This document shows, piece after piece, positions 1 to 64,000 of a stretch of 64,000 bases of DNA. Under the pieces are notes generated by a model. The model was not told the origin of the DNA. It ran no database searches and was given only the letters and a program-made list of their open reading frames with translations. Made by a program: the position numbers and the translations under genes. This DNA is from Rhizobiaceae bacterium (GTDB lineage Bacteria > Pseudomonadota > Alphaproteobacteria > Rhizobiales > Rhizobiaceae), in assembly GCA_029233925.1 (NCBI GenBank), contig JARGOX010000006.1, forward strand, positions 62,001 to 126,000. The letters run 5' to 3'. Each line of letters opens with the position of its first letter. Within the stretch, counting starts at the first letter, position 1.

Positions 1-37
1 AAGGCTTCGAGCAAACCAGTGGAAAGCCAAAATAGAA

Positions 38-889
38 TCAGTTCTGGCGCGCAGGCCCCTCGCCGCATCGACCTATGCTGACGATGATCGATTGGCACAG
101 AACCATGGCGGGCACCAATCCGCGAAAATGCCCCAGCTTTGCTTCCCTGACGAAGAGTGAGTGCTTTGAAAAGGGAACAAGCGGACTGAACTCATTGTCC
201 GTGATGGACAGAACGGCACGTTTTTTCTTGAAGGCCTTTTCGGCAAGCTCAATCGTGTCTCGCGTGTAGTCGTCAAAACTGATCATCAGCAGCACGTCAT
301 CTTCATGCATGGCATAAAGCTGTTCCTCGCGCATGGCGCCAACATTGTCGATCAGGAAAACCCGTTTGCCAATCGATGCAAGACCATAATAGCAGTAGGT
401 TGCCACGCTGAATGCGCCGCGGCCGCCGGACACGTGAACGGCAGGCGCGTCGCGCAAGGCTTTCACGACATCATTCAAGGGTGCCTGTTTTTGCTGATCC
501 ACAACCTGCATCAACGATATGTAGGCAGACCCGGCAAAGGCCTCGAGCACACTGTGTGGATCGGTGATATCGAGCGGAGAGTTTGCGTCCACCGCCTTTT
601 CCGAAATGCCCTTCAGCCGTTCGGCGTAGCTGAGCCTTGGGCCGATCATGCGTTCGCGAAAGACCGATTGCAGCTCGGAAAAACCCGTCAATTCCAGTTC
701 TCTGGTAAACCGTGTGACAGCCGATGGCTGAACGCCCGCCGCCATGGCGATTTTTGAGATCGACAGGATCGCGATGTCATCCGGGTTGTTCAAGATGTAA
801 TGCGCCACGGCCTGCAGCTTCGGCGGAAGCTGGTCCTTGCGTGATTTGAGACGATCGACAAAACCACTGTAATTGATTGTTTCAGCCAT
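38..889 (-). CDS. MurR/RpiR family transcriptional regulator, possible IolR
   Basis: A 283-residue regulator with an N-terminal RpiR helix-turn-helix (about residues 15-90, including ISKIAMAAGVQPSAVTRF) and a C-terminal SIS sugar-phosphate-binding domain (about 135-265, starting near AVHVSGGRGAFSVATY). Regulators of this family sense phosphorylated sugars or polyols. It lies just downstream of iolB on the same strand, so the natural guess is that it acts like the rhizobial inositol repressor IolR, which is an RpiR protein. The family is certain; the inositol role rests on neighbourhood and on one operator-like site at 3898-3911. The 99 bases between it and iolB show no terminator. Confidence 0.85.
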   Translation of the reverse strand: MAETINYSGFVDRLKSRKDQLPPKLQAVAHYILNNPDDIAILSISKIAMAAGVQPSAVTRFTRELELTGFSELQSVFRERMIGPRLSYAERLKGISEKAVDANSPLDITDPHSVLEAFAGSAYISLMQVVDQQKQAPLNDVVKALRDAPAVHVSGGRGAFSVATYCYYGLASIGKRVFLIDNVGAMREEQLYAMHEDDVLLMISFDDYTRDTIELAEKAFKKKRAVLSITDNEFSPLVPFSKHSLFVREAKLGHFRGLVPAMVLCQSIIVSIGRCGEGPARQN

Positions 890-988
890 CCAATTTCCTA
901 GTTATGAGGTGTATCCGCCGCCCACGGAAGCGTCCTCTACTCCTGCAATCGTAACACCCATCCATTCATATCAACCCCATCTACAGGA

Positions 989-1792
989 TCACGATTCCAA
1001 TATCCATTGATGTTGTGGGTCATTGTAAAATTGCCAGGCCCGTTTGGGGCCGGCCATGACATTGAGATAATAAAGATCATAGCCATGCACGGTTGCGACC
1101 GGATGATAGCCTCTTGGAACCAGCACCACATCGCCATTTTCAATCGTCACGGTTTCATCGAGGCTTCTGTCATCGGTGTAAATCCGCTGAAAGGCAAATC
1201 CCTGGCTGGGCTCCAGGCGGTGATAATAGGTTTCAACAAGCAATGATTCCTGCGGCAGATTATCCACATCATGTTTGTGCGGCGGATAACTCGAAGAATT
1301 TCCCGCAGGTGTGATGACTTCAACAACCAGCAGGCTCTCAGCCGGTTCGGTTTCCGGCAAGATGTTGCATACATGGCGGATATTGTTGCCCTTGCCACGT
1401 TTCTCCATGGACATCTTGTCCGTCGGGATCCGGCGAACCGGATAGGTGCCCTTGCCAGGCGCTTTACAAACCCCCAGTTCCAGATCGCCCGTCGCTGTGA
1501 CTGCATAATCCGATCCCGGCGGCAAATAGACAGCATCCGGCGCTACTGGATCAAACACCGACGTGCGTGTTCCCAGCCCGTTGAATGCCTGACCGTCCAC
1601 TGTGATATTTCCGTGACCTGCCAACACCACCAGACAAATTTCAAAGGCACCGCTTTTGCCCTTGATGGCCTGGCCGTCGTAGAGCTTGAATACTTCAAAC
1701 CCCACGTAGTCCCATCCGGCCGATTGCGGCGTGACTGAAATGGTTCGACCCTGCCGGTCGGGCGTCTCGCCCTTGATCAGAAGCTTGCTCAT
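989..1792 (-). CDS. iolB: 5-deoxy-glucuronate isomerase IolB
   Basis: IolB converts 5-deoxy-D-glucuronate to 5-dehydro-2-deoxy-D-gluconate (DKG) in myo-inositol catabolism. The 267-residue protein has the usual length and the cupin-like KduI/IolB fold, with the conserved metal-binding stretch SYPPHKHDVDNLPQESLLVE (about residues 167-187) and, near the end, VVLVPRGYHPVATVHGYDLYYLN. Its start overlaps the iolC stop by 4 bases (ATGA), so the two are translationally coupled. The other core genes (iolD, iolE, iolG) are not in this window, so they must lie elsewhere if the pathway is complete. Confidence 0.95.
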   Translation of the reverse strand: MSKLLIKGETPDRQGRTISVTPQSAGWDYVGFEVFKLYDGQAIKGKSGAFEICLVVLAGHGNITVDGQAFNGLGTRTSVFDPVAPDAVYLPPGSDYAVTATGDLELGVCKAPGKGTYPVRRIPTDKMSMEKRGKGNNIRHVCNILPETEPAESLLVVEVITPAGNSSSYPPHKHDVDNLPQESLLVETYYHRLEPSQGFAFQRIYTDDRSLDETVTIENGDVVLVPRGYHPVATVHGYDLYYLNVMAGPKRAWQFYNDPQHQWILES

Positions 1793-3711
1793 GCGGATAG
1801 TCTCCGGGAGGTCTTGTCACGGGCGTTCCAGACGGCGATCAGATTTCTGAAATTCATCTCGACAGCCGCAATCGTTTGCGCGGCATCCGCCCTGCCCGAC
1901 AACCATTCTTCGGCCGGTCCATTGATCAGGGTACGACCGACCGCAAATCCCTTGCAAACGGCATGGTTGGCGCTCAATGCAAAATCTGCAGCGAGAATCT
2001 CGGGCGCCACATTGAGGCCGAGCAGGAGAACCCCCCGGCAATGCGGATCCCATTGCGCTATCAGAGATTCCAGGTCAGCCCAATGTTCCGGGCTTTTGGG
2101 CGGTGGCAATTTCCACCAATCGGGAAGAACACCGATTTCATAGAACCGCCTGACAGACTGCACCACCGCATCATCGCGATTGCCCCGTGCCTCATCCGGT
2201 ACGACTTCAAGCAGCAATTCGTGATCCGTCGCGATACAGGCAGCCTGCAGGCGCAGCACCTGCTCCTCCTGTTTGTGCCGCACGTCATCGGGGTCTGCCG
2301 GATGGTACTGCACAAGGCATTTGACCACATGCGATCGCGGCCAGGCGCGCAGCGTTTCCATGATGTTGTCACCATGCTGGAATTGCAGCGGCACAGATCC
2401 GGGCAGTTCAACCGGTCGGGCAATCCACAAATCGGACCCCGTACAATCTGCCAGAGCATCAAATCCATGAATATCGTCGATGATGACGCCAATCTTGCTG
2501 CTATCAGCCGCTACGTTTTGTGCGGCTGTTGCGAACAACCCCTTGAGAGCGGCAATTGCCTCCGGCTTTGCGCCCTTGGCGGCAGCCAGTTCTTCCAATT
2601 GCCAGCGATGGTCAAAAGCCAGCACGCATAATTCCGGCCAGGATTTGCGGCCTGTCGTGACACGGTGCAAACGCTCCAGAACAGGGTCTTCACGCAAACG
2701 ATGATGCGCAGAGCCATGAGCAAGATAATACTGCAATTCTTCACGGCTCGGGATGGCCGGCGCGCACCCATGCCGCGAGACCACAAGAGCCCCTGATGCA
2801 TTGCCATAGGCGCAGCAGGTTTCCCAGCTTTCATTGGCAACCCAGCCACACAGAAACCCGCTCATGAACCCGTCGCCTGCGCCCAGCGTGTTGTACACCT
2901 CGATTTCACGGCCAGCCACAGCGATCCCCTCGTCCAGGTTGGCCGGAATATCACCGGGAAATACCGAGCACCCCAAAGGACCGCGCTTGGTCACAAGGGT
3001 GGCGACGGTCAGCGCCCGCAACGCCTTGAGTGATGCGATGGTGCTGGCCTGCCCGCCGGCGATGCGGATCTCTTCTTCCGTGCCGACGATCAGATCACAA
3101 TCCGCGACAATGCTCTGCAAATGCTGGGTGACCGGCGCCGATTCCACAAAACGGTTTTCCCCGTCACCGTGGCTGGTCAATCCCCAAGCAACGGGCCGGT
3201 AATCGATATCAAGCGCAATTCTTGTACCCGCCTGCCTGGCGGCGCGAATCGCTTTTCTGCTCGCAGCCTCCACGCCGGGTTGCGAAAAATGGGTACCCGT
3301 CAAAACAAGTGCCCTGGCGCGTGCAATATAGGCGGGATCAATGTCGCCCTCGCTCAACGCCATATCGGCGCAATTTTCCCGGTAAAAAATGTGGGGAAAG
3401 GATGATCTGTTCCTGATTCCCAGAACAACAAGCGCCGTCAAACGCTTGGGATCGGTGGACACATGGGCGACATCAACGCCCTCTTCCACAAGCGTTCGGC
3501 GAATGAATTGCCCCATCTGTTCATTGCCGACGCGGGTGATCAAACCGGATTTCAGGCCCAGTCGCGCAGCACCAACCGCGATATTTGTCGCACAGCCTCC
3601 GACATAGGAGGAAAACGAACTCATCTCTGACAGTGGAAGCCCTTCCTGATCGCCGTAAAGGTCAACGCTGGATCGGCCCAAAGCAATGACATCGAGGTCT
3701 CGTTCATGCAT
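1789..3711 (-). CDS. iolC: Fused 5-dehydro-2-deoxygluconokinase IolC with C-terminal DUF2090 (IolJ-like) domain
   Basis: Residues about 8-330 are a PfkB/ribokinase-family sugar kinase (GGCATNIAVGAARLG near the N-terminus; the anion-hole/catalytic motif NTLGAGDGFMSGF near residue 277). It phosphorylates DKG. Residues about 345-635 form the DUF2090 domain (LCVLAFDHRWQLEEL at its start), an aldolase-like TIM barrel thought to split DKG-6-phosphate into dihydroxyacetone phosphate and malonate semialdehyde. At 640 residues it has the usual length of this fusion, which is common in rhizobial and other proteobacterial iol clusters. It is the first gene of a minus-strand unit with iolB and probably the RpiR gene. 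Confidence 0.95.
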   Translation of the reverse strand: MHERDLDVIALGRSSVDLYGDQEGLPLSEMSSFSSYVGGCATNIAVGAARLGLKSGLITRVGNEQMGQFIRRTLVEEGVDVAHVSTDPKRLTALVVLGIRNRSSFPHIFYRENCADMALSEGDIDPAYIARARALVLTGTHFSQPGVEAASRKAIRAARQAGTRIALDIDYRPVAWGLTSHGDGENRFVESAPVTQHLQSIVADCDLIVGTEEEIRIAGGQASTIASLKALRALTVATLVTKRGPLGCSVFPGDIPANLDEGIAVAGREIEVYNTLGAGDGFMSGFLCGWVANESWETCCAYGNASGALVVSRHGCAPAIPSREELQYYLAHGSAHHRLREDPVLERLHRVTTGRKSWPELCVLAFDHRWQLEELAAAKGAKPEAIAALKGLFATAAQNVAADSSKIGVIIDDIHGFDALADCTGSDLWIARPVELPGSVPLQFQHGDNIMETLRAWPRSHVVKCLVQYHPADPDDVRHKQEEQVLRLQAACIATDHELLLEVVPDEARGNRDDAVVQSVRRFYEIGVLPDWWKLPPPKSPEHWADLESLIAQWDPHCRGVLLLGLNVAPEILAADFALSANHAVCKGFAVGRTLINGPAEEWLSGRADAAQTIAAVEMNFRNLIAVWNARDKTSRRLSA

Positions 3712-3886
3712 TCAATTGCTCCCTTGGTTTTCACTCTGGGCCCAGCAAAGCATCCTCACCTGCCGAAAAACCCCAGACAATGCGCTGCTCTGGTGGCGTC
3801 GAATTTAATTGCACGCATTCTCCGGGCTCAGATTTTCTCCTTACCAGCGGTCGATGCACGAACAAAATAATCACAAATTTCTATAG

Positions 3887-3916
3887 TTGACAACAATGGA
3901 ATAATATTTCTATTCT
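3887..3916 (+). promoter_or_regulatory. Promoter for the HIBADH-liv operon with an IolR-like site
   Basis: TTGACA (3887-3892), an 18-base spacer and TATTCT (3911-3916) make a good housekeeping-type promoter 29 bases before the GTG start at 3945. The sequence GGAA-N6-TTCT (3898-3911) lies in the spacer and is one base away from the GGAA-N6-TTCC motif described for the rhizobial RpiR repressor IolR. GAATA/TATTC also form an inverted repeat (3899-3903 / 3911-3915). The promoter is a visual match; the regulator is inferred. Confidence 0.5.
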
Positions 3917-3944
3917 CAATGCAGAGGAAACGGGAGGCATAGCG

Positions 3945-4847
3945 GTGGCACTCAGGATCGGCTTGGTCGGCGCGGGTAAAATGGGAGCGGGAATCGGCTC
4001 AAACCTGATGAAAAGGGGACACGAACTATTCGTGGTGGCCCATCACAGCCGTCAGGTTGTCGATGATCTGGTTGGCCAGGGAGCCCGCGAACTGAAAACA
4101 TCCCAGGATATTGCCGCTGAAGCAGATGTTGTCTTGCTGTGTGTGACGGGGTCACCCGCAGTCGAAGCTGTCATGTTCGCCAAGGACGGCGTTGTCGCCG
4201 GTCTCGGCGAGGGAAAACTGGTGATCGATTGTTCAACCGGTGAGCCGGGAATGGTTGATCGTGTCGGCAAGGCGCTGGCCGAAATGAATGTCGATTTTGT
4301 CGATGCCCCCTTGGCCAGAACCCCGGTTGAAGCGGCATCCGGTACCTTGAATACAATGGTTGGAGGAAGCGACGCTGCTTTCGAGCGGGCACGCCCGGTG
4401 CTAGAATGTTTTTGTGAGAATATTTTTCACATGGGAGACATCGGGGCCGGCACACGCACAAAACTCATCAACAATCTGATCACCATGGGCCAGGCATCCC
4501 TGATCGCCGAGGCCCTGTCGGCCTGTGTGGCGACAGGTGTCGATCTGAGGCGTTTTTACAACGTGATCAGTTCAGGTGGTGGCAATTCGGGCATCTTCCA
4601 AATGGTCGTTCCGGCCATTCTTGATGAAGGCTCATTTGAGGGTATGAAATTTTCGCTCGCAAACGCCGCAAAGGACCTCGGGTACTTCGTGACGATGGCG
4701 CAGGAGGCAGGCATCGAAAATCGATTTGGCACCGAGGTCCATCAGGTTCTGGTTCAGGCGATGGATCAGGGTCTGCAGGATGGCCTTGTTGCAGGGCTGG
4801 TTGATGCAGCGGCAAAACGGAACAAATTGACGATAGGAAAACAATAG
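3945..4847 (+). CDS. 3-hydroxyisobutyrate dehydrogenase-family NAD(P)-dependent oxidoreductase
   Basis: A 300-residue beta-hydroxyacid dehydrogenase of the HIBADH/tartronate-semialdehyde-reductase family. The dinucleotide site GAGKMG is at residues 9-14. The substrate-binding motif DAPLARTPVEAASGTLNTMVGG is near 120-141. The catalytic Lys lies in TRTKLINNLI, about residue 172. The start is GTG, chosen because GGGAGG sits 7 bases upstream. It is the first gene of a plus-strand unit with the Liv importer and faces iolC. Possible substrates are 2- or 3-hydroxy acids or semialdehydes; the sequence does not tell which. The inositol genes next door yield malonate semialdehyde, which makes a semialdehyde substrate possible but unproven. 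Confidence 0.85.
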   Translation: MALRIGLVGAGKMGAGIGSNLMKRGHELFVVAHHSRQVVDDLVGQGARELKTSQDIAAEADVVLLCVTGSPAVEAVMFAKDGVVAGLGEGKLVIDCSTGEPGMVDRVGKALAEMNVDFVDAPLARTPVEAASGTLNTMVGGSDAAFERARPVLECFCENIFHMGDIGAGTRTKLINNLITMGQASLIAEALSACVATGVDLRRFYNVISSGGGNSGIFQMVVPAILDEGSFEGMKFSLANAAKDLGYFVTMAQEAGIENRFGTEVHQVLVQAMDQGLQDGLVAGLVDAAAKRNKLTIGKQ

Positions 4848-4922
4848 GTTGGAGCAGGACATTCCACCCTGGAGGGGGTCGAATTTTCTGCTGAAAATGG
4901 AAACACAAAGGGAGGAAGAAAA

Positions 4923-6197
4923 ATGTCAACGAAACTGAAACATCGATCGATCCTGAATAGGGCGCTGCTGGCCGGCACAGCTATTGCCGGTCTTGCAATG
5001 GGCATGAGTCAAACATTGGCGGCAGATCCGATCGTCATCGGACTGACCTCTGATTCCAGCGGCCAATACGCAAACAGTGGCGCTTCAGACCGTCGCGGCA
5101 TGTTGATGGCCATTGATGAATTCAATGCCAAGGGCGGCGTTCTCGGGCGCAAGATCGAAACCGTTCACATCGATACAGAAACCACACCGGCCACGGGATC
5201 ACGCGTCGCTGAACGTATGATCTCCCGCGACAAGGTCGGCTATTTGATTGGCGCCGTATCGTCCGGTGTCGCCAATGCGATTTCGCAGGTGGCGCAGAAA
5301 CACGGCGTCATCTATCTCAATACCAACTCTTCATCGCCAACAGAATCCGGCGCCAATTGTCACCGTGTCAAATTCGTCTGGGATGGCAATGGAGCCAATT
5401 TCGCCAAGGCCGCCGTCAAGAATACGATCGCATCCTATGGCAAGAACGTCATCCAGGTCACCAATGATTACGGTTGGGGTCACGATACGTCTGCAGCGAC
5501 CAAAGCCCTGATTGAAACCTATGGCGGCCAGGTCAGCGAAGACATTCTGGTGCCGCAGGGCACCCGCGATTTCACCGCTGTCCTGCTGAAAATTCAGCAG
5601 GCCAAGCCGGATATTGTCGCCGCTGCTGTTGGTGGAGACGATCTCAAGGCCCTGCGTTCGCAGGTCGCGGAACTGGGCATGGGCCAGGACTACGCCTGGA
5701 TCAACAACCAGCAGGATTGGCCTGATGTCTATGGTCTTCCAAAGGAAAATCTTTTCGGTGTCTTTGGAACCACCTGGTACTACGGCCTTGACCTGCCGGG
5801 CGTTGACGAATTTGTCGCCCAATACCAGGAAGCCTATCCAGACACCCAAATGAGGGTGCCGGGAAATGTGTTCTACAATGGCTATTGGGCCACCCGGTCA
5901 CTGCTTGAAGCCATTGAGGCCGCCGGCACGACCAACAACCATGAAGTCATCAAGAAACTCGAGCAATTGCGCATTCCCGCCGATGTTCGCATGCAGCATG
6001 ATGATGCCTACATGAACCCGAACACCCACCAGATGCAGCAGACCGTCTATCTTGCCACCGCGAATACCGGTTCTGATGACAAGGATGATCTGTTCACCAT
6101 CGTCTCGCATTCGACGCCGGAAGATGTGGCCGATACGGATGCAGACGCCTCATGCAAGCTGGAATTGCTCGAAGACACACCCGTCAACCAGCCTTGA
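4923..6197 (+). CDS. Liv/urea-type ABC transporter substrate-binding protein
   Basis: A 424-residue periplasmic binding protein of the type I Liv/AmiC/urea class. A Sec signal peptide (basic start, hydrophobic core LLAGTAIAGLAMGM, cleavage near SQTLA-ADP at about residue 34) is followed by PIVIGLTSDSSGQYANSG, the typical first strand of Liv-type receptors. A strong GGGAGG lies 6-7 bases before the ATG. It heads the transporter genes that follow. Ligands of this class include branched amino acids, amides, urea and aromatic acids; this sequence does not allow a choice. A strong hairpin directly follows the gene, as often seen when the receptor is made in excess over the membrane parts. Confidence 0.9.
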   Translation: MSTKLKHRSILNRALLAGTAIAGLAMGMSQTLAADPIVIGLTSDSSGQYANSGASDRRGMLMAIDEFNAKGGVLGRKIETVHIDTETTPATGSRVAERMISRDKVGYLIGAVSSGVANAISQVAQKHGVIYLNTNSSSPTESGANCHRVKFVWDGNGANFAKAAVKNTIASYGKNVIQVTNDYGWGHDTSAATKALIETYGGQVSEDILVPQGTRDFTAVLLKIQQAKPDIVAAAVGGDDLKALRSQVAELGMGQDYAWINNQQDWPDVYGLPKENLFGVFGTTWYYGLDLPGVDEFVAQYQEAYPDTQMRVPGNVFYNGYWATRSLLEAIEAAGTTNNHEVIKKLEQLRIPADVRMQHDDAYMNPNTHQMQQTVYLATANTGSDDKDDLFTIVSHSTPEDVADTDADASCKLELLEDTPVNQP

Positions 6198-6226
6198 ACG
6201 CAGCCCACCTTGTATATCGAACATCG

Positions 6227-6256
6227 TCGAACGCACTTGTCATAAAGTGCGTTCGA
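6227..6256 (+). other. Hairpin after the binding-protein gene
   Basis: TCGAACGCACTT (6227-6238) and its exact complement AAGTGCGTTCGA (6245-6256) form a 12-bp stem with a 6-base loop. No T-run follows, so it is more likely an mRNA-stabilising or partial-attenuation element between receptor and permease genes than a full terminator. Confidence 0.7.
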
Positions 6257-6302
6257 TGACTTGATGTCGGCCATTCAGCCGGTTCTCAATGAAAGCTTGG
6301 GC

Positions 6303-7232
6303 ATGGAATTTGTAACGAACCTGCTGCCTCACCTGATAAATGGCCTTGCACTTGGATTGCTCTTTGCCCTGATTGCACTCGGCTTCACGCTGATTGTCAG
6401 CGTCATGGAAGTCATCAATCTCGCCCATGGCTCGCTGTTTGCCCTAGGCGCCTATCTGGCAATGGTGATCATCGATCCATCCTTGCAAAATGCCGGACCA
6501 ATCGGCCTTTGGTATCTGGGCCTGCCCCATCTCCTGCGCTATGCCATCGCGCTGATTGTTGCCCCTGCGCTTGTCGCTGTGGTGGGCTTTGGCCTGGAAC
6601 TCTGTTTGCGGCGTACCTACGGCAAGAAGAAGGAATATGGCCTTTTGCTGACCTTCGGCGCGGCTCTTGTGCTGGAAGAAGCCATTCGCCTGACATGGGG
6701 ACCGGTCGAGCAGTTCTTGAGCGTTCCCAAAGAGATTTCAGGCGCCTTTATCGCCAATGGTCTGATTTACTCGACCTACCGGATTTATGCGGCCGCCTTC
6801 GGCATATTTGCGATTGTGCTGGTATGGCTTTTCCTGACCAAAACTCCCTATGGCGCGATTATAAAGGCCGGTGCGCATGACAGCGAAATGGTCCGCGCGC
6901 TTGGCATCAATCTGCCAAGGTTGCAGCTTCTGGTCTTTGGACTTGGCGCAGCTCTGGCGGCCATTGCGGGCATTATCCTCACGCCCATCTGGGGACTTCG
7001 GCCCCATGTCGGCGTCGATGCCGTGATCCCGGCATTCCTGATCATTGTGCTGGGTGGCATTGGCAGTTTCTGGGGCGCTGTGCTGGGCGGACTGCTTGTC
7101 GGAATGGGTGTCGCCATCACCGGGGCCTACGCCAGTGCCTGGTCCCTCTTGTCCATGTATCTGTTGCTGATCCTTGTCCTGACCTTCCGGGCGCGCGGAT
7201 TGTTCGGCAAAAAAACAGCGCTGGAGGCCTGA
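6303..7232 (+). CDS. Liv-type ABC transporter permease (LivH family)
   Basis: An inner-membrane permease of the branched-chain amino acid class. The N-terminus (INGLALGLLFALIALGFTLI followed by VINLAHGSLFALGAYLA) is the LivH hallmark, and the C-terminal region has the conserved GLRPHVGVDAVIPAFLIIVLG and GIGSFWGAVLGGLLVG loops. About eight hydrophobic segments are visible. I start at the ATG at 6303 (MEFVTNLL) because it matches the family N-terminus; an in-frame ATG at 6264 would begin inside the sequence just after the hairpin and lacks a ribosome site. LivM follows after 3 bases. Confidence 0.9.
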   Translation: MEFVTNLLPHLINGLALGLLFALIALGFTLIVSVMEVINLAHGSLFALGAYLAMVIIDPSLQNAGPIGLWYLGLPHLLRYAIALIVAPALVAVVGFGLELCLRRTYGKKKEYGLLLTFGAALVLEEAIRLTWGPVEQFLSVPKEISGAFIANGLIYSTYRIYAAAFGIFAIVLVWLFLTKTPYGAIIKAGAHDSEMVRALGINLPRLQLLVFGLGAALAAIAGIILTPIWGLRPHVGVDAVIPAFLIIVLGGIGSFWGAVLGGLLVGMGVAITGAYASAWSLLSMYLLLILVLTFRARGLFGKKTALEA

Positions 7233-7235
7233 GCC

Positions 7236-8252
7236 ATGCTGACAACCAAGGGCAAGGCGCCGATTGTCTCCCGGCAGATGCTGGTGTTTTTTGCAATTCT
7301 TCTGAGCTATCCCCTGTGGGCCGATGCCGCAGGCCTTTACGAGTATCTCGGCATTGAAATTGTCATCTTCATCATCTACGCGCTCGGTTTCAATCTGCTT
7401 TTGGGCTATACGGGCCTGCCCTCCTTCGGCCACGGCGCCTATTTCGGCGTCGGCGCCTATGGCTACGGACTGGCCCAACTCTATCTGGATGCGGGTTTCA
7501 TTCCGGGACTGCTCCTCGCAATGCTCGCGGGCACGGTTGCAAGCGGTCTGGTGGCGCTGTTCCTGTCGCACCGCCGCGGCATTTATTTTGCGCTGATGAC
7601 CATCGCCTTCGGACAGGTTTTCTGGTTCCTGGCAATCAAACTGCGCGGCCTGACCGGGGGTGAGGACGGATTACTCAACATTTTCCGCCCCGACATCGAT
7701 TTCGGCCTCTTCCAGATCAGCCTGAAGTCCAATTTTGCCTTCTATTATGCCGTGGCACTCATTGCCGTGCTTGTAACGCTTCTTCTGTGGAGGCTGGTAC
7801 ATTCCCCCTTTGGCATGGCCATTCAGGCCGTGCGCATGAATGAGACCCGGGCACGCTTCGTCGGTTATCAGGTCTGGTGGATCAAATGGACGGTGTTTAC
7901 TTTGTCCGGTGCAATTGCCGGATTGGCCGGCGGCCTGCTGAACGTCGCCCAGGAGAGCGCCTTTCCCGACACGATGAGCCTGCATGCCTCGGGCCTCATC
8001 GTCATGATGGTGCTGATCGGCGGCGGCTTTGTATCCTTTTGGGGGCCGGTGGTCGGCGTCATTGTCTACTACCTGGCGCGAGACCTGCTGGGATCGATCA
8101 CCGAAGCCTGGCTGCTGTGGTACGGGCTGTTGTTCATGGCCGTCATGATGTTCTCACCTGAGGGGTTTGCCGGTGGCTGGGGCAAACTGGTGGCATGGGT
8201 GCGGCGCAGAAAGCAAGGCGAAGTCTTGATGGGTGGTGCGCAAAATGACTGA
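7236..8252 (+). CDS. Liv-type ABC transporter permease (LivM family)
   Basis: The second permease, 338 residues, with about eight to nine membrane segments. Diagnostic LivM blocks are ALGFNLLLGYTGLPSFGHGA (about residues 49-68), HRRGIYFALMTIAFGQVFWF, and the EAA-like loop QAVRMNETRARFVGY. GGAGG sits about 8 bases upstream of the ATG. It pairs with the LivH protein to form the membrane channel. The C-terminus ends in a short basic tail. The next gene starts inside its last codons, so the cluster is translationally coupled. Confidence 0.9.
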   Translation: MLTTKGKAPIVSRQMLVFFAILLSYPLWADAAGLYEYLGIEIVIFIIYALGFNLLLGYTGLPSFGHGAYFGVGAYGYGLAQLYLDAGFIPGLLLAMLAGTVASGLVALFLSHRRGIYFALMTIAFGQVFWFLAIKLRGLTGGEDGLLNIFRPDIDFGLFQISLKSNFAFYYAVALIAVLVTLLLWRLVHSPFGMAIQAVRMNETRARFVGYQVWWIKWTVFTLSGAIAGLAGGLLNVAQESAFPDTMSLHASGLIVMMVLIGGGFVSFWGPVVGVIVYYLARDLLGSITEAWLLWYGLLFMAVMMFSPEGFAGGWGKLVAWVRRRKQGEVLMGGAQND

Positions 8253-9006
8253 ATCGCCCCCACTCTTCGTCGCTGAACATCTGCACAAGCGTTTTGGCGA
8301 TCAGGTCGTGCTTGAAGATATCAATCTGTCGTTCAACGCAGGCAGTATCAGCGGCATAATGGGCCCCAATGGCGCCGGAAAATCGACCTGTTTCAACGTT
8401 CTGACAGGCATGTACCGACCCGATGGCGGCAGCGTCTTCTTCGATGGAGAGGATGTGACAGGCCTAGCGCCGGAACGCATCGTTGAAAAAGGCATCTCGC
8501 GTTCATTCCAGATCATGAACCTCTTTGATGAATTCACCGCCCTGGAAAACATCATGGTGGCGACAAACAGGGTGCGTCATGGATTGCATCGTCCCTTCTG
8601 GGATATTCGGGCCGATTCCGAAATCAGTCACAAAGCTGCGGAAGTCCTGGCCATGGTCGGGCTGACGGGGCTGGAGAACAGTCTGGCCTCCGACATGTCC
8701 TACGGCCAGCGCCGCGCACTTGAAATCGCCGTTTCACTGGCAACCGAACCCCGGATCGTCTTTCTGGACGAACCGACACAGGGCCTTGGCGCTGACGGGC
8801 GCGCCAACCTTGCGGATCTGATCGGCACATTGCAGGAAAAATTTACCCTGGTGATCATCGAGCATGACATGCAGTTCCTGTTCAGACTGGCAAACAGGAT
8901 TTCCGTCATCCATTGGGGACAGATCATCGCCGAGGGAACGCCCGATGAACTCAAGGCCAATGAATGGGTTCGCACTTCGGAGCTTGGGAAAATGACCACA
9001 TGCTGA
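8245..9006 (+). CDS. Liv-type ABC transporter ATP-binding protein (LivG family)
   Basis: A complete ABC ATPase. Walker A GPNGAGKST starts near residue 40, the signature region is MSYGQRRALEIA, Walker B is IVFLDEPTQGLG, and the switch His lies in IIEHDM. The long insertion before the signature is typical of LivG. I start at the ATG at 8245 (MTESPPLF), which overlaps the livM stop by 8 bases; GGGTGG is 6-7 bases upstream. The signature has SYGQ instead of SGGQ, which is common in LivG proteins. Confidence 0.9.
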   Translation: MTESPPLFVAEHLHKRFGDQVVLEDINLSFNAGSISGIMGPNGAGKSTCFNVLTGMYRPDGGSVFFDGEDVTGLAPERIVEKGISRSFQIMNLFDEFTALENIMVATNRVRHGLHRPFWDIRADSEISHKAAEVLAMVGLTGLENSLASDMSYGQRRALEIAVSLATEPRIVFLDEPTQGLGADGRANLADLIGTLQEKFTLVIIEHDMQFLFRLANRISVIHWGQIIAEGTPDELKANEWVRTSELGKMTTC

Positions 9007-9701
9007 ACGTAAAGGACATCAGCGCATTCTACGGTGAAACCCAGGCATTGTTTGGCGTATCGCTGGACGTTGGAGCCGGCGAGTCGGTGGCTCTTCTGGG
9101 CGCCAATGGCGCCGGGAAAACAACTATTTTGCGCTCGATCCTCGGCCTGACGCCGCCACGCCAGGGATCGATCGCCTTTGATGGCCGGGATGTGACCCGC
9201 GTACCGACCCACGAGATCGCAAAGGCCGGCGTTGGATGGGTGCCCGACGACCGACGGATTTTCCCATCGCTGAAGGTGCAGACAAATCTCAATCTGGGGC
9301 GCAAGAAAACCCGTTTCAGATCCTGGCATGAAAAGGACTGTTTCGAGTTGTTTTCGGCACTTGAATACCTGCTGGATCGCGATTGCGAGAACCTGTCGGG
9401 CGGCGAGATGCAGATGGTCGCCATATCCCGGGCCCTGCTCGGAAGCCCGGGACTGATCCTGTTTGATGAGCCCTCCCAGGGACTGGCGCCAAAACTGGTT
9501 CAGGATGTTCTCAACGCCATTGTCCAACTGAAAAACGAGGGCGTTTCGGTTCTCGTCGTGGAGCAGAATGCCCTGGCCGCGCTGGAAGTGACCGATCGGG
9601 TCTACGTATTGGACAAAGGCCAGATCATCTATGCCGGTGCATCTTCAAACTTGCTGGACGACACCGCACTGCGCCGGACCTTGTTGGGAGCTGCCGCATG
9701 A
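9000..9701 (+). CDS. Liv-type ABC transporter ATP-binding protein (LivF family)
   Basis: The second ATPase of the importer. It has Walker A GANGAGKTT (near residues 34-42), signature LSGGEMQM, Walker B LILFDEPSQGLAP and switch His-equivalent region VVEQNA, as usual for LivF. The start at 9000 (MLNVKDISAFYGE) overlaps the livG stop (ATGCTGA) and matches the family N-terminus. It forms a heterodimer with LivG to power transport. Confidence 0.9.
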   Translation: MLNVKDISAFYGETQALFGVSLDVGAGESVALLGANGAGKTTILRSILGLTPPRQGSIAFDGRDVTRVPTHEIAKAGVGWVPDDRRIFPSLKVQTNLNLGRKKTRFRSWHEKDCFELFSALEYLLDRDCENLSGGEMQMVAISRALLGSPGLILFDEPSQGLAPKLVQDVLNAIVQLKNEGVSVLVVEQNALAALEVTDRVYVLDKGQIIYAGASSNLLDDTALRRTLLGAAA

Positions 9702-10315
9702 GTGACGCATTGCTGAAAGTGGCTGGCATGAGCAAGGTCTATACGCAGGGCTTGCTGAAAAAACGCCAGACCTTCCGTCTGGAAGCCGATTTCGAGATAG
9801 AGGAGTCGAGGATCGTTGGTGTCATGGGTCCCAATGGTTCGGGCAAGACAACCCTGTTTGAGCTGATCACCGGATCCAACCAGCCGACCGGCGGACAGGT
9901 CTTTTGCAATGGCCAGAATATTCACAAGGTGAAATACCGGCTGCGCGACCGCATGGCCATTCATTATCACCAATCCTATCAGGTCCGGCATTTTTCCAAG
10001 GTCCTGCCGAGCTTCATGCTGGAAAAGCCGAACAGTCAATACCCCTATATTCACCTGTTTGACGAGCCTCAGTTCAGCACACAGGATGGCTATATCGGCT
10101 TCATGCTGGATTTCTTCAAAAAGCTCCGAGGGGAAGGACGCCTGGTCTTTTTGTGCGTCCACCCGCAGGAGCCGTTTCATATCGAAATCATGCGGTCCAT
10201 GTGCGAAGAATTTCTGTTCGTCAACGCTGGCAAAGTTTCACGCGCCTCCGATTACGATGGATTGCTGGCCGTTGACGGGGTTCGTGATTACCTGGGCAAA
10301 CTGGCGGATATTTGA
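9698..10315 (+). CDS. Short ABC-type ATPase lacking the signature motif; third ATPase of the Liv cluster
   Basis: A 205-residue protein with Walker A (GPNGSGKTT, about 44-52), Walker B (IHLFDEPQF, about 118-126) and a switch-type His (CVHP, about H155), but no LSGGQ signature. The distance between the Walker A Lys and the Walker B Asp is about 70 residues, against about 130 in the LivG protein here, so most of the helical subdomain is absent. The frame is clean and coupled by a 4-base overlap to livF, so it is not simply decaying. It may be a regulatory or non-canonical subunit, or the product of an old in-frame deletion. I know no function for it. Confidence 0.75.
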   Translation: MSDALLKVAGMSKVYTQGLLKKRQTFRLEADFEIEESRIVGVMGPNGSGKTTLFELITGSNQPTGGQVFCNGQNIHKVKYRLRDRMAIHYHQSYQVRHFSKVLPSFMLEKPNSQYPYIHLFDEPQFSTQDGYIGFMLDFFKKLRGEGRLVFLCVHPQEPFHIEIMRSMCEEFLFVNAGKVSRASDYDGLLAVDGVRDYLGKLADI

Positions 10316-10317
10316 CA

Positions 10318-11070
10318 GTGAGTATTTTTGAGAACCTGAGCGGAAAACTGGCGCTCGTAACCGGCGCTGCGGGCCCTACCGGACTGGCCATCGCCCGCGT
10401 ATTGGCAGGTCACGGCATGCGCGTCATTCTTGCCGATCTGGACGGCGACAGGCTGGAAAGGCTCAGCTCGGAAAATTCCGCGCAGTTGATCCCCATGGTG
10501 ATGGACGTCCGCCTGCCGGACCTTGTGGAACAGGCCCTCGGCAAAGTTCAGGAGCAGCATGGCGCCGTGAATGTGCTGGTCAACAATGCGGGAATATTGA
10601 GCAACGCCAAAGCGGCGGAAACGACTCCGGATGAATGGCGGCGCGTAATGGCTGCCAATATTGACGGCCCCTTTTACCTAAGCCGTCTTTGCCTGCCGGC
10701 CATGAAGGCTGCCAGATGGGGACGCATCATCAATATGTGTTCGCTGGCCATGAAAACCGGCGGTCTGACGGCCGGCACCGCCTACACGACGTCAAAGGGT
10801 GCGCTTGGCGCCCTCACCTTCTCGCTGGCGCGTGAGAGTGCGTCCGACGGCGTCACCGTCAATGGCATTGCGCCGGCCTACATCAACACGCCAATGGTGA
10901 CGCAACAGCTCAGCCAGGCCGAGCAGGCACGCATATTGGCCAGCATACCCGTGCAACGTTTTTGCGAACCCGAGGAAGTTGCGCATCTTGTGGCCTATCT
11001 CGCCACACCGATGGCGGGTTTCATCACCGGCGAAATCATAGACATCAATGGCGGTCTTCATCTGGACTGA
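10318..11070 (+). CDS. SDR family NAD(P)-dependent oxidoreductase
   Basis: A classical short-chain dehydrogenase of about 250 residues. The catalytic Ser lies in NMCSLAMKTGG and the Tyr-Lys pair in AYTTSKGALG; NNAG is intact (VNNAGIL). The dinucleotide loop reads TGAAGPTG, so the middle Gly of the usual TGxxxGxG is Pro. I use GTG at 10318 (GGCGGA 9 bases upstream); a TTG at 10312, overlapping the previous stop, is the alternative. It is the last-but-one gene of the Liv operon and presumably oxidises or reduces the imported compound or a product of it. Confidence 0.85.
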   Translation: MSIFENLSGKLALVTGAAGPTGLAIARVLAGHGMRVILADLDGDRLERLSSENSAQLIPMVMDVRLPDLVEQALGKVQEQHGAVNVLVNNAGILSNAKAAETTPDEWRRVMAANIDGPFYLSRLCLPAMKAARWGRIINMCSLAMKTGGLTAGTAYTTSKGALGALTFSLARESASDGVTVNGIAPAYINTPMVTQQLSQAEQARILASIPVQRFCEPEEVAHLVAYLATPMAGFITGEIIDINGGLHLD

Positions 11071-11092
11071 CCGATTTGAACTGGAGATGCAC

Positions 11093-11905
11093 ATGGAACA
11101 GATAACCCCCGTCATCGATTTTACCAAAGAACTTACCGGTCTGTTTGACCTGTCGGGAAAAGTGACCTTTGTCCCCGGTGGATATGGCGGCATCGGAGAG
11201 GCCATTGCATGGGGACTGGCCATCGCCGGTGCAAAGGTGGTTATTGCCGGACGCAGTCAGGAAAAGGCCGATAAATTGGCCAAGGCACTGAAAGCCGAAG
11301 GCTATGACGCTCGAGGATACACGGTGGATGTTGCATCTGTTGCTGACATAAAACGCTGCGTGGATGCTGTCGTGTCAGGGTGTGGCCACATCGACATATT
11401 GATGAACTGTGTCGGCATTCAGATTGAACAACCCCTGCTGGAGGTGACAGAGGAGGCATTCGACGAAGTCTATACCGTCAATCTCAAATCAGCGATGTTT
11501 CTCGGTCAGGCCGTGGCGCGCCATCAGATTGAACGTGGAACCGGCGGAAAACATGTTCACTTGCTGTCTGTTAGGTCGCTGCTGGGTGTGCGCGGTCGCG
11601 GTTATTCGGCCTATTGTGCCACCAAAGGCGGCATGGTGACACTGATCAAACAGCATGCGATGGAACTGGCTCCCGACAACATCACGGTCAATGGCGTTGC
11701 ACCCACATTTGTCTACACGGAGATGATCCGTCACGTGATGGAAAACGATACGTTTCGACAGGACCTGCTGGATCGCATTCCCCTTGGGCGGATCGCCGAC
11801 CCGAAGGATGTGGTCGGCCCGGCAATGTTGTTTTGCGCACCGGCTTCCAATTTTGTCACCGGCCAAACTCTCTATGTCGATGGGGGCATTACCTCAAGCC
11901 AGTAA
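11093..11905 (+). CDS. SDR family oxidoreductase
   Basis: A second classical SDR with a longer N-terminus (FTKELTGLFDLSGKV before the Rossmann strand), as in gluconate 5-dehydrogenase-like and polyol-type members. The nucleotide loop is GGYGGIG, followed by NCVG (for NNAG), Ser in LLSVRSLLG and YxxxK in AYCATKGG. The C-terminal ITSSQ ending and FVTGQTLYVDGG are typical. The start at 11093 is 6 bases after CTGGAG. It ends the plus-strand unit that began at 3945, suggesting a pathway with three successive redox enzymes fed by one importer. Confidence 0.85.
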   Translation: MEQITPVIDFTKELTGLFDLSGKVTFVPGGYGGIGEAIAWGLAIAGAKVVIAGRSQEKADKLAKALKAEGYDARGYTVDVASVADIKRCVDAVVSGCGHIDILMNCVGIQIEQPLLEVTEEAFDEVYTVNLKSAMFLGQAVARHQIERGTGGKHVHLLSVRSLLGVRGRGYSAYCATKGGMVTLIKQHAMELAPDNITVNGVAPTFVYTEMIRHVMENDTFRQDLLDRIPLGRIADPKDVVGPAMLFCAPASNFVTGQTLYVDGGITSSQ

Positions 11906-11944
11906 TCAGTAGTAACATACGAGACCAGATTTGCCCTGCAATTC

Positions 11945-12460
11945 CTAAATCAATGGATCATGCGCCCATTGCAGCAGCGCCTGTCGCTGTTTGCGCCTGC
12001 AGAAAATGTCGCCGGGCTCGCAATTTGCGCGGATTTGCCCTGCATGGCGGGCAAAACCCCTCCATCGCTTGATCTGCGCCGCATCGATGTCCGGCAGCCG
12101 CCTTCCCATCCAGTAGCGCGCATACCATTGAAACCAACCGCGCGGGTCGGGGCCGATGATCCAGCCCTTTTGCCGCCACACCGCCAGCGGTTGTCGGCTC
12201 TTGATACCGAAATAATTCAATTCGGGGTCCGGGCTGGAGGAAATCTTTGCATTTTCAAACCATTCCTTGGGGAATTCCGGCGTGCAATCATTGAGATATT
12301 TGCCTTCGAACACGCCCATTTCGAGCATTTCCTGCGGGGAATGGCAGGGATTGAAACCTTCGCCAAAGTCCTGTCCGGGCTCGGCCACCCGTTGATAGGA
12401 ATAGTCTGACTGCATCCGGTCATCGACATGGATGGTTTTTTTTGCCTGCGTCATCTCCAT
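11945..12460 (-). CDS. Hypothetical protein in the RpoE-type stress unit
   Basis: A 171-residue soluble protein rich in Trp, Arg and Pro (WFQWYARYWMGRRLPD; QIKRWRGFARHAGQI). I do not recognise a named domain. It starts one base after the DUF2177 stop, so both are on one transcript driven by the RpoE-like promoter at 12896-12925. It ends convergently, 39 bases from the SDR gene. The membership in the RpoE unit suggests a role in photo-oxidative stress or light damage, but nothing in the sequence gives a reaction. Confidence 0.7.
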   Translation of the reverse strand: MEMTQAKKTIHVDDRMQSDYSYQRVAEPGQDFGEGFNPCHSPQEMLEMGVFEGKYLNDCTPEFPKEWFENAKISSSPDPELNYFGIKSRQPLAVWRQKGWIIGPDPRGWFQWYARYWMGRRLPDIDAAQIKRWRGFARHAGQIRANCEPGDIFCRRKQRQALLQWAHDPLI

Positions 12461-12461
12461 T

Positions 12462-12869
12462 TCAGCCCTTGCTCAGCATCTGTGTGCCGAGATAGCCCAA
12501 TGAGGCCGAGGCGCCGGTCAGGAAAACACCCCAGGCTATATCAACGAAGACAACGCTCACCGGCCAGTTTTTCAGCGTCGCATAATTGGTCATGTCATAG
12601 GTTGCATAGGTAAAGAACCCGAACAGCGCGCCGTAGCCCATCGCATACCAAAGGGACCCGTTTTTCAGGCCGGGCGCCACGGCAAATATGATGATCCCGG
12701 CGATATACATCAGGTAGAAACCCAGCGCAGCGCCGATATTAGGCTTGTCCAGCATCAAAGGACCGAGGCGCTCAAAATAGAAGTTTCGGGCTATCTTTGA
12801 GAGCCAAACATAGTCGACGCTGAAGAAAACGATCGCAGTCACCGCATAGGCGATCAGATACCTTGTCAT
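12462..12869 (-). CDS. DUF2177 family membrane protein
   Basis: A 135-residue inner-membrane protein with four hydrophobic segments: YLIAYAVTAIVFFSVDYVWL, GFYLMYIAGIIIFAVAPGL, an Ala/Gly/Phe-rich third (ALFGFFTYATYDMTNYATL) and VVFVDIAWGVFLTGASASLG. The motif FFTYATYDMTNYATL is the DUF2177 signature. I start at the ATG at 12869 (MTRYLIAY); a longer frame upstream would cross the promoter. The family often travels with photolyase, DUF1365 and FAD-oxidoreductase genes under ECF sigma control, as here. The function is unknown. Confidence 0.85.
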   Translation of the reverse strand: MTRYLIAYAVTAIVFFSVDYVWLSKIARNFYFERLGPLMLDKPNIGAALGFYLMYIAGIIIFAVAPGLKNGSLWYAMGYGALFGFFTYATYDMTNYATLKNWPVSVVFVDIAWGVFLTGASASLGYLGTQMLSKG

Positions 12870-12895
12870 GATAGAACTCCCGGGTGTCTTTGCCT

Positions 12896-12925
12896 TTACT
12901 ACGCATGCCGACACGCAATGGATCA
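12896..12925 (-). promoter_or_regulatory. RpoE (ECF11)-type promoter for the DUF2177 unit
   Basis: On the minus strand TGATCC (12925-12920), 18 bases, then TAGTAA (12901-12896). This matches the TGATCC-N18-TA pattern known for RpoE of the RpoE-ChrR system. The -10 ends 26 bases before the ATG at 12869. Confidence 0.75.
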
Positions 12926-12951
12926 CTTTTACGGCAGATGGACAAAACTTG

Positions 12952-12981
12952 TGATCCATATTGCAATCTGGCGCGTAAACA
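12952..12981 (+). promoter_or_regulatory. RpoE (ECF11)-type promoter for the FAD-oxidoreductase unit
   Basis: TGATCC (12952-12957), 18 bases, then TAAACA (12976-12981), 25 bases before the ATG at 13007. It is back to back with the minus-strand promoter at 12896-12925, with 26 bases between the two -35 elements. Confidence 0.75.
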
Positions 12982-13006
12982 CACTGATAAACAAACAGGG
13001 TGGACT

Positions 13007-14332
13007 ATGGACAGGTTGAAGATTGCCGTTATCGGCTCAGGAATATCAGGATTGTCGGCGGCCTGGCTATTGTCAAAGAATCATCAGGTAACACTGTATG
13101 AATCAGCCGGACATATGGGTGGGCATGCCAATACGGTAGATGTAGAGACCCCGGACGGGCCAATAGCGGTGGACACCGGCTTTATCGTTTACAATGAGGC
13201 CAACTACCCCAACCTCAAAGCTCTATACGACCATCTGGACGTTGAAACCCACCCGACCGACATGACTTTCGCACTGTCCATGAACAATGGCGGCTACGAA
13301 TATTCCGGTTCCGGGATGAACGGTCTGTTTGGGCAACGGCGCAATGTGGTCAACCTGCGACACTGGCAATTGCTCAGCGATTTGACGCGGTTTTTTCGCA
13401 ATGCCCAGCAGCAGGTCACCCGCTATTCCGACAGCATCAGCCTTGGCCAGTTCCTGCTCAATGAGCGCTATTCAAAGGCTTTCGTCGAGGATCATATCGT
13501 TCCCATGGGGGCCGCCATCTGGTCAACCAGCATAGCCGAAATGCTCAACTACCCGGCCAGAAGTTTTGTTGACTTCTATGCAAACCACAATCTTCTGGAC
13601 CTTGGCGCCCGGCCTGCCTGGCGCACGGTCAAAGGCGGCAGCCGCAAATATGTTGAACGGATGATCGCCGATGGCGGGTTTGAAATCCTGCGTGGCAATG
13701 GCGCGTGCCGCATCTCCAGACACCCGGCCTATGTGCATATCACCGATGAGCGCAGCGTTTCCCGCCCCTTTGATCATGCGGTGATCGCAACCCATGCCGA
13801 TCAGGCACTGGCCTTGCTGGATGAGCCCGGTGCCCTTGAAACGCGGTTGCTTGAACGATTTGCCTATCAGAAAAATACCGCTGTCTTGCACCGGGACACA
13901 CGCTGGATGCCGCGAAGAAAGCGGCTTTGGTCGAGTTGGAACTATCTAAAACAGGGCAATGCGGCAAATGGCGAATTGTGTGTAACCTACTGGATGAACC
14001 AGCTGCAGCCTCTCAAGACAGACACAAACCTGTTTGTGACGCTCAATCCTTACGGGGAAATTCACCCCAAGGCCGTTGAAGCCTCTTTCGAGTACGACCA
14101 TCCGGTATTTGATGCGCGGGCTCTGGAGGCGCAGAAAGACCTGTGGGCCTTGCAGGGCAAGAACCGAACCTGGTTCTGCGGCAGCTATTTCGGCTACGGC
14201 TTTCACGAAGATGGCGCGCAAAGCGGTCTGGCGGTTGCTGAACAGCTGGGTGGCGCAAAAAGGCCCTGGCAGGTGGCTGATGAATCCGGGCGCATCGCCC
14301 TTCCCATGGTCAAAGCTGTGGCAGCCGAATGA
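13007..14332 (+). CDS. FAD/NAD-binding oxidoreductase, amine-oxidase-like, of the photo-oxidative stress regulon
   Basis: A 441-residue flavoprotein with an N-terminal Rossmann motif (IAVIGSGISGLSAAWLL, about residues 6-22) and the conserved block GPIAVDTGFIVYNEANYPNL after it. The C-terminus has the FAD-binding segment TWFCGSYFGYGFHEDGAQSG. It belongs to the family annotated as NAD/FAD-binding protein (COG2907), often next to DUF1365 and cyclopropane-fatty-acid synthase. It has been linked to lipid modification in the singlet-oxygen response of Rhodobacter. The ATG at 13007 is chosen because earlier in-frame ATGs overlap the promoter. It overlaps the next gene by 4 bases. Confidence 0.88.
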   Translation: MDRLKIAVIGSGISGLSAAWLLSKNHQVTLYESAGHMGGHANTVDVETPDGPIAVDTGFIVYNEANYPNLKALYDHLDVETHPTDMTFALSMNNGGYEYSGSGMNGLFGQRRNVVNLRHWQLLSDLTRFFRNAQQQVTRYSDSISLGQFLLNERYSKAFVEDHIVPMGAAIWSTSIAEMLNYPARSFVDFYANHNLLDLGARPAWRTVKGGSRKYVERMIADGGFEILRGNGACRISRHPAYVHITDERSVSRPFDHAVIATHADQALALLDEPGALETRLLERFAYQKNTAVLHRDTRWMPRRKRLWSSWNYLKQGNAANGELCVTYWMNQLQPLKTDTNLFVTLNPYGEIHPKAVEASFEYDHPVFDARALEAQKDLWALQGKNRTWFCGSYFGYGFHEDGAQSGLAVAEQLGGAKRPWQVADESGRIALPMVKAVAAE

Positions 14333-15333
14333 GACAGGTCAAGGACGCCATCTATGCGGGCAACATCATCCACAAGCGGGTAGGACCAATCAGCCATGCG
14401 CTGCGCTACAAGGTCTTTTCCCTGCTGGTCGATTGCGACAATCTTCCATCACTGGCAACACGGCTGAAACTGTTCTCCCACAACAGGTTCAATCTGGTCA
14501 GTCTCTACCAGAGCGACTTTGGTGACGGTGTCGATTTGACCGCCTACCTGCGCACGATCGCAGACAGATCCGGGCAAGGCGACAAGGTTCAACGGTTCAT
14601 GATGTTGTGCTACCCGCGTATTCTGGGCTACGCCTTCAATCCCATAACGGTCTATTTCGGTCTCGACAGCGATGACCGGATCCGTCTGACGGTCTATGAG
14701 GTTCGCAACACCTTTGGTCAAAGAAAGACCTATGTGTTGCCCGCGGATCCAGACCAGGATGGCCAGATCTGGCAGCAATGTCCCAAACAGTTTTTTGTAT
14801 CACCCTTCAACAAGGTATCGGGGACCTATGGATTTCATCTTTCCAGCCTTGCCGATGAATTCACATTGGGTGTCGCGCTGAAGGATCAAGAAAAACCTGT
14901 ATTGCGTGCCCATTTCAGGGGAAAAAGGCAAGAACTGACCGACAAGGGCATGATCCGGGCCATCGTCGGAACAGGCCTTTTGACGCTCAAAGTGATGGTC
15001 GGCATCCACTACGAGGCTGCCAGGCTGTGGATCAAGGGAATGCGTTTGCAAACCAGACCACCCGCACCGGAAAATCCCATCACCTATTTTGCTGATGCGC
15101 GTTCCGGCACGGAGCGCATTCCGCTAGTTCAGCACAGCCAGGGAAATGTTCAGAACGGCTGCGAAACCGACCCAAAGCACATAGGGAACAAACAGCCACG
15201 ACGCGCGCCTGTCGATCTTCGCCGACACGATGATGAAGGTCACAATCAGCGCAAACAAGGCGACGATCACAACCACGGCAGGCCAAAGAAGATGCATGGC
15301 GAAAAACACCGGCGACCAGAGCCAGTTCAATAA
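14329..15333 (+). CDS. DUF1365 domain protein with an aberrant C-terminal extension
   Basis: The first about 255 residues match DUF1365 (IYAGNIIHKRVGPISHALRY at the start; CYPRILGYAFNPITVYFG and KQFFVSPFNKVSGTYGF in the middle). The family usually ends soon after the region around ENPITYF. Here the frame continues for about 75 residues that are simply antisense to tspO (15124-15333), are rich in His, Arg and Gln, and look unlike the rest. The likeliest explanation is loss of the original stop codon. It is coupled by a 4-base overlap to the FAD-oxidoreductase gene. The domain's function is unknown; it may act on membrane lipids. Confidence 0.85.
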   Translation: MRQVKDAIYAGNIIHKRVGPISHALRYKVFSLLVDCDNLPSLATRLKLFSHNRFNLVSLYQSDFGDGVDLTAYLRTIADRSGQGDKVQRFMMLCYPRILGYAFNPITVYFGLDSDDRIRLTVYEVRNTFGQRKTYVLPADPDQDGQIWQQCPKQFFVSPFNKVSGTYGFHLSSLADEFTLGVALKDQEKPVLRAHFRGKRQELTDKGMIRAIVGTGLLTLKVMVGIHYEAARLWIKGMRLQTRPPAPENPITYFADARSGTERIPLVQHSQGNVQNGCETDPKHIGNKQPRRAPVDLRRHDDEGHNQRKQGDDHNHGRPKKMHGEKHRRPEPVQ

Positions 15334-15612
15334 TTGCTGGCCACCCCAGATCTTTAACGCCGGACCATGTGGGTCGCGCGACCAAACCAGCCAACCGGCA
15401 ATCCCGATCAGCACATAGAGCGTCAGCCATACCGGTGCGAATATCCAGCTGGGCGGATTGAACGACGGCTTGACCAGCACCGCATACCATTCACCCGGTG
15501 CCGTCAGCGCTCCAATGGCGCCACCTGCAACCAGAGTGACGGCAATAAACAGTGCCAATACGAGTAGTGATTTTCCGGGACGCCCGGAATTGCCCGTCTG
15601 TGCTGATGTCAT
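15124..15612 (-). CDS. tspO: TspO/MBR family tryptophan-rich sensory protein
   Basis: A 162-residue inner- or outer-membrane protein with five hydrophobic helices. The family motif KPSFNPPSWIFAPVWLTLY is near residues 48-66, and WGGQQLLNWLWSPVFF is the second conserved block. TspO proteins bind porphyrins and related ligands and modulate pigment and stress responses. It lies 69 bases downstream of the SDR gene in the rpoE-chrR unit. Its 3' end overlaps the convergent DUF1365 gene by 210 bases. The N-terminal SAQTGNSGRPGKS stretch is probably cytoplasmic. Confidence 0.92.
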   Translation of the reverse strand: MTSAQTGNSGRPGKSLLVLALFIAVTLVAGGAIGALTAPGEWYAVLVKPSFNPPSWIFAPVWLTLYVLIGIAGWLVWSRDPHGPALKIWGGQQLLNWLWSPVFFAMHLLWPAVVVIVALFALIVTFIIVSAKIDRRASWLFVPYVLWVGFAAVLNISLAVLN

Positions 15613-15681
15613 TTGATTGCCCCTCCTGAAGGCAGGGATTTGATTTGCAACGCGATCATGAACTATGAAATTTGATTCTGC

Positions 15682-16458
15682 TCAACCCGTTGGATTGCGC
15701 CACACGAATGTGCGCACCAACCAGAAATAAAGACCTATGGGGATAATGCGCAAGAGCTTCATGACCCGTGCAAAAAGCCATGGGAACGCAATGTCGTATT
15801 GCCCCTTTTCGAGCCCGGAAACAATGGCCCGCGCAGCCTCTGACGCGGAGATGATGCCAGGCATGGAAAACTGGTTTTTCTGGGTGGCCGGCGTATCGAC
15901 AAAACCCGGGCAGATCAGCGAAACCTTGATCCCGAGAGGAGCAAGCTCTATGCGCATCGTCTCGGCCAGATTAATCAAAGCCGCCTTGGTCGGCCCATAG
16001 GCTGCTGATTGCGGCAGCCCGCGATAACCGGCAGTAGAGGCGACAATGGCAATATGCCCCTGCCCCAGAGCAAGCATGGATGGCAAAACGGCGTGAAGAC
16101 CGTTCATCACCCCCAGGTAATTGACCTCGATTCCCTTACGCACGGCATCCAGATCGAAGGCCTTCATTTCCATCGCGCTCCAGGCAGCGGCATTGAGAAC
16201 AACCAGATCCACGACCCCGCAATCGGCCTGTATTTTCGTCAATGTCTCATCAACGGCGTCCGCGTCTGTCACATCCAGAGGATAGGACCTGATCGACTGG
16301 CTCTCTTCGGCAAGGGCGTTCAACTTGTCCTGCGAACGCGCCGAGACAGCGATGTGCCGGGTGCGCCCTACCATCTTGCGGGCAAGTTCGAGCCCGATGC
16401 CGGAACTTGCACCGGTGATCCAGGCGGTATTCCAGCGCGGATTGTCCACTTCACCCAT
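15682..16458 (-). CDS. SDR family oxidoreductase in the rpoE-chrR unit
   Basis: A 258-residue short-chain dehydrogenase: TGASSGIGLELARKM near the N-terminus, VVLNAAAWS (NNAG equivalent), Ser in VASTAGYRG and catalytic YGPTK. The C-terminus is longer and hydrophobic (LLRIIPIGLYFWLVRTFVW), suggesting membrane association. I start at the ATG at 16458 (MGEVDNPRW), 2 bases after the chrR stop, which ties it to rpoE-chrR. SDR genes of this kind belong to the core RpoE regulon in Rhodobacter. The substrate is unknown; lipid or retinoid-like aldehydes are possible. Confidence 0.85.
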   Translation of the reverse strand: MGEVDNPRWNTAWITGASSGIGLELARKMVGRTRHIAVSARSQDKLNALAEESQSIRSYPLDVTDADAVDETLTKIQADCGVVDLVVLNAAAWSAMEMKAFDLDAVRKGIEVNYLGVMNGLHAVLPSMLALGQGHIAIVASTAGYRGLPQSAAYGPTKAALINLAETMRIELAPLGIKVSLICPGFVDTPATQKNQFSMPGIISASEAARAIVSGLEKGQYDIAFPWLFARVMKLLRIIPIGLYFWLVRTFVWRNPTG

Positions 16459-16460
16459 GA

Positions 16461-17117
16461 TCAGATACCGGTCAATGGCTGCAACAGACGGCTGAAGAAG
16501 CCTTTGAACCGGGTCGGCGCCTCTGTGGCAACAAGACAAATGCAGGGCAAATCGCCATCAACAATCGGCTGATGTTCAACATGTTCGTCAAGATCTGCAA
16601 TATCGCCGCGGCGAAACGTGCCAAAGACGTCCGTATAGCTCCCCGAAAGGATCAAGGTCAGCTCCGAGCCACCGTGCCCATGCTCAGGAACAGCCATGCC
16701 CGGGGCGATATGCAACATGTAGAGCGACGATTTTGACGCCGAATTCTGTTTGATCACATGTTTGCGCACGCCCGGTGCAATCGACCTCCACCGGACAGCG
16801 TCCAGATCAGGACCCAAATGCCGCACCAGAGGTGCGGGCACATCACCGCTGACGTGCGGCACAGTGGCAGCCGGTGCAATTTCAGCCGGCTGATCGGCAA
16901 TCCGCAGCATCAGATGCTCGAATGATCCGACCTCCAGCTCTGCTGTTCCCACATCTTCCAGTACGCCGCCACCAAGCTCTTCAGCTTGCCGGACGGCATG
17001 TCGGCAGGTGTCACACATGGCGACATGGGTCGCGACAACAACAGTGAAGGCCTCATCCAGGTTCCCACAAGCATATTGCAGCAATGTCGCATCATCGAGA
17101 TGATGGTCTAGGCTCAT
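16461..17117 (-). CDS. chrR: ChrR family zinc-binding anti-sigma factor
   Basis: ChrR holds RpoE inactive until singlet oxygen or related oxidants appear. The N-terminal anti-sigma domain (about residues 1-85) carries the zinc site H...HVAMCDTCRHAV, with HHLDD at residues 5-9. The C-terminal cupin domain (about 110-195) has EHGHGGSELTLILSGSY and a second half DLDEHVEHQP. The length (218) fits the family. Its ATG overlaps the rpoE stop by 4 bases, the usual arrangement that fixes sigma/anti-sigma stoichiometry. Confidence 0.95.
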   Translation of the reverse strand: MSLDHHLDDATLLQYACGNLDEAFTVVVATHVAMCDTCRHAVRQAEELGGGVLEDVGTAELEVGSFEHLMLRIADQPAEIAPAATVPHVSGDVPAPLVRHLGPDLDAVRWRSIAPGVRKHVIKQNSASKSSLYMLHIAPGMAVPEHGHGGSELTLILSGSYTDVFGTFRRGDIADLDEHVEHQPIVDGDLPCICLVATEAPTRFKGFFSRLLQPLTGI

Positions 17118-17707
17118 TTCAAGTCCTCTAATTTGTTCTTCAGCTTCGCATAGGCCAGCCGCATTCTGGACTTGACCGTACCCAGCGGCAGTGCAAGCTT
17201 TGCAGCTATCTCACTTTGTGAAATGTCTTCCATGAAGGCGAGTTGAATGATCTGTCGTTGATCTTCGGGTAATTCACTCAGCGCCTTGGCGACCTTCTGG
17301 GTGCGCTGACTGGCAAACATCCGGTCTTCACCATCCGGCTCATCAGAAACGATCTCCAGATCATCGATATCCGTATAGGCCTGGGAAGATCCACGCCGCA
17401 GCCGGTCGATGCGTGCATTACGCGCAATGGTAAAAATCCATGCGCTGACCGAGCCGCGGTCCGGAGCGTAAAGATGAACCTTGCGCCACACGGTCATCAT
17501 GACAATCTGCACGATGTCTTCGGCCTGTTCCGGCCGTGCACCCGACTTCAACATCAATGACTTGATCCGGGGCCCGAAATGCAGAAAAAGCGCTTTGAAC
17601 GCTTCGCGGTCCTGATTGCCGGCAATATCCGACATCAAAAGCACATGCGCATCCGTCTCCGGTACCGAATTGTCCTCGATTTCGTCCACCCGCCAAGCTG
17701 CCTGCAT
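17114..17707 (-). CDS. rpoE: ECF RNA polymerase sigma factor RpoE (ECF11 group)
   Basis: Sigma region 2 is seen in AEDIVQIVMMTVWRKVHLYAPDRGS and SAWIFTIARNARIDRLRR. Region 4 is LPEDQRQIIQLAFMEDISQSE followed by LPLGTVKSRMRLAYAKL. The long frame could start at 17734, but the RpoE-like -10 (17738-17733) overlaps that codon, so I place the start at the ATG at 17707 (MQAAWRVDEIED), giving 197 residues, close to known RpoE lengths. It drives its own promoter and the divergent pair near 12.9 kb. The genes known from other species for a photolyase or CFA synthase are not present here. Confidence 0.93.
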   Translation of the reverse strand: MQAAWRVDEIEDNSVPETDAHVLLMSDIAGNQDREAFKALFLHFGPRIKSLMLKSGARPEQAEDIVQIVMMTVWRKVHLYAPDRGSVSAWIFTIARNARIDRLRRGSSQAYTDIDDLEIVSDEPDGEDRMFASQRTQKVAKALSELPEDQRQIIQLAFMEDISQSEIAAKLALPLGTVKSRMRLAYAKLKNKLEDLK

Positions 17708-17732
17708 TACCAAATCCCGAATGACCTTTACC

Positions 17733-17762
17733 ACATTACGGGCGCACGGGTCGATTGGATCA
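17733..17762 (-). promoter_or_regulatory. RpoE (ECF11)-type autoregulatory promoter
   Basis: Minus strand TGATCC (17762-17757), 18 bases, TAATGT (17738-17733). Transcription would start near 17726, which places the translation start at 17707 rather than 17734. Confidence 0.75.
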
Positions 17763-17768
17763 CTGCTT

Positions 17769-18042
17769 GTGGAAATAAATCGGGTATATATTCAGGTCGT
17801 CCCCAAAGCGTGGCTGGAGACAGACACGGGCGCGTCTGACCTGGCTGCATGCCCATCGCACGGGCCGGACAGCTGGGTGCGAGAACGGGTTTCGACAGCA
17901 GCAAGCAGCAACAGCCAGAGGTACAGCGCCGGCGACGATCGTTGCGCCGCAAGGGCGGCGGCCAAACGAGACGCCTGAACCCTGATGATCAGCCCCTCAT
18001 CACCCGAACAAGGTCCGGCGGATAGGGGCTGATCGTTTTTTC
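17769..18042 (+). ncRNA. Possible small RNA or small-protein transcript ending at an intrinsic terminator
   Basis: No convincing gene fills the 360 bases between rpoE and ligM, yet the plus strand ends in a strong terminator (17987-18042) that serves no known gene. A -10-like TATATT lies at 17787-17792 with no clear -35. A 70-codon frame starting GTG at 17769 and ending at 17978 exists, but its composition (Ser/Ala/Arg-rich) is not persuasive. The transcript is inferred only from the terminator and the position next to rpoE. Confidence 0.3.
17987..18042 (+). terminator. Rho-independent terminator, plus strand
   Basis: GATCAGCCCCT (17987-17997) pairs perfectly with AGGGGCTGATC (18024-18034), followed by GTTTTTTC (18035-18042). 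The loop is 26 bases. On the minus strand no T-run follows the stem, so it reads in the plus direction, towards the end of the convergent ligM gene. Confidence 0.75.
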
Positions 18043-18097
18043 AACGTCGCAACGCACGCATGCGTTCCAACCGGTTACTCCTGTTCAGATCCGAGAT

Positions 18098-19510
18098 CTA
18101 AACCGTGGACTTGGTCCGCCAGCTGTCCGTGTAGTTTTCGCGGGCTTCAGCAGCATAGGGTGTCTGTGACACGCGCACGCGGATTTCAGCCTGCTTGTGC
18201 TTTTCTGCCGAGGTCTTTTCGGTTCCGCCATTCGGCTCGCCCCAGGTCATCGTCAAGACATCACCGATCTGGACATCCTGGTCGACCACGCCCAGTGAAA
18301 GCATGCAACGTTCATTGTAGCTGTAGCCGTTGAACATCGACATGCCGACCATCTTGCCATCACGCATGACCATGTCGGCACTTGTCGAGGCATAATTCGG
18401 CTGTGGAAAGTCGATCCATTTGTAGGGGACTTCACCCGGGCGGAAGGCAGAGGCGATGACATTGACGACATCCTCGGCGTTCCACTCGAAAGTCACCTTC
18501 TTGCGGTTCTTTGCGTCCTTCATCTTCAACAGGGCGTCCTTGCCGATGAAATCGGTCTTCCAGCCGATATAGAAATCATAGCCAAGTTCGAACGGATTGA
18601 CGTAGTAATCCTCGATATTGTCGGAGACAAAGCTGCCGCCGATCGCACCGGTGGCTTCATAGCTGTCGGCGCCCAGCCACTCGCGATATTCCTTCATCAT
18701 GCCACCGCCGGTATAGATGCCTGGCAGTGGTGACGGGATCCAACCCGATTCCAGCGTATTGGTGGAATAGGCGCGGCTGCCGACCTGACGCAGGTCCACA
18801 CCCACCGCCTCGGCGGATTCCAGAATGACGCTGCGTACATATTCAAGATCGGCATGCGGTCCCCATATTTCGAGACCCGGTGCACCGGCCATGCCGTGAC
18901 GCAGCGCCTGTACGCGTTTTGAGCCCACATTGATCCAGTCGACATGGAAGAACTTGATGTCCTGAACCGGGCCGCCATTCATCTTCTCGAAGATTTTCGG
19001 CGCGTCGGGTCCCTGAATCTGGAAGCGGTAATGGGTGCGGTAAACGGCCTTGCCATCCGGTCGCGAGGGCGAGCGCGGGTCGCGGTGGATACGCACCTTG
19101 TGTGTACCAATGGCTTGCTGGAATTGAACCCAGTTTGCCGTCGGCGCACGACCGACGAGCACGAACTTGTCATCGCGTTCTCGAAAGATAATCATGTCGC
19201 CAACCACATGTCCGGCAGGCGTCACTGGCACGAAGTGCTTGGCGCGGTTCAGATCGAAATTGGCAAAGCTGTTGATTCCGACATGGCTGAGGAAGGCGGC
19301 GGCATCCGGGCCCTCGACGATGACTTCGTCCATGTGGTGGGTCTGATCGAAAAGCACGGCCGTGTCGCGCCATGCTCCCTGTTCATCGCGCCAGTTGGTA
19401 AATTCCGGCGCCACCACCGGGTAGACATACATGCCGACTTTCGAATTGCGCAACATCTCCACGACGTTGCCTTTTTGATTGATCAGCGATTCAAGGCTGC
19501 TTGCTGCCAT
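18098..19510 (-). CDS. ligM: LigM-like tetrahydrofolate-dependent aromatic O-demethylase (GcvT family)
   Basis: A 470-residue GcvT/aminomethyltransferase-fold enzyme close in length and motifs to vanillate/3-O-methylgallate O-demethylase LigM of Sphingobium. Shared landmarks are GNVVEMLRNS, YVYPVVAPEFTNWRDEQ, VLFDQTHHMDE, LRHGMAGAPGLEIWGPH, NTLESGWIPSPLPGIYTG and MSMFNGYSYNERCMLSLG. LigM moves the aryl methyl group to tetrahydrofolate. The exact substrate (vanillate, syringate or another methoxylated acid) is not fixed by sequence, and no folate-recycling (metF, ligH) or ring-cleavage genes lie next to it. An operator-like palindrome sits 28 bases upstream of the start, and the GntR regulator lies just upstream. 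Confidence 0.88.
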   Translation of the reverse strand: MAASSLESLINQKGNVVEMLRNSKVGMYVYPVVAPEFTNWRDEQGAWRDTAVLFDQTHHMDEVIVEGPDAAAFLSHVGINSFANFDLNRAKHFVPVTPAGHVVGDMIIFRERDDKFVLVGRAPTANWVQFQQAIGTHKVRIHRDPRSPSRPDGKAVYRTHYRFQIQGPDAPKIFEKMNGGPVQDIKFFHVDWINVGSKRVQALRHGMAGAPGLEIWGPHADLEYVRSVILESAEAVGVDLRQVGSRAYSTNTLESGWIPSPLPGIYTGGGMMKEYREWLGADSYEATGAIGGSFVSDNIEDYYVNPFELGYDFYIGWKTDFIGKDALLKMKDAKNRKKVTFEWNAEDVVNVIASAFRPGEVPYKWIDFPQPNYASTSADMVMRDGKMVGMSMFNGYSYNERCMLSLGVVDQDVQIGDVLTMTWGEPNGGTEKTSAEKHKQAEIRVRVSQTPYAAEARENYTDSWRTKSTV

Positions 19511-19537
19511 GTCATTTCCTCCAAGAGCTTCATCAAG

Positions 19538-19547
19538 ATGTATACAT
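19538..19547. promoter_or_regulatory. Palindrome ATGTATACAT, probable GntR operator for ligM
   Basis: A perfect 10-bp palindrome 28 bases before the ligM start. The same 10-mer occurs at 20471-20480 upstream of the GntR gene. TGTATACA-type cores are common for FCD-subfamily GntR regulators. Confidence 0.65.
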
Positions 19548-19634
19548 TCTTACTGAAAAACGTGGCTTTGACCAGTGAAAACTTGTTTATTCCACCATCT
19601 GTGTCGACATAAATCTCATTTCAGCTTGAAACGA

Positions 19635-20366
19635 TCAATCGACAATCAGCGCAATGGAGGCAACAGGACCGGTTAGGGATCGTTTCCTGGCGATGACATA
19701 TTCAAGATCGCGGCGCGCCGTGCGGGCGTGTTCGCGGGCCAGAGCCTCGGCGCGCGCACCCTCCCGCTCACCGATTGCCGCAACGATTTCACGGTGTTGC
19801 GCCTGCGCAAGATCAAGCGAATGACGACGGCTGACCATATCGACCTTGTCGGGCAAAAAGGCTGAGGGTGAGGCGAATGGCAGGCGCATGACCCGATCGA
19901 GTTCGCGGGCAATCACCTTGCTGCCAGCGAGCTGTGCAAGCACATGGTGAAAATCTGCATTGAGGCGGGAATAACTTTCAAAATCCGTATCGCCCGGACC
20001 GCCGTCGAAACATTCATCAAGCTCAGCGACAATCCTGGTGATCCTTGACAGCAATTCTGGATTCGCCCCGCGCTCCGCCGCCAGGCGAGCCGCCGTTCCT
20101 TCCAGGACACCACGCAATTCTATTGCATCAATGACATCATCGAGGCCGAAAGTGCGGACGACGAAGCCGCTTCTTGCGCGCTCCAACAGACCCTCTTCGG
20201 CCAAACGTGACATGGCCTCTCGCACTGGCGTGCGGGAAATCTGCAACATTTCCGCAAGAGGCACTTCAAGCAGGCGTGTACCGCCCTGTAACTCGCCGTT
20301 GAGTATGCGTTGCCGCAACTCGGTCAAGGCCCGCATCGTGTGACTGCTTCCCGTCGCCTCAGGCAT
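19635..20366 (-). CDS. GntR family (FadR/FCD subfamily) transcriptional regulator
   Basis: A 243-residue regulator. The winged helix (about residues 10-75) contains LLEVPLAEMLQISRTPVREAMSRLAEEGLL. The all-helical FCD ligand domain follows (about 90-220), with metal-ligand-type Asp and His residues in LNADFHHVLAQLAGS. I start at the ATG at 20366, which has AAAGGTG 7 bases upstream. It lies 124 bases upstream of ligM on the same strand, and an ATGTATACAT palindrome precedes both genes, so it probably controls ligM and itself. Confidence 0.88.
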   Translation of the reverse strand: MPEATGSSHTMRALTELRQRILNGELQGGTRLLEVPLAEMLQISRTPVREAMSRLAEEGLLERARSGFVVRTFGLDDVIDAIELRGVLEGTAARLAAERGANPELLSRITRIVAELDECFDGGPGDTDFESYSRLNADFHHVLAQLAGSKVIARELDRVMRLPFASPSAFLPDKVDMVSRRHSLDLAQAQHREIVAAIGEREGARAEALAREHARTARRDLEYVIARKRSLTGPVASIALIVD

Positions 20367-20469
20367 TGCTTGCACCTTTCGCCGGTCGATCCCAGTTTCG
20401 GGACAGACAATAGCCCTAACCATCGCCCGTCAGGGCTGGACAGGATAAAACAGATCCCATGCCGCATGC

Positions 20470-20481
20470 AATGTATACATT
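20470..20481. promoter_or_regulatory. Palindrome AATGTATACATT, probable GntR operator
   Basis: A 12-bp perfect palindrome 104 bases upstream of the GntR start (minus) and 110 bases before the hydrolase gene (plus). It contains the same ATGTATACAT as the site in front of ligM, so it may control the regulator, the hydrolase, or both. Confidence 0.65.
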
Positions 20482-20590
20482 TTGCACCACAGGCAAAACC
20501 GACATACACATTGCGTGCACTTGATCAGCATCAAGACGCGCATCTGCCTGTCGTGCAGGATATGCCCATGCAGAACCGGGAGCATCCGCC

Positions 20591-21226
20591 ATGGATACAG
20601 GGCAAAGAGTAGAGATTGGTGAGAACAGACTCGAAGGGCTGCTGAGCGTGCCGGACAATGCCTCCGGCCTGATCATCTTCGCCCATGGCAGCGGTTCGAG
20701 CCGGTTCAGTCCACGCAACAATTTTGTAGCCGGTATCCTGCAGACCCGCGGCTTTGCGACGCTGCTCTTCGATCTTCTGAGCCAGGAGGAGGCCGCCGAT
20801 CGCCACAACGTTTTTGACATTCCGCTGCTGGGAGAACGTGTGACGGAAGCCATAATCTGGGCCGCAACGCACCCGCAAACCGCAGATCTGCCCATTGGCC
20901 TGTTTGGAGCCAGCACCGGTGCGGCGGCGGCCCTTGTTGCGGCGGCAGAATCACCGGCGCGGATCCGTGCCGTCGTTTCGCGTGGTGGCCGCCCGGACCT
21001 GGCGGGCTCAGCCCTGCCCCGTGTCAAGGCGCCGACGCTTCTGATCGTCGGCGGGCTGGACTTTCAGGTCATTGACCTCAATGAGGCAGCCCAGACGTTG
21101 ATGCGATCCGAAACACGAATGGAAATCGTTCCCGGTGCGACGCATCTCTTCGAGGAAGCGGGCACACTCGAAAAGGCCGTTGACCTTGCTTCCGATTGGT
21201 TTGTTGTCCATTGTCCTGCGGGCTGA
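20591..21226 (+). CDS. Dienelactone hydrolase-like alpha/beta hydrolase
   Basis: A 211-residue alpha/beta hydrolase. The oxyanion region is IIFAHGSGSSRFSPRN, the nucleophile elbow GASTG (in LPIGLFGASTGAAAALV), the acid Asp in VGGLDFQV and the His in GATHLFEE. This small type is often fused to, or encoded beside, a phosphoribosyltransferase; here a matching phosphoribosyltransferase lies about 20 kb away at 40274. The position next to the GntR operator leaves open a role in the methoxy-aromatic unit. The substrate is unknown. Confidence 0.8.
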   Translation: MDTGQRVEIGENRLEGLLSVPDNASGLIIFAHGSGSSRFSPRNNFVAGILQTRGFATLLFDLLSQEEAADRHNVFDIPLLGERVTEAIIWAATHPQTADLPIGLFGASTGAAAALVAAAESPARIRAVVSRGGRPDLAGSALPRVKAPTLLIVGGLDFQVIDLNEAAQTLMRSETRMEIVPGATHLFEEAGTLEKAVDLASDWFVVHCPAG

Positions 21227-21267
21227 TTAACGCCCGCCTGCGGTGAACGCGCCACCGGTCAGCATTT

Positions 21268-22416
21268 TCAGATCAGATTGCGCCCTGCCAGGTTCCTGAA
21301 AAGGTGGCTGACGCCAAATGTCCATTCACGGCACTGCGTCGACAATCTGACCGTATTGGTCAGCTTGCCCAAAGACGGACATGAAATCGATACGACATCG
21401 CCAAGCTTGTGGGTAAAGCCCTCACCGACGATATCCCTGTCCTTTGTGGGGGCAAACAGCGTGCCGAGAAACAACATGATGCCGTCCGGGTACTGGTGAT
21501 GGCGGCCTAGCGTTTGCGCCACCAGGTCCAGAGGGTCACGGCTGATCTCGGACATGGAGGACTGACCTTCCAGAACATAGCCGTCTGTGCCTTCCACTCG
21601 CAGATCGAGGACCATGGCGCGCACGTCATCCATGCCGAATTCAGCGTCGAACAGGCGGATCATCGGCCCGATGGCACAGGAGGCATTGTTGTCCTTGGCT
21701 TTTGACAACAGCAATGCCGAGCGGCCTTCAATGTCGCGAAGGTTTACATCATTGCCGAGACAGGCTCCCACCACCTTGCCATGGGAAGAAACGGTCAGCA
21801 CCACCTCCGGTTCGGGATTGTTCCATTTGGAAATCGGGTGCAGACCGACTTCGTCTCCGGGCCCGACGGACGATAGCACCTGAGCTTTGGAAAACACCTC
21901 CGCATCCGGACCGATACCGACCTCAAGATACTGGCTCCACAGGCCCTCCGCAATCAGCAGTTTCTTGACGTCTGCTGCCTGACTGGACCCGGCTTCGATA
22001 TTGTTCAACGATTCTCCGATCATTGACCCGATGCGTTCGCGGATCGCCAAAGCCAGCGCCGGATCACCGGCCGCCCGTTCCTCGATGACCCGCTCCACCA
22101 TCGAACTGGCAAAGGTAACGCCGCAGGCCTTGATGGATTGCAGATCGCAGGGCGCCAGAAAATGCGTGGCATTGCGGTCACCGGGTGCATTGGCGGCAAT
22201 CTCGTCGAGAGACCCCAAAACCACACCGTCGGCCTGACGCACATAGGCTGCCGGATCCCCCATCTCACAGACATCACGCACCAGCGGTGCCGTTTGGCAG
22301 GTTATATCGACAATATTCCCGTCACGGATCGTGACGACGCTGGGACCGCCGGCATTTGCATTCCAGACGCGACCGATAAAAACACCATTACGGATTTCAT
22401 CCAAGGAATATGCCAA
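21268..22416 (-). CDS. Fumarylacetoacetate-hydrolase-family protein, XylX-like 2-keto-3-deoxy-aldonate dehydratase
   Basis: About 382 residues. Blocks such as APCDLQSIKACGVTFASSMVE, WSQYLEVGIGPDAEVF, HPISKWNNPEPEVVLTV and GNDVNLRDIEGRSALLLSKA resemble Caulobacter XylX, which dehydrates 2-keto-3-deoxy-D-xylonate to alpha-ketoglutarate semialdehyde. The metal ligands of the FAH fold are the Glu pair in EPEVVL. The frame extends far upstream, but GGAGGG lies 7 bases before a TTG at 22416 (MAYSLDEIRNG), the best start. It is divergent from the sugar importer across a shared regulatory region, so it probably acts on a product derived from the imported sugar. Confidence 0.8.
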   Translation of the reverse strand: MAYSLDEIRNGVFIGRVWNANAGGPSVVTIRDGNIVDITCQTAPLVRDVCEMGDPAAYVRQADGVVLGSLDEIAANAPGDRNATHFLAPCDLQSIKACGVTFASSMVERVIEERAAGDPALALAIRERIGSMIGESLNNIEAGSSQAADVKKLLIAEGLWSQYLEVGIGPDAEVFSKAQVLSSVGPGDEVGLHPISKWNNPEPEVVLTVSSHGKVVGACLGNDVNLRDIEGRSALLLSKAKDNNASCAIGPMIRLFDAEFGMDDVRAMVLDLRVEGTDGYVLEGQSSMSEISRDPLDLVAQTLGRHHQYPDGIMLFLGTLFAPTKDRDIVGEGFTHKLGDVVSISCPSLGKLTNTVRLSTQCREWTFGVSHLFRNLAGRNLI

Positions 22417-22595
22417 AATTTTGTCCCTCCACAAACAGACAGATATATAAAAACCGTGCCGGGACCCTGCACCCTGATGGTACGCGGCATCCCGACCGAC
22501 ACAAGACATAACGACCGATAATCTCAAGCGCAACGGTAAAAGCCCGGTTCGCGGGCCTATGCGAATGGAGATTGTTTCACAACGCTTACAGACCG

Positions 22596-22623
22596 TTGAC
22601 ATACTACCATGGTAAAGTAACTT
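22596..22623 (+). promoter_or_regulatory. Sugar-importer promoter with embedded GntR-type operator
   Basis: TTGACA (22596-22601), 16-base spacer, TAACTT (22618-22623). The spacer holds ACTACCATGGTA (22603-22614), with the perfect palindrome TACCATGGTA at 22605-22614. The same promoter-operator module recurs on the other strand at 28304-28286. A repressor bound here would block RNA polymerase directly. Confidence 0.7.
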
Positions 22624-22702
22624 GTACGGATCGAGCCTCATGCAAATCTTCATTGGATGCAGTGTGACGTTTCGATTTTGGATATCAAAGGGAGGAACCC
22701 AG

Positions 22703-23719
22703 ATGCAATTCAAACGCCTTATTTCCGCATGCCTTGCGCTCACCGCCATCCCGACATTGGCCCTGGCAGATTCGTCAACCCGCGTTGCGCTCATTCCAGG
22801 TGGCCCGCATCCCTATTTCGCCGCCTGGGAACAGGCAGGCGCCGATGCAGCCGCCAAATTCGGCCTCGGTGCCGCCGACTACAAGGTGCCTCAGAAATGG
22901 GAACTTGGCTTGCAGAACCAGATGCTCGAAAGCCTGGTGACACAGGGCTATAATGCGTTCCTGATTTTCCCCGGCGACCCTGTGGGAACCGTGGCGATTG
23001 CCAATGAACTGGCCGATACCGGCGCACCGGTCATGGCACTTGCCGGATGTCTGAAAGACCCTTCCGACGCAGTCTTCTGCATGGGCACAGACACGGGCAA
23101 TTCCGCCTATCTGGGAACCAAGGAACTGCTCAAGGAACTGGGTGCAGGCGCCAAGATCGCCCATTTCACCGGCTTCCTGGTGGATCCCAATACACAATTG
23201 CGCATTGATGCGGTCAACAAGGCAGCAGAAGAAGGCGGCGCTGAAGTCATTCAGGTGATTGCTGACATCGACGCACCGGAACCGGCCGAAGAGAAAATCA
23301 ACGCCTATCTCGCAGCCCATGCTGCGGATGTGGACGGCATCATCACCACCGCCTGGGTCCCGGCTGTCGTTGCCTCCTCGGCACTGCGCAAGATCGGCGA
23401 CAAACGCATCAAGATGGTTGGCATCGACCACGACGAAGTGGTTCTCAAAGCCATCAAGGATGGTTTTGTGCACGGAACGATGCTGCAAAACCCCTATGGT
23501 CAGGGCTATATCGGCTCCTATGCCGCTGACCGGTTGCGTTCAGGCTGCACCGTAAAAGCCGACGCTCCCTTCAAGAGCAATGCATTGACTGACAAATTCA
23601 TCGACTCAGGCACTGTTTTTGCAGGTATCAACGACGTGGATGATTATGTTGGTTCCATGCAGGCGATCACCAATACGCTTTTCGCGGATTTCGAATCGAC
23701 CTACCTTGACTGCAAATAA
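22703..23719 (+). CDS. Sugar ABC transporter substrate-binding protein (CUT2/ribose class)
   Basis: A 338-residue periplasmic binding protein of the ribose/TorT type. It has a signal peptide (MQFKRLISACLALTAIPTLA, cleavage near ALA-DS) followed by RVALIPGGPHPYFAAWEQAG, the usual first strand. VDGIITTAWVPAVVASSALR and MVGIDHDEVVLKAIKDG are the second-lobe landmarks. The ATG at 22703 has AGGGAGG upstream. Cys residues near 115-127 and in SGCTV are notable in a periplasmic protein and may pair. It heads the importer operon with two permeases and a double ATPase. Confidence 0.9.
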   Translation: MQFKRLISACLALTAIPTLALADSSTRVALIPGGPHPYFAAWEQAGADAAAKFGLGAADYKVPQKWELGLQNQMLESLVTQGYNAFLIFPGDPVGTVAIANELADTGAPVMALAGCLKDPSDAVFCMGTDTGNSAYLGTKELLKELGAGAKIAHFTGFLVDPNTQLRIDAVNKAAEEGGAEVIQVIADIDAPEPAEEKINAYLAAHAADVDGIITTAWVPAVVASSALRKIGDKRIKMVGIDHDEVVLKAIKDGFVHGTMLQNPYGQGYIGSYAADRLRSGCTVKADAPFKSNALTDKFIDSGTVFAGINDVDDYVGSMQAITNTLFADFESTYLDCK

Positions 23720-23725
23720 TGCAGT

Positions 23726-23753
23726 TTGGCGGAGCCTTTCGGGGCTCCGCCAA
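23726..23753 (+). other. Hairpin after the sugar-binding-protein gene
   Basis: TTGGCGGAGCC (23726-23736) pairs perfectly with GGCTCCGCCAA (23743-23753) across a 6-base loop. No T-run follows, so a stabilising or attenuating role between receptor and permease genes is likely. Confidence 0.75.
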
Positions 23754-23782
23754 TATGAAATCATGCGAAGGCGGGGCGTGAG

Positions 23783-24823
23783 ATGAGTGGTACGGGGCAA
23801 GAACAATCTGTCGGAATTCCTCCTGCAGAGCAAGCATCAAGCGCGCGCCTGACCACGCTGCGCATTCTGCTGAGCAATGAATTCGGGCTGCTGGTGCTGA
23901 TCGTCCTGTTCGCCATCATCTTCTCGACCATATCACCCGCTTTTCTTTCAAAATTCAGTCTTTACGCTCTGGGTCGTACGTCAGCGGTCAATATCATGAT
24001 CGGTTTCTCGATGATGGTGGTGATCATTACCGGCGGTCTCAACCTGTCGGTTGGTTCCATTGGCGTCTGCGCTGCCATGTTTGGTGGCCTGCTGATGCAG
24101 GCTTTTGCCATGCCCTGGCCGCTGGCCGTGTGCGGCGGACTTGTCATGGGCGCTGCCCTGGGTGCACTCAACGGCTTTATCATCGTGCGATCGGGGCTGC
24201 ACAGCTTCATCATCACCCTGGCAACGATGAGCATTTTCTTCGGTGTCATGATTTTCCTGACCCGTGCAGAATCCTATCGAGACATTTCCCCTGCCTTCAC
24301 CAGTTTCGGACGCATGAAGCTTGTCGGCATCATTTCCCCCTTGCTGCTGGTCTCGGCTCTGGCCGGCGTTCTGCTGTCTGTTCTGTTTCGATATACCGCC
24401 CTCGGACGGGAAATGCTGGCAACCGGGGCCAATGAACGCGCGGCTGAGCTTTCAGGTATTCGGGTCAATCGGATCATTACCTATTGCCATTTGCTTTCCG
24501 GTGTTCTGGCCGGTGTGGCCGGGCTGATGCTGGTATCGCGCACCGGCGCCGCCATTCCCTCCATGGCTGGACAATTGGGGCAGGACTGGTTGCTGCCTGC
24601 CTTCCTGGGCCCAGTGCTTGGCGGCACACTTCTGACTGGTGGACGCGTCTCCGTTCTGGGCACATTTCTGGGCTCCTTTCTGGTGACCATGCTGACAACA
24701 GGCCTGCTTTTGATGCAGGTGGGCGCCTTCTGGATGCAGACCTATCTCGGGATGCTGCTGCTCGCCGCCGTGCTGATTGACATGGTGCGGCGTTCCTATC
24801 TGACACGGAGAAAGCTGATATGA
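23783..24823 (+). CDS. Sugar ABC transporter permease (RbsC/AraH class)
   Basis: A 346-residue permease with about nine hydrophobic helices. It carries the CUT2 landmarks MMVVIITGGLNLSVGSIGV, the SGLHSFIITLATMSIFFGV segment and the cytoplasmic loop LGREMLATGANERAAELSGI. The last residues are basic. It overlaps the next permease gene by 4 bases. Two different permeases rather than one homodimer suggest a heterodimeric channel. Confidence 0.9.
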   Translation: MSGTGQEQSVGIPPAEQASSARLTTLRILLSNEFGLLVLIVLFAIIFSTISPAFLSKFSLYALGRTSAVNIMIGFSMMVVIITGGLNLSVGSIGVCAAMFGGLLMQAFAMPWPLAVCGGLVMGAALGALNGFIIVRSGLHSFIITLATMSIFFGVMIFLTRAESYRDISPAFTSFGRMKLVGIISPLLLVSALAGVLLSVLFRYTALGREMLATGANERAAELSGIRVNRIITYCHLLSGVLAGVAGLMLVSRTGAAIPSMAGQLGQDWLLPAFLGPVLGGTLLTGGRVSVLGTFLGSFLVTMLTTGLLLMQVGAFWMQTYLGMLLLAAVLIDMVRRSYLTRRKLI

Positions 24824-25788
24824 GCAGGCGCTTTTGGGAGACAGACTGGTTCGGGCCACTCATGGTCATTGTTGTGGCTGTCGCCGTCGTCAGCGCACTG
24901 AACCCATCGTTTCTGTCACCATTCAATATCCAGGTCCTGCTGCTGGCCATCGCCGTCAATGCGATGATCGCATTTTCCCAGATGATCATCATCGCCATTG
25001 GCCAGATGAATCTCTCGGTCGGCGCCATCGGCGGGCTTTCTGCCATTGCCTTTGCGGGCATGATGGAAGTCTGGGGCATACCCTGGCCAATCGCGGCCAT
25101 TCTGGCGCTGGCCCTGGGCGTACTCGCTGGCGTTGCCAATGGCGTTCTCGTGGCACTGACCGGCATCTCGGCCTTTGTCATCACGCTGGCCAGCCTGTCG
25201 GTTTACAAAGGCGTCAATCTGGGAATCACCGAGGCACAGCCTTTCTACAAGATACCGGATGTCGTGAAGGGGCTTGGCAATGACACATTTTTCCATCCCC
25301 TGCCCTGGCTGATCATTCCCTGTGTTCTGGCGGCCTTGCTCTTGTGGTATCTGCTCAACAGACTGCCACTTGGACGCTCCATTCTTGCCGTGGGCGGAAA
25401 CGAGCACGCCGCCGAACTGTCCGGCATTTCCGTGCGCCGGGTGGTGATTGTCGCCCACGCCATCTCCGGGCTTCTGGCGGCATCAGCGGGCATCATGCTG
25501 GTGGGCCGGTTGCAATTGGGTCAGCCGACGATTGGCGATGACTGGCTGATCCTGTCATTTGCGGCACCGGTTATCGGCGGTGCAATCCTGTCCGGTGGGC
25601 ATGTCAGCGTGGCAGGTACCTTGCTTGGTGTTGCCATTGTCGCCATTTTTACACAGGTGCTTGTCCTGTTCAACATCGATCCGTTTCTTGTTCAGGTGGT
25701 GCTGGGCGTGCTTATCCTGTGGGCGGTCGGGGTCAATCGTTTCCGCGAGGTCCGTGCCTTGAAGCATAGCGCGCAGGTGGCGTCATGA
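24820..25788 (+). CDS. Sugar ABC transporter permease (RbsC/AraH class), second subunit
   Basis: A 322-residue permease of the same family as its neighbour, with IIIAIGQMNLSVGAIGGLSA, ISAFVITLASLSVYKGVNLG and LGRSILAVGGNEHAAELSGI in matching places. It overlaps the following ATPase gene by 4 bases. The pair is probably a heterodimer. The sequence is clean, with about nine membrane segments. Confidence 0.9.
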   Translation: MSRRFWETDWFGPLMVIVVAVAVVSALNPSFLSPFNIQVLLLAIAVNAMIAFSQMIIIAIGQMNLSVGAIGGLSAIAFAGMMEVWGIPWPIAAILALALGVLAGVANGVLVALTGISAFVITLASLSVYKGVNLGITEAQPFYKIPDVVKGLGNDTFFHPLPWLIIPCVLAALLLWYLLNRLPLGRSILAVGGNEHAAELSGISVRRVVIVAHAISGLLAASAGIMLVGRLQLGQPTIGDDWLILSFAAPVIGGAILSGGHVSVAGTLLGVAIVAIFTQVLVLFNIDPFLVQVVLGVLILWAVGVNRFREVRALKHSAQVAS

Positions 25789-27332
25789 GCATCCAGAATT
25801 CCCCATCAGAAACGGACGTGTTTATTGCCGAGGGCATGATCAAGACCTTTCCCGGCGTCACCGCACTGGAGGACGTGAGGCTTTCCCTTTCCAAGGGATC
25901 GATCCACGCATTGCTGGGTGAAAACGGCGCAGGAAAGTCAACACTCATCAAAGCCATCACCGGCGTTCATCGTCTGGATTCCGGCCGCATGATGCTGAAC
26001 GGACAGCTGTTTGAGCCCTCCGATACGCGCGACGCCATCAGTCGGGGCATTGGCGTGGTGCATCAGGAACGCAATCTCATTCCGCGGTTTTCCATCGGCG
26101 AGAATATTTTCCTCGAAAGCCTGAATGCCCATCCGCTGCGACGCATCGATTACAACAAACTCTTTCGTGACGCCCGCGTCTGGCTGGAAATGCTGGGCGT
26201 TGATGCCGACCCGGCAATGCCGGTCCATCGCCTGAGTGTGGCAAAGACCCAATTGGTGGAGATCGCCAAGGCCCTGTCTTTGAATTCGCGCATTCTGTTG
26301 CTCGACGAGCCGACGGCAGCGCTCACACCGCACGAAACAGACACATTGTTCAAGATTTTGCGTCAGCTGCGCGATGATGGTGTCAGTCTGATGTTTGTCA
26401 GCCACAAGCTGGAGGAAGTGCAGGAAATCTGCGATCGGGTAACCGTTCTGCGTGATGGGAAAAACGCCTGTGAAAGCCAACCGCTGAAAGGCCTCGACAG
26501 GCAGGCCATCGTGCGCCTGATGATCGGTCGCAATGAACAGATTCCAGACTGGTCGGCGCGTGACCGTTCCACGGGCACGGCCGTGCTGCAATTGACGAAT
26601 GTCTCCACCTCGCTGGGTCACAAGGAGATCGACCTGAGCGTTCACAAGGGAGAGATAGTCGGTCTTTACGGACTTGTCGGCGCAGGACGCAGCGAATTGG
26701 CCAAATCAATTCTCGGCAAGTTTCAGGTGACCGGCGGCGAAGTTCTGGTCAACGGCAGCCGTGCGCAAATCCACAGCGTTGCCGACGCCGTACGGCAGTA
26801 CCGGATCGGTTATGTCAGCGAGGACCGCAAGAGCGAGGGCCTTGTGCTGATGCATTCGGTTCTGGAAAATGTCGGCATGCCCATATGGCGCCGACTGGCA
26901 GGCCTGGCGCATTTTCTGACCAATGGCAAAATTCGCAAACACACCGAACCCTATATCCGCAAACTGGAAGTGCGCACGCCGTCGCTGGACCAGCATGTCG
27001 GCAATCTGTCGGGTGGAAACCAGCAGAAGGTCAGCGTTGCCAAATGGCTGGCTGCCCAGGTGCAGATCCTGATTATCGATGAACCCTCCGTCGGCATCGA
27101 CATCAAGACCAAAGCCTATCTGCATGAACTGATCCGCGAATTATCGGACAATGGAACGGCATTGCTGCTGATCACCAGCGACATGCCGGAAATGATCACA
27201 CTGGCAGACCATATCGTGGTCATGAACGACTATCAAATCATGGGTGAAATCGACAACACCCGCGACTACGACACGATGAGTGAACGCATCATGACCCTGA
27301 TTCAGGGTGAGGAGCCGGCCGCCGCAGAATAG
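25785..27332 (+). CDS. Sugar ABC transporter ATP-binding protein (double ATPase, RbsA/MglA class)
   Basis: A 515-residue tandem ABC ATPase. Domain 1 (about 12-250) has Walker A GENGAGKST, a degenerate signature LSVAKTQLVEIA and Walker B ILLLDEPTAAL. Domain 2 (about 260-505) has the variant P-loop GLVGAGRSE, signature LSGGNQQKV and ILIIDEPSVGID. It completes the importer begun at 22703. No kinase follows, so the sugar is presumably handled unphosphorylated, in line with the oxidative enzymes nearby. Confidence 0.92.
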   Translation: MSIQNSPSETDVFIAEGMIKTFPGVTALEDVRLSLSKGSIHALLGENGAGKSTLIKAITGVHRLDSGRMMLNGQLFEPSDTRDAISRGIGVVHQERNLIPRFSIGENIFLESLNAHPLRRIDYNKLFRDARVWLEMLGVDADPAMPVHRLSVAKTQLVEIAKALSLNSRILLLDEPTAALTPHETDTLFKILRQLRDDGVSLMFVSHKLEEVQEICDRVTVLRDGKNACESQPLKGLDRQAIVRLMIGRNEQIPDWSARDRSTGTAVLQLTNVSTSLGHKEIDLSVHKGEIVGLYGLVGAGRSELAKSILGKFQVTGGEVLVNGSRAQIHSVADAVRQYRIGYVSEDRKSEGLVLMHSVLENVGMPIWRRLAGLAHFLTNGKIRKHTEPYIRKLEVRTPSLDQHVGNLSGGNQQKVSVAKWLAAQVQILIIDEPSVGIDIKTKAYLHELIRELSDNGTALLLITSDMPEMITLADHIVVMNDYQIMGEIDNTRDYDTMSERIMTLIQGEEPAAAE

Positions 27333-27348
27333 AAGGATCGCGGCTTTA

Positions 27349-28182
27349 TCAAACAGCGTAGAAGCGCGCGCAGGTCAGCCCGAGGATGGCCGCCTGCTCG
27401 TCAGCACTCAGCGCCGCTGCCCAATCCTCAACCACAGCCAGCGTCTCACCGTAATTGCCGGCCAGCGTACAGACAGGCCAGTCGGAACCGATCATCAGAC
27501 GATTGGCGCCAAAGGCCTCCAGAACAGTATCAAGGTAGGGCTTGAAGGTTTGCGCCTGCCAATTGGACCAATCGGCTTCAGTGACCATGCCGGACAGTTT
27601 GCAAAGAACATTTTCCCGCTCGGCAATCGCCCTTATACCCCTTTCCCATTCATCCCAGTCACTGCCATCCATCAGCGGTTTGGCAATGTGATCGACCACA
27701 AAGGGCTGGTTCGCCATGCGATCGACAAGCCTGATGGCAGCAGGCAGATGGATCGTGCGCAACAGCAGATCATAGGTCAGGCCATGTTTTGCCAGACAAC
27801 CCACGCCGCGCGCATGGTCTGCGCTGTCAGCAAAATCCGGATCGGCACGATCATGGATTAGCATCCTGTAGCCTTTGAGAGCCGAAGCATCGGCGTAGCG
27901 TTCGAGTCGGGTTTCGATATCAGGCGCACAAAGATCGATCCAGCCGACAACCCCGCGGATACTGGAATCACGCGCGGCCAGCTCAAGAAGAAAATCCGTC
28001 TCTGCCTCCACTTCCCGCGCCTGCACGGCAATCGTTCCCTCAATGCCCGCTTGCGTTCGCAGCGGCGCCAGATCCGCCGGCAGAAAGTTTTGCCTTATGG
28101 CAACAAGATCTTCCGTCATCCACGCGAAGTCCTGCGCATTCGCAGCGTAGTCCCAATAGTGCTGGTGTGCATCAAGTCTCAT
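27349..28182 (-). CDS. Amidohydrolase-fold sugar lactonase (COG3618, L-fucono-lactonase-like)
   Basis: A 277-residue metal-dependent TIM-barrel hydrolase. The first metal motif is in MRLDAHQHYWDYA (DAHQHYW, residues 3-9); later landmarks are VVGWIDLCAPDIE, VVDHIAKPLMDG and LMIGSDWPVCTLAG (Asp near the C-terminal strand). This family hydrolyses sugar lactones such as L-fucono-, L-rhamnono- and galactono-1,4-lactone. It is convergent with the importer's ATPase gene. Its promoter carries the same operator module as the importer, so both respond to the same signal. It would open the lactone made by the aldo/keto reductase at 29078. Confidence 0.85.
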   Translation of the reverse strand: MRLDAHQHYWDYAANAQDFAWMTEDLVAIRQNFLPADLAPLRTQAGIEGTIAVQAREVEAETDFLLELAARDSSIRGVVGWIDLCAPDIETRLERYADASALKGYRMLIHDRADPDFADSADHARGVGCLAKHGLTYDLLLRTIHLPAAIRLVDRMANQPFVVDHIAKPLMDGSDWDEWERGIRAIAERENVLCKLSGMVTEADWSNWQAQTFKPYLDTVLEAFGANRLMIGSDWPVCTLAGNYGETLAVVEDWAAALSADEQAAILGLTCARFYAV

Positions 28183-28275
28183 TGACTGTAACCCTCCATC
28201 CGCCGTGCTGACGGCGCTCGCCGATTTCCATCAAGTGCTGTTCGTATTCCCACTGAGCGCTTCACTTGTCTTCCA

Positions 28276-28304
28276 CTGTATGGACTACCATGGTAGTAGG
28301 TCAA
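28276..28304 (-). promoter_or_regulatory. Lactonase promoter with GntR-type operator
   Basis: On the minus strand, TTGACC (28304-28299) is followed by TACTACCATGGTA (28298-28286) and, at 17-18 bases, a weak -10 (ATACAG or TACAGT). The perfect palindrome ACTACCATGGTAGT is 28284-28297. The module differs by one base in 19 from that at 22596-22614. It also lies 46 bases before the GntR start at 28343. Confidence 0.7.
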
Positions 28305-28342
28305 TACAGACATTAACAAGGCGGGCCAATGGGTTGGCGACC

Positions 28343-29041
28343 ATGATCAGCAAGACGACACAACAGACGGTAAAAATCGACCAGGAGACTCCCATAACGG
28401 TTCAGGTCCATGCCCATTTGCGCCGACTTATCCTGACTTTGCAGATCAAGCCGGGAGAGGCATTGAGCGAGAAGGAACTGTCTGTGAAGCTCGGTGTTAG
28501 CCGAACGCCGGTGCGCGAGGCTTTCATTCGGCTTTCCGAAGAAAGACTGGTGGACATATTCCCCCAGCGCGGCACGCTTGTAGCGCCGATCCGGCTGGCG
28601 GAAATCGAGGAAGCGCAATTTCTGCGCGGCGTTCTGGAGGCGGCCATCGTCAAACGGGCGGCAAGATCCATCGACGAGACACATCTCAAATTGCTGGAAG
28701 ACAATCTGCGCCTGCAGCAGCGAACCCTGTTGCGCAAGGATTACGACGCCCTTTTGGAAATCGACGAACGTTTCCACAATCTATTGTGCGAAAGTGTTTC
28801 GCTGCCCCGTGCGTGGCGCATGATCCACGTCCTGAAAGGCCAGATCTATCGCGTAAGCTACCTGACGCTGCCGGAACCTGGCCATGGCGAACAGATGGTC
28901 CAGCAGCACACAGATATTCTTGAAGCTGTTCGAGGCGGGGATGAAGAACGGGCAGAGCAGGAAATGCGTAAACATCTTCAGGAAATCTGGGGTCCCATCG
29001 AGCGTATGGTTCAGGATAACAATGAAATTTTTCAATCATGA
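28343..29041 (+). CDS. GntR family (FCD subfamily) regulator of the sugar unit
   Basis: About 232 residues. The winged helix is seen in LSEKELSVKLGVSRTPVREAF (starting near residue 42), and the FCD domain follows with EIDERFHNLLCESVS and a C-terminal His in VQQHTDILEAV. I start at the ATG at 28343 (MISKTTQQTV); the upstream part of the frame would run across the operator. The close match between the operators at 22603 and 28284, and its place between lactonase and aldo/keto reductase, make it the likely regulator of the whole sugar set. The effector is probably a pathway acid or lactone. Confidence 0.87.
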   Translation: MISKTTQQTVKIDQETPITVQVHAHLRRLILTLQIKPGEALSEKELSVKLGVSRTPVREAFIRLSEERLVDIFPQRGTLVAPIRLAEIEEAQFLRGVLEAAIVKRAARSIDETHLKLLEDNLRLQQRTLLRKDYDALLEIDERFHNLLCESVSLPRAWRMIHVLKGQIYRVSYLTLPEPGHGEQMVQQHTDILEAVRGGDEERAEQEMRKHLQEIWGPIERMVQDNNEIFQS

Positions 29042-29077
29042 GGACAGGCCATCCGGCACTGTCGACAGGAGGCATTC

Positions 29078-30049
29078 ATGAAACGCGAACTTCCCAAAAT
29101 CGGTTTTGGTGGCGCACCAATCGGCGGTCTGCTCGACGCCGTCGATGACGCCGCGGCGATCCAGACAATCCAGTCAGCGCTTGATCGTGGCATCAGCTAT
29201 TATGATACAGCGCCCTATTATGGATTCGGACTGTCCGAACGGCGCCTTGGCGATGCCGTCCGTGGCCACGACGATATCGTCGTTTCCAGCAAGGTGGGAA
29301 GGCTTTTGAAACCCGGTCTGCCGCCTAATCCTGCTGATTATGGCTGGCCGAAACCGTTGCCGTTTCACCCCGTATTCGACTATGGCTACGATGCCGTCAT
29401 GCGGTCCCATGAAGATTCCCTGCAACGCATGGGACGGGACAGAATCAATGTCCTGTTTCTGCATGACCTGGGCCCTCTCACCCACCCGGACGCAGAAGAA
29501 GAAGCCCGCCATTTCAAGGATGCCATGAGCGGCGGATACCGCGCTTTGGACGAACTGCGCCGGGCTGGCGACATCGACGGATTCGGTATTGGCGTCAATG
29601 AGATTGACGTGTCGTTACGCGCGCTGGATCATGGTGATTGGGATGTTTTTTTGCTGGCTGGCCGTTACACGCTGCTGGAACAGGAAGCCCAGGCCGAGTT
29701 GTTGCCCGCCTGCGCTGCACGCGCTGTGCGCATCGTCGTGGGCGGTCCGTTCAATTCCGGAATTCTGGTAGGTGGATCAACCTGGAACTATGAGGCAGCA
29801 CCAGAGGACATTCGGCAGAAAGTAGCGGGCCTCAAGGCTGTTTGTGAATCCCATGGCGTGCCCCTTCCCGCCGCTGCGCTGAAATTCCCCTTGGCCAATC
29901 CGGTCGTCGCCAGCGTGATTCCCGGTTCGCGCACGCCGGCGGAATTCAAGCAACTGATGGAATGGTGGAACACAGAAATCCCGGACGCGCTGTGGAGCGA
30001 TCTGCAAACACAGGGATTCATTCGCGAGGATGCGCCCCTGCCGGTTTAG
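29078..30049 (+). CDS. Aldo/keto reductase, D-threo-aldose/L-fucose dehydrogenase-like
   Basis: A 323-residue AKR barrel. Catalytic Asp and Tyr lie in YYDTAPYYGFGLSERRLG (about residues 45-62), the Lys in VSSKVGRLLKP and the His in VLFLHDLGPL. The large loop NPADYGWPKPLPFHPVFDYG before the LFLHD strand is typical of L-fucose (D-threo-aldose) 1-dehydrogenase and pyridoxal dehydrogenase members. These oxidise C1 of L-fucose, D-arabinose or related sugars to the lactone, which fits the neighbouring lactonase. It follows the GntR gene after 36 bases, probably on one transcript, and its stop overlaps the convergent AraC gene by 4 bases. Confidence 0.87.
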   Translation: MKRELPKIGFGGAPIGGLLDAVDDAAAIQTIQSALDRGISYYDTAPYYGFGLSERRLGDAVRGHDDIVVSSKVGRLLKPGLPPNPADYGWPKPLPFHPVFDYGYDAVMRSHEDSLQRMGRDRINVLFLHDLGPLTHPDAEEEARHFKDAMSGGYRALDELRRAGDIDGFGIGVNEIDVSLRALDHGDWDVFLLAGRYTLLEQEAQAELLPACAARAVRIVVGGPFNSGILVGGSTWNYEAAPEDIRQKVAGLKAVCESHGVPLPAAALKFPLANPVVASVIPGSRTPAEFKQLMEWWNTEIPDALWSDLQTQGFIREDAPLPV

Positions 30050-31032
30050 AGCCTGCCTTGTTGATTTGCCGGAAACTCTTGCCTGTTTTTTCGGAAATGG
30101 CTGGGCGGAACGTTGTATAGTCTTCTGAACGCCCGGCAGAATGCAGCTTCCGACTGATATCCCGATTCCAAGGCGATCTTCGAGATCGATTCAGTCGTTT
30201 CCTGGAGATATTTGCAGGCAAGCTGCATGCGCCATTTGGTGAGATAACGCGAAACCGAATCGCCGACGAGATGGGTAAAACGCGCGGAAAAATTCGATCT
30301 GGACATGCCCACCTCACGCGCAAGACGGTTTACACTCCATTCCTGATCCGGACTTTTGTGCATCAGCGAGAGCGCCCGTCCAATTTGTTTGTCGCGCAGG
30401 GCCGCCAACCAGCCTGTTTGCGCCTCTGGCGCAGAAATCAACCAGGCCCTGATCGCTTGAATGATCAGTATATCCGCCAATCGGGTCAGAACCGTTTCAC
30501 CGCCTGCCTGCAAAGCGCTTGATTCTAGCGCAATAAGCCCCAGCGTGCTTTGCAACCAACTGCCGCTTTCGGCATTCCAACTGTTCAAACACAGAATATT
30601 GGGCAACAGGGCCACGAGACGCTGAGCGGCCACATGGTCAAAGCGAACCACGCCGTATGTGACCTGTGTCAGCGCGCCGCCTCCGCCATATTGCATGATT
30701 TCATAGCAGTCACTGATCTGGTCTATCGGTATATCGCCAAGTGGCTCTGCATCAGCATGCAGTTCACTGCGCAAGATGTGCGCATTGCCGTGAGGAATAA
30801 GCGTCAGGCTCCCCTGCTGTAGCAATCGCGGCTCTTCCCCGGCCATTTCAATCCAGCACTGCCCGGATGTGACAACCGAGAAGATCATATGGTTCTCTAT
30901 ATGCGGAATTTCCACGCCCCAGGGCGCAGTCAGTTCCGCTCTGCAGTAGAGCGTTCCGGTCAGCCTCAGCAGGTGAAGAGCCTCGCCAAGCGGATCAACG
31001 GAGGCATGGGGGCGAACATTCGAAAAAGACAT
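30046..31032 (-). CDS. AraC family regulator with N-terminal cupin domain
   Basis: A 328-residue regulator. The N-terminal cupin-type ligand region (about residues 15-190, including MIFSVVTSGQCWIEM) is of the AraC cupin_6 type. The C-terminal double helix-turn-helix contains WSVNRLAREVGMSRSNFSARF and ISKIALESGYQSEAAFCRAFRR. This subtype typically controls a divergent gene encoding an enzyme or small membrane protein; here that gene is at 31170. It ends convergently on the AKR gene. The effector is unknown. Confidence 0.88.
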   Translation of the reverse strand: MSFSNVRPHASVDPLGEALHLLRLTGTLYCRAELTAPWGVEIPHIENHMIFSVVTSGQCWIEMAGEEPRLLQQGSLTLIPHGNAHILRSELHADAEPLGDIPIDQISDCYEIMQYGGGGALTQVTYGVVRFDHVAAQRLVALLPNILCLNSWNAESGSWLQSTLGLIALESSALQAGGETVLTRLADILIIQAIRAWLISAPEAQTGWLAALRDKQIGRALSLMHKSPDQEWSVNRLAREVGMSRSNFSARFTHLVGDSVSRYLTKWRMQLACKYLQETTESISKIALESGYQSEAAFCRAFRRLYNVPPSHFRKNRQEFPANQQGRL

Positions 31033-31169
31033 GTTTGACAGATATCACAGATAGATGTCAGAAGTCCAGACAGTTAGGACGATCGGCAAAGTTATCAAGA
31101 CAAGTAATCATTGTTCATCCAGCTTTTTGCGTTATTCTGCGCAAACACTTCAACAGGAAAGGAAGAACG

Positions 31170-31571
31170 ATGCAGAACTTGAAAACACAGAGGGGCGTCC
31201 TGATTGGCTCAGGAGCAATCGCTATTGCGGTTGGGTCAGGGTTGCTCTTTTCACCCGAAGCATTTCACGCACTCAATGGCATTGATCTGGGCGATAATGT
31301 CAGCCTGATGAGTGAAATACGCGCCCCCGGCGCCGGCCTGTTGGCAAGCGGACTGCTCATCCTCTCTGGCGTATTTGTCAGCAGGCTGTCATTCGCCGCA
31401 CTGGTTGTCGCTATGCTGCTGTATCTCTCCTACGGCATCTCCCGCTTCTACAGCATGGCACTCGATGGCCTTCCGGCAGATGGAATCATCTTTGTTGCAT
31501 TTCTGGAGATAGCAATTGGCTTGGCCTGTGCTTTTACCTTGCAGCGACACCTCAGAACCCATCCCTATTGA
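31170..31571 (+). CDS. DUF4345-like small membrane protein
   Basis: A 133-residue protein with four hydrophobic segments (VLIGSGAIAIAVGSGLLF; GAGLLASGLLILSGVFV; FAALVVAMLLYLSYGISRF; GIIFVAFLEIAIGLACAFTL). The motif MSEIRAPGAGLLASG is typical of the DUF4345 group. AGGAAAGGAAG precedes the ATG at 31170. It is divergent from the AraC regulator, which is a common pairing. Its function is unknown. Confidence 0.75.
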   Translation: MQNLKTQRGVLIGSGAIAIAVGSGLLFSPEAFHALNGIDLGDNVSLMSEIRAPGAGLLASGLLILSGVFVSRLSFAALVVAMLLYLSYGISRFYSMALDGLPADGIIFVAFLEIAIGLACAFTLQRHLRTHPY

Positions 31572-31606
31572 CCGGAACACTCCCACCCCAAGCGATCAGC
31601 TTGTGG

Positions 31607-32716
31607 TCAACCCGTTGCCCAGTCCAGCGCTTCAACTCTGGCCGCCTTGATTGCCGGCCAATCCCAATCGATGCCAAGACCCGGTTTTTCGTCCGGCCAT
31701 GCGCGCCCCTCTTCGATGCGCAGGCCGGATGTCGTTATTGTGTCCAGTTGCGGAATATACTCAAGCCATGGGGCATTTGGTATCGCACAGACAAGGCTGG
31801 CATGCAGTTCCATCAGGAAATGCGGACAGACCGGAACGTTGAAAGCTTCTGCCATATGCGCCACTTTCATCCAAGGGGTTATGCCGCCTATACGGGCCAC
31901 ATCCACCTGCACGATTGATGCGCCTCCCGATACCAGATAATCCTTGAACTGACTGATCGAATACATGCTTTCGCCCACAGCGATGGGAACCGAGGTCGAT
32001 GCCGCCAGCCGGGCATGTTCCAACACGTTGTCGGCAGGCATGGGCTCTTCCAGCCAGCCAATATCGAATTCCTCCAGCATATGCGCGCGGCGCGTTGCCT
32101 CGGCGCGGCTGAAGGACTGATTGGCATCAACCATGATCTCATAGGAAGGTCCGACGGCGGCGCGTACGGCCGCAATCCGCTCCCGATCCTGCGACAGGTG
32201 AGGCTTGCCAATCTTGATCTTCGATCCGGCGAAACCCTTTGCCTGGGCTTCCAGCGCATCTTTCACCAGCAAATCGGTATCAATGTGCAGCCAGCCGCCT
32301 TCCGTCGTGTAGCAGGGAACATTGTTCTTTGCCCCACCCAGCAAGCGGAACAACGGCAGCCCGGCTTTTCTACACCGCAAATCCCAAAGCGCCGTGTCGA
32401 TAGCCGCCAGGGCCAGCGAGGTAATCGCGCCAACAGCTGTCGCATGCGTCGCAAAAAGCAGGCTTTGCCAGATACCCTCGATTTCCTCGGCCTCCCTGCC
32501 AATCAGGCGCGGCACGAGTGTCTGGCGCAGAAGCGACATGATCGCCGGACCGCCCTGCCCAATGGTATAGGAATAACCCGTACCGATGGCGCCATCCGCA
32601 TCGCGGATTCGCACAATGGGCGTTTCCTGACTTTCGAAGGATTGAATGGCATCCGTGCGGCGCACCTTCGGTTTCAGATCCACCATCAGGATTTCCACAT
32701 GTTCGATAATCGCCAT
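31607..32716 (-). CDS. Enolase-superfamily (mandelate racemase/muconate lactonizing-like) sugar acid dehydratase
   Basis: A 369-residue member of the MR subgroup. The first catalytic Lys lies in the KxK region of AGSKIKIGKP. Metal ligands are in IMVDANQSF, WLEEPMPADN and VAVGES-like IAVGESMYS, and the opposite base is the His of VCPHFLMELHASL with Asp in QVDVARIGG. Enzymes of this kind dehydrate aldonates to 2-keto-3-deoxy-aldonates. With the AKR, the COG3618 lactonase and the XylX-like enzyme it completes a plausible four-step oxidative route. It has its own promoter region; an inverted repeat CCTTTG/CAAAGG (32729-32734 / 32751-32756) is just upstream. Confidence 0.85.
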   Translation of the reverse strand: MAIIEHVEILMVDLKPKVRRTDAIQSFESQETPIVRIRDADGAIGTGYSYTIGQGGPAIMSLLRQTLVPRLIGREAEEIEGIWQSLLFATHATAVGAITSLALAAIDTALWDLRCRKAGLPLFRLLGGAKNNVPCYTTEGGWLHIDTDLLVKDALEAQAKGFAGSKIKIGKPHLSQDRERIAAVRAAVGPSYEIMVDANQSFSRAEATRRAHMLEEFDIGWLEEPMPADNVLEHARLAASTSVPIAVGESMYSISQFKDYLVSGGASIVQVDVARIGGITPWMKVAHMAEAFNVPVCPHFLMELHASLVCAIPNAPWLEYIPQLDTITTSGLRIEEGRAWPDEKPGLGIDWDWPAIKAARVEALDWATG

Positions 32717-33214
32717 GACTGACCGGATCCTTTGTTTGACACCCTTTTTACAAAGGTTAAGCCGCCCGCGCTGGCCTGTCGATAGGCAAAGATTTCAAAC
32801 AGGTCTCCCATTGTGACGAGCCCGCACAAAAGCATGAATAATCTGTCGCGCACCCTCAATGCCGGGGGCGGTTCTATCGCGCCGCAAAACAAAATTTGGC
32901 AATCGCGGTTTTGCCGTTATCGCTGTGCAATGTTCTGCCGTTCGTGGAACTGTTTGGAATCACTGCGGCAGCCGCAGACGGTTCTCGGCATGTCAATTTT
33001 AATAGCCGGCTTGCGCCTCGGATCGCTATATGGACACTTGAAAACAACCTGATTAGGAAAGAATGCAACTTGCCGATTGAAAATCCAGACGATATTGAAA
33101 TGAAGGGGACGCGACGCCTTTTCGTCCCGCTCCAGGAGTTTGTCAGGACACACGCCAGGACAGTCGTGTGGTTTTTAGATGTTGGTTGCATGGGACATTC
33201 GACGGTGAGAGAAT
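32717..33214. other. Intergenic region of about 500 bases, no gene seen
   Basis: The stretch holds the leader of the enolase-superfamily gene (minus) and of the histidine kinase gene (plus). A frame at 32896-33222 exists but shows no domain and no ribosome site. I see a CCTTTG/CAAAGG inverted repeat near 32729-32756 and nothing else I can support. Confidence 0.5.
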
Positions 33215-34750
33215 TTGCATAGAACCGGCCTGGCCATCCCGGCCATCAGGAAAACAGGAATAGTCGTTCTTGTCTTGTTCCTCGCGCTGGGCAGTGCCCT
33301 GGTGCGCAAGGAATACGTGTCTGAACGTTCCAGAGCGCAGGTACGGGTCCATACGGCCGCCCATGTGGTCGCAACACAGTTCGGCTGGATATTCGAATCA
33401 AGCGGCCAGACCTTGCGCCGCATAGAAGAGGCCATTGTCAAGGAAAATCTTCGCGCCAACAGCAACTCTATCATCGACATCAACAAGGCCGTCAGGGGCC
33501 TGCCGCGGGGCTCCCAGTATTCCGTCTACGACAGCCGGGGCGAACTCATCTATTCCAGTTTTGCCGATGCCGTCAGCATCAGCGTTGACGACCGGAGTTA
33601 CTTTGACAAATTGCGCAATGGCCAGGAACTTGTTCTATCACCCATGGTACAGGAACGGCTGAGCGGTGAGAAAGTCTTCATCATAGCCAAACGCCTGAAT
33701 GATGGTGGTGAATTTGCCGGCGTTGCAACCATTGCTATTCCCGTGACCACGCTCTCCTATCTTGCCAATACACTTGGGTTTACGGCCGGTTCCACCGTCA
33801 GCCTGATCCGTGAGGATGGCATGCTGATCGCCCGATCCCCGCCCATCGAACCGGTCAACCTGCGTGATTCCAAAGTCTTCGAAATGCTGGCAGACAACCC
33901 GGACGGGTTTTACGAAAGCGTTTCACCCGCCGATGGCATTGCACGCATTGTCGGTTATCACAAACTTCCCGACTGGCCGATCGTCGCCATAGCCGGAATG
34001 AATTCCGCCACAGCCATGGCGGGTTTCTGGCATGTCATGCTGATATGGGCACTGCTTGGATTGCCGATTCTCATGGGTCTTTATCTGGCTGTGGTAAAGC
34101 TTCAGAACATGATGCGCATTGACGAGGAGCGTCAGGAATCCCTGGCAATTGCCAACCAGAAGAATGAATTTCTTCTACGTGAAATACACCACCGCATCAA
34201 AAACAACCTGCAGACAGTTACATCACTTATCCGTCTGCAAAAGCTCCCTAACGGAGCAGGCGATGCACTGGTCGGCCGCATATCCGCCATGGCATCCGTT
34301 CACGAGGAAATGTACAAGTCCGACCAGTTCGAATCAGTAGAGGTTTCCCCCTATATCAAGAGGCTGACCAGCGATATCGTGACCGGCTATGGCAAGGATG
34401 TTGACATCACATTGGACATTGCCCCTGTCAGCCTGTCAGGAGACCGGGCAATGCAACTGGGTCTCCTCGTCAATGAACTCGTCGCCAATGCATTCAAACA
34501 TGCCTTCACCGATGGCGATAAGGGCAAGCTGCTGGTTCGCCTGACCGAGACGGCGGAGGAGGAACTGCAGCTGATCGTCCTCGACGACGGTCCGGGATTT
34601 GAAGCGGAAACCACCAGCAAGAATATGGGAAGCGTTCTGATCGCTGCCTTTGCCGGACAATTGGGCGGCACCTATGAAATACATTCAAACGATGGTACGC
34701 GGATCGAAGTCAGGTTTCCGAAGACAAATGGCCACGAGTCGACTGAGTAA
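33215..34750 (+). CDS. Membrane sensor histidine kinase with Cache-type sensor, HWE/HisKA_2 family
   Basis: About 511 residues. A first membrane segment (GIVVLVLFLALGSALV, about 14-29) is followed by a periplasmic Cache/PDC sensor (about 40-265), and a second segment (FWHVMLIWALLGLPILMGLYLAV, about 270-292). The kinase core has the phospho-acceptor His in LLREIHHRIKNNLQTVTSL (near residue 324) and ATP-binding boxes LLVNELVANAFKH, LDDGPGF and GSVLIAAFAGQLGG. The start is TTG at 33215; I see no better one. HisKA_2/HWE kinases often feed the PhyR-EcfG general stress response in Alphaproteobacteria, which fits the EcfG-like promoter nearby. No response regulator is adjacent. Confidence 0.88.
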   Translation: MHRTGLAIPAIRKTGIVVLVLFLALGSALVRKEYVSERSRAQVRVHTAAHVVATQFGWIFESSGQTLRRIEEAIVKENLRANSNSIIDINKAVRGLPRGSQYSVYDSRGELIYSSFADAVSISVDDRSYFDKLRNGQELVLSPMVQERLSGEKVFIIAKRLNDGGEFAGVATIAIPVTTLSYLANTLGFTAGSTVSLIREDGMLIARSPPIEPVNLRDSKVFEMLADNPDGFYESVSPADGIARIVGYHKLPDWPIVAIAGMNSATAMAGFWHVMLIWALLGLPILMGLYLAVVKLQNMMRIDEERQESLAIANQKNEFLLREIHHRIKNNLQTVTSLIRLQKLPNGAGDALVGRISAMASVHEEMYKSDQFESVEVSPYIKRLTSDIVTGYGKDVDITLDIAPVSLSGDRAMQLGLLVNELVANAFKHAFTDGDKGKLLVRLTETAEEELQLIVLDDGPGFEAETTSKNMGSVLIAAFAGQLGGTYEIHSNDGTRIEVRFPKTNGHESTE

Positions 34751-34777
34751 GGTCTGCGTGCACTCCTGAACTGGCGT

Positions 34778-35227
34778 TCACCTGTCCTCAATGTCGGCGA
34801 TCAACGCCTTCATCTGCGCAATCTCCTGCCGCTGTGCCTCGATAATTTTGTCGGCAAGTTCACGCACCCTCGGGTCAGTAATATTGGCCCGCTCACTGGT
34901 GAGTATGGCAATGGAATGATGCGGAATCATGGCTTTCATCCAAGCGGTATCGTCAATCGTCTCCTGACTTCGCACCAGATAGAGTGAGCCCGCAAATACA
35001 ATGACAGCACTGAGAAATATGGCAGCGTTGGCTTTCGTTTTTTCGTACATTCCCTGCATGAATGCCAGCATGACGATGGCCATGGCCGCGCCCATCAGCA
35101 AGGCCATATAGGCCCGTGTCTCGCTCCAGAATATATGATCAAGCTGATACGTGTTGAGATACATCAGCCCCAGCATCAAAGCCGTCGATGTCGCTATCAT
35201 GACACCAAATTTGGTATAACGTCCCAT
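34778..35227 (-). CDS. DUF305 domain membrane protein
   Basis: A 149-residue protein with three hydrophobic segments at the N-terminus (FGVMIATSTALMLGLMYL; YMALLMGAAMAIVMLAFMQG; AAIFLSAVIVFAGSLYLV) and a C-terminal helical DUF305 part (about 90-149) with MIPHHSIAILTSERANI, the family's MxxHH signature that may bind metal. It is convergent with the kinase gene. An EcfG-type promoter lies upstream, which suggests induction in the general stress response. The exact role is unknown. Confidence 0.88.
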   Translation of the reverse strand: MGRYTKFGVMIATSTALMLGLMYLNTYQLDHIFWSETRAYMALLMGAAMAIVMLAFMQGMYEKTKANAAIFLSAVIVFAGSLYLVRSQETIDDTAWMKAMIPHHSIAILTSERANITDPRVRELADKIIEAQRQEIAQMKALIADIEDR

Positions 35228-35253
35228 CCCGTGAACTCCTTTTACAGGAAATC

Positions 35254-35279
35254 AACGAATTGCAGGCGCAAAATGTTCC
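35254..35279 (-). promoter_or_regulatory. EcfG (general stress sigma)-type promoter for the DUF305 gene
   Basis: Minus strand GGAAC (35279-35275), 17 bases, CGTT (35257-35254), matching the alphaproteobacterial GGAAC-N16/17-CGTT pattern. The -10 is 26 bases before the start codon at 35227. Confidence 0.65.
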
Positions 35280-35396
35280 GTTTCAACCCGATTTCTGATC
35301 AGGAATTTATCATCCAGCCTGATAAAGAATGAGGAACAGACGCCACCCAAAAGACGTGCCCGCGTTTCGTGCCGGCAAGCGATAGGGTCCAAAGCA

Positions 35397-36833
35397 TCAA
35401 TTACTGTTGTCCGTTGCGGCCATTTTACGAACCCAAAGGACAATCCCCGCGTCCCTACCACGCAATGACTGTACTTCGTCCTTGCGGCTGTAATGATCAA
35501 GCAGGCCCGTGGCTTCCCCACTTTGTCGCTTGGCCGCTTCAACCAGATCGTCACTGAGAACGCACACGGTTCCCAATGAGCGTGTCAGTTCTTCAAGCCG
35601 GCTCGCCACATTGACCGCATCGCCAAGTGTGGCAAATTCCAATCGGCGTTCGGTACCGATATCGCCAAGAATGACTGAACCATAGTGCAGGCCAATCGAC
35701 AATTTGATGCGGGCCTCACCGCGCCCGCTTCGCTGATCATTCCACATATCCATGCGAGAAAAGAGTGCCTCGGCGCAACTTATGGCGTCGCATGCATCAC
35801 ACTTGCCCGCTTCCGGTGTGCCGAAGGTCACCATGACGCCGTCGCCCAGATACTTGTCGAGCGTGCCGCCGTGCTCAAAGACTGTCTCTTCAATCAACTG
35901 GTGGAAATCACGCAACATGGCGACAACAGCCTCAGGTGTTTCCTTTTCAGCCAGCCGTGTAAACCCCACGATATCGGCAAACATCACAGCCACGTCCTGT
36001 TCACGAACCGTACCCAACGGTTGGTCCCGCTCTGCCAGTTGATCAACGATATTCGGAGGGAAATGGCGCGCCAGATTGGTTCGTTCGCGCGTCGTGCTGG
36101 CCTGTCGCAACAACAGCTGATTCATTCGGAACGAATTGACGGCAAGGATCCCCGCGACAATCAGGAAGACGGTCACCTCTTCGATCCGGTTGGCCACACC
36201 AACCCGGCTGGGATCAATAAGTGACAGCAGGCGCTCGTCCCCCAGAGCAGCCTCACGCAGTCGATCAGTCAACTCCGGATCCACCGTACCGAAAAACAGG
36301 ATCAGAACCATGCCAAGAAGCCAGAGCACAGCCGCCCAGGTGCCGTAACTGATGACCGTGCGCCAACTGTAACCGAGTGTCATGGCAGCCAGGAAAACGT
36401 AGAAATATTTGAAATTGTTGAATTGGAACTGAATGGCACTTGGCCAATCCTGATCGAGAAACGGATTGGGGACCAGCATCCCGACAGTCATCAGCGCGAT
36501 GTCCATAAAGATCAATGTCAGTTCCCAACGCGACCTGCCGACTGTGCCAGCACGCAATTGCAACCATCCGATCAGCGCAAGACCAACCAGAACGGCTTCA
36601 TAAAAAAGCACATCCCAGGAGGGAATGATGAAGATCAGGAGCACGGCAATAATGCAAAGAGCGATCCAGCGCGCCCGGACAGCCAGGGCCAAACCTTCCC
36701 GCTTGTTTGTTTCAAGCGCTTGAAAAACATGACGATTTGAGTAATCGACCGTCTCATTGCGCGATAACAAACGAAAATTTTGCAGATAGTTGCGACTGTC
36801 TTTGTCAGTCTCCGGCACACCAACATCCGTCAT
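35397..36833 (-). CDS. Membrane-anchored class III adenylate/guanylate cyclase
   Basis: A 478-residue protein with about six hydrophobic helices (about residues 55-235) followed by a class III cyclase domain (about 280-440). Catalytic landmarks are VMFADIVGFTRLAE (metal Asp), DKYLGDGVMVTFGTPE (second Asp), and LEFATLGDAVNVASRLEE (transition-state Asn/Arg). A CDACDAISCAE Cys cluster lies between them. The soluble N-terminal 50 residues come before the helices. It probably makes cAMP in response to a membrane signal. A second, decayed cyclase gene lies at 45.3-46.1 kb. Confidence 0.9.
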   Translation of the reverse strand: MTDVGVPETDKDSRNYLQNFRLLSRNETVDYSNRHVFQALETNKREGLALAVRARWIALCIIAVLLIFIIPSWDVLFYEAVLVGLALIGWLQLRAGTVGRSRWELTLIFMDIALMTVGMLVPNPFLDQDWPSAIQFQFNNFKYFYVFLAAMTLGYSWRTVISYGTWAAVLWLLGMVLILFFGTVDPELTDRLREAALGDERLLSLIDPSRVGVANRIEEVTVFLIVAGILAVNSFRMNQLLLRQASTTRERTNLARHFPPNIVDQLAERDQPLGTVREQDVAVMFADIVGFTRLAEKETPEAVVAMLRDFHQLIEETVFEHGGTLDKYLGDGVMVTFGTPEAGKCDACDAISCAEALFSRMDMWNDQRSGRGEARIKLSIGLHYGSVILGDIGTERRLEFATLGDAVNVASRLEELTRSLGTVCVLSDDLVEAAKRQSGEATGLLDHYSRKDEVQSLRGRDAGIVLWVRKMAATDNSN

Positions 36834-36965
36834 TCAATATTCCATCGTCTGGTTTTGATGAGCGCTCAGGACCCCGTGGCCCGCATCACATGCTGTGGTG
36901 TTTATGAACGAGATCAAATTGGCGTGCAAACTGAAATGCCCCTGCGTTCACATCAGCGCATGGAA

Positions 36966-37574
36966 TCACGGATGAGGCGCATCCTCGCTTTTGTCCGTAC
37001 CATTCCATTGCCGGACTTTTTCAAATCGTTCGGGAAACCCTTCCGCATCGCCAAACTCGATAAAGCGCGGATACCGTTCATGCGTGCCTGCGACACGCCT
37101 TGCATGCTTGATGGGACACCAGTGTTGCTCTGTGCGCGAAGCAATTTCCCGTACAAAGGCGATCAGTCCATTGACATAAGAGCAATAGGTGCAATTGAGT
37201 TTTTGCAATCCATTGAGGTAAGCCAGGTGCCGCCGGTCGAAAACAATATAATCCGCCCGACGCACTTTCTCGATCCGGTAAACCGGAAAACAGACAGCCT
37301 GATAGGCAGTCACGAAAAGATCCAGTAGCAGGAAGGGAAAGATCAATGCATAGATGAAAGGAGCAGTCAGCGCCACCAGCAGCCTGGCCCCTTTCACATA
37401 GGACCAGAGCCTTGTTTTGATTTCCCTGTGACGACGCGCGACTTCGGCCTCGAATACGACGCGGCGTTTTTCGATGCGATAATTGAATTCATCTCGTTTT
37501 GCATCAATTTCATCCTCCAGTTGATCCTGAAGGCTTCGGATTCGAGCGACCAGATTTTCCACAGATACCGACAC
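36966..37574 (-). CDS. Conserved hypothetical protein with coiled coil, membrane hairpin and Cys motifs
   Basis: A 202-residue protein: an N-terminal charged coiled coil (residues 1-60, EDEIDAKRDEFNYRIEKRRV), two close hydrophobic stretches (LLVALTAPFIYALIFPFLLLD, about 65-90), then a soluble part with LQKLNCTYCSYVNG and HWCPIKHARR. The CxxC and the WCPIKHAR motif suggest a metal or haem-like site, but I do not recognise the family by name. It lies between the cyclase and PEP synthase genes, all on the minus strand, and has its own spacing of 132-204 bases on each side. Confidence 0.65.
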   Translation of the reverse strand: MSVSVENLVARIRSLQDQLEDEIDAKRDEFNYRIEKRRVVFEAEVARRHREIKTRLWSYVKGARLLVALTAPFIYALIFPFLLLDLFVTAYQAVCFPVYRIEKVRRADYIVFDRRHLAYLNGLQKLNCTYCSYVNGLIAFVREIASRTEQHWCPIKHARRVAGTHERYPRFIEFGDAEGFPERFEKVRQWNGTDKSEDAPHP

Positions 37575-37778
37575 GCAACATCCTCCTGATTTGGCCTATC
37601 CCACGGCGGATCCGCCAGAATGCAGCGATGGGAATGAAATCGACGGCCAATACACCTAAACAGGGTTTGACGTCCGCCGATTGAGGTGGATCAAGACTGC
37701 ACGATATTCAACTGTACGAACGAAAGAACAAGCTCCTCCAATGCGTGCATCCGCGCTATCTTTTCAGGAGCACTGGTA

Positions 37779-40190
37779 TCACCGATGGATTGCCGCATTG
37801 GCGACGCCGAGTTGCACCTCTTCACCGGCAATGCTGCGTTTCACCCGGACAAAACTGTCCGGCGTCACAGAAATCGAATCGATGCCGCAATCCACCAGAA
37901 ACCGGGCGAATTCCGGATGGTCGCTTGGCGCCTGTCCGCACAGTCCCACTTTTCTGTGCGCCTGATGCGCCTGCTCGATGATGTTCTTGATCATCCATTT
38001 TACAGCCGCATCCTGTTCATTGAACGCGCCCGACAGGGCTTCGCTGTCCCTGTCTATGCCCAGCGTCAATTGGGTCAGATCATTGGAACCGATGGAGAAG
38101 CCATCGAAGCGCTCGGCAAATTCCTTTGCCAGAATGACATTGGAAGGAATTTCGCACATGACATAAATCTTCAGGTCCTTTTTGCCGCGCTCAAGACCGA
38201 ATTCGGCCATCACCTCCAGCACCCTGTCAGCCTCATTGAGCGAGCGGCAAAACGGGATCATCACAATGACATTGGTAAAGCCGAGTTTTTCGCGCAGATG
38301 CCGGATCGCACGGCATTCCAGTTCAAACCCGGGCCGATAGGCTTCGGAATAATAGCGTGACGCGCCACGAAAGCCGATCATCGGGTTTTCTTCAACGGGT
38401 TCAAATTCGGCGCCACCAATCAGATTGGCATATTCGTTTGTCTTGAAATCGCTCATACGCACGATGACCGGACGGGGATGAAAGGTTGCGGCTATTTTCG
38501 CCAGACCACGCCCAAGGCGCTCGACGAAATAGTCGGTCTTGTCATCGTATCCCGCCGTCAATTCAGCAATTTCCCGCTTGGCTTTTTGGTCCTGCAATCG
38601 GTCAAAATGCACCAGTGCCATAGGGTGAATGCGGATGTGATTGGAGATCACAAACTCCATGCGCGCCAGACCCACACCGTCCGCAGGCATCTGCCACCAA
38701 CGAAATGCCGCAGCGGGATTGGCAAGATTGAGCATGACTTCGGTATCCGTTTCGAGAATGTCCTCGAGCATGACATCCTCTGCTTCAAAGTCTGCAAGTC
38801 CCTCATAGACAAATCCTATGTCTCCCTCCGCACAGGAAATCGTGACCTCCTGTTCGCTGTGCAGCAGATGTGTCGCATTCCCGGTTCCAACCACGGCCGG
38901 CAATCCCAGTTCCCGGCTGACAATCGCCGCATGGGAGGTGCGACCGCCGTGGTCGGTAATGATGCCTGCGGCCCGTTTCATGACAGGCACCCAATCGGGA
39001 TCGGTATTGGCCGTGACGAGGATGCTGCCATCGACGAAAAGATCAATGTCCCGAGGGCTGTCAATCATGCAAACCTGTCCGGCAACAATGGCCCCGCCAA
39101 CACTCAGTCCTTCGACCAGCACCTTGCCTTTCGATTTGATCCGATAGTCTTTGAGCAGCGACGCATCGCGGCTCGACTGAACGGTCTCCGGCCTTGCCTG
39201 CACGATGAAAATATCACCGCTCCTGCCATCCCTGGCCCATTCGATATCCATCGGACACTGGTAGTGCTCTTCGATAATGCAGGCCCAACGTGCAAGTATC
39301 AGGATTTCGCCATCCGACAGGACGAAGCCAGCGCGTTCCGCCTTTGATGTGGGCACGTTCCGGGTTTCCTGCCCTCCCCGCCCATAGACCATTTTTTGTT
39401 CTTTTGCGCCCAATTGCTTTTCAACGATCGGAACCAGCGAGACATCGCCAAGCAAGGGTTTGAAAACAACATATTCATCCGGATTGACTGTGCCCTGAAC
39501 AACATTTTCACCCAGCCCCCAGGCAGCATTGATGATCACCACCTTGTCAAAACCGGTTTCCGTGTCGATGGAAAACATCACACCGGAACTGCCTCTGTCG
39601 GCACGCACCATCAATTGCACGCCAATCGAAAGGGCCACCTTCATATGGTCGAAACCCTTGGCAATGCGGTAGCTGATGGCGCGATCCGTAAACAGCGAGG
39701 CATAACATTTCCGGCAGGCCTCCAGCAGCGCCTCTGGCCCTTGAATGTTGAGAAAACTTTCCTGCTGCCCGGCAAAACTGGCATCCGGCAAATCCTCTGC
39801 GGTGGCGCTCGAGCGCACAGCGACATCGACATCCGTGCGGTTTGACCGCTTCGAAAGCTCTGCGTAGGAAGACCTGATCAAGCTGGCCAGATCCTCAGGC
39901 CATTTTCCGCCAAGAATGGCTGTTCGAATGTGTCCTCCCGCCTGTGCAAGCGTTAGCGAACGCGCATTCAGCTGCCCCAACAGGTCTTCAATGGTCTGCC
40001 TGAGATTGTTCGCGTCGAGAAATTGCCAATAGGCTTGAGCCGTTGTCGCAAATCCGGCTGGCACATTGATGCCGGCGGCTGCAAGCGAACTGACCATTTC
40101 GCCCAGTGACGCGTTTTTGCCGCCCACAAGCGCCACGTCATTGCGATTGCAATCCTCAAACCAGATAATGGATTTCGTATGGTCGTTCAT
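37779..40190 (-). CDS. ppsA: Phosphoenolpyruvate synthase
   Basis: An 803-residue PEP synthase converting pyruvate and ATP to PEP, AMP and phosphate. It has the N-terminal ATP-grasp domain (LVGGKNASLGEM near residue 22; VRSSATAEDLPDASFAGQQ), the phospho-His swivel domain with catalytic His in GGRTSHAAIVSRELGLPAVVG, and the C-terminal PEP/pyruvate barrel with GLARMEFVISNHI and VGLCGQAPSDHPEFARFLV. The length fits the family. It allows growth on pyruvate-forming substrates and belongs to the minus-strand island. Confidence 0.95.
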   Translation of the reverse strand: MNDHTKSIIWFEDCNRNDVALVGGKNASLGEMVSSLAAAGINVPAGFATTAQAYWQFLDANNLRQTIEDLLGQLNARSLTLAQAGGHIRTAILGGKWPEDLASLIRSSYAELSKRSNRTDVDVAVRSSATAEDLPDASFAGQQESFLNIQGPEALLEACRKCYASLFTDRAISYRIAKGFDHMKVALSIGVQLMVRADRGSSGVMFSIDTETGFDKVVIINAAWGLGENVVQGTVNPDEYVVFKPLLGDVSLVPIVEKQLGAKEQKMVYGRGGQETRNVPTSKAERAGFVLSDGEILILARWACIIEEHYQCPMDIEWARDGRSGDIFIVQARPETVQSSRDASLLKDYRIKSKGKVLVEGLSVGGAIVAGQVCMIDSPRDIDLFVDGSILVTANTDPDWVPVMKRAAGIITDHGGRTSHAAIVSRELGLPAVVGTGNATHLLHSEQEVTISCAEGDIGFVYEGLADFEAEDVMLEDILETDTEVMLNLANPAAAFRWWQMPADGVGLARMEFVISNHIRIHPMALVHFDRLQDQKAKREIAELTAGYDDKTDYFVERLGRGLAKIAATFHPRPVIVRMSDFKTNEYANLIGGAEFEPVEENPMIGFRGASRYYSEAYRPGFELECRAIRHLREKLGFTNVIVMIPFCRSLNEADRVLEVMAEFGLERGKKDLKIYVMCEIPSNVILAKEFAERFDGFSIGSNDLTQLTLGIDRDSEALSGAFNEQDAAVKWMIKNIIEQAHQAHRKVGLCGQAPSDHPEFARFLVDCGIDSISVTPDSFVRVKRSIAGEEVQLGVANAAIHR

Positions 40191-40273
40191 CGTTACAGCC
40201 TTTCCTTGCCAGGGGGCCTTTGCCTGCCTTATTTCTGCCGAACAGATATTCCGTCAGAACAATGCAGGATCCC

Positions 40274-40951
40274 TCAGTCCCCGGAACTGGCATTTTGTGA
40301 TTGCATGACAGGCAGCGCCCGCATGATGTCGGCAACTTCGCTGTCGGTGACTTGCGTAAAGTCGGCATAATAGGCACCGACCGCGTAAAAAGGGCTTGGC
40401 GTGTAAAGGCAGACGCATTCGTCTGCTTCATGTTCAAGCCGTTTCAATGTATCGGGCGGTGAAACCGGCAGCGCCACAATGATGCGGCTTGCGCCACGAT
40501 GCCTGTAGGCCTGAATGGCCACAGACATGCTTGCGCCCGTGGCAGCGCCATCATCTACCATCAGCAGCGTTTTGCCGGCCACAAGAACAGACGGCCGATC
40601 TGCCAGATACAGGCTTTTGCGTCGCTCGATCTCGGGTAGTTTGTCCATTCCAAGTTGCTGGACCTCGGCAATGCTCAACCCCAACTCCCTGGCGATCTCA
40701 CGATTGACCACCACCTGTGGATCATCGCCATCGACGATGGCGCCAATCGCCAACTCGTTGTGGCCCGGCGCTCCGATCTTTCGCACAAACACCAGATCCA
40801 TCTCCAGGTGACGTGCGCTACAGATTTCGGCAGCGACTGGAACACCGCCACGAGGCAGGGCGACGACGAGCGTTGACGCTGCATCCAGTTCCGGCAATGC
40901 AACTGCCAATTGGCGACCCGCGTCGGCCCGGTCCAAAAACAGATTGCTCAT
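40274..40951 (-). CDS. Phosphoribosyltransferase-family protein
   Basis: A 225-residue type I phosphoribosyltransferase fold. The PRPP-binding motif is LLMVDDGAATGASMSVAI, and the N-terminal PRGGVPVAAEI loop and DLVFVRKIGAPGHNELAIGA are typical of the stand-alone stress-island form. I start at the ATG at 40951 (MSNLFLDRADAG). Its usual partner, a dienelactone-type hydrolase, is encoded 20 kb away (20591). The true substrate is unknown. It sits 83 bases upstream of ppsA on the same strand. Confidence 0.87.
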   Translation of the reverse strand: MSNLFLDRADAGRQLAVALPELDAASTLVVALPRGGVPVAAEICSARHLEMDLVFVRKIGAPGHNELAIGAIVDGDDPQVVVNREIARELGLSIAEVQQLGMDKLPEIERRKSLYLADRPSVLVAGKTLLMVDDGAATGASMSVAIQAYRHRGASRIIVALPVSPPDTLKRLEHEADECVCLYTPSPFYAVGAYYADFTQVTDSEVADIMRALPVMQSQNASSGD

Positions 40952-41132
40952 AGCGTATGCGCCTTTCCCATGAGATGGTCTCTGAACCCTGTGGTGGGGG
41001 TGAGAGCAGCCATCCATACTCACTGCCTGATGACAAGGCAGCAGACCACGAAAAACGCCAGTGCACATTGACATCGGTCAATGCTCTGAGATTGGGAATA
41101 CGAAGCCCGCAGTCTATCCGATCGCGGCCTGA

Positions 41133-41843
41133 TCAATCGGCAACAGGTGCTTCGGATTTGTCGAGCGGATGATCAAATTCAAGTAAAATCGGACGATGGT
41201 CGGACGGACCTTTGAGCAAAGTGCGCGACGCAAAACAGTGCAACTCGCGAACCATGCATCGATCCAGGCGAAACGGCATGATTTCCTGCGCGTGATGGGT
41301 TGTCTCCCGCGGGCCGACATCTGTGAATTCACGCAGCGCTGCCGGGCCGAGCAAATTGTAATCACCGATAATCGCTGTCGGACCCTCGGTCGAACGGGCG
41401 ATCAGCCGCAACTGACGACGATTGAGCAATTGACCATGCGACAAATGAACATTGGCAATGGACAGATCACCGATCTCCAGAAGCTGTGCAAACCGGGTGG
41501 GAAACTTCCCCGGCAACTTCGATTCGGGAAGCTGCAGCGGCTTTGGATGGATCAGATCCGATCGGCTCCAGGCTGCCAATCCATGGCGGCGTCCCGGCCA
41601 GGATTGCTCGTAATATCGCCCGCCAACCAGATCAGACAACGGCTGGATGATCTCGGTCACTTCCTGCATGAGGAACAAATCCGGTTTTTCCTGCTCTATG
41701 AGCGCGGAAATATCACTCACAAGCGCACCTGAACGATGCAACAGGTTCCAGCTTATGATGCGCAATTTTCTTTTTGAGCCTACGACATGAGGTGTGGCCT
41801 CGGAACTGGCCATGCCTTTCAATCTGTCAACGAGTTTCCGCAT
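41133..41843 (-). CDS. Endonuclease/exonuclease/phosphatase family protein
   Basis: A 236-residue EEP-fold hydrolase. Landmarks are RIISWNLLHRS (Asn), LFLMQEVTEI (metal Glu), SIANVHLSHGQLLNRRQL (Asn-His), AIIGDYNLLG (Asp/Asn) and the C-terminal SDHRPILLEF (Asp-His pair). Such proteins act on nucleic acids or phospholipid headgroups. Its close coupling to the cardiolipin synthase gene (11 bases) hints at lipid metabolism, as EEP proteins often accompany PLD-type synthases. Confidence 0.85.
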   Translation of the reverse strand: MRKLVDRLKGMASSEATPHVVGSKRKLRIISWNLLHRSGALVSDISALIEQEKPDLFLMQEVTEIIQPLSDLVGGRYYEQSWPGRRHGLAAWSRSDLIHPKPLQLPESKLPGKFPTRFAQLLEIGDLSIANVHLSHGQLLNRRQLRLIARSTEGPTAIIGDYNLLGPAALREFTDVGPRETTHHAQEIMPFRLDRCMVRELHCFASRTLLKGPSDHRPILLEFDHPLDKSEAPVAD

Positions 41844-41854
41844 CGATCAACCCC

Positions 41855-43291
41855 TTACAAATATGGCAGAAGCAGGCGCGCACAGGCGTCACGCAAACGC
41901 ACGGCCAGGGGACGGATTGCCAGGTCATCGATCTTCAACAAATGGCCCCGCTCGATTTTTTCCTCAATAAGCGCATTGATCGTTTTCACTGTTGCCTCAT
42001 CATAACATTCAACCAGAAACTCGAAATTGAGTCGCAGACTTCGTACATCCCAATTGGGACTGCCCACAGCACACCATTTTTCATCCACCGTGACCAGCTT
42101 TGAGTGATCAAAGGGTTTGGGTGTTTTATAGCAGCACATGTGGTCCATGGGAAAAAAGGCAAGGTGTGCACCCATGGCCCAATCAAGCAAAACATGGTCC
42201 GATCGCTCCGGAACCACCAGATCAATCTGCACACCGCGCAACCCGGCCTGCACGATGGCAAATTGCAATTGTTCATCGGGAAGAAAATAGGGTGTGACGA
42301 TGCGGATTCGCTGTTTTGCCTGGCTGAGTGCAGCGGCAAGGATTGTCTCGATGCTGCCAGAATCCTCATCCGGACCGGAACTGACACCACGCGCCACCAC
42401 TGTTCCCGCTTTATTGATCTCAGGCCACCAGACACTGCCTTCCAACGCTTCACCTGTTGCAAAATGCCAGTCTTCTGCAAAACTGATCATCAACTGGCTG
42501 ACAACCGGACCAGCCAATCGAAAGTGAGCATCCATGACGGCCCGCTTGCGCGACCAGATTCGCGTATTTTCGATGCCAAAATTCAGACCGCCGGCAAACC
42601 CCGTGACACCATCGACCACGAGAAGCTTCTTGTGGTTGCGCAGGTTGATGAACGACATGCGCCATGGTCGCCAGTCATGCATGAATTTGACTACAGGAAC
42701 GCCAGCACCGCGCAATTGCCGTACAACCGGCGAGGAAAAATAACCGCTGCCGATACCATCAACCAGAACCCGAACCTCCACACCACGTGCCTTTGCCGCA
42801 ATCAGCGCGTCGACAAATGCACGGCCAACAGAATCAAGTCGGAAGATATAGGTCGCCAGGGCAATACTGGTGCTTGCATTGGCAATTGCCGCAAGCATTT
42901 CGGGATAGGCCTGGTCACCGCCGCGCAGCATGGAAAGGCTGTTGCCATGGATAAGCGGAAGTCCCGTTGCCTTGGTGCCAACCCCTGCAAGGGTGCGAAC
43001 ATCCTCGTCCAGTTCAGTTGTCTCAAGTCGAAAAAGTTTAACAACATCGGGATTGGGCTCCGGATTTCGCCTGATCCGGGAGGCACGTCTGGCAATTCGG
43101 TTGATGCCGAATACAGCGTAGATGATCGCGCCAAAATAGGGTGAAAACCAGACCAGACCAATCCATCCAATGGCAGCCCGGACATTGCTCTTTTTCAGAA
43201 GCACATGGCCTGTCACAGCAGAAGCCACGAGAATGTGCAGAATAATGACAATGCCAAAGGTCATTGCGATTTGCCTTGTCTGAAAAAACAA
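41855..43291 (-). CDS. cls: Cardiolipin synthase-like phospholipase D family protein
   Basis: A 478-residue membrane enzyme. Two N-terminal hydrophobic helices (VIILHILVASAVTGHVLL; AIGWIGLVWFSPYFGAIIYAVF, about residues 15-65) precede two PLD active sites: NHKKLLVVDGVTGFAGG (near 230) and FDHSKLVTVDEKWCAVGS (near 400). The His-x-Lys-x4-Asp motifs are both intact. It condenses two phosphatidylglycerols to cardiolipin. It is likely co-transcribed with ftsH upstream and the EEP gene downstream. Confidence 0.9.
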   Translation of the reverse strand: MFFQTRQIAMTFGIVIILHILVASAVTGHVLLKKSNVRAAIGWIGLVWFSPYFGAIIYAVFGINRIARRASRIRRNPEPNPDVVKLFRLETTELDEDVRTLAGVGTKATGLPLIHGNSLSMLRGGDQAYPEMLAAIANASTSIALATYIFRLDSVGRAFVDALIAAKARGVEVRVLVDGIGSGYFSSPVVRQLRGAGVPVVKFMHDWRPWRMSFINLRNHKKLLVVDGVTGFAGGLNFGIENTRIWSRKRAVMDAHFRLAGPVVSQLMISFAEDWHFATGEALEGSVWWPEINKAGTVVARGVSSGPDEDSGSIETILAAALSQAKQRIRIVTPYFLPDEQLQFAIVQAGLRGVQIDLVVPERSDHVLLDWAMGAHLAFFPMDHMCCYKTPKPFDHSKLVTVDEKWCAVGSPNWDVRSLRLNFEFLVECYDEATVKTINALIEEKIERGHLLKIDDLAIRPLAVRLRDACARLLLPYL

Positions 43292-43341
43292 CCATAGCCG
43301 AAATATTTGCCGCTTGCTGCAGTCAAAACAACTGTCAGCTT

Positions 43342-45189
43342 TCAGGAAGGAACTGAACTGGCCAGTCTTTCGGTATCCTCTTCTTTGCCGGAGGGCAACA
43401 GCGGTGGAAAGTCTTTGGGGGTGATGGTTTCCTTTTCCAGCAGCAGCGCCACCCCGGACTCAAGGTCTGCTCGGCGCAATGCAATCGTCTGCAGGGCACG
43501 TTCATAGGCATCTGCAATCAATTTTCTGACAGCAAGGTCGACTTCGCGGGCCGTCGCTTCAGAATAGTCCTTCTGCCTGATATTCAACATGTCATCACCG
43601 AGATAGCTTGAGCGTTGCTCCTCAAGCACAGCCTGCCCGATATCGTCGGACATGCCAAATCTGGTCACAATCTGGCGAGCGATATCCGTCACTTTCGCCA
43701 GATCATCGGCTGCTCCCGTCGACACCGTATTGAAGATCACCTCCTCCGCCGCTCTGCCTGCCAACAGCACCACCATGCGGTTTTTCAGTTCATCCGTGGT
43801 GATCAGGAAGCGATCCTCAGTCGGTCTTTGCAGCGTATAACCCAGCGCTCCGATCGATCTTGGAATGATGGAAACCTTGTGAACAGGATCACTGCCCGGC
43901 ATCGTCGCCGCTGCCAGCGCATGGCCCATCTCATGATAGGCAACACGCCGACGTTCCTCGGGGTTGAGCAGCCGACTCTTGCGCTCTGAGCCGGCTATGA
44001 TGCGTTCGACGGCATTGGTGAAATCATCCAGCGTGACGCTTTTGGCACCGCGCCTGGTGGCCACGATGGCTGCCTCATTGACAAGATTGGCGAGATCCGC
44101 GCCGGTAAAACCCGGGGTGAGACCGGCAATCTCCTCGGGATCAATTCCCTCAATCGTCTTGATTTTTTTCAGATGCACCTTGAGGATGGCAACCCGCCCG
44201 ACACGGTCCGGGCGGTCCACCACGATCTGCCGGTCGAACCGACCGGCCCGCATGAGTGCCGGGTCCAGTATTTCAGGCCGGTTTGTCGCTGCCAAAAGAA
44301 CGATGCCGACACGTGGGTCGAAGCCGTCAAGCTCGGCCAGCAATTGGTTGAGTGTCTGCTCCTTCTCATCATGGCCGCCACCCAGACCACCCGCTGACGA
44401 GCGCGCCCTGCCAAGAGCGTCCAGTTCATCAATGAAAATAATGCAGGGAACAGATTTTTGCGCCTGTTCAAACAGATCGCGCACCCGCGCAGCGCCCACA
44501 CCGACGAACATTTCGACGAACTCGGAACCTGATATGGAGAAAAAGGGAACCCCGGCCTCCCCCGCCACGGCGCGCGCCAGAAGGGTTTTGCCGGTGCCGG
44601 GCGGCCCGACCAGCAAAATCCCCTTTGGCACATGGGCGCCAAGAACCTCGTATTTCTCCTTGTCGCGCAGAAAGGATACAACCTCCTGCAATTCCAGCTT
44701 GGCCTGATCGACACCGGCAACATCGTCAAAGGTAACGCCAGTCTCAGTCTCCATATAGACCTTGGCCTTGGAGCGTCCGATATTCATCATCCCTCCCATG
44801 CCCTGCCGTTGCGCAATTCCCCGAAACAGAAAGAACCAGACCCCGAGGAACAGGGCGATTGGAAAGATCGAAGAAATCAGACTGGCCAGCCAGCCGGTCT
44901 CGGGCACGCCGGAATATTCGACGCCCGCCGCATCAAGTTCCTCTGCAATACCGGGATTTACGCGTGTGGTCCTGAAAAGGCGTTTTCCGTCCACCGCGTT
45001 CTTGAGTTCGCCCTCGATCCGCGAATCGGTGATTACAACTTTGGCAACCTCGCCCTGTTGCAGATATGTGCGAAACTGGCTGTAGGGAATCTGCGAAACG
45101 GTTTGCCCGCCACCCCAGATCTGGAAAACCATCATGATAATGAATGCCATAATCAGATAGGCTACAATCAATTGGTTTTTCGTGTTCAC
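43342..45189 (-). CDS. ftsH: ATP-dependent zinc metalloprotease FtsH (second-type, stress island)
   Basis: A 615-residue membrane AAA protease. Two N-terminal helices ([38 protein letters not shown]) flank a short periplasmic part. The AAA domain has Walker [20 protein letters not shown], Walker [17 protein letters not shown] and second-region-of-homology [21 protein letters not shown]. The zinc site is [12 protein letters not shown]. The start is GTG. FtsH degrades misassembled membrane proteins. The location in a stress/lipid island suggests an accessory copy, but I cannot see whether another ftsH exists. Confidence 0.93.
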
Positions 45190-45299
45190 GGGGTCAAAAT
45201 CTCCCTGTTGGATCGCGGGGACCTGTCATCGGACCATCATAAAGCAATTTTGGCGCGTCGGCTCATTGATCATTGTCAATTTGCAACGGCTCGAATCTC

Positions 45300-46095
45300 C
45301 AAATGGCTCGCGCATTCGGCTGTCGCATTGGATCCACGCCGATTGTCGATGTTGCCCCTTGGAAAGAAATGGCGAGGTCCTGGTCTCCTTTCAGGCTGTC
45401 AGTTGCAAACTGGACTGTTCCGGGAGGCGGAAAGAATCCCGTTGAAACGGCACCGGCCAATGGGAAAACGGGAGTTGTGGCCAGGCAAAATCGTCTTGCC
45501 GGGCTCTGGCGCCCCGGAACTGGGTGGGCTGGCGCCGGTTGCCAATCATACCTTGAAGCCTTCCGTTCAGATAGATGCGGATCTTGTGGGCAATCTGCTG
45601 CTGACCATGATCATCGACACCATGTCGGGCAGTGCCTATCCGTTTTCTGCCGTCAGGAGAGCAGAGCCCGTGATGGGAAACGGCCTCGAACAGCGGCTCC
45701 GGCCAAGGTTGCGACGCGACTGGTGGCTGAACCGGACCTACTCAAACTCCAGGGTGAACAGCGCGAGGCGATGTCACCTTTTACCGATATCGAAGGCTTT
45801 TCAACGACCGCTGAAATCGTCAATTCGAGCGACGTAATTGGCCCGCTTGACGGATAATGCGAGGGTCAGACCGGCTTTATCATCGCGCGTGGCAGTATGG
45901 TGGGCCGAACAATTGGTGATGGCAATCACGCCTTGTTCAAGGCACCCACTGATCTGGAAAACCACACCCTGGCGGCACTCGCCTGCGCCCAGGATATTGG
46001 GGTGTTTACCGAGGTTCTCAGACAATTGTCCTTCGTCGTGCCCTATCGTCTGGGCCATCCCCCGTCGGCATGGAGGCCTTGAAAGCAAGCGCATT
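45300..46095 (+). pseudogene. Remnant of a CHASE2-adenylate cyclase gene
   Basis: Pieces in two frames match this architecture. Frame beginning near 45480: KIVLPGSGAPELGGL and LKPSVQIDADLVGNLL, as in CHASE2 sensors. Then in the other frame (about 45700-46080): RLVAEPDLLKLQGEQREAMS, FTDIEGFSTTAEI, an in-frame stop at 45855-45857, then IGDGNHALFKAPTDLENHTL and ALACAQDIGVFTEVLRQ, all cyclase landmarks. The membrane helices between sensor and cyclase are missing. The end has a small deletion before IPV-GMEAL. So there is at least one frameshift, one nonsense codon and a deletion. Boundaries are approximate. Confidence 0.75.
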
Positions 46096-46307
46096 GTAAA
46101 ACGCTCAATATTTCCCTACTTATTTCTGCGTATAAAGTATTTTTCAATTATTTATTGCTGTTTTAAAATAATTTTTTAATATTGAATAGCAATATTTTAT
46201 AGTTTCAAGAATCGAAAAAACAGGCAACCGAATATTTTCTGGAAAAGATGGACATAATAATACAATTGTGACATGAACGATTCAAATATTGGGAGGAATC
46301 GATTCGA
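46096..46307. other. AT-rich intergenic region upstream of the porin gene
   Basis: About 46110-46240 is strongly AT-rich (runs such as TTAAAATAATTTTTTAATATT), unlike the rest of the window. It probably holds the promoter of the Omp25-like gene. No gene is visible. Confidence 0.55.
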
Positions 46308-47027
46308 ATGACAATGCATAAAACATCGCTGCTAATCCTTGCATCCATTCTCGCTGGTTCGGCATCGGCCTCTGCTGATGAAATCCTGTCGAACGAAGTT
46401 GTCAGTGATTGGGGTGGTTTTTATGTCGGCGCGCATGGTGGTTACGCCTGGGGCGACAACACGTCGACGGCAATCGGCAGCAGGCTGCAGACCATCATCA
46501 CGGACAACAACCTCAGCGATTCCGATTACGATTCCAGCCCCAAGGGTGCTTTTGGCGGCCTTCAGGCGGGGGTTAATCTTGAGGTTAACCCCATGTTCCT
46601 TATCGGGCTTGAGGCGACCGTCGGTTATGGTGATTTGTCTGATACGATCACCGATCCCTACGCGCCAGGCATTACCGACCCGGTGATTTCGACTGAAATA
46701 GATTGGTACGGCACTGTGAGAGCGCGTGCCGGCTATATAGCGGGGCAAAATCTGTTTTACGGTACGGGCGGCTTTGCCTGGGCTCATGCCAGCGTTTCCA
46801 TGACATCGCCTGGTCTTCCGGATCAAAGCGCAACCCTGACTGGCTGGGTGGTCGGTGCTGGCGTGGAACGCCAACTCACCGACAAAATAAGCATAAAGAC
46901 TGAGTATCTTTATACAGATTATGGTTCTCATACCTGGTTTGCTGATTCCCCCGCGGACGGCGATTATGCTACAGCGGCGGATGTTGATGTTCATAGTCTC
47001 AACATGGGTATGAATTTCCACTTTTAG
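46308..47027 (+). CDS. Omp25/RopB-like outer membrane beta-barrel protein
   Basis: A 239-residue outer membrane protein. It has a signal peptide (LLILASILAGSASASA, cleavage near ASA-DEI), then WGGFYVGAHGGYAWGD, the typical first strand of the rhizobial and Brucella Omp25/31 family. Alternating hydrophobic strands follow, with YGTVRARAGYIAGQNLFYGTG and GVERQLTDKISIKTEYLYTDYG, ending in MGMNFHF with the C-terminal Phe needed for barrel insertion. GGGAGG precedes the ATG. Confidence 0.9.
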   Translation: MTMHKTSLLILASILAGSASASADEILSNEVVSDWGGFYVGAHGGYAWGDNTSTAIGSRLQTIITDNNLSDSDYDSSPKGAFGGLQAGVNLEVNPMFLIGLEATVGYGDLSDTITDPYAPGITDPVISTEIDWYGTVRARAGYIAGQNLFYGTGGFAWAHASVSMTSPGLPDQSATLTGWVVGAGVERQLTDKISIKTEYLYTDYGSHTWFADSPADGDYATAADVDVHSLNMGMNFHF

Positions 47028-47096
47028 AGCGCACAGTCCTCAACGGTGCAGGCAATGGATATAGCAGCGGATTGATACTACGGCCTTGAAATTGTT

Positions 47097-47762
47097 TTAA
47101 AGACCAACGCTTTCAAAGGCCTGGCGTATTCTTTCCGGCGCCCATCGCGTGACCTGCCCTGGCTCGGATCCAGGCTCTTGTATATCAACGCCCTCGCCTG
47201 CTTGAAGCGTGCGTTCAACACCTGCAGCAGAAACCTCCAGCAAGCCCCGTTCCACAAAAACGCCAAAGACGCCTGCGCTCGGGCCGGCAAAAAAGCGGGT
47301 ACCGCGTACGCCGAGTTGACCGAACACTGTCTTGATCGTGACAGGGGTTTTGGGCACATTCTCAGGGCGCTCAAATACCATTGCACCTTGCATGAGATCA
47401 AAGGAGCCCTGCGTATTGAGCAGAAAGCTGTCAATCATCAACTCCGTGCGATCACCAAGCCGGATGGACGTGTGATCACCAAACAGCAAAGTGGTCGAAC
47501 TGCTTTCAGCCGTTTTGACAAGGTCCTTGAGCATCAGGTCCGCACCGATGCTGAGATCAAGCAGGTCACTGTTGCGCAAGGCTGTTGCACTGCCGCGAAG
47601 GGTGGTCACAGTGCCGATCGCGTCAGCAGCTCTCGCCGGTCGCGCCACAGGCAGAAGAGCCGCCACAGCGCCAGCCAGCAACGCCAACACGTCTCTGCGA
47701 TTGGCGATGCCGCGAATGGGGATATTGCGCAATATGTCTGAAATCGGCGTTTCCATCGTCAT
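47097..47762 (-). CDS. FecR domain protein with Tat-like signal
   Basis: About 221 residues. A leader with twin Arg (NRRDVLALLAGAVAALLPVARPARA) directs export, probably through Tat or Sec. The FecR domain (about 70-170) shows LLFGDHTSIRLGDRTELMID and SFDLMQGAMVFERPE, then GVRGTRFFAGPSAGVFGVFVERGLLEVSAAG. FecR-domain proteins usually sense or bind cell-surface or periplasmic cues. The start at 47762 has AAGGTG 7 bases upstream; an earlier in-frame start at 47831 is possible. No sigma factor or TonB receptor lies beside it, so this is not a ferric-citrate system. Confidence 0.8.
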   Translation of the reverse strand: MTMETPISDILRNIPIRGIANRRDVLALLAGAVAALLPVARPARAADAIGTVTTLRGSATALRNSDLLDLSIGADLMLKDLVKTAESSSTTLLFGDHTSIRLGDRTELMIDSFLLNTQGSFDLMQGAMVFERPENVPKTPVTIKTVFGQLGVRGTRFFAGPSAGVFGVFVERGLLEVSAAGVERTLQAGEGVDIQEPGSEPGQVTRWAPERIRQAFESVGL

Positions 47763-47831
47763 TTTTTTCACCTTGGTAATATCTGGAGTCGCAATCCCTG
47801 TCCCCAAAGCCTTCACCTGGCTGGAAGACAT

Positions 47832-48198
47832 ATATGGGGCAGATCACCCCCGACACCTGTTCAAACGGCACAGATAAACAAGGATCATTCACAGGGTAAT
47901 TGGGGATTGCGCTTAAGTTGAGACAATCGTGTCAGATGATCTTTCTCCATAATGTTGCCGCCACACACGCAAAAGCAATATTCCGCGTGAAGGGCAGGAT
48001 CGATCTAAATGAGATGGCAATTGCGCAGAAGTGGCAAATCGGTCACCACCGTGCCTGAACCGTCAGACTGGAGTAGTCTCGTCTGTCCAAATATTTTTTG
48101 CGTAAATGTAAAAACAGAACCACCCTCACCTCAAAAATGTATCCAGCAAATCATTTATGTTAGAGATAGAAAAATTTCATTCCAATATTTGGGTCATC
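47832..48198. other. Intergenic region of about 365 bases, no gene seen
   Basis: Divergent leader region between the FecR-domain gene and the GT8 gene, relatively AT-rich in its second half (48080-48190). No ribosome-binding frame of note, no repeat and no terminator are evident. Confidence 0.5.
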
Positions 48199-49068
48199 AT
48201 GTCCGAAATAGTCGTTGCGATTGACAACAATGTCGTTGCCCCTCTGTGTGTTTTGCTTAATTCACTGCGCATTCAAAACCCGCACTCAGCATTCAAAATA
48301 CACGTTTTGCAAAGCGACTTATCTGCCCATAACCGCCAGACGCTGCTCGACCACGCAGCAAATCTCAAATTACCGATGAGCATGATCAATGTTGACGCCG
48401 AACCACTGGTTCATGTTTTCGGTCAAATGAATTCCGGTCATGTTTCTCATGTCTCGCTGTTTCGCTGCATGATCGGCAGCCTGCTTGATGAAACGATCAC
48501 AAAGGTGTTGTATCTGGACATTGATACGCTCGTTCTGGGCTCGATTGAGCCGATTTTCAACATCGACCTTGGAGGAAATATTAGCGCTGTCGTTCGTGAA
48601 GAACAGACATATCTGGCCGAGTTCGGCGTGAATCCGCAGGACTATTTCAATGCCGGCGTCATGCTCATCGACCTGAAAAAATGGCGATCTGAAAATGTCG
48701 AAGCCAGACTCATGGAAATCCTGAATACATATCCTGAAAAGCTGCAATGGTGGGACCAGAGCGCTTTGAACATTGCACTGAAGGGCAAAACACTTTCGAT
48801 GAGCAGACGATACAACTACATCGAAAGCCGACCCAAGACAGGTGAGAAAATCATCGTTCCCACTATCTTGCATTTCGCCGGTTCGTGCAAACCCTGGATC
48901 GAGCCTGATTTCCACGCCTGGGGAGCGGCCTATTGCAACGCCAGCATCGACACGCCTTGGACTGTCGAGTATCGGGCGCGAGGTCGCGCCGATGCTGCCG
49001 CCTACCGAAACAAAAACTGGTTCCACCGAAGTCTCGTCAGGTTGGGACGCAAACTATCCAGGATATAA
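48199..49068 (+). CDS. Glycosyltransferase family 8 protein
   Basis: A 289-residue GT8 enzyme. MSEIVVAIDNNVVAPLCVLLNS is the usual first strand, and the DxD metal motif is in VLYLDIDTLVLGSIEPIF. FNAGVMLIDLKKWR and WWDQSALNIALKGK are the other family blocks, and ILHFAGSCKPWIEP gives the C-terminal motif (HFxGxxKPW). GT8 proteins move galactose or glucose from a nucleotide sugar, often onto lipopolysaccharide. I start at the ATG at 48199 because it begins the conserved strand; 48157 is an alternative. It has no other envelope-sugar genes nearby. Confidence 0.88.
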   Translation: MSEIVVAIDNNVVAPLCVLLNSLRIQNPHSAFKIHVLQSDLSAHNRQTLLDHAANLKLPMSMINVDAEPLVHVFGQMNSGHVSHVSLFRCMIGSLLDETITKVLYLDIDTLVLGSIEPIFNIDLGGNISAVVREEQTYLAEFGVNPQDYFNAGVMLIDLKKWRSENVEARLMEILNTYPEKLQWWDQSALNIALKGKTLSMSRRYNYIESRPKTGEKIIVPTILHFAGSCKPWIEPDFHAWGAAYCNASIDTPWTVEYRARGRADAAAYRNKNWFHRSLVRLGRKLSRI

Positions 49069-49093
49069 CGGATCGGGGTATTTCGCCTAAACG

Positions 49094-51562
49094 CTATCCT
49101 TTCAGCCAGGTGATGCTCGGTTTCGCCAATGAGGTCTCAATTCCGCCATGGACGATTTTGCGTTGGCGCGTAACGTGCAGCTTTTTGGTCTTTCCCGGCA
49201 GCAGGGTAAAACTATTGTCGGACAGAATGTCCGCACCTCCATGGTTGATCGTAACAAAAAGCGCCGGCCTGTCGCTGTTCAGCGACAAAATTTCAACACC
49301 GTCATCATCTCTGGTCACATTGAATTCTATTTCCGGCTCCACAATATCATAGGCTTTGAACCGTTTTGGGAAATAGTCATTCTCACCCTGCAAGGTGCCC
49401 GAGTCCTGACGCCAGTCCAGATGCAGAAAGGATTGCTCTCCAAGGCAGTCCGCCGAAATGCGTCCTATTTCCACAGCGCGATCCGCCGGAATATCGCTCC
49501 TGAATGTGCCAGCTGACGCCATAGTGCCATCAAACGACACCTGTGTTGCCTCAATTGTCATGGATATGCCCTCCGGCAGGTCACAAATACCCCACAGCAC
49601 TATGTCGCCAGTTTCGTCATCGGGCTGAGCAGTGACCAGAACAGGCTGGTAGAACTTCCGCGCCAGATAGTGAACCACTTTCCAGCCGCCGCCATATTCA
49701 AGGCTTGACCAACTGGCGACCGGCCAGGTGTCATTGAGTTGCCAGTAGAGCGTTCCCATGGTGCGCGGCTTGTTTGACCGCCAGAACTCGATGGCTGTCT
49801 TCATTGCAAGGGCTTGCGATATCTGGCTTAGGAAAACCATGTCTTCAAAACCGTCGGGAAATCGGAAATAACGGCTGATGGTCTCAACAATCCGGCTGTT
49901 TCCACCGATGTTTCGCTGATGAACATCCATGATGGGAGAGGAAACGTTGCGGTCGCGTTCCTCGGTAAAACTTTCAATCGCGGGCATCGACGGAAAGGAC
50001 TGAAAACCGAATTCAGAACAGAATCTTGGACGCACAGTGCGAAAATGTTCAAAATCCTTTGACTCGTGCCAGACATCCCAGAAGTGCATATCGCCCGATG
50101 TATCATCATGCCAGCCATCGCTGAAATCGAGCCTGCCGACTGAAGGAGAAGACGGCCAGAAGGCTATATCCGGCCCCTCATCGGCCACGGCTTCTTCCAG
50201 CGCGTGGTTCAACCTGTCGTAATTGGCGAGATAGCGATCACGATTGGCTTTTGTCTCCGGAAACCATGACAGGGCACCAACCAGTTCATTGTCACCGCAC
50301 CACAGTGCCATACAGGCCTGCCGCGACAGCCTGCGTATCTGCTGGCGCGCCTCTTTGCGCACCATGTTGAGCCAGCTCCGGTCGGAAGCGGGATAATGGT
50401 TGCAGGCAAACATGAAATCCTGCCAGATCAGGATGCCCATCTGGGAACACATGTCATAGAACCAGTCGGCCTCATACTGGCCACCACCCCACACACGCAG
50501 CATGTTCATATGCGCGTCCAGCGCCGATTGCAGCAGGTCACGCGTCACCGCCGGCGTTGCGCGTGCAGGCAATGCGTCGGCGGGAATCCAATTGGCCCCT
50601 TTCGTGAATATCGTGCGACCATTGACCGAAAAGGCAAACTGCGCGCCGATGTCATCGGGTGCCGTCAAGAGCGCGATATGGCGCAATCCGATGCGGTGAT
50701 GGACACTTTCCTGGTCGACGCGAACAACGAGATCGTAAAGCGGCTGCCCGCCCTGCCCGGCCGGCCACCACAGCCGCGGATTGTCAATCGTCACAGACAA
50801 TTCAATCTGATTTTCGCCTGGCAGGATACGCACGGTCTTGCCGATCGCCTGATCATCAAGTTCGAGCGCCACATCAGCCTGCGCTAGGTCTAAACCCGTC
50901 GCATAAATCGTCACATCCACACGCACGGCACCGTTTGCATGATGCTGCACGATCTTCGCATCATCCAGCCGACATATCCGGCTATGACGCAGAACGATGT
51001 CTCCATAGACGCCAAGCGGCATCAGGGCGATATTCCAATCCCATCCGGCATGGCATTCCGCCTTGCGGAGAAAATTATTGTAGGCAATCCTGCAGTTCTG
51101 GGCCAGATAAGGCAATTCGAACGGAAAGGCGTCATGGGCTTCCACCGCCTTGGCACTGTTTGAAAGAAAACGAATTTCCAGCCTGTTCTCACCCTTTTTC
51201 AGCGCGTCGGTGATATCCACATCGTAACGGAGAAACTGGTTTTCGGTTTCTGCAATCGCCTGGCCGTTCAATGAAATCTGCGTAAAACAATCGATTGATG
51301 TGAGTGTCAACGTCCATCGACCGGGGCCCATGGCAGGCAGATCAAATGTCTTGGCCGCAACCCATTGCGCCTCGTGAACCCAGTCCAGTGATGTTTCATT
51401 GTCGCGATAATAGGGATCGGGAATGCGCCCAGCCTTTAACAAGGCGGAATGAATGTCGTTCGGAAAGTCGGTGACCAGACATATGTCTCTGGCTTCATTG
51501 CGGATCGTCCATCCACAATTCAGATTCACCGTGTCCGCAGCATCTCCGGCACCAACCCGCAT
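49094..51562 (-). CDS. Beta-mannosidase-like glycoside hydrolase family 2 enzyme
   Basis: An 822-residue GH2 protein. The N-terminal jelly-roll (residues 1-170), immunoglobulin-like domain and TIM barrel are followed by further beta domains. Conserved motifs are NMLRVWGGGQYEADWFYDMC, the acid/base Glu in WCGDNELVGALSW (near residue 425) and the nucleophile Glu in RFCSEFGFQSFPS (near 518). There is no signal peptide, so it is probably cytoplasmic and works on imported mannosides. It is convergent with GT8 and divergent from the alpha/beta hydrolase. Confidence 0.87.
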   Translation of the reverse strand: MRVGAGDAADTVNLNCGWTIRNEARDICLVTDFPNDIHSALLKAGRIPDPYYRDNETSLDWVHEAQWVAAKTFDLPAMGPGRWTLTLTSIDCFTQISLNGQAIAETENQFLRYDVDITDALKKGENRLEIRFLSNSAKAVEAHDAFPFELPYLAQNCRIAYNNFLRKAECHAGWDWNIALMPLGVYGDIVLRHSRICRLDDAKIVQHHANGAVRVDVTIYATGLDLAQADVALELDDQAIGKTVRILPGENQIELSVTIDNPRLWWPAGQGGQPLYDLVVRVDQESVHHRIGLRHIALLTAPDDIGAQFAFSVNGRTIFTKGANWIPADALPARATPAVTRDLLQSALDAHMNMLRVWGGGQYEADWFYDMCSQMGILIWQDFMFACNHYPASDRSWLNMVRKEARQQIRRLSRQACMALWCGDNELVGALSWFPETKANRDRYLANYDRLNHALEEAVADEGPDIAFWPSSPSVGRLDFSDGWHDDTSGDMHFWDVWHESKDFEHFRTVRPRFCSEFGFQSFPSMPAIESFTEERDRNVSSPIMDVHQRNIGGNSRIVETISRYFRFPDGFEDMVFLSQISQALAMKTAIEFWRSNKPRTMGTLYWQLNDTWPVASWSSLEYGGGWKVVHYLARKFYQPVLVTAQPDDETGDIVLWGICDLPEGISMTIEATQVSFDGTMASAGTFRSDIPADRAVEIGRISADCLGEQSFLHLDWRQDSGTLQGENDYFPKRFKAYDIVEPEIEFNVTRDDDGVEILSLNSDRPALFVTINHGGADILSDNSFTLLPGKTKKLHVTRQRKIVHGGIETSLAKPSITWLKG

Positions 51563-51592
51563 TCCGCATCCTCCTCTTTGCCGGCCCAGAGC

Positions 51593-51635
51593 CTGGCCCT
51601 GTTACCTGGCCCTGTTACCTGGCCCTGTTACCTGG
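51593..51635. repeat. Three tandem copies of a 13-bp unit
   Basis: CTGGCCCTGTTAC repeats exactly at 51593-51605, 51606-51618 and 51619-51631, with CTGG starting a fourth. It lies just upstream of the beta-mannosidase start, in non-coding DNA. Confidence 0.9.
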
Positions 51636-51725
51636 TGCATCAACGCGGGCGATCCGCGCAATGCGCAGAACGTAAGAAAATGCGTTGAGATTCTTTGTTC
51701 AATAAAGCCACATACGGCCAAAATT

Positions 51726-51737
51726 GCAAACGCTTAC
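51726..51737. promoter_or_regulatory. LacI-family-like operator
   Basis: GCAAACGCTTAC fits the half-symmetric pattern G.AA.CG.TT.C with central CpG that is typical of LacI-family operators. It lies between the beta-mannosidase and alpha/beta hydrolase genes. No LacI-family gene is in the window. Confidence 0.3.
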
Positions 51738-51898
51738 ACCATTACTGGCAAGCCGCAGCTACCCATGAGAGCGAAAAGAGACCGATTGTGGTGAGAGCCC
51801 ATCTCCCACGCCCGACATTGAGATCGGTCAAGCGACCTGCTAAGGCAAAATACAAGGTATATTTGAACTGCCGTTCGATTGCGCAAAGGGGATATTGG

Positions 51899-52744
51899 AT
51901 GCCGAGTGTATCAGTTGGGGGCAATGAATTGTCCTACAAATTCAATGGCACCCGAAGCCGCGATCAAGGTCCCGTTCTGGTTCTCATCCACGGCGCCGGG
52001 GGCAACGCCCGCGACTGGCCTGAGGCCTGGCACGGCCACAAGGACAGGACACGCCTGATGGGTCTGACAGCCAGATCCGAAGGCCGACGGCTGGAAGAAT
52101 TCCCGGTCTATGCGCTCGAATTGCCGGGCCACGGAAAATCAGCCGGTGGCGGCTGCAGTTCGGTCGATGAATATGCTGCTGCAGTCGCCGGTTTTCTTGA
52201 TAGTCTCGCATTGGAAAATGTCGTTCTAGTCGGGCATTCGATGGGTGCGGCCATAGCGCTGACGCTGGCGGCCGATGGCAATGACCGCATTGCCGGGATC
52301 GCCCTTCTCGGCGGGTCAGCCAGGCTCACGGTCTCCGATGCGATACTGCAAGGTCTGCAAAACGCCTTTGAGTCAACGGTCGACAATATTGTTAAATATT
52401 CCTGGAAAAAAACCACCAGTGCATTTTTCAAAGGCGAATCCCGGCAACATATGTTCGATGCCGGTCAGCAAGTGGTTTACAACGATTTTCTGGCCTGCAG
52501 CCGGTTTGACCTTTCCGACCGGCTGGACACGGTCACCCTGCCTGTTCTGGTCATCGCCGGGCAAAGCGACCGGATGGTGCCGCTGGAAACGAGCCGGGAA
52601 ATGGCAGAAGCATTCAAACACGGGAAATTGGTGACGCTCGAAGATTGCGGCCATTACATGCAGGTAGAAAAGACCGGTCTGGTGGCGGAAGAATTGTCGG
52701 CTTTCCTCCATGAAAACATGGTTGGCGCGGAAAAGAAAAGCTGA
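51899..52744 (+). CDS. Alpha/beta hydrolase
   Basis: A 281-residue alpha/beta hydrolase: oxyanion motif VLIHGAGGNARDWP, nucleophile elbow in VVLVGHSMGAAIALTLA (GHSMG), acid Asp in VLVIAGQSDRMVP, and His in LEDCGHYMQVEK. The ATG at 51899 follows AAAGGGG. The cap region (KYSWKKTTSAFFKGES) is small. Function unknown; esterase, haloalkane-type or lactonase activity are all possible. Confidence 0.83.
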   Translation: MPSVSVGGNELSYKFNGTRSRDQGPVLVLIHGAGGNARDWPEAWHGHKDRTRLMGLTARSEGRRLEEFPVYALELPGHGKSAGGGCSSVDEYAAAVAGFLDSLALENVVLVGHSMGAAIALTLAADGNDRIAGIALLGGSARLTVSDAILQGLQNAFESTVDNIVKYSWKKTTSAFFKGESRQHMFDAGQQVVYNDFLACSRFDLSDRLDTVTLPVLVIAGQSDRMVPLETSREMAEAFKHGKLVTLEDCGHYMQVEKTGLVAEELSAFLHENMVGAEKKS

Positions 52745-52883
52745 ACAGCATTCCGCGACGGTGACTGTGAGCGCCTTTGTCGTGTTCCAGTCGGGGAACG
52801 TCGCATGAGTCTACAGCGCCCTTGATCGCGCCAATTCAGGCAAGACACTTCTTGCGTTTCTGGACGACCAGCTCAGGAGAGAA

Positions 52884-53180
52884 TTGCTGTCAGGACACGT
52901 TGAAAACGGCGCTGCGGAAACGGAAGCTATCTTGAAAGCCTTGCATGACGAGTTGAAGCAGATCAAAGAAGACGGGTACAGAATTTCCAAGAGCGGTCAG
53001 TTGGTTGGCGTGACAGATATTTCTGTCGCCGTAACAGGCGATGACGGAAATGCATTCAGCGTTTTGACATGTCCCTACATGGAAAGAATACAAGACAATG
53101 AAGCCGCAACAGATCATGGCGACATTTTCAGCGTCAAAGACAAATTGTTGCAACTCGCGGAAAAATTATCGATGAGCTGA
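52884..53180 (+). CDS. Small hypothetical protein
   Basis: A 98-residue protein with an amphipathic N-terminal helix (ETEAILKALHDELKQIKEDG), a beta region (GVTDISVAVTGDDGNAFSVLTC) and a C-terminal helix. The start is TTG, supported by CAGGAGAGAA just upstream. The same frame is open for about 75 more bases upstream with plausible helix (SGKTLLAFLDDQLRREL) but lacks a start codon. I do not recognise the family. Confidence 0.5.
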   Translation: MLSGHVENGAAETEAILKALHDELKQIKEDGYRISKSGQLVGVTDISVAVTGDDGNAFSVLTCPYMERIQDNEAATDHGDIFSVKDKLLQLAEKLSMS

Positions 53181-53382
53181 CCCGGCTCAGATGGGTTCGA
53201 CGCCTGTGGAAGAGACGTCGCAAATCCTTGTATTTTTAGCACATATTCGCCGCGCCCAATTCAGATTTTCCGCGCAAAAAAAACCTTTTTACAGAGCCTG
53301 CCCCTCATCTTTCCTTTCCAGCTGGAATGCTGTTACCGACCTGCGTTTTCCCCAGCGGTCCATCCTGTCGGGCAAATCCCGC

Positions 53383-53430
53383 TTGACATAATCGGCGATT
53401 CTCTATTTGTTCGGTAACTGGACGAACTAA
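53383..53430 (+). promoter_or_regulatory. Promoter and inverted-repeat operator of the ROK operon
   Basis: TTGACA at 53383-53388 lies 17 bases before a weak TTTGTT (53406-53411). TTTGTTCG (53406-53413) and CGAACTAA (53423-53430) form an inverted repeat with a 9-base centre, of the TTNGTTCG...CGAACNAA type seen for alphaproteobacterial ROK regulators. It lies directly before the ROK gene, which suggests autoregulation of the operon. Confidence 0.6.
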
Positions 53431-53435
53431 AAGGA

Positions 53436-54656
53436 ATGAGCGTGGCAGACCCAACCAACATATCGCGGCGGATGACCCTGAGTTCGGTCGTACAGGCAAT
53501 CACAAGCTATGGCCCGATCTCCCGCGCCAGCGTCGCGAAGATGACCGGGCTCTCCAAGCAAACCGTCTCGGAAATCGTTTCGTCACTAGAAAACGACGGC
53601 TGGGTTCAGACTGTCGGCCGGACGGAGGGAAATGTCGGCAGACGCGCCGTTGTCTACGAAATCGTACCCGATGCGGCTTTGGTGGCAAGCGTGGACCTCG
53701 GAGGCACCAAGGTCAGGGTCGCCCTTTGCAATCTTTCAGGCGCTGTCGTTGCAGAAATCACCGAACCCACCACCCAGGGTGGCGGTGCGGCAGTTGTCGA
53801 CCAGATCGGAAAGATCATCATCGATGCCGCAACACGGCACGGGATCGGCTCCGAGAAGATTCGCGTGGCTGTTGTCGGCGTGCCCGGCGTTCTCGATTCC
53901 CGGACCGGTCACATCAATCTGGCTCCCAATATCAACGGAATTGACAGCATCGATTTCCCTGCCCTCCTGCAGGCACGTCTTGGAATTGAAGTTCTTGTCG
54001 AAAACGACGTCAATCTGGCCGCCTTAGGTGAGCACTGGATGACCCACCGTGGCGACAAGGACGATCTGGTGTTCCTGTCGATCGGCACGGGAATCGGCGC
54101 CGGCATTGTTATTGGCGGACAATTGGTGCGCGGATCGACCGGTGGCGCCGGTGAAATAGGCTATCTGCCGTTCGGCGCCGACCCCTATGAAGAGGAAAGC
54201 CTTACGGTCGGCGCTCTGGAGCGCGTGGCAGCAACCAGCGCGATCATACATCACTACCTGGAACTGACCGGTAAACGCAGGAGCGTCCCGGAGATCTTCG
54301 AAGCCTTGGTTACCGGCGACACAGAAGCCACCCAGGTGCTTCAGGAGGCTGCCGGCTATATCGCGCGCGCCATTGCCGCGATTGCCGCTGTGGTCGATCC
54401 GGCCTGCGTCGTCATCGGTGGTTCGATCGGTGCGCGCGAAGAGCTCATCAAAATGATCGAACCGGAAATCAATCGATGTTTCCCAAGACCCATCCCTGTC
54501 GAGGTGTCTGTTCTTGGCAATCATGCGGCCCTGGTCGGCGGTGCATCGATTGCCTTGTCCCGACTGCACATAGCGCTGTTTTCCGGCGGCCTGCCGGGCG
54601 CTCAAATTGTCGTGCCGCCACCATTGCTTGAAAACTACCAGGAGAATGTGGCGTGA
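53436..54656 (+). CDS. ROK family transcriptional regulator
   Basis: A 406-residue ROK repressor. An N-terminal winged helix (about 10-75, with ISRASVAKMTGLSKQTVSEIV) is followed by the sugar-kinase-like fold: VDLGGTKVRVALCNLSG, GVPGVLDSRTG, LVENDVNLAALGE and VFLSIGTGIGAGIVIGG. The usual Cys-rich zinc motif of ROK proteins (GxCxCGxxGCxE) is not visible; the region reads GEIGYLPFGADPYEEESL. A GTG at 53442 with AAAGGA 6 bases upstream may be the true start. It overlaps the M20 gene by 4 bases and heads the operon that it probably represses in the absence of the sugar-like inducer. Confidence 0.9.
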   Translation: MSVADPTNISRRMTLSSVVQAITSYGPISRASVAKMTGLSKQTVSEIVSSLENDGWVQTVGRTEGNVGRRAVVYEIVPDAALVASVDLGGTKVRVALCNLSGAVVAEITEPTTQGGGAAVVDQIGKIIIDAATRHGIGSEKIRVAVVGVPGVLDSRTGHINLAPNINGIDSIDFPALLQARLGIEVLVENDVNLAALGEHWMTHRGDKDDLVFLSIGTGIGAGIVIGGQLVRGSTGGAGEIGYLPFGADPYEEESLTVGALERVAATSAIIHHYLELTGKRRSVPEIFEALVTGDTEATQVLQEAAGYIARAIAAIAAVVDPACVVIGGSIGAREELIKMIEPEINRCFPRPIPVEVSVLGNHAALVGGASIALSRLHIALFSGGLPGAQIVVPPPLLENYQENVA

Positions 54657-55936
54657 GATCCGCTTCCATCACAACCAGACTCGCAGCCTGTCAGGAAAAA
54701 CAGGCCGATATAGACTTGCTGCGTCAGGCGATCGGCTGTGACAGTGTCACCGGAAATGAGGCCGGCTTTGCCGATTTCCTGAAATCAACAATGACGCAAA
54801 TGCAATTGGACACCGGTTCAGGCGACTTTCTGCCCGGTCGTCCAAATACCTGGGGTACCAGAAAGGGTTCGGGCAAAGGCCAAAACCTCATCTTCGTCGG
54901 CCATACGGATACGGTTCATGTTCGTGGCTGGTCGGATCATTGGAAAGGCCGCGTGCAGCAGGACCCCTTCTCAGCGCCGATAATCGATGGAGAGATCTGG
55001 GGACGTGGCGCCTGCGATCTGAAGGGCGGAATTTGCGCAGCCCTTGGTGCCCTGCGCCTGCTGGATAAGGCAGGTGTGCAATTGCAAGGTGACATTTCCT
55101 TCGCCTTCATCGGAGACGAGGAAAGCGGCGAGCCCGGAACGGGTGTCAGTGCCGGCGCCAAGGATCTGGTAAAACGGATAAAGAGCGGCCAGATCGCCAA
55201 ACCCGATTTCGCCATCTATGTCGAGCCGACCAAACTGGATGTCTACACGGCACAGATCGGTTTTTTTATTGCCGACATCACCATCACCGGCAAATCTGCC
55301 TATTTTGGAACGCCTGAAGATGGCGTTGATGCGCTCAAGGCAACCCATGCTGTCCTTTCGGCAATCTGGCGCCATGCAGAGGTTCTTTCACAAGGGCCGA
55401 AACATACCTTTCTAGGCGCGTCAGACCTCCTTGTGACCAAGATCAATGGCGGCGGATATATTGCCGTTCCCGGTGAATGCAGCCTGTCGCTTATTCGCAA
55501 GCTTCGCCCCGGTGAAGACCTGAACGAAGCCGTTGCCCAGTTTGAGGCGGCCGTGAACAGCGCAACGCTGGAAGACGGCATCGCGGTAAAGATCGCCTAT
55601 CCTGCCGGACGCGATCATGAATTTGGTGGGTCACCGGTTGAGATCGACCCAAACCACGCCGCCGCCCGTGCCCTTTCTGCATGCGTGAAAGATGCCTGCG
55701 GTGATCGCGGCACAATCGGCGGTGCGCCCTACTGGTCCGAAAATCCGTTCATCGTCAACGAAATCGGTTGCGCTGCCGTCTATTGCGCTCCCGGCGATAT
55801 CAGCGTTGCCCACACTTTCGAAGAACGCATCAACGTTGAAGAATATCTGGCGGCCATTCGCGCCTTCGCTCTTTTCATCATGCAGTACTGCGGAACCAAG
55901 TCTGAAACCGAAATTTCAACAGGAGAAATGCAATGA
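54653..55936 (+). CDS. M20 family metallo-amidohydrolase/peptidase (ArgE/DapE class)
   Basis: A 427-residue zinc enzyme. Zinc ligands and catalytic residues fit the family: VGHTDTVH (His near 84, Asp near 86), GRGACDLKGG (Asp near 121), IGDEESGEPGTG (Glu pair near 155), VEPT (near 188) and the late HTFEERINVEEYL (His). The lid/dimerisation domain lies between about 200 and 310. The start is GTG with CAGGAGAA 5-7 bases upstream. Such enzymes split amide bonds of N-acyl amino acids or dipeptides. Here it may deacylate an N-acylated or amidated substrate brought in by the ABC importer. Confidence 0.88.
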   Translation: MRSASITTRLAACQEKQADIDLLRQAIGCDSVTGNEAGFADFLKSTMTQMQLDTGSGDFLPGRPNTWGTRKGSGKGQNLIFVGHTDTVHVRGWSDHWKGRVQQDPFSAPIIDGEIWGRGACDLKGGICAALGALRLLDKAGVQLQGDISFAFIGDEESGEPGTGVSAGAKDLVKRIKSGQIAKPDFAIYVEPTKLDVYTAQIGFFIADITITGKSAYFGTPEDGVDALKATHAVLSAIWRHAEVLSQGPKHTFLGASDLLVTKINGGGYIAVPGECSLSLIRKLRPGEDLNEAVAQFEAAVNSATLEDGIAVKIAYPAGRDHEFGGSPVEIDPNHAAARALSACVKDACGDRGTIGGAPYWSENPFIVNEIGCAAVYCAPGDISVAHTFEERINVEEYLAAIRAFALFIMQYCGTKSETEISTGEMQ

Positions 55937-56985
55937 AACAGTTGATAAGACATATTCTATCAGGAGCAGCACTGGCGCTCGCGACCCTTCCGGTCAGCGC
56001 TCAAACGGTAGGCCCCCAGGGTGAAACCGCCACACTATCCTCGGCAATCGTTGTTGCTGACGAAAACATCGAAGCGGTTCGCGCAGGCGGCCACACGGCG
56101 GCCCTTCTGTGGCACGACCAATCGGATTTTGTAAACGCGGTTACTGCCGGTGCTACGGATGAATTCACCCGTTTCGGCATTGAAGTGGTCGCTACCACAA
56201 GTGCCGGATTTGATGCTGCAAAACAACGCAGCGACATCGAAACAGCACTTGTGAAAAAGCCAAGTATCATCCTTTCACTGCCCCTGGATCCGGTCACGTC
56301 GGCCGCTGCATTCGAGGAAGCAAAGGCTGAAGGCGTCAAGCTGGTTTTCCTTTCAAATCTGCCGTCCGGATACAAGCACCCGGACGACTATGCGGCCATT
56401 GTCACCGATGATCTGTTCCAGATGGGCAAGCAGGCAGCGGATGCGCTTGCGGCAGCCATGGGTGGCAAGGGCACGGTTGGCTGGGTCTTTCATGACGCCG
56501 CCTATTATGTGACCAACCAGCGCGACAACGCGTTCAAAACGACGATTGAGAACGATTACCCGGACATTTCGATTGTCGCCGAACAGGGCATCAGCGATCC
56601 CGCTCGCGCCGAAGACATTGCAAATGCGATGCTTCTGAGGAACCCCGATCTGGGCGGCATCTACGTGACCTGGGCCGGCCCGGCAGAAGGCGTCCTGGCG
56701 GCGCTGCGTGCCAACGGCAACAAAACGACCAAAATCGTCACGTTGGACCTGTCCGAACCGATTGCACTGGATATGGTGCGCGGCGGGAATGTTGCCGCGA
56801 TCGTGGCCGACGAAGCCTATGAGCTTGGCCGGGCGATGGCAGCGGCGGCCATTCTTGATCTTCTCGACCAGGACGTTCCGCCCTTCGTCGTTGCCCCTGC
56901 CGTCACTGTGACTGCGGACAATGTTGCCGAAGGCTGGATGCAATCGCTGCACATCGAAGCGCCCAAAAGCCTGAGCGCCCAATAG
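55933..56985 (+). CDS. Sugar-type ABC transporter substrate-binding protein
   Basis: A 350-residue periplasmic binding protein of the ribose-binding (CUT2) fold. The signal peptide (MKQLIRHILSGAALALATLPVSA) is followed by a region with AALLWHDQSDFVNAVTAGATDEF; landmarks are PSIILSLPLDPVTSAAAFEEA and LRNPDLGGIYVTWAGPAEGVL. It starts 4 bases before the M20 stop (ATGA). A 13-bp hairpin follows the gene. It is the receptor for the permease and ATPase encoded further down the operon. Confidence 0.87.
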   Translation: MKQLIRHILSGAALALATLPVSAQTVGPQGETATLSSAIVVADENIEAVRAGGHTAALLWHDQSDFVNAVTAGATDEFTRFGIEVVATTSAGFDAAKQRSDIETALVKKPSIILSLPLDPVTSAAAFEEAKAEGVKLVFLSNLPSGYKHPDDYAAIVTDDLFQMGKQAADALAAAMGGKGTVGWVFHDAAYYVTNQRDNAFKTTIENDYPDISIVAEQGISDPARAEDIANAMLLRNPDLGGIYVTWAGPAEGVLAALRANGNKTTKIVTLDLSEPIALDMVRGGNVAAIVADEAYELGRAMAAAAILDLLDQDVPPFVVAPAVTVTADNVAEGWMQSLHIEAPKSLSAQ

Positions 56986-56998
56986 CAGCCACACGAAA

Positions 56999-57032
56999 TG
57001 GTCCGACGGGAAACCATCCTCCCGTCGGACCA
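56999..57032 (+). other. Hairpin after the binding-protein gene
   Basis: TGGTCCGACGGGA (56999-57011) pairs perfectly with TCCCGTCGGACCA (57020-57032) over an 8-base loop. No T-run follows. It is the third such hairpin after a receptor gene in this window. Confidence 0.75.
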
Positions 57033-57140
57033 ACGCCGCCTCAACTCACAGGCGGAATGCAGCGCAACACCGTTTGATCACAGCGACAGAGGACCTCTCC
57101 ATGTGTCCGCAAACCGCAACCTGGCTCCTGAAAGATTGAC

Positions 57141-58094
57141 ATGAACAGCGTAAAAACACGACTGTCCGGCCTCGATTTCCAACAATTGGTTGTCTATATA
57201 GGCTTCCTTGCAATTTTCCTTTTCTTTGCCTTGACCCTTCAGGATGATGGCTTTCTTACGCAGCGCAATCTGACGAACATCATCCTGCAGACTGCCCCGG
57301 CAACGATCATGGCAATTGGTCTTGTTTTCGCCCTCTCTGCCGGCGAGATCGACTTGAGTTTTGGCTCTATCGTCGCCGTCTCCGCACTGTCTGCAGCCGT
57401 GGTCATGCAGGAACACTCCATGGCCTTTGGCATTTTTGCAGGCTTGGGCGCCGGCGTGATGATTGGCGCATTCAACGGCCTACTGGTTGCCTATTTCAAA
57501 CTGCCATCGTTTCTGGTCACATTGGCCACCATGGGTCTGTTTGCCGGCATTGCACGCTCGATGACCAATCTGCGCTCGATACCCGTCCTCAATGAGACCT
57601 TTACCGGCATCTTCGGGTCCGGAAAACTTTTCTCTGTGCCCTCCCTGGTCATCTGGACGATCATCGGCGTAGCGATAGGGCATCTGGTCTATCGCCATAC
57701 GAAATTCGGCGCGCATGTTCTTGCAACCGGTGACAATCCGCGCGCCGCGCAGGTGTCTGGCATCAAGGTGCCGAGAATTCGCTTCTACGTTCTGACCATA
57801 TGCGGTGCCTGTGCAGGCCTCGCCGGCCTGCTCTATGCTGGCAGGCTGCAGGCCGCCAGATATACGCTCGGCGAAAGCGATCTGATGACGGTCATTGCCG
57901 CGGTGATTGTCGGCGGCACGGCCCTCAAAGGCGGCAAGGGCTCGGTTTTCGGCGCACTGATCGGCTCTTTGATGATGGGAATGCTGAACAACGGATTGAT
58001 CCTGATGAACCTGAGGGTCTCTGACCAGATGATTGTCAGGGGATTGATCATTCTGCTTGCCGTCGCGGTCTCTCTTCGCGACAAAAACCGATAG
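57141..58094 (+). CDS. Sugar ABC transporter permease (RbsC class)
   Basis: A 317-residue permease with about nine hydrophobic helices and CUT2 landmarks: VFALSAGEIDLSFGSIVAVSA, LPSFLVTLATMGLFAGIARS, FGAHVLATGDNPRAAQVSGI and GGTALKGGKGSVFGALIG. It is the only permease of the operon, so the channel is probably a homodimer. The start follows a weak ribosome site (GAAAG). Confidence 0.9.
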   Translation: MNSVKTRLSGLDFQQLVVYIGFLAIFLFFALTLQDDGFLTQRNLTNIILQTAPATIMAIGLVFALSAGEIDLSFGSIVAVSALSAAVVMQEHSMAFGIFAGLGAGVMIGAFNGLLVAYFKLPSFLVTLATMGLFAGIARSMTNLRSIPVLNETFTGIFGSGKLFSVPSLVIWTIIGVAIGHLVYRHTKFGAHVLATGDNPRAAQVSGIKVPRIRFYVLTICGACAGLAGLLYAGRLQAARYTLGESDLMTVIAAVIVGGTALKGGKGSVFGALIGSLMMGMLNNGLILMNLRVSDQMIVRGLIILLAVAVSLRDKNR

Positions 58095-58108
58095 GAAGGG
58101 CCTGAAAA

Positions 58109-59320
58109 ATGTTCCTGGATGTATTGATACGCAGAAACCCGCAGTTTATCGAAGCTGCAATGGCGCTGCACCAGAATGGTGAGATACCACCCAATTCCTA
58201 TGTTCTGGATCTCGACACCGTTGAAAAAAATGCCGGATATTTCTCCGCCATGGCTGAAAGCCTTGGTCTGAAGACCTTCGCCATGACGAAACAGGTTGGT
58301 CGCCATTCGGGTTTTTGTCAGGCCGTCATGCGCGGCGGCATTGATCGCTCCGTCGCGGTCGATATGGACTGTGCGGTTGCCTGTCATCGCGCCGGTTTGA
58401 AAACCGGACATCTTGGCCATCTGGTACAGGTGCCACGCGGCGATGCGCAATTCGCAGCGGCCCAGTTGCAGCCCGATTACTGGACCGTATTCAGCGACGA
58501 TAAAGCCAGGGAGGCAGCACAGGCCGCCCAGAAGGCAGGTCGCGTACAAAAACTGCTGGCCAGAATTCAGACCGAAGGTGATACATTCTACCGGGGGCAC
58601 GAAGGCGGCTTTGCGGCAAAAGACATATGCGCCGTCGCCGATCAACTGGATGCGCTGGACGGCAGCGAATTCAGCGGGATCACCACCTTCCCCGCCCTGC
58701 TGTTCGATCTGCAAAGCCGCGCGGTCAAGCCGACACCCAATCTTGAAACCCTGGCGCGTGCTTCAGAGGCATTGGCCGCGGCCGGACGCTACAACATCGA
58801 GGTCAATGCCCCCGGCACAAATTCGGCAGTCGTGTTGAAAGCTTTGGCCGAGGCGGGCGCCACCCAATGCGAGCCTGGCAACGCCTTGCACGGAACGACG
58901 CCTTTGCATGCCCTTGAGGACCTGCCGGAGGAACCCGCTGTTCTTTATCTCAGTGAAGTGTCCCACCACCATGGTGGCAATGCCTTTTGCTTCGGCGGCG
59001 GCCTCTATATCGATCCGGTCTTTCCAAAATACGATGTACAGGCAATTGTCTCAAAGGAACCCACCCGCTCTCGCGACTGCCTGGCCAGCGTCGAAATTCC
59101 GGATTATTCAGCCATTGACTATTACGGCATGATCGATGCCACGGGAGCGGTCAAACCCAAGGCCGGCGACACCGTTATTTTCGGTTTTCGAGGTCAGGCA
59201 TTCGTCACCCGCGCCAATGTGGTTGGCATCTCCGGCATTTCGACTGGAACGCCGCGCGTCGGGTCCATCGAAAACGCGTTCGGTCAGCCCATTGGCTGGC
59301 CAGAAAGAGCCCTGTCATGA
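58109..59320 (+). CDS. YhfX-like fold-type III PLP-dependent enzyme (putative amino acid racemase)
   Basis: A 403-residue protein resembling E. coli YhfX and alanine-racemase-fold enzymes. The PLP Lys is probably K61 in FAMTKQVGRHSGF. Other landmarks are SYVLDLDTVEKNAGYF, GGIDRSVAVDMDCAVACHRAG, EVNAPGTNSAVVLKALAEAG and SHHHGGNAFCFGGGLYIDP. Family members are predicted racemases or epimerases; none to my knowledge has a firm reaction. Its location inside a sugar-type importer operon, between permease and ATPase genes, is unusual. It probably acts on the amino-acid or amino-sugar part of the substrate. Confidence 0.8.
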   Translation: MFLDVLIRRNPQFIEAAMALHQNGEIPPNSYVLDLDTVEKNAGYFSAMAESLGLKTFAMTKQVGRHSGFCQAVMRGGIDRSVAVDMDCAVACHRAGLKTGHLGHLVQVPRGDAQFAAAQLQPDYWTVFSDDKAREAAQAAQKAGRVQKLLARIQTEGDTFYRGHEGGFAAKDICAVADQLDALDGSEFSGITTFPALLFDLQSRAVKPTPNLETLARASEALAAAGRYNIEVNAPGTNSAVVLKALAEAGATQCEPGNALHGTTPLHALEDLPEEPAVLYLSEVSHHHGGNAFCFGGGLYIDPVFPKYDVQAIVSKEPTRSRDCLASVEIPDYSAIDYYGMIDATGAVKPKAGDTVIFGFRGQAFVTRANVVGISGISTGTPRVGSIENAFGQPIGWPERALS

Positions 59321-60057
59321 CACCCGGAACGAATGTCCTGTCGTTGAAAAATATCCACAAAGCCTTTGGTGGGGTTGTCGCCATTCAGGATTTCTCACTG
59401 GATCTGCAAGCCGGTGAAATCGTCGCCCTGGTCGGGGACAATGGCGCTGGAAAATCAACCCTGATCAAGATCGTTTCCGGCGTCTATACGCCGACATCCG
59501 GTGAAATTCGTCTGGATGGCGAAGCCGCAACCTTCAGCGACGCAAGCTCGGCGCGCAGCAATGGCATCGAGGTTGTTTATCAGGACCTTGCCCTCGCCGA
59601 CCAACAGCCCGTTTACATGAACATGTTCCTCGGGCGCGAACTGACCAAGCCACCCTTCGGACTTTTGGACAAGGCACGCATGCGCCGCGAGGCGCAGGGA
59701 CTGGTTGACGAACTGGACGTGCGCATTCCCTCCGCCGCCTCGACAATCAGCGATCTGAGCGGCGGGCAGCGCCAGGGCATCGCCATTGCCCGTGCAACCC
59801 ATTGGGCCAGCAAGCTGATCCTGCTCGACGAACCGACCGCCGCGCTGGGTGTTGCGGAAACTGCCAGGGTCGAGGAACAGATCATAAATCTGAAGCAGAA
59901 GAACCTCGCGATCCTGATCATCAGCCACAGTCTGGATCAGGTGTTCCGCCTGTCAGACAGAATCTGCGTACTGCGGCGTGGCGAGCAAATCGGCATCAGG
60001 GAAACCGCCAGCACCGATAAAAACGAGATCGTCTCAATGATCACCGGAGTATCCTGA
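59317..60057 (+). CDS. Sugar ABC transporter ATP-binding protein (single-domain)
   Basis: A 246-residue ABC ATPase with Walker A GDNGAGKST (near 44), signature LSGGQRQGIAIARAT, Walker B LILLDEPTAALG and switch His in IISHSLD. CUT2 importers normally have a fused double ATPase of about 500 residues; this one has a single domain, so it must work as a homodimer. Its start overlaps the YhfX stop by 4 bases. Confidence 0.9.
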   Translation: MTPGTNVLSLKNIHKAFGGVVAIQDFSLDLQAGEIVALVGDNGAGKSTLIKIVSGVYTPTSGEIRLDGEAATFSDASSARSNGIEVVYQDLALADQQPVYMNMFLGRELTKPPFGLLDKARMRREAQGLVDELDVRIPSAASTISDLSGGQRQGIAIARATHWASKLILLDEPTAALGVAETARVEEQIINLKQKNLAILIISHSLDQVFRLSDRICVLRRGEQIGIRETASTDKNEIVSMITGVS

Positions 60058-60058
60058 T

Positions 60059-61096
60059 ATGGGCAAGACAGACGTCGAGACGGTGATGTTCCGGGAAATC
60101 AACGAAATACCCGATGTCCTCACCCGCCAGGTCAATGAAGCGCTGCATGCCTATCTGGAGGCTGGCCGACAGGCCGCAGCCACCAGTCCACGCGGCTTTG
60201 TCACCAGCGCCCGGGGCACCTCGGACCACGCAGCGATGTTTTTCAAATACGTCATGGAGCTGCACACCGGCCTGCCCGTTGCATCCATCGGCCCCTCCGT
60301 TGCATCCGTCTACAAAACGCCATTGAAACTGGACGACTTTATCTGCGTGACGATCTCCCAGTCCGGCGGCAGTCCAGATCTTGCGGCTTTGCAGCAGGCT
60401 GCCGGCAAGGGAGGCGCACAAACGCTGGCCTTCCTCAATGAGACCAACAGTCCGGTGGGCGAAGGCGCTGCATCGGTGCTGCCTGTGCTGGCGGGAGAGG
60501 AAAAAGCGGTGGCGGCAACCAAGTCCTTTGTCAGCACATTGTTTGCCATTTTGAGTTTTGCTGCCGGATTTACCGGCGACGAAAAGCTTGAGACTGCTCT
60601 GCGGGAATTCCCCGCGACAGCACGCGCTGCGCTTGGCAGCGACTGGTCAAAGGCAGCTTTGCCGTTGGCACGGGCTGGCTCTGTGTTCACCGTCGGGCGC
60701 GGCCCCGGGCTGGCGGTCGCGGCTGAAGCTGCGCTCAAGCTGAAAGAAACCTGCCGCATCCACGCCGAAGTGTTTTCAGCAGCTGAGGTTCTGCATGGCC
60801 CTGTGGTTCTGGCCGAGAAAAAATTTGCAGCGCTGCTGTTCGACCCTGGCGATGCCGCACAGGAATCTGTGGCCACTGCGGCACGTCTGATCAATGAGAG
60901 CGGCGCGACAAGCCTGTGGATTTCTACCCGGGAAGGCGTGGAAAACACGTTGCTGGTTCCGGCCGCATCCCACATTCTTTTGCAGCCGCTTACCCAGATC
61001 ATGGGATTCTACAAATTTGTGGAGGCCCTTTCCCGAAATCTGGGTGAAAACGCCGACGCGCCAATTGGCCTGAACAAGGTGACCGTGACCGTGTAA
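60059..61096 (+). CDS. SIS domain aminosugar-phosphate isomerase/deaminase (GlmS isomerase-domain/NagB-II-like)
   Basis: A 345-residue protein with two SIS domains. Landmarks are FREINEIPDVLTRQ at the N-terminus, FVTSARGTSDHAAMFFKYVME, ISQSGGSPDLAAL, AATKSFVSTL and the second domain with GRGPGLAVAAEAALKLKET (about residues 220-240) and CRIHAEVFSAAEVLHGP. It resembles the C-terminal half of GlmS without the glutaminase, as in the NagB-II deaminases (glucosamine-6-phosphate to fructose-6-phosphate plus ammonia) and in AgaS/FrlB. The exact substrate is unknown. It is the last gene of the operon, 1 base after the ATPase stop. Confidence 0.85.
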   Translation: MGKTDVETVMFREINEIPDVLTRQVNEALHAYLEAGRQAAATSPRGFVTSARGTSDHAAMFFKYVMELHTGLPVASIGPSVASVYKTPLKLDDFICVTISQSGGSPDLAALQQAAGKGGAQTLAFLNETNSPVGEGAASVLPVLAGEEKAVAATKSFVSTLFAILSFAAGFTGDEKLETALREFPATARAALGSDWSKAALPLARAGSVFTVGRGPGLAVAAEAALKLKETCRIHAEVFSAAEVLHGPVVLAEKKFAALLFDPGDAAQESVATAARLINESGATSLWISTREGVENTLLVPAASHILLQPLTQIMGFYKFVEALSRNLGENADAPIGLNKVTVTV

Positions 61097-61235
61097 TCGG
61101 CATTGCGGCAGCCGCATGTGTCGCCGAAGCTAAATCTGTCCCGGTGATCATCTCTACTGGAAAACAGCTTGACTATGGGGCATGGTCTGCCGCAACGCGA
61201 CAGTTCGGTAAAGATGCACAGGGAGAGTTCCAGTC

Positions 61236-61982
61236 ATGGACAGCACAGCACAATCAATCATCATAACCGGTGCAGGATCGGGGATCGGGCGCGCCTGCGC
61301 GCAATTGTTTCTGGAAAAAGGCTATAAAGTCGGGCTGATTGGCCGACGCGCTGCATTGCTTGAGGATGTGGCCAAAGGCCATTCCAACGCCCTGCCCCTT
61401 GCCTGTGACATCACCGATGCGGATCAGGTTGCCAAAGCCTTCGAGACGGCCAGGTCCACCTGGGGCCGCATTGATATCCTGTTCAACAATGCCGGCATGA
61501 GCAAACCATCGCGCACGATTGACGAGACACCGGTTGAAGACTGGCTGGAAGTAGTCCAGGTCAATCTGACCGGCTCCTTTTTGTGCGCGCGCGCGGCATT
61601 TGCCATCATGCGGGCCCAGTCACCGCAGGGCGGGCGCATTATCAACAATGGCTCGGTTTCGGCCTATACGCCAAGGCCCGGATCGATTCCCTATACAGCC
61701 ACAAAACACGCGATCACCGGATTGACCAAGACTTTGTCGCTGGATGGCAGACCTTTCAATATCGCCTGCGGTCAGATCGATATCGGCAATGCGCTGACGG
61801 AAATGGCAAAACCCATGACCGTCGGCGTTCCCCAGGCCGATGGTTCCGTCAAGGCCGAAGCAACCATGGATGTCGCCCATGTCGCCACATCCCTGCTGCA
61901 TATGGCAGAATTGCCGCTTGAGGCCAATGTCCAGTTCATGACCGTCATGGCAACAAAAATGCCCTATGTCGGACGGGGATAG
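61236..61982 (+). CDS. SDR family oxidoreductase
   Basis: A 248-residue short-chain dehydrogenase: IITGAGSGIGRACAQLF, NNAGMS, Ser in INNGSVSAYTPR and catalytic YTATK. It resembles the group close to 3-oxoacyl-ACP reductases and sorbitol-type dehydrogenases. It is 139 bases after the SIS gene, with its own TTGACT near 61168-61173 and possible promoter, and shares GTTCGGTAA (61203-61211) with the ROK operator region. That may be chance. It ends convergently with the LysR gene, 9 bases away. Confidence 0.83.
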   Translation: MDSTAQSIIITGAGSGIGRACAQLFLEKGYKVGLIGRRAALLEDVAKGHSNALPLACDITDADQVAKAFETARSTWGRIDILFNNAGMSKPSRTIDETPVEDWLEVVQVNLTGSFLCARAAFAIMRAQSPQGGRIINNGSVSAYTPRPGSIPYTATKHAITGLTKTLSLDGRPFNIACGQIDIGNALTEMAKPMTVGVPQADGSVKAEATMDVAHVATSLLHMAELPLEANVQFMTVMATKMPYVGRG

Positions 61983-61991
61983 AGTCAATCA

Positions 61992-62897
61992 TCAGGTGTC
62001 GAAATTCAAGGTTTTGAACAGTTTTTCGACAACGCCCAGAAACAGGCGCTTGACCGGATCAATGGAACTGGATGCGGAGACGAAAAGGCCGATCTTGTAC
62101 TCGCTCAGCGCCTTCTGGGACAATTTGACGAATTTCAGTTCACCGCGCTCGATTTCACTCATGAAACCGATTTTTGTATAGATGCCCATGACCTGATTGG
62201 ACAGGATTCCCTGTTTGGCAACAATCAGTGAATTGGTGAACAGATGCGTCGGCAGATGCACCGCAATGGAGGCCATTTCCTGATCGAGAATGGAGTTGCC
62301 CGCACGCGCCTCGATGGTTCGCACCAGAGGGTATCCGCCAATATCGTCGATCGTCAGACTGGTGCGCTCGGCCAGGGGATGATCGGGGCGCATGATCAAT
62401 CCGAAGGGCGTGGCCTTTTCTGCAAAAATGCGCACATCCGGATGGGAATCATTGGTAAAACTGATGCCTATGTCCGTCACGCCCGAGGCGACCGACTGTA
62501 TGATCTCGTCGGGTTGTGCCGTGGTCACCGAAAGCGTGATGCCCGGATATTTGTCACTGAACTGGCCCAGCACTTCCGGCAATATGCCAAACGTCACGGA
62601 ATCGAGCGTCTGGATGTTCAGGTGCCCGGTCCGAAGATCGCGGATGTCGTCGATGATCGTCTTGATCCGATCGAAATCATAAAGCGTCTTGCGACAGTGC
62701 TCCAGCACGATCTTGCCCGCCGGTGTGATCTCCACACCCTCGGGTGAACGTTCGAACAAACGCACCCCCAGCATCTCTTCGATATTGATGATTTTGCGGT
62801 TGACCGACGTGGACGAAACCTTCAGCAGATTGGCCGCTTTGCGGATCGAACCCTGGCGTGCAACTTCATCGAGATAGCGCAGAAACACCGTATGCAT
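61992..62897 (-). CDS. LysR family transcriptional regulator
   Basis: A 301-residue LysR regulator. The N-terminal helix-turn-helix is in FLRYLDEVARQGSIRKAANLL and LKVSSTSVNRKI (residues 4-37). The C-terminal effector domain (about 90-295) has the periplasmic-binding-like fold. I start at the ATG at 62897 (MHTVFLRYL), which has GGAGG 5 bases upstream. It is divergent from the transport gene at 63072 and may control it. The coinducer is unknown. Confidence 0.88.
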   Translation of the reverse strand: MHTVFLRYLDEVARQGSIRKAANLLKVSSTSVNRKIINIEEMLGVRLFERSPEGVEITPAGKIVLEHCRKTLYDFDRIKTIIDDIRDLRTGHLNIQTLDSVTFGILPEVLGQFSDKYPGITLSVTTAQPDEIIQSVASGVTDIGISFTNDSHPDVRIFAEKATPFGLIMRPDHPLAERTSLTIDDIGGYPLVRTIEARAGNSILDQEMASIAVHLPTHLFTNSLIVAKQGILSNQVMGIYTKIGFMSEIERGELKFVKLSQKALSEYKIGLFVSASSSIDPVKRLFLGVVEKLFKTLNFDT

Positions 62898-63071
62898 TGC
62901 ATCCTCCAGAGGGCGGTGCTTTTTTCGCACCACTGTTGGCTAAAATCGGCTCTTCATGCCTCACCCAAAAGTCTTTATAAGTCAAGTGGGCGAAAGAAGA
63001 GCAAACCAATGCTGCTTCCGCAAAGGCGGGGGCCTTCCGATTATGAACCACGCCCACAACCGGAGAACACA

Positions 63072-64000
63072 ATGTCACATAAGCCCAATAATCAAATTGC
63101 CAGACGCTCTGTCCTGAAAGGAATGGGGGTTGCAGCCGGCGCCGCCTTCACAGGAAGCATGCTGCATGTCGGCCAGGCCTTTTCCGCCGATGAATTCAAG
63201 GTGACCCTGCAACTGGGATGGCTTGCTTCAAATGGTATTCTTGGTGAAGTCGCCGCCGACAAGCTTGGATATTACGCCGATGAAGGCCTGAGCCTTGATA
63301 TTGTCGCAGGCGGGCCGAACATCGACGGTGTCGCTTCTGTTGCGTCAGGTCGTGCCAATCTTGGTTCCATCTCGTCCAGCCCATCTCTGATGCTGGCGCG
63401 CGCCGCCGGTATTCCGATCAAATGTATTGCTGCCGGTTATCAGCAGCATCCCTTTACCTATTTCTCTTTGAAGAAAAATCCGGTCAACAAACCGCAGGAC
63501 CTGATCGGCAAAAAGGTCGCGACAAATGGTACAGCCCGCATTCTGCTGGATGCCCTGCTTGCCAAAAACAACATCTCACCCGATGATGTGGAAGTGATCG
63601 TCGCCGGCAGCGACATGTCCGTTCTGATGACCGGCCAGGCCGATGTCGTGACCGGATGGACAACCAATGTCAATGCACTGTCCGTTCTGGGTGACCAGCG
63701 CGTGGATCTCAGCCTGTGGGACGCTGGTGTTCAGCTCTATGCCAATCCCTACTATGTCACAGACAGCACATTGGCTGAACATCAGGACAAGGTTGAAGCG
63801 ATGATCCGCGTCAGCGCCAAGGGCTGGGGATGGGTTTACAACAACCCGGAAAAAGCCTGCGAATATCTGGTGGAACGCTATCCAAATCTGGATCTGGAAA
63901 GCGAATTGAAGGCGGTCGGCCTGGTGGTTGACTATTCATTCAATGAAGTGACCAAGGAACAGGGTTGGGGCGCGATGAATGCCGCCAACTGGCAGGCGCA
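63072..64000 (+). CDS. ABC transporter substrate-binding protein, NMT1/SsuA/THI5-like (partial, 3' end outside)
   Basis: About 309 residues are visible before the window ends. A twin-arginine leader (ARRSVLKGMGVAAGAAFTG) directs export by Tat. The mature part has VTLQLGWLASNGILGEVAADKLGYYADEGL and NLGSISSSPSLMLARAAGIPI, as in NMT1/nitrate/sulfonate-type receptors. DLIGKKVATNGTARILLDALL is typical of the second lobe. Such receptors bind sulfonates, thiamine precursors or aromatic amines; the ligand is not determined. Partner permease and ATPase genes would lie beyond the window. Confidence 0.88.
   Translation, partial: MSHKPNNQIARRSVLKGMGVAAGAAFTGSMLHVGQAFSADEFKVTLQLGWLASNGILGEVAADKLGYYADEGLSLDIVAGGPNIDGVASVASGRANLGSISSSPSLMLARAAGIPIKCIAAGYQQHPFTYFSLKKNPVNKPQDLIGKKVATNGTARILLDALLAKNNISPDDVEVIVAGSDMSVLMTGQADVVTGWTTNVNALSVLGDQRVDLSLWDAGVQLYANPYYVTDSTLAEHQDKVEAMIRVSAKGWGWVYNNPEKACEYLVERYPNLDLESELKAVGLVVDYSFNEVTKEQGWGAMNAANWQA

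Follow-up and report, generated by a model that had tools for sequence, protein, structure and literature searches.

A recurrent six-gene operon around a YhfX-type PLP enzyme, with an optional SIS gene: a possible route for an amide-protected amino compound

Introduction

The YhfX-type PLP enzyme is an orphan with a solved structure from E. coli (4kbx, deposited as 'Uncharacterized protein YhfX') and a C-terminal domain in Pfam, and our literature search found YhfX in no title or abstract. In the E. coli-type yhf operon it is encoded together with YhfZ, YhfU, YhfT, the PTE-like YhfV, YhfS and YhfW. The locus analysed here, part of a 64,000-nucleotide stretch of a Rhizobiaceae genome (the window), has the YhfX enzyme in common with that operon, at about 33-40% identity. 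However, YhfS, YhfT, YhfU, the PTE-like protein and YhfW are not found beside the window's YhfX: the other six genes of the run and those flanking it belong to other families, and a ROK protein, an M20 amidohydrolase, a CUT2 importer and a SIS protein stand on the window side.

Other described systems resemble the locus in part. N-acetylglucosamine catabolism uses NagA, NagB, NagK and a NagC-type regulator; the window operon shares a ROK regulator and an optional NagB-type deaminase, but its seven genes include neither NagA nor a dedicated kinase, and M20, YhfX and the CUT2 importer are extra. The fructose operon frcRBCAK of Sinorhizobium also combines a ROK regulator, a CUT2 importer and a single-domain ATPase, but it lacks M20, YhfX and SIS. 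The frl/fra pathways follow a comparable logic of SIS enzyme, permease and kinase, whereas the SIS protein of the window is NagB-II-like rather than deglycase-like, and the M20 and PLP enzymes are additional. D-threonine and D-3-hydroxyaspartate aldolases share the fold type III PLP barrel and are the nearest solved relatives of the window's YhfX after 4kbx, but the C-terminal domain of the latter is PF21279. NagX-based glucosamine use (PMC9007349) and a predicted archaeal glucosaminate route (PMC12343721) are unrelated to the window operon.

A literature search for any described system with this gene combination found none, in keeping with a preliminary description of the locus whose author did not know the combination.

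Results

Seven genes lie in a tight run on the plus strand, as that description had reported; open reading frames give their coordinates, and Pfam and NCBIfam their families. They encode a ROK protein with an N-terminal helix-turn-helix (53436-54656; PF00480, E 7e-52), an M20 metallo-amidohydrolase of the ArgE/DapE type with a GTG start (54653-55936), a periplasmic receptor of the CUT2 type (55933-56985; Peripla_BP_4), a CUT2 permease (57141-58094; BPD_transp_2, PF02653, E 3.9e-41), a YhfX-type PLP enzyme of fold type III (58109-59320), a single-domain CUT2 ATPase (59317-60057; PF00005, E 3.8e-31) and a SIS protein resembling NagB-II and GlmS (60059-61096; PF01380, E 5.1e-24, in two stretches). 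The successive junctions measure -4, -4, +155, +14, -4 and +1 bases, so that of the four very close junctions noted earlier three overlap by 4 bases and the fourth leaves a single base between genes. All three importer components were thus found by Pfam. The ATPase does not carry two domains per chain; its 246 amino acids hold one, which aligns with the first half of the roughly 500-residue CUT2 ATPase models of NCBIfam.

No gene begins at 53383, the position first given as the start of the unit. The sequence there (53383-53388, plus strand) reads directly as TTGACA, the probable -35 hexamer in the operon's promoter; it was missing from the output of a generic promoter scan. Between it and the ROK start lies an unstranded operator-like palindrome (53403-53432) of the form TTnGTTCG-N9-CGAACTAA, with its TTCG-N9-CGAA core at 53410-53426 and an exact match of the palindrome at 53410-53430. 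The core occurs near the ROK start at 62 of 69 loci, the window included, and CTTGAC and TGTCAA are among the commonest 6-mers near the ROK start across the 69. A scan of the window and 80 loci (1.56 Mb) with the matrix of the palindrome gave two sites beyond the 65 located at the ROK start, and each of the two lies in a locus cut by a contig end, with no ROK start that could be used. Within the window, the pattern with up to two mismatches is not enriched (3 matches against 3.1 expected), and two of the three matches are the two strands of the operator-like site itself.

Conservation was assessed at 80 loci picked by YhfX similarity, on which all such counts rest. Of these, 70 hold the whole of a six-gene core in the same order (ROK, M20, receptor, permease, YhfX-type enzyme and ATPase), and contig ends cut seven of the other ten. 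The core is also present in Ruegeria sp. TM1040, a laboratory strain. With the core complete at 70/80 loci, the six-gene order is not a chance arrangement, and the suspicion of a recurring, catabolic-looking operon, for which a search of gene order in other genomes had been suggested, was well founded. The same could not be said of the SIS gene, formerly taken as a fixed part: it is present at 23/80 loci. At another 4/80, in two lineages, its slot after the ATPase is filled by NagB-I, a glucosamine-6-phosphate deaminase unrelated to SIS, which was sought at the loci solely with the first two NagB-I proteins found. Among the 75 readable loci of the 80, 27 have a deaminase of either kind in the slot and 48 have none adjoining the core. 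We therefore rejected the seven genes as one obligate unit; with SIS optional, it cannot define the pathway.

The SIS protein is related to the glucosamine-6-phosphate deaminase 8eol (E 3.4e-56) and scores 264.8 bits against the NagB-II model NF046059, below the cut-off of 430; among the matches listed, none of 49 genomes exceeds that cut-off. In an alignment with the genome's own GlmS-like protein it keeps the E, the K/E of LKLKE, HGP and the C-terminal K, residues of the GlmS isomerase site. A probable hexosamine-6-phosphate deaminase is the assignment to which these relationships point, and the last step of the pathway probably acts on an amino-sugar phosphate. The proposal that SIS deaminates or isomerises an amino sugar phosphate is thus favoured by the retained GlmS-type residues and by its replacement with NagB-I in two lineages. 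Where a sampled genome has no deaminase in the operon, a genome-wide search that excluded the L039 genome found, among the matches listed, a NagB-II-like protein (none at the NF046059 cut-off) or NagB-I elsewhere in 35 of 35 cases, which speaks weakly for the same end step.

For the M20 protein, both fold and domain are present (fold comparisons here comprise re-ranked Foldseek matches only); it scores 159.8 bits against TIGR01910, below the cut-off of 217.6, and its relatives are ArgE/DapE and N-acyl amino acid hydrolases. A role in cutting an amide, as first suggested, fits the ArgE/DapE relatives and the two Chloroflexota loci in which YhfX is again paired with an M20 protein, though a divergent one.

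The ROK protein reaches its top NCBIfam score with NagC (147.8 bits, cut-off 650). Its DLGGTK, ENDVN and GTGIGAG motifs match three kinase-type patterns, the phosphate-1, catalytic Asp and phosphate-2 motifs, and all three are kept in 68 of 72 ROK homologues. CxCGxxGC, the ROK zinc motif, is found neither in the window protein nor in any of the 72, and the same holds for GExGH. The window protein is a predicted regulator, and on these motifs it may or may not be a sugar kinase as well. The earlier remark that no kinase is visible holds for a dedicated kinase among the seven genes, but is perhaps too strong given the kinase-type patterns in 68/72. The motif comparison covered L182 and L184 of the genome's three other ROK matches; L181 and L183 were left out of it.

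The YhfX-type protein is related to YhfX of E. coli (4kbx, E 1.9e-75), with an N-terminal PF01168 barrel (E 4.6e-16) and PF21279, YhfX-like_C, as its C-terminal part (92.5 bits, E 2.6e-26); Pfam at E 0.001 listed only PF21279 there and found no alanine racemase C-terminal domain. In profile comparisons the D-threonine aldolase 4v15 (E 1.9e-6) and the D-3-hydroxyaspartate aldolase 6qkb (E 1e-5) come ahead of alanine racemases (about 0.1). This match stops near profile position 240, short of the aldolases' C-terminal part, which in D-threonine aldolase is a metal-binding domain. An invariant histidine was sought in the SEVSH stretch of YhfX and not found. The label racemase was a guess: the PF01168 barrel is there, but the profile lies nearer the aldolases.

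Elsewhere, YhfX often adjoins amide hydrolases or amino-acid permeases; reading frames at high-GC L105 and the scanned relatives were taken from homology. Its neighbours are divergent M20 genes in L174 and L178, a dimethylformamidase-like gene in L180, and a weakly matched deacetylase and PfkB kinase, which precede it, in L091; in some Chloroflexota loci permease-YhfX or M20-YhfX stands alone, and in L134 a SIS gene lies near a partial yhf-type set. An Embleya set comprises a ROK regulator, an amino-acid permease, YhfX, a second ROK protein without helix-turn-helix (DIGGTK kept, the other two kinase patterns unmatched) and SIS. The Embleya permease replaces both importer and amidase, which makes a free amine the likely substrate of YhfX. 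Among the neighbours scanned in L138/L179, L173 and L177, no such partners were found.

Discussion

Gene content, order, conservation, palindrome and YhfX partners were read directly, and we infer the pathway steps. Our preferred reading, held tentatively and at somewhat less than an even chance, is that the whole is an uncharacterised operon, controlled by its own ROK regulator, for taking up and breaking down an amide-protected amino compound, with hexosamine-6-phosphate deamination as the probable last step. The CUT2 importer would take up a small amino compound capped by an amide, an N-acylated hexosamine or its conjugate being the likeliest, and the M20 enzyme would remove the acyl part and free the amine. 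The freed amine could then form a PLP aldimine with YhfX, by which the molecule would be epimerised or rearranged. Phosphorylation of the amino sugar might fall to the ROK protein or to a kinase encoded outside the operon, and SIS, NagB-I or another deaminase from elsewhere in the genome might convert the hexosamine-6-phosphate to ketose phosphate and ammonia. Bound to the palindrome, the ROK protein would repress the operon until substrate or product binds. We favour this account because the core recurs at 70/80 loci with the palindrome in 62/69, because the position behind the ATPase can be taken by either of two unrelated glucosamine-6-phosphate deaminase families, because SIS keeps GlmS-type catalytic motifs, and because YhfX adjoins M20, dimethylformamidase-like or deacetylase/PfkB genes and, in Embleya, SIS. 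The original idea of a catabolic system for an amidated amino sugar or conjugate is carried by the recurring operon, its amide cutter and the likely amino-sugar phosphate end, but not by a constant SIS or an established racemase.

The M20 relatives include N-acyl amino acid hydrolases, and YhfX is flanked by amino-acid permeases in relatives; with the profile ranking of 4v15 and 6qkb before alanine racemases, these suggest degradation of an N-acyl or glyco-amino acid, in which M20 would free a beta-hydroxy or beta-O-substituted amino acid, YhfX would cleave it like D-threonine aldolase or D-serine dehydratase, and a released amino sugar would pass to SIS/NagB where present. We regard this as unlikely, though with an appreciable chance: the profile match leaves the aldolases' C-terminal part unreached, SEVSH has no invariant histidine, and the importer is of a sugar type. 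The absence of SIS/NagB at 48/75 readable loci and the Chloroflexota loci with permease-YhfX or M20-YhfX alone would fit a core serving to scavenge amides that contain no amino sugar, such as an N-acyl amino acid (perhaps of the D form), with SIS/NagB as metabolic neighbours recruited for something else. That two non-homologous deaminases of one reaction take the same slot, and that SIS is found again alongside YhfX in Embleya and close to the partial yhf-type set of L134, makes this rather more doubtful.

An APC permease, a PfkB kinase and SIS, all known from the frl operon, each turn up in one relative or another, which might indicate a pathway for Amadori compounds such as fructoselysine or fructose-asparagine, with SIS as deglycase. 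We consider this very improbable: SIS scores 19 bits on the fructoselysine-6-phosphate deglycase model NF008481 (cut-off 430) against 264.8 on NagB-II, it is replaced by NagB-I and not by a deglycase, and such a pathway has no step for M20 or YhfX; Amadori amines are secondary. Scarcely anything, and a shade less still, can be granted to a variant N-acetylglucosamine operon with M20 in place of NagA, for all its NagB-type final step and the NagC top score of its regulator, since YhfX would be left without a role, yet the M20-YhfX pairing recurs without SIS.

Several observations sit less easily with an amide-protected amino sugar. The deaminase is missing beside the core at 48 of the 80 loci; the amino-acid permeases and M20 enzymes suggest amino acids no less than amino sugars; YhfX has very different neighbours in the E. 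coli-type yhf operon; the ROK protein is without the zinc and GExGH motifs; and some YhfX loci have no such partners in the scanned neighbourhood. Muramic acid, glucosaminate and glyco-serine were also considered as substrates, and the present data do not separate them.

A more specific form of the preferred reading, which we think improbable, would make YhfX the first PLP enzyme to epimerise C2 of a free hexosamine (e.g. mannosamine-type to glucosamine) after M20 deacylation, with the ROK protein as repressor and hexosamine kinase and SIS/NagB acting last. We are not aware of any PLP enzyme that uses the C2 amine of free hexosamines, which also tells against the preferred reading. If true, N-acyl hexosamines would reach central metabolism by a new route bypassing NagA and NanE. 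In this operon YhfX stands in a plain and conserved context: a receptor and an amide hydrolase accompany it, and an end product can be tentatively named. Ligand screening should therefore be able to find the YhfX substrate. If the preferred reading holds, many alphaproteobacteria would possess an overlooked nutrient route, and the enteric yhf operon would gain a lead.

Additional features of the window

Two downstream genes were rejected as members of the system: the neighbouring SDR gene (61236-61982), whose only high-identity match is in the near-identical genome L024, and a LysR gene whose relatives in L054 and L061 lie upstream of the core, adjoining another ABC ATPase. The receptor-permease gap holds an unstranded hairpin (56999-57032) of 15 pairs by pattern scan and 13 by RNA folding of the plus strand, and the region 56980-57145 has an RNA fold z-score of -3.82.

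Gene content and conservation

Seven genes lie in one direction on the + strand of the window, as the preliminary description had it, and gene reading and Pfam place them in the families it described: a ROK regulator (53436-54656; ROK and helix-turn-helix matches at the N-terminus), an M20 protein (54653-55936; Peptidase_M20 and its dimerisation domain), a receptor (55933-56985; Peripla_BP_4), a permease (57141-58094; BPD_transp_2), a PLP enzyme related to E. coli YhfX (58109-59320; Ala_racemase_N and YhfX-like_C), an ATPase (59317-60057; one single ABC_tran domain) and a SIS protein (60059-61096; SIS). Successive junctions measure -4, -4, +155, +14, -4 and +1 bases. In NCBIfam all scores among the matches listed for the seven proteins fall below their cut-offs, and the YhfX-like protein has no match. 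The genome carrying the window is 6.1 Mb; the closest record, a Rhizobiaceae MAG (L024), encodes the seven proteins at 96-100% identity. Immediately 5' of the operon, a 98-aa frame (52884-53180, +) shows a sub-threshold resemblance to the end of IclR-type regulators (PF01614, E 3.9e-4) and is perhaps a remnant of one. A LysR regulator gene (61992-62933, -) has relatives, 78-79% identical, 5' of the core in loci L054 and L061.

Searching genome contigs with YhfX, we took the best 80 of 87 relatives (59-98% identical), mostly alphaproteobacteria by record title, with outliers that include an Oceanospirillaceae MAG (L081) and an Anaerolineae MAG (L093). ROK, M20, receptor, permease, YhfX and ATPase genes are complete and in order in 70 of these 80 loci. 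The operon is real and recurrent, and we did not find it described in the literature searched. Other genomes share the gene order for the six-gene core but not for SIS, found in only 23 of 80 loci; SIS is an add-on rather than part of a single unit. Of the ten exceptions, seven are truncated by a contig end (L025, L047, L071, L073, L084, L094, L097), L090 has its ROK gene on the opposite strand, 3' of the other genes, and L035 is without ROK and M20, with a transposase gene slightly 5' of the receptor gene. L091 is a real variant, in which the genes after the importer encode a protein with weak similarity to polysaccharide deacetylases (E 5e-4, short of the cut-off), a PfkB kinase and YhfX. 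By a crude count, about 34 of the 80 loci have more than one receptor gene.

YhfX is present in 15 of 297 genomes of the window's order; at class level PF21279 is found in 4 of 385 genomes and at phylum level in 11 of 398 (window's genome counted throughout). The permease gene adjoins YhfX in all 15 short loci from the order. The six-gene block is thus uncommon across species but coherent where found.

A putative operator

In 69 loci, the window and near-identical L024 included, we scanned a stretch that begins 200 bases ahead of the ROK start and ends 30 bases past it. TTCG-N9-CGAA occurs in 62 (window, 53410-53426; wider consensus TAATTAGTTCGGTAACAGAACGAACTAAT), two more carry it with a spacer of 5 or 13, and it is missing from five. 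When the spacer may range from 4 to 14 bases, TTCG/CGAA is found in 64 of 69 loci against 2.4 expected from mononucleotide shuffles, and GTTCG/CGAAC in 35 against 0.15, the loci being related to one another and hence not independent trials. Across the window and 80 loci (1.56 Mb), a matrix scan returned 65 sites at a ROK start and two others, both in contig-cut loci (L058, L066) without a usable ROK start. The window holds one perfect match to the pattern and no excess of matches with two mismatches. The palindrome, a putative operator, lies 3' of a TTGACA (53383-53388), a good place for a repressor. Between the receptor and permease genes lies a hairpin of 13-15 pairs (56999-57032), perhaps an mRNA stability element; hairpins in this position are common where the receptor is needed in excess.

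The seventh slot and hexosamine-6-phosphate

After the ATPase gene, SIS stands in 23 of 80 loci, NagB-I in four (the mutually similar L039, L041 and L050, and L081) and neither in 48, five being too short to judge (including L071). In L025 and L035 the SIS gene after the ATPase gene is in two frames, through sequencing error or decay. Both NagB-I proteins tested pass TIGR00502 (cut-off 236.9 bits; L081 285.2, L041 263.7). The window's SIS protein scores 264.8 bits against the NCBIfam NagB-II model (cut-off 430), matches the solved structure 8eol, deposited as glucosamine-6-phosphate deaminase (E 3.4e-56), and keeps the residues of the GlmS isomerase site. The pathway probably yields hexosamine-6-phosphate, and the best evidence for this is that one slot is shared by two proteins without common ancestry whose names denote a single reaction.

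The window's genome (99.4% complete) has no NagB-I match, and its sole further NagB-II match sits in a GlmS-sized frame. Our survey took in 49 genomes: the one carrying the window and 48 that carry loci from the set of 80 (that of L039 left out). None reaches the NagB-II cut-off of 430; in 43, a NagB-II-like match scores 170 bits or more apart from the GlmS-like one (about 100-146 bits), weak, partial or broken cases including G1409 (185.9 bits), G1412 (198 bits), G1435 (partial) and G1401 (broken). The remaining six carry NagB-I, five over the cut-off and G1443 at 192.9 of 236.9 bits. All 35 sampled genomes without an operon deaminase encode a NagB-II-like match or NagB-I elsewhere; this count, taken over core-carrying genomes only, is no more than compatible with the deaminase being needed.

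Other settings of YhfX and the proposed pathway

Among 400 genomes of Chloroflexota, the phylum of L093, 16 have YhfX; its 18 places, with one gene lying in two frames, were each inspected. L093 itself has the six-gene core. An M20 gene (27-28% identical to the window's) lies immediately 5' of YhfX at two places (L174, L178), a dimethylformamidase-like gene lies 30 bases 5' of it in L180, and an amino-acid permease immediately precedes it at three (L135, L136, L171), ROK adjoining in L136 and L171. In L105, from the actinomycete Embleya, a ROK regulator gene is followed in turn by those for an amino-acid permease, YhfX, a ROK protein without helix-turn-helix, and SIS, and a Cetobacterium yhf set holds a gene annotated as amidase, in line with amide hydrolases near YhfX. 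An amino-acid permease is also seen in the YhfX surroundings of L090. With YhfX next to amide hydrolases from several different families, or to an amino-acid permease instead, these neighbourhoods suggest a free primary amine as its substrate, in many cases one that an amide has first yielded. Counter to this reading, yhf sets of the E. coli type make up half of the 18 places (L137, L139-L143, L172, L175 and L134, the last a partial set with YhfX broken and a NagB-II-like SIS gene nearby), and no such neighbour is present among the genes scanned in L138/L179, L173 and alphaproteobacterial L177. The YhfX gene of L134 (8155-9476) is spread over two frames, through sequencing error or decay.

The best fit is a scheme in which the importer would bring the substrate in, an amide would then be cleaved, PLP chemistry would act on the freed amine and hexosamine-6-phosphate deamination would often follow as a later step. 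That YhfX is an aldolase or lyase acting on an amino acid remains a strong alternative for the PLP step.

Elsewhere in the window, 22622-27332 holds a second, ordinary-looking CUT2-like importer with a Peripla_BP_4 receptor (Pfam) and, by eye, two permease-like frames and one 515-aa ATPase-like frame. A beta-mannosidase-like GH2 protein (49094-51562, -) adjoins a family 8 glycosyltransferase (48157-49068, +).
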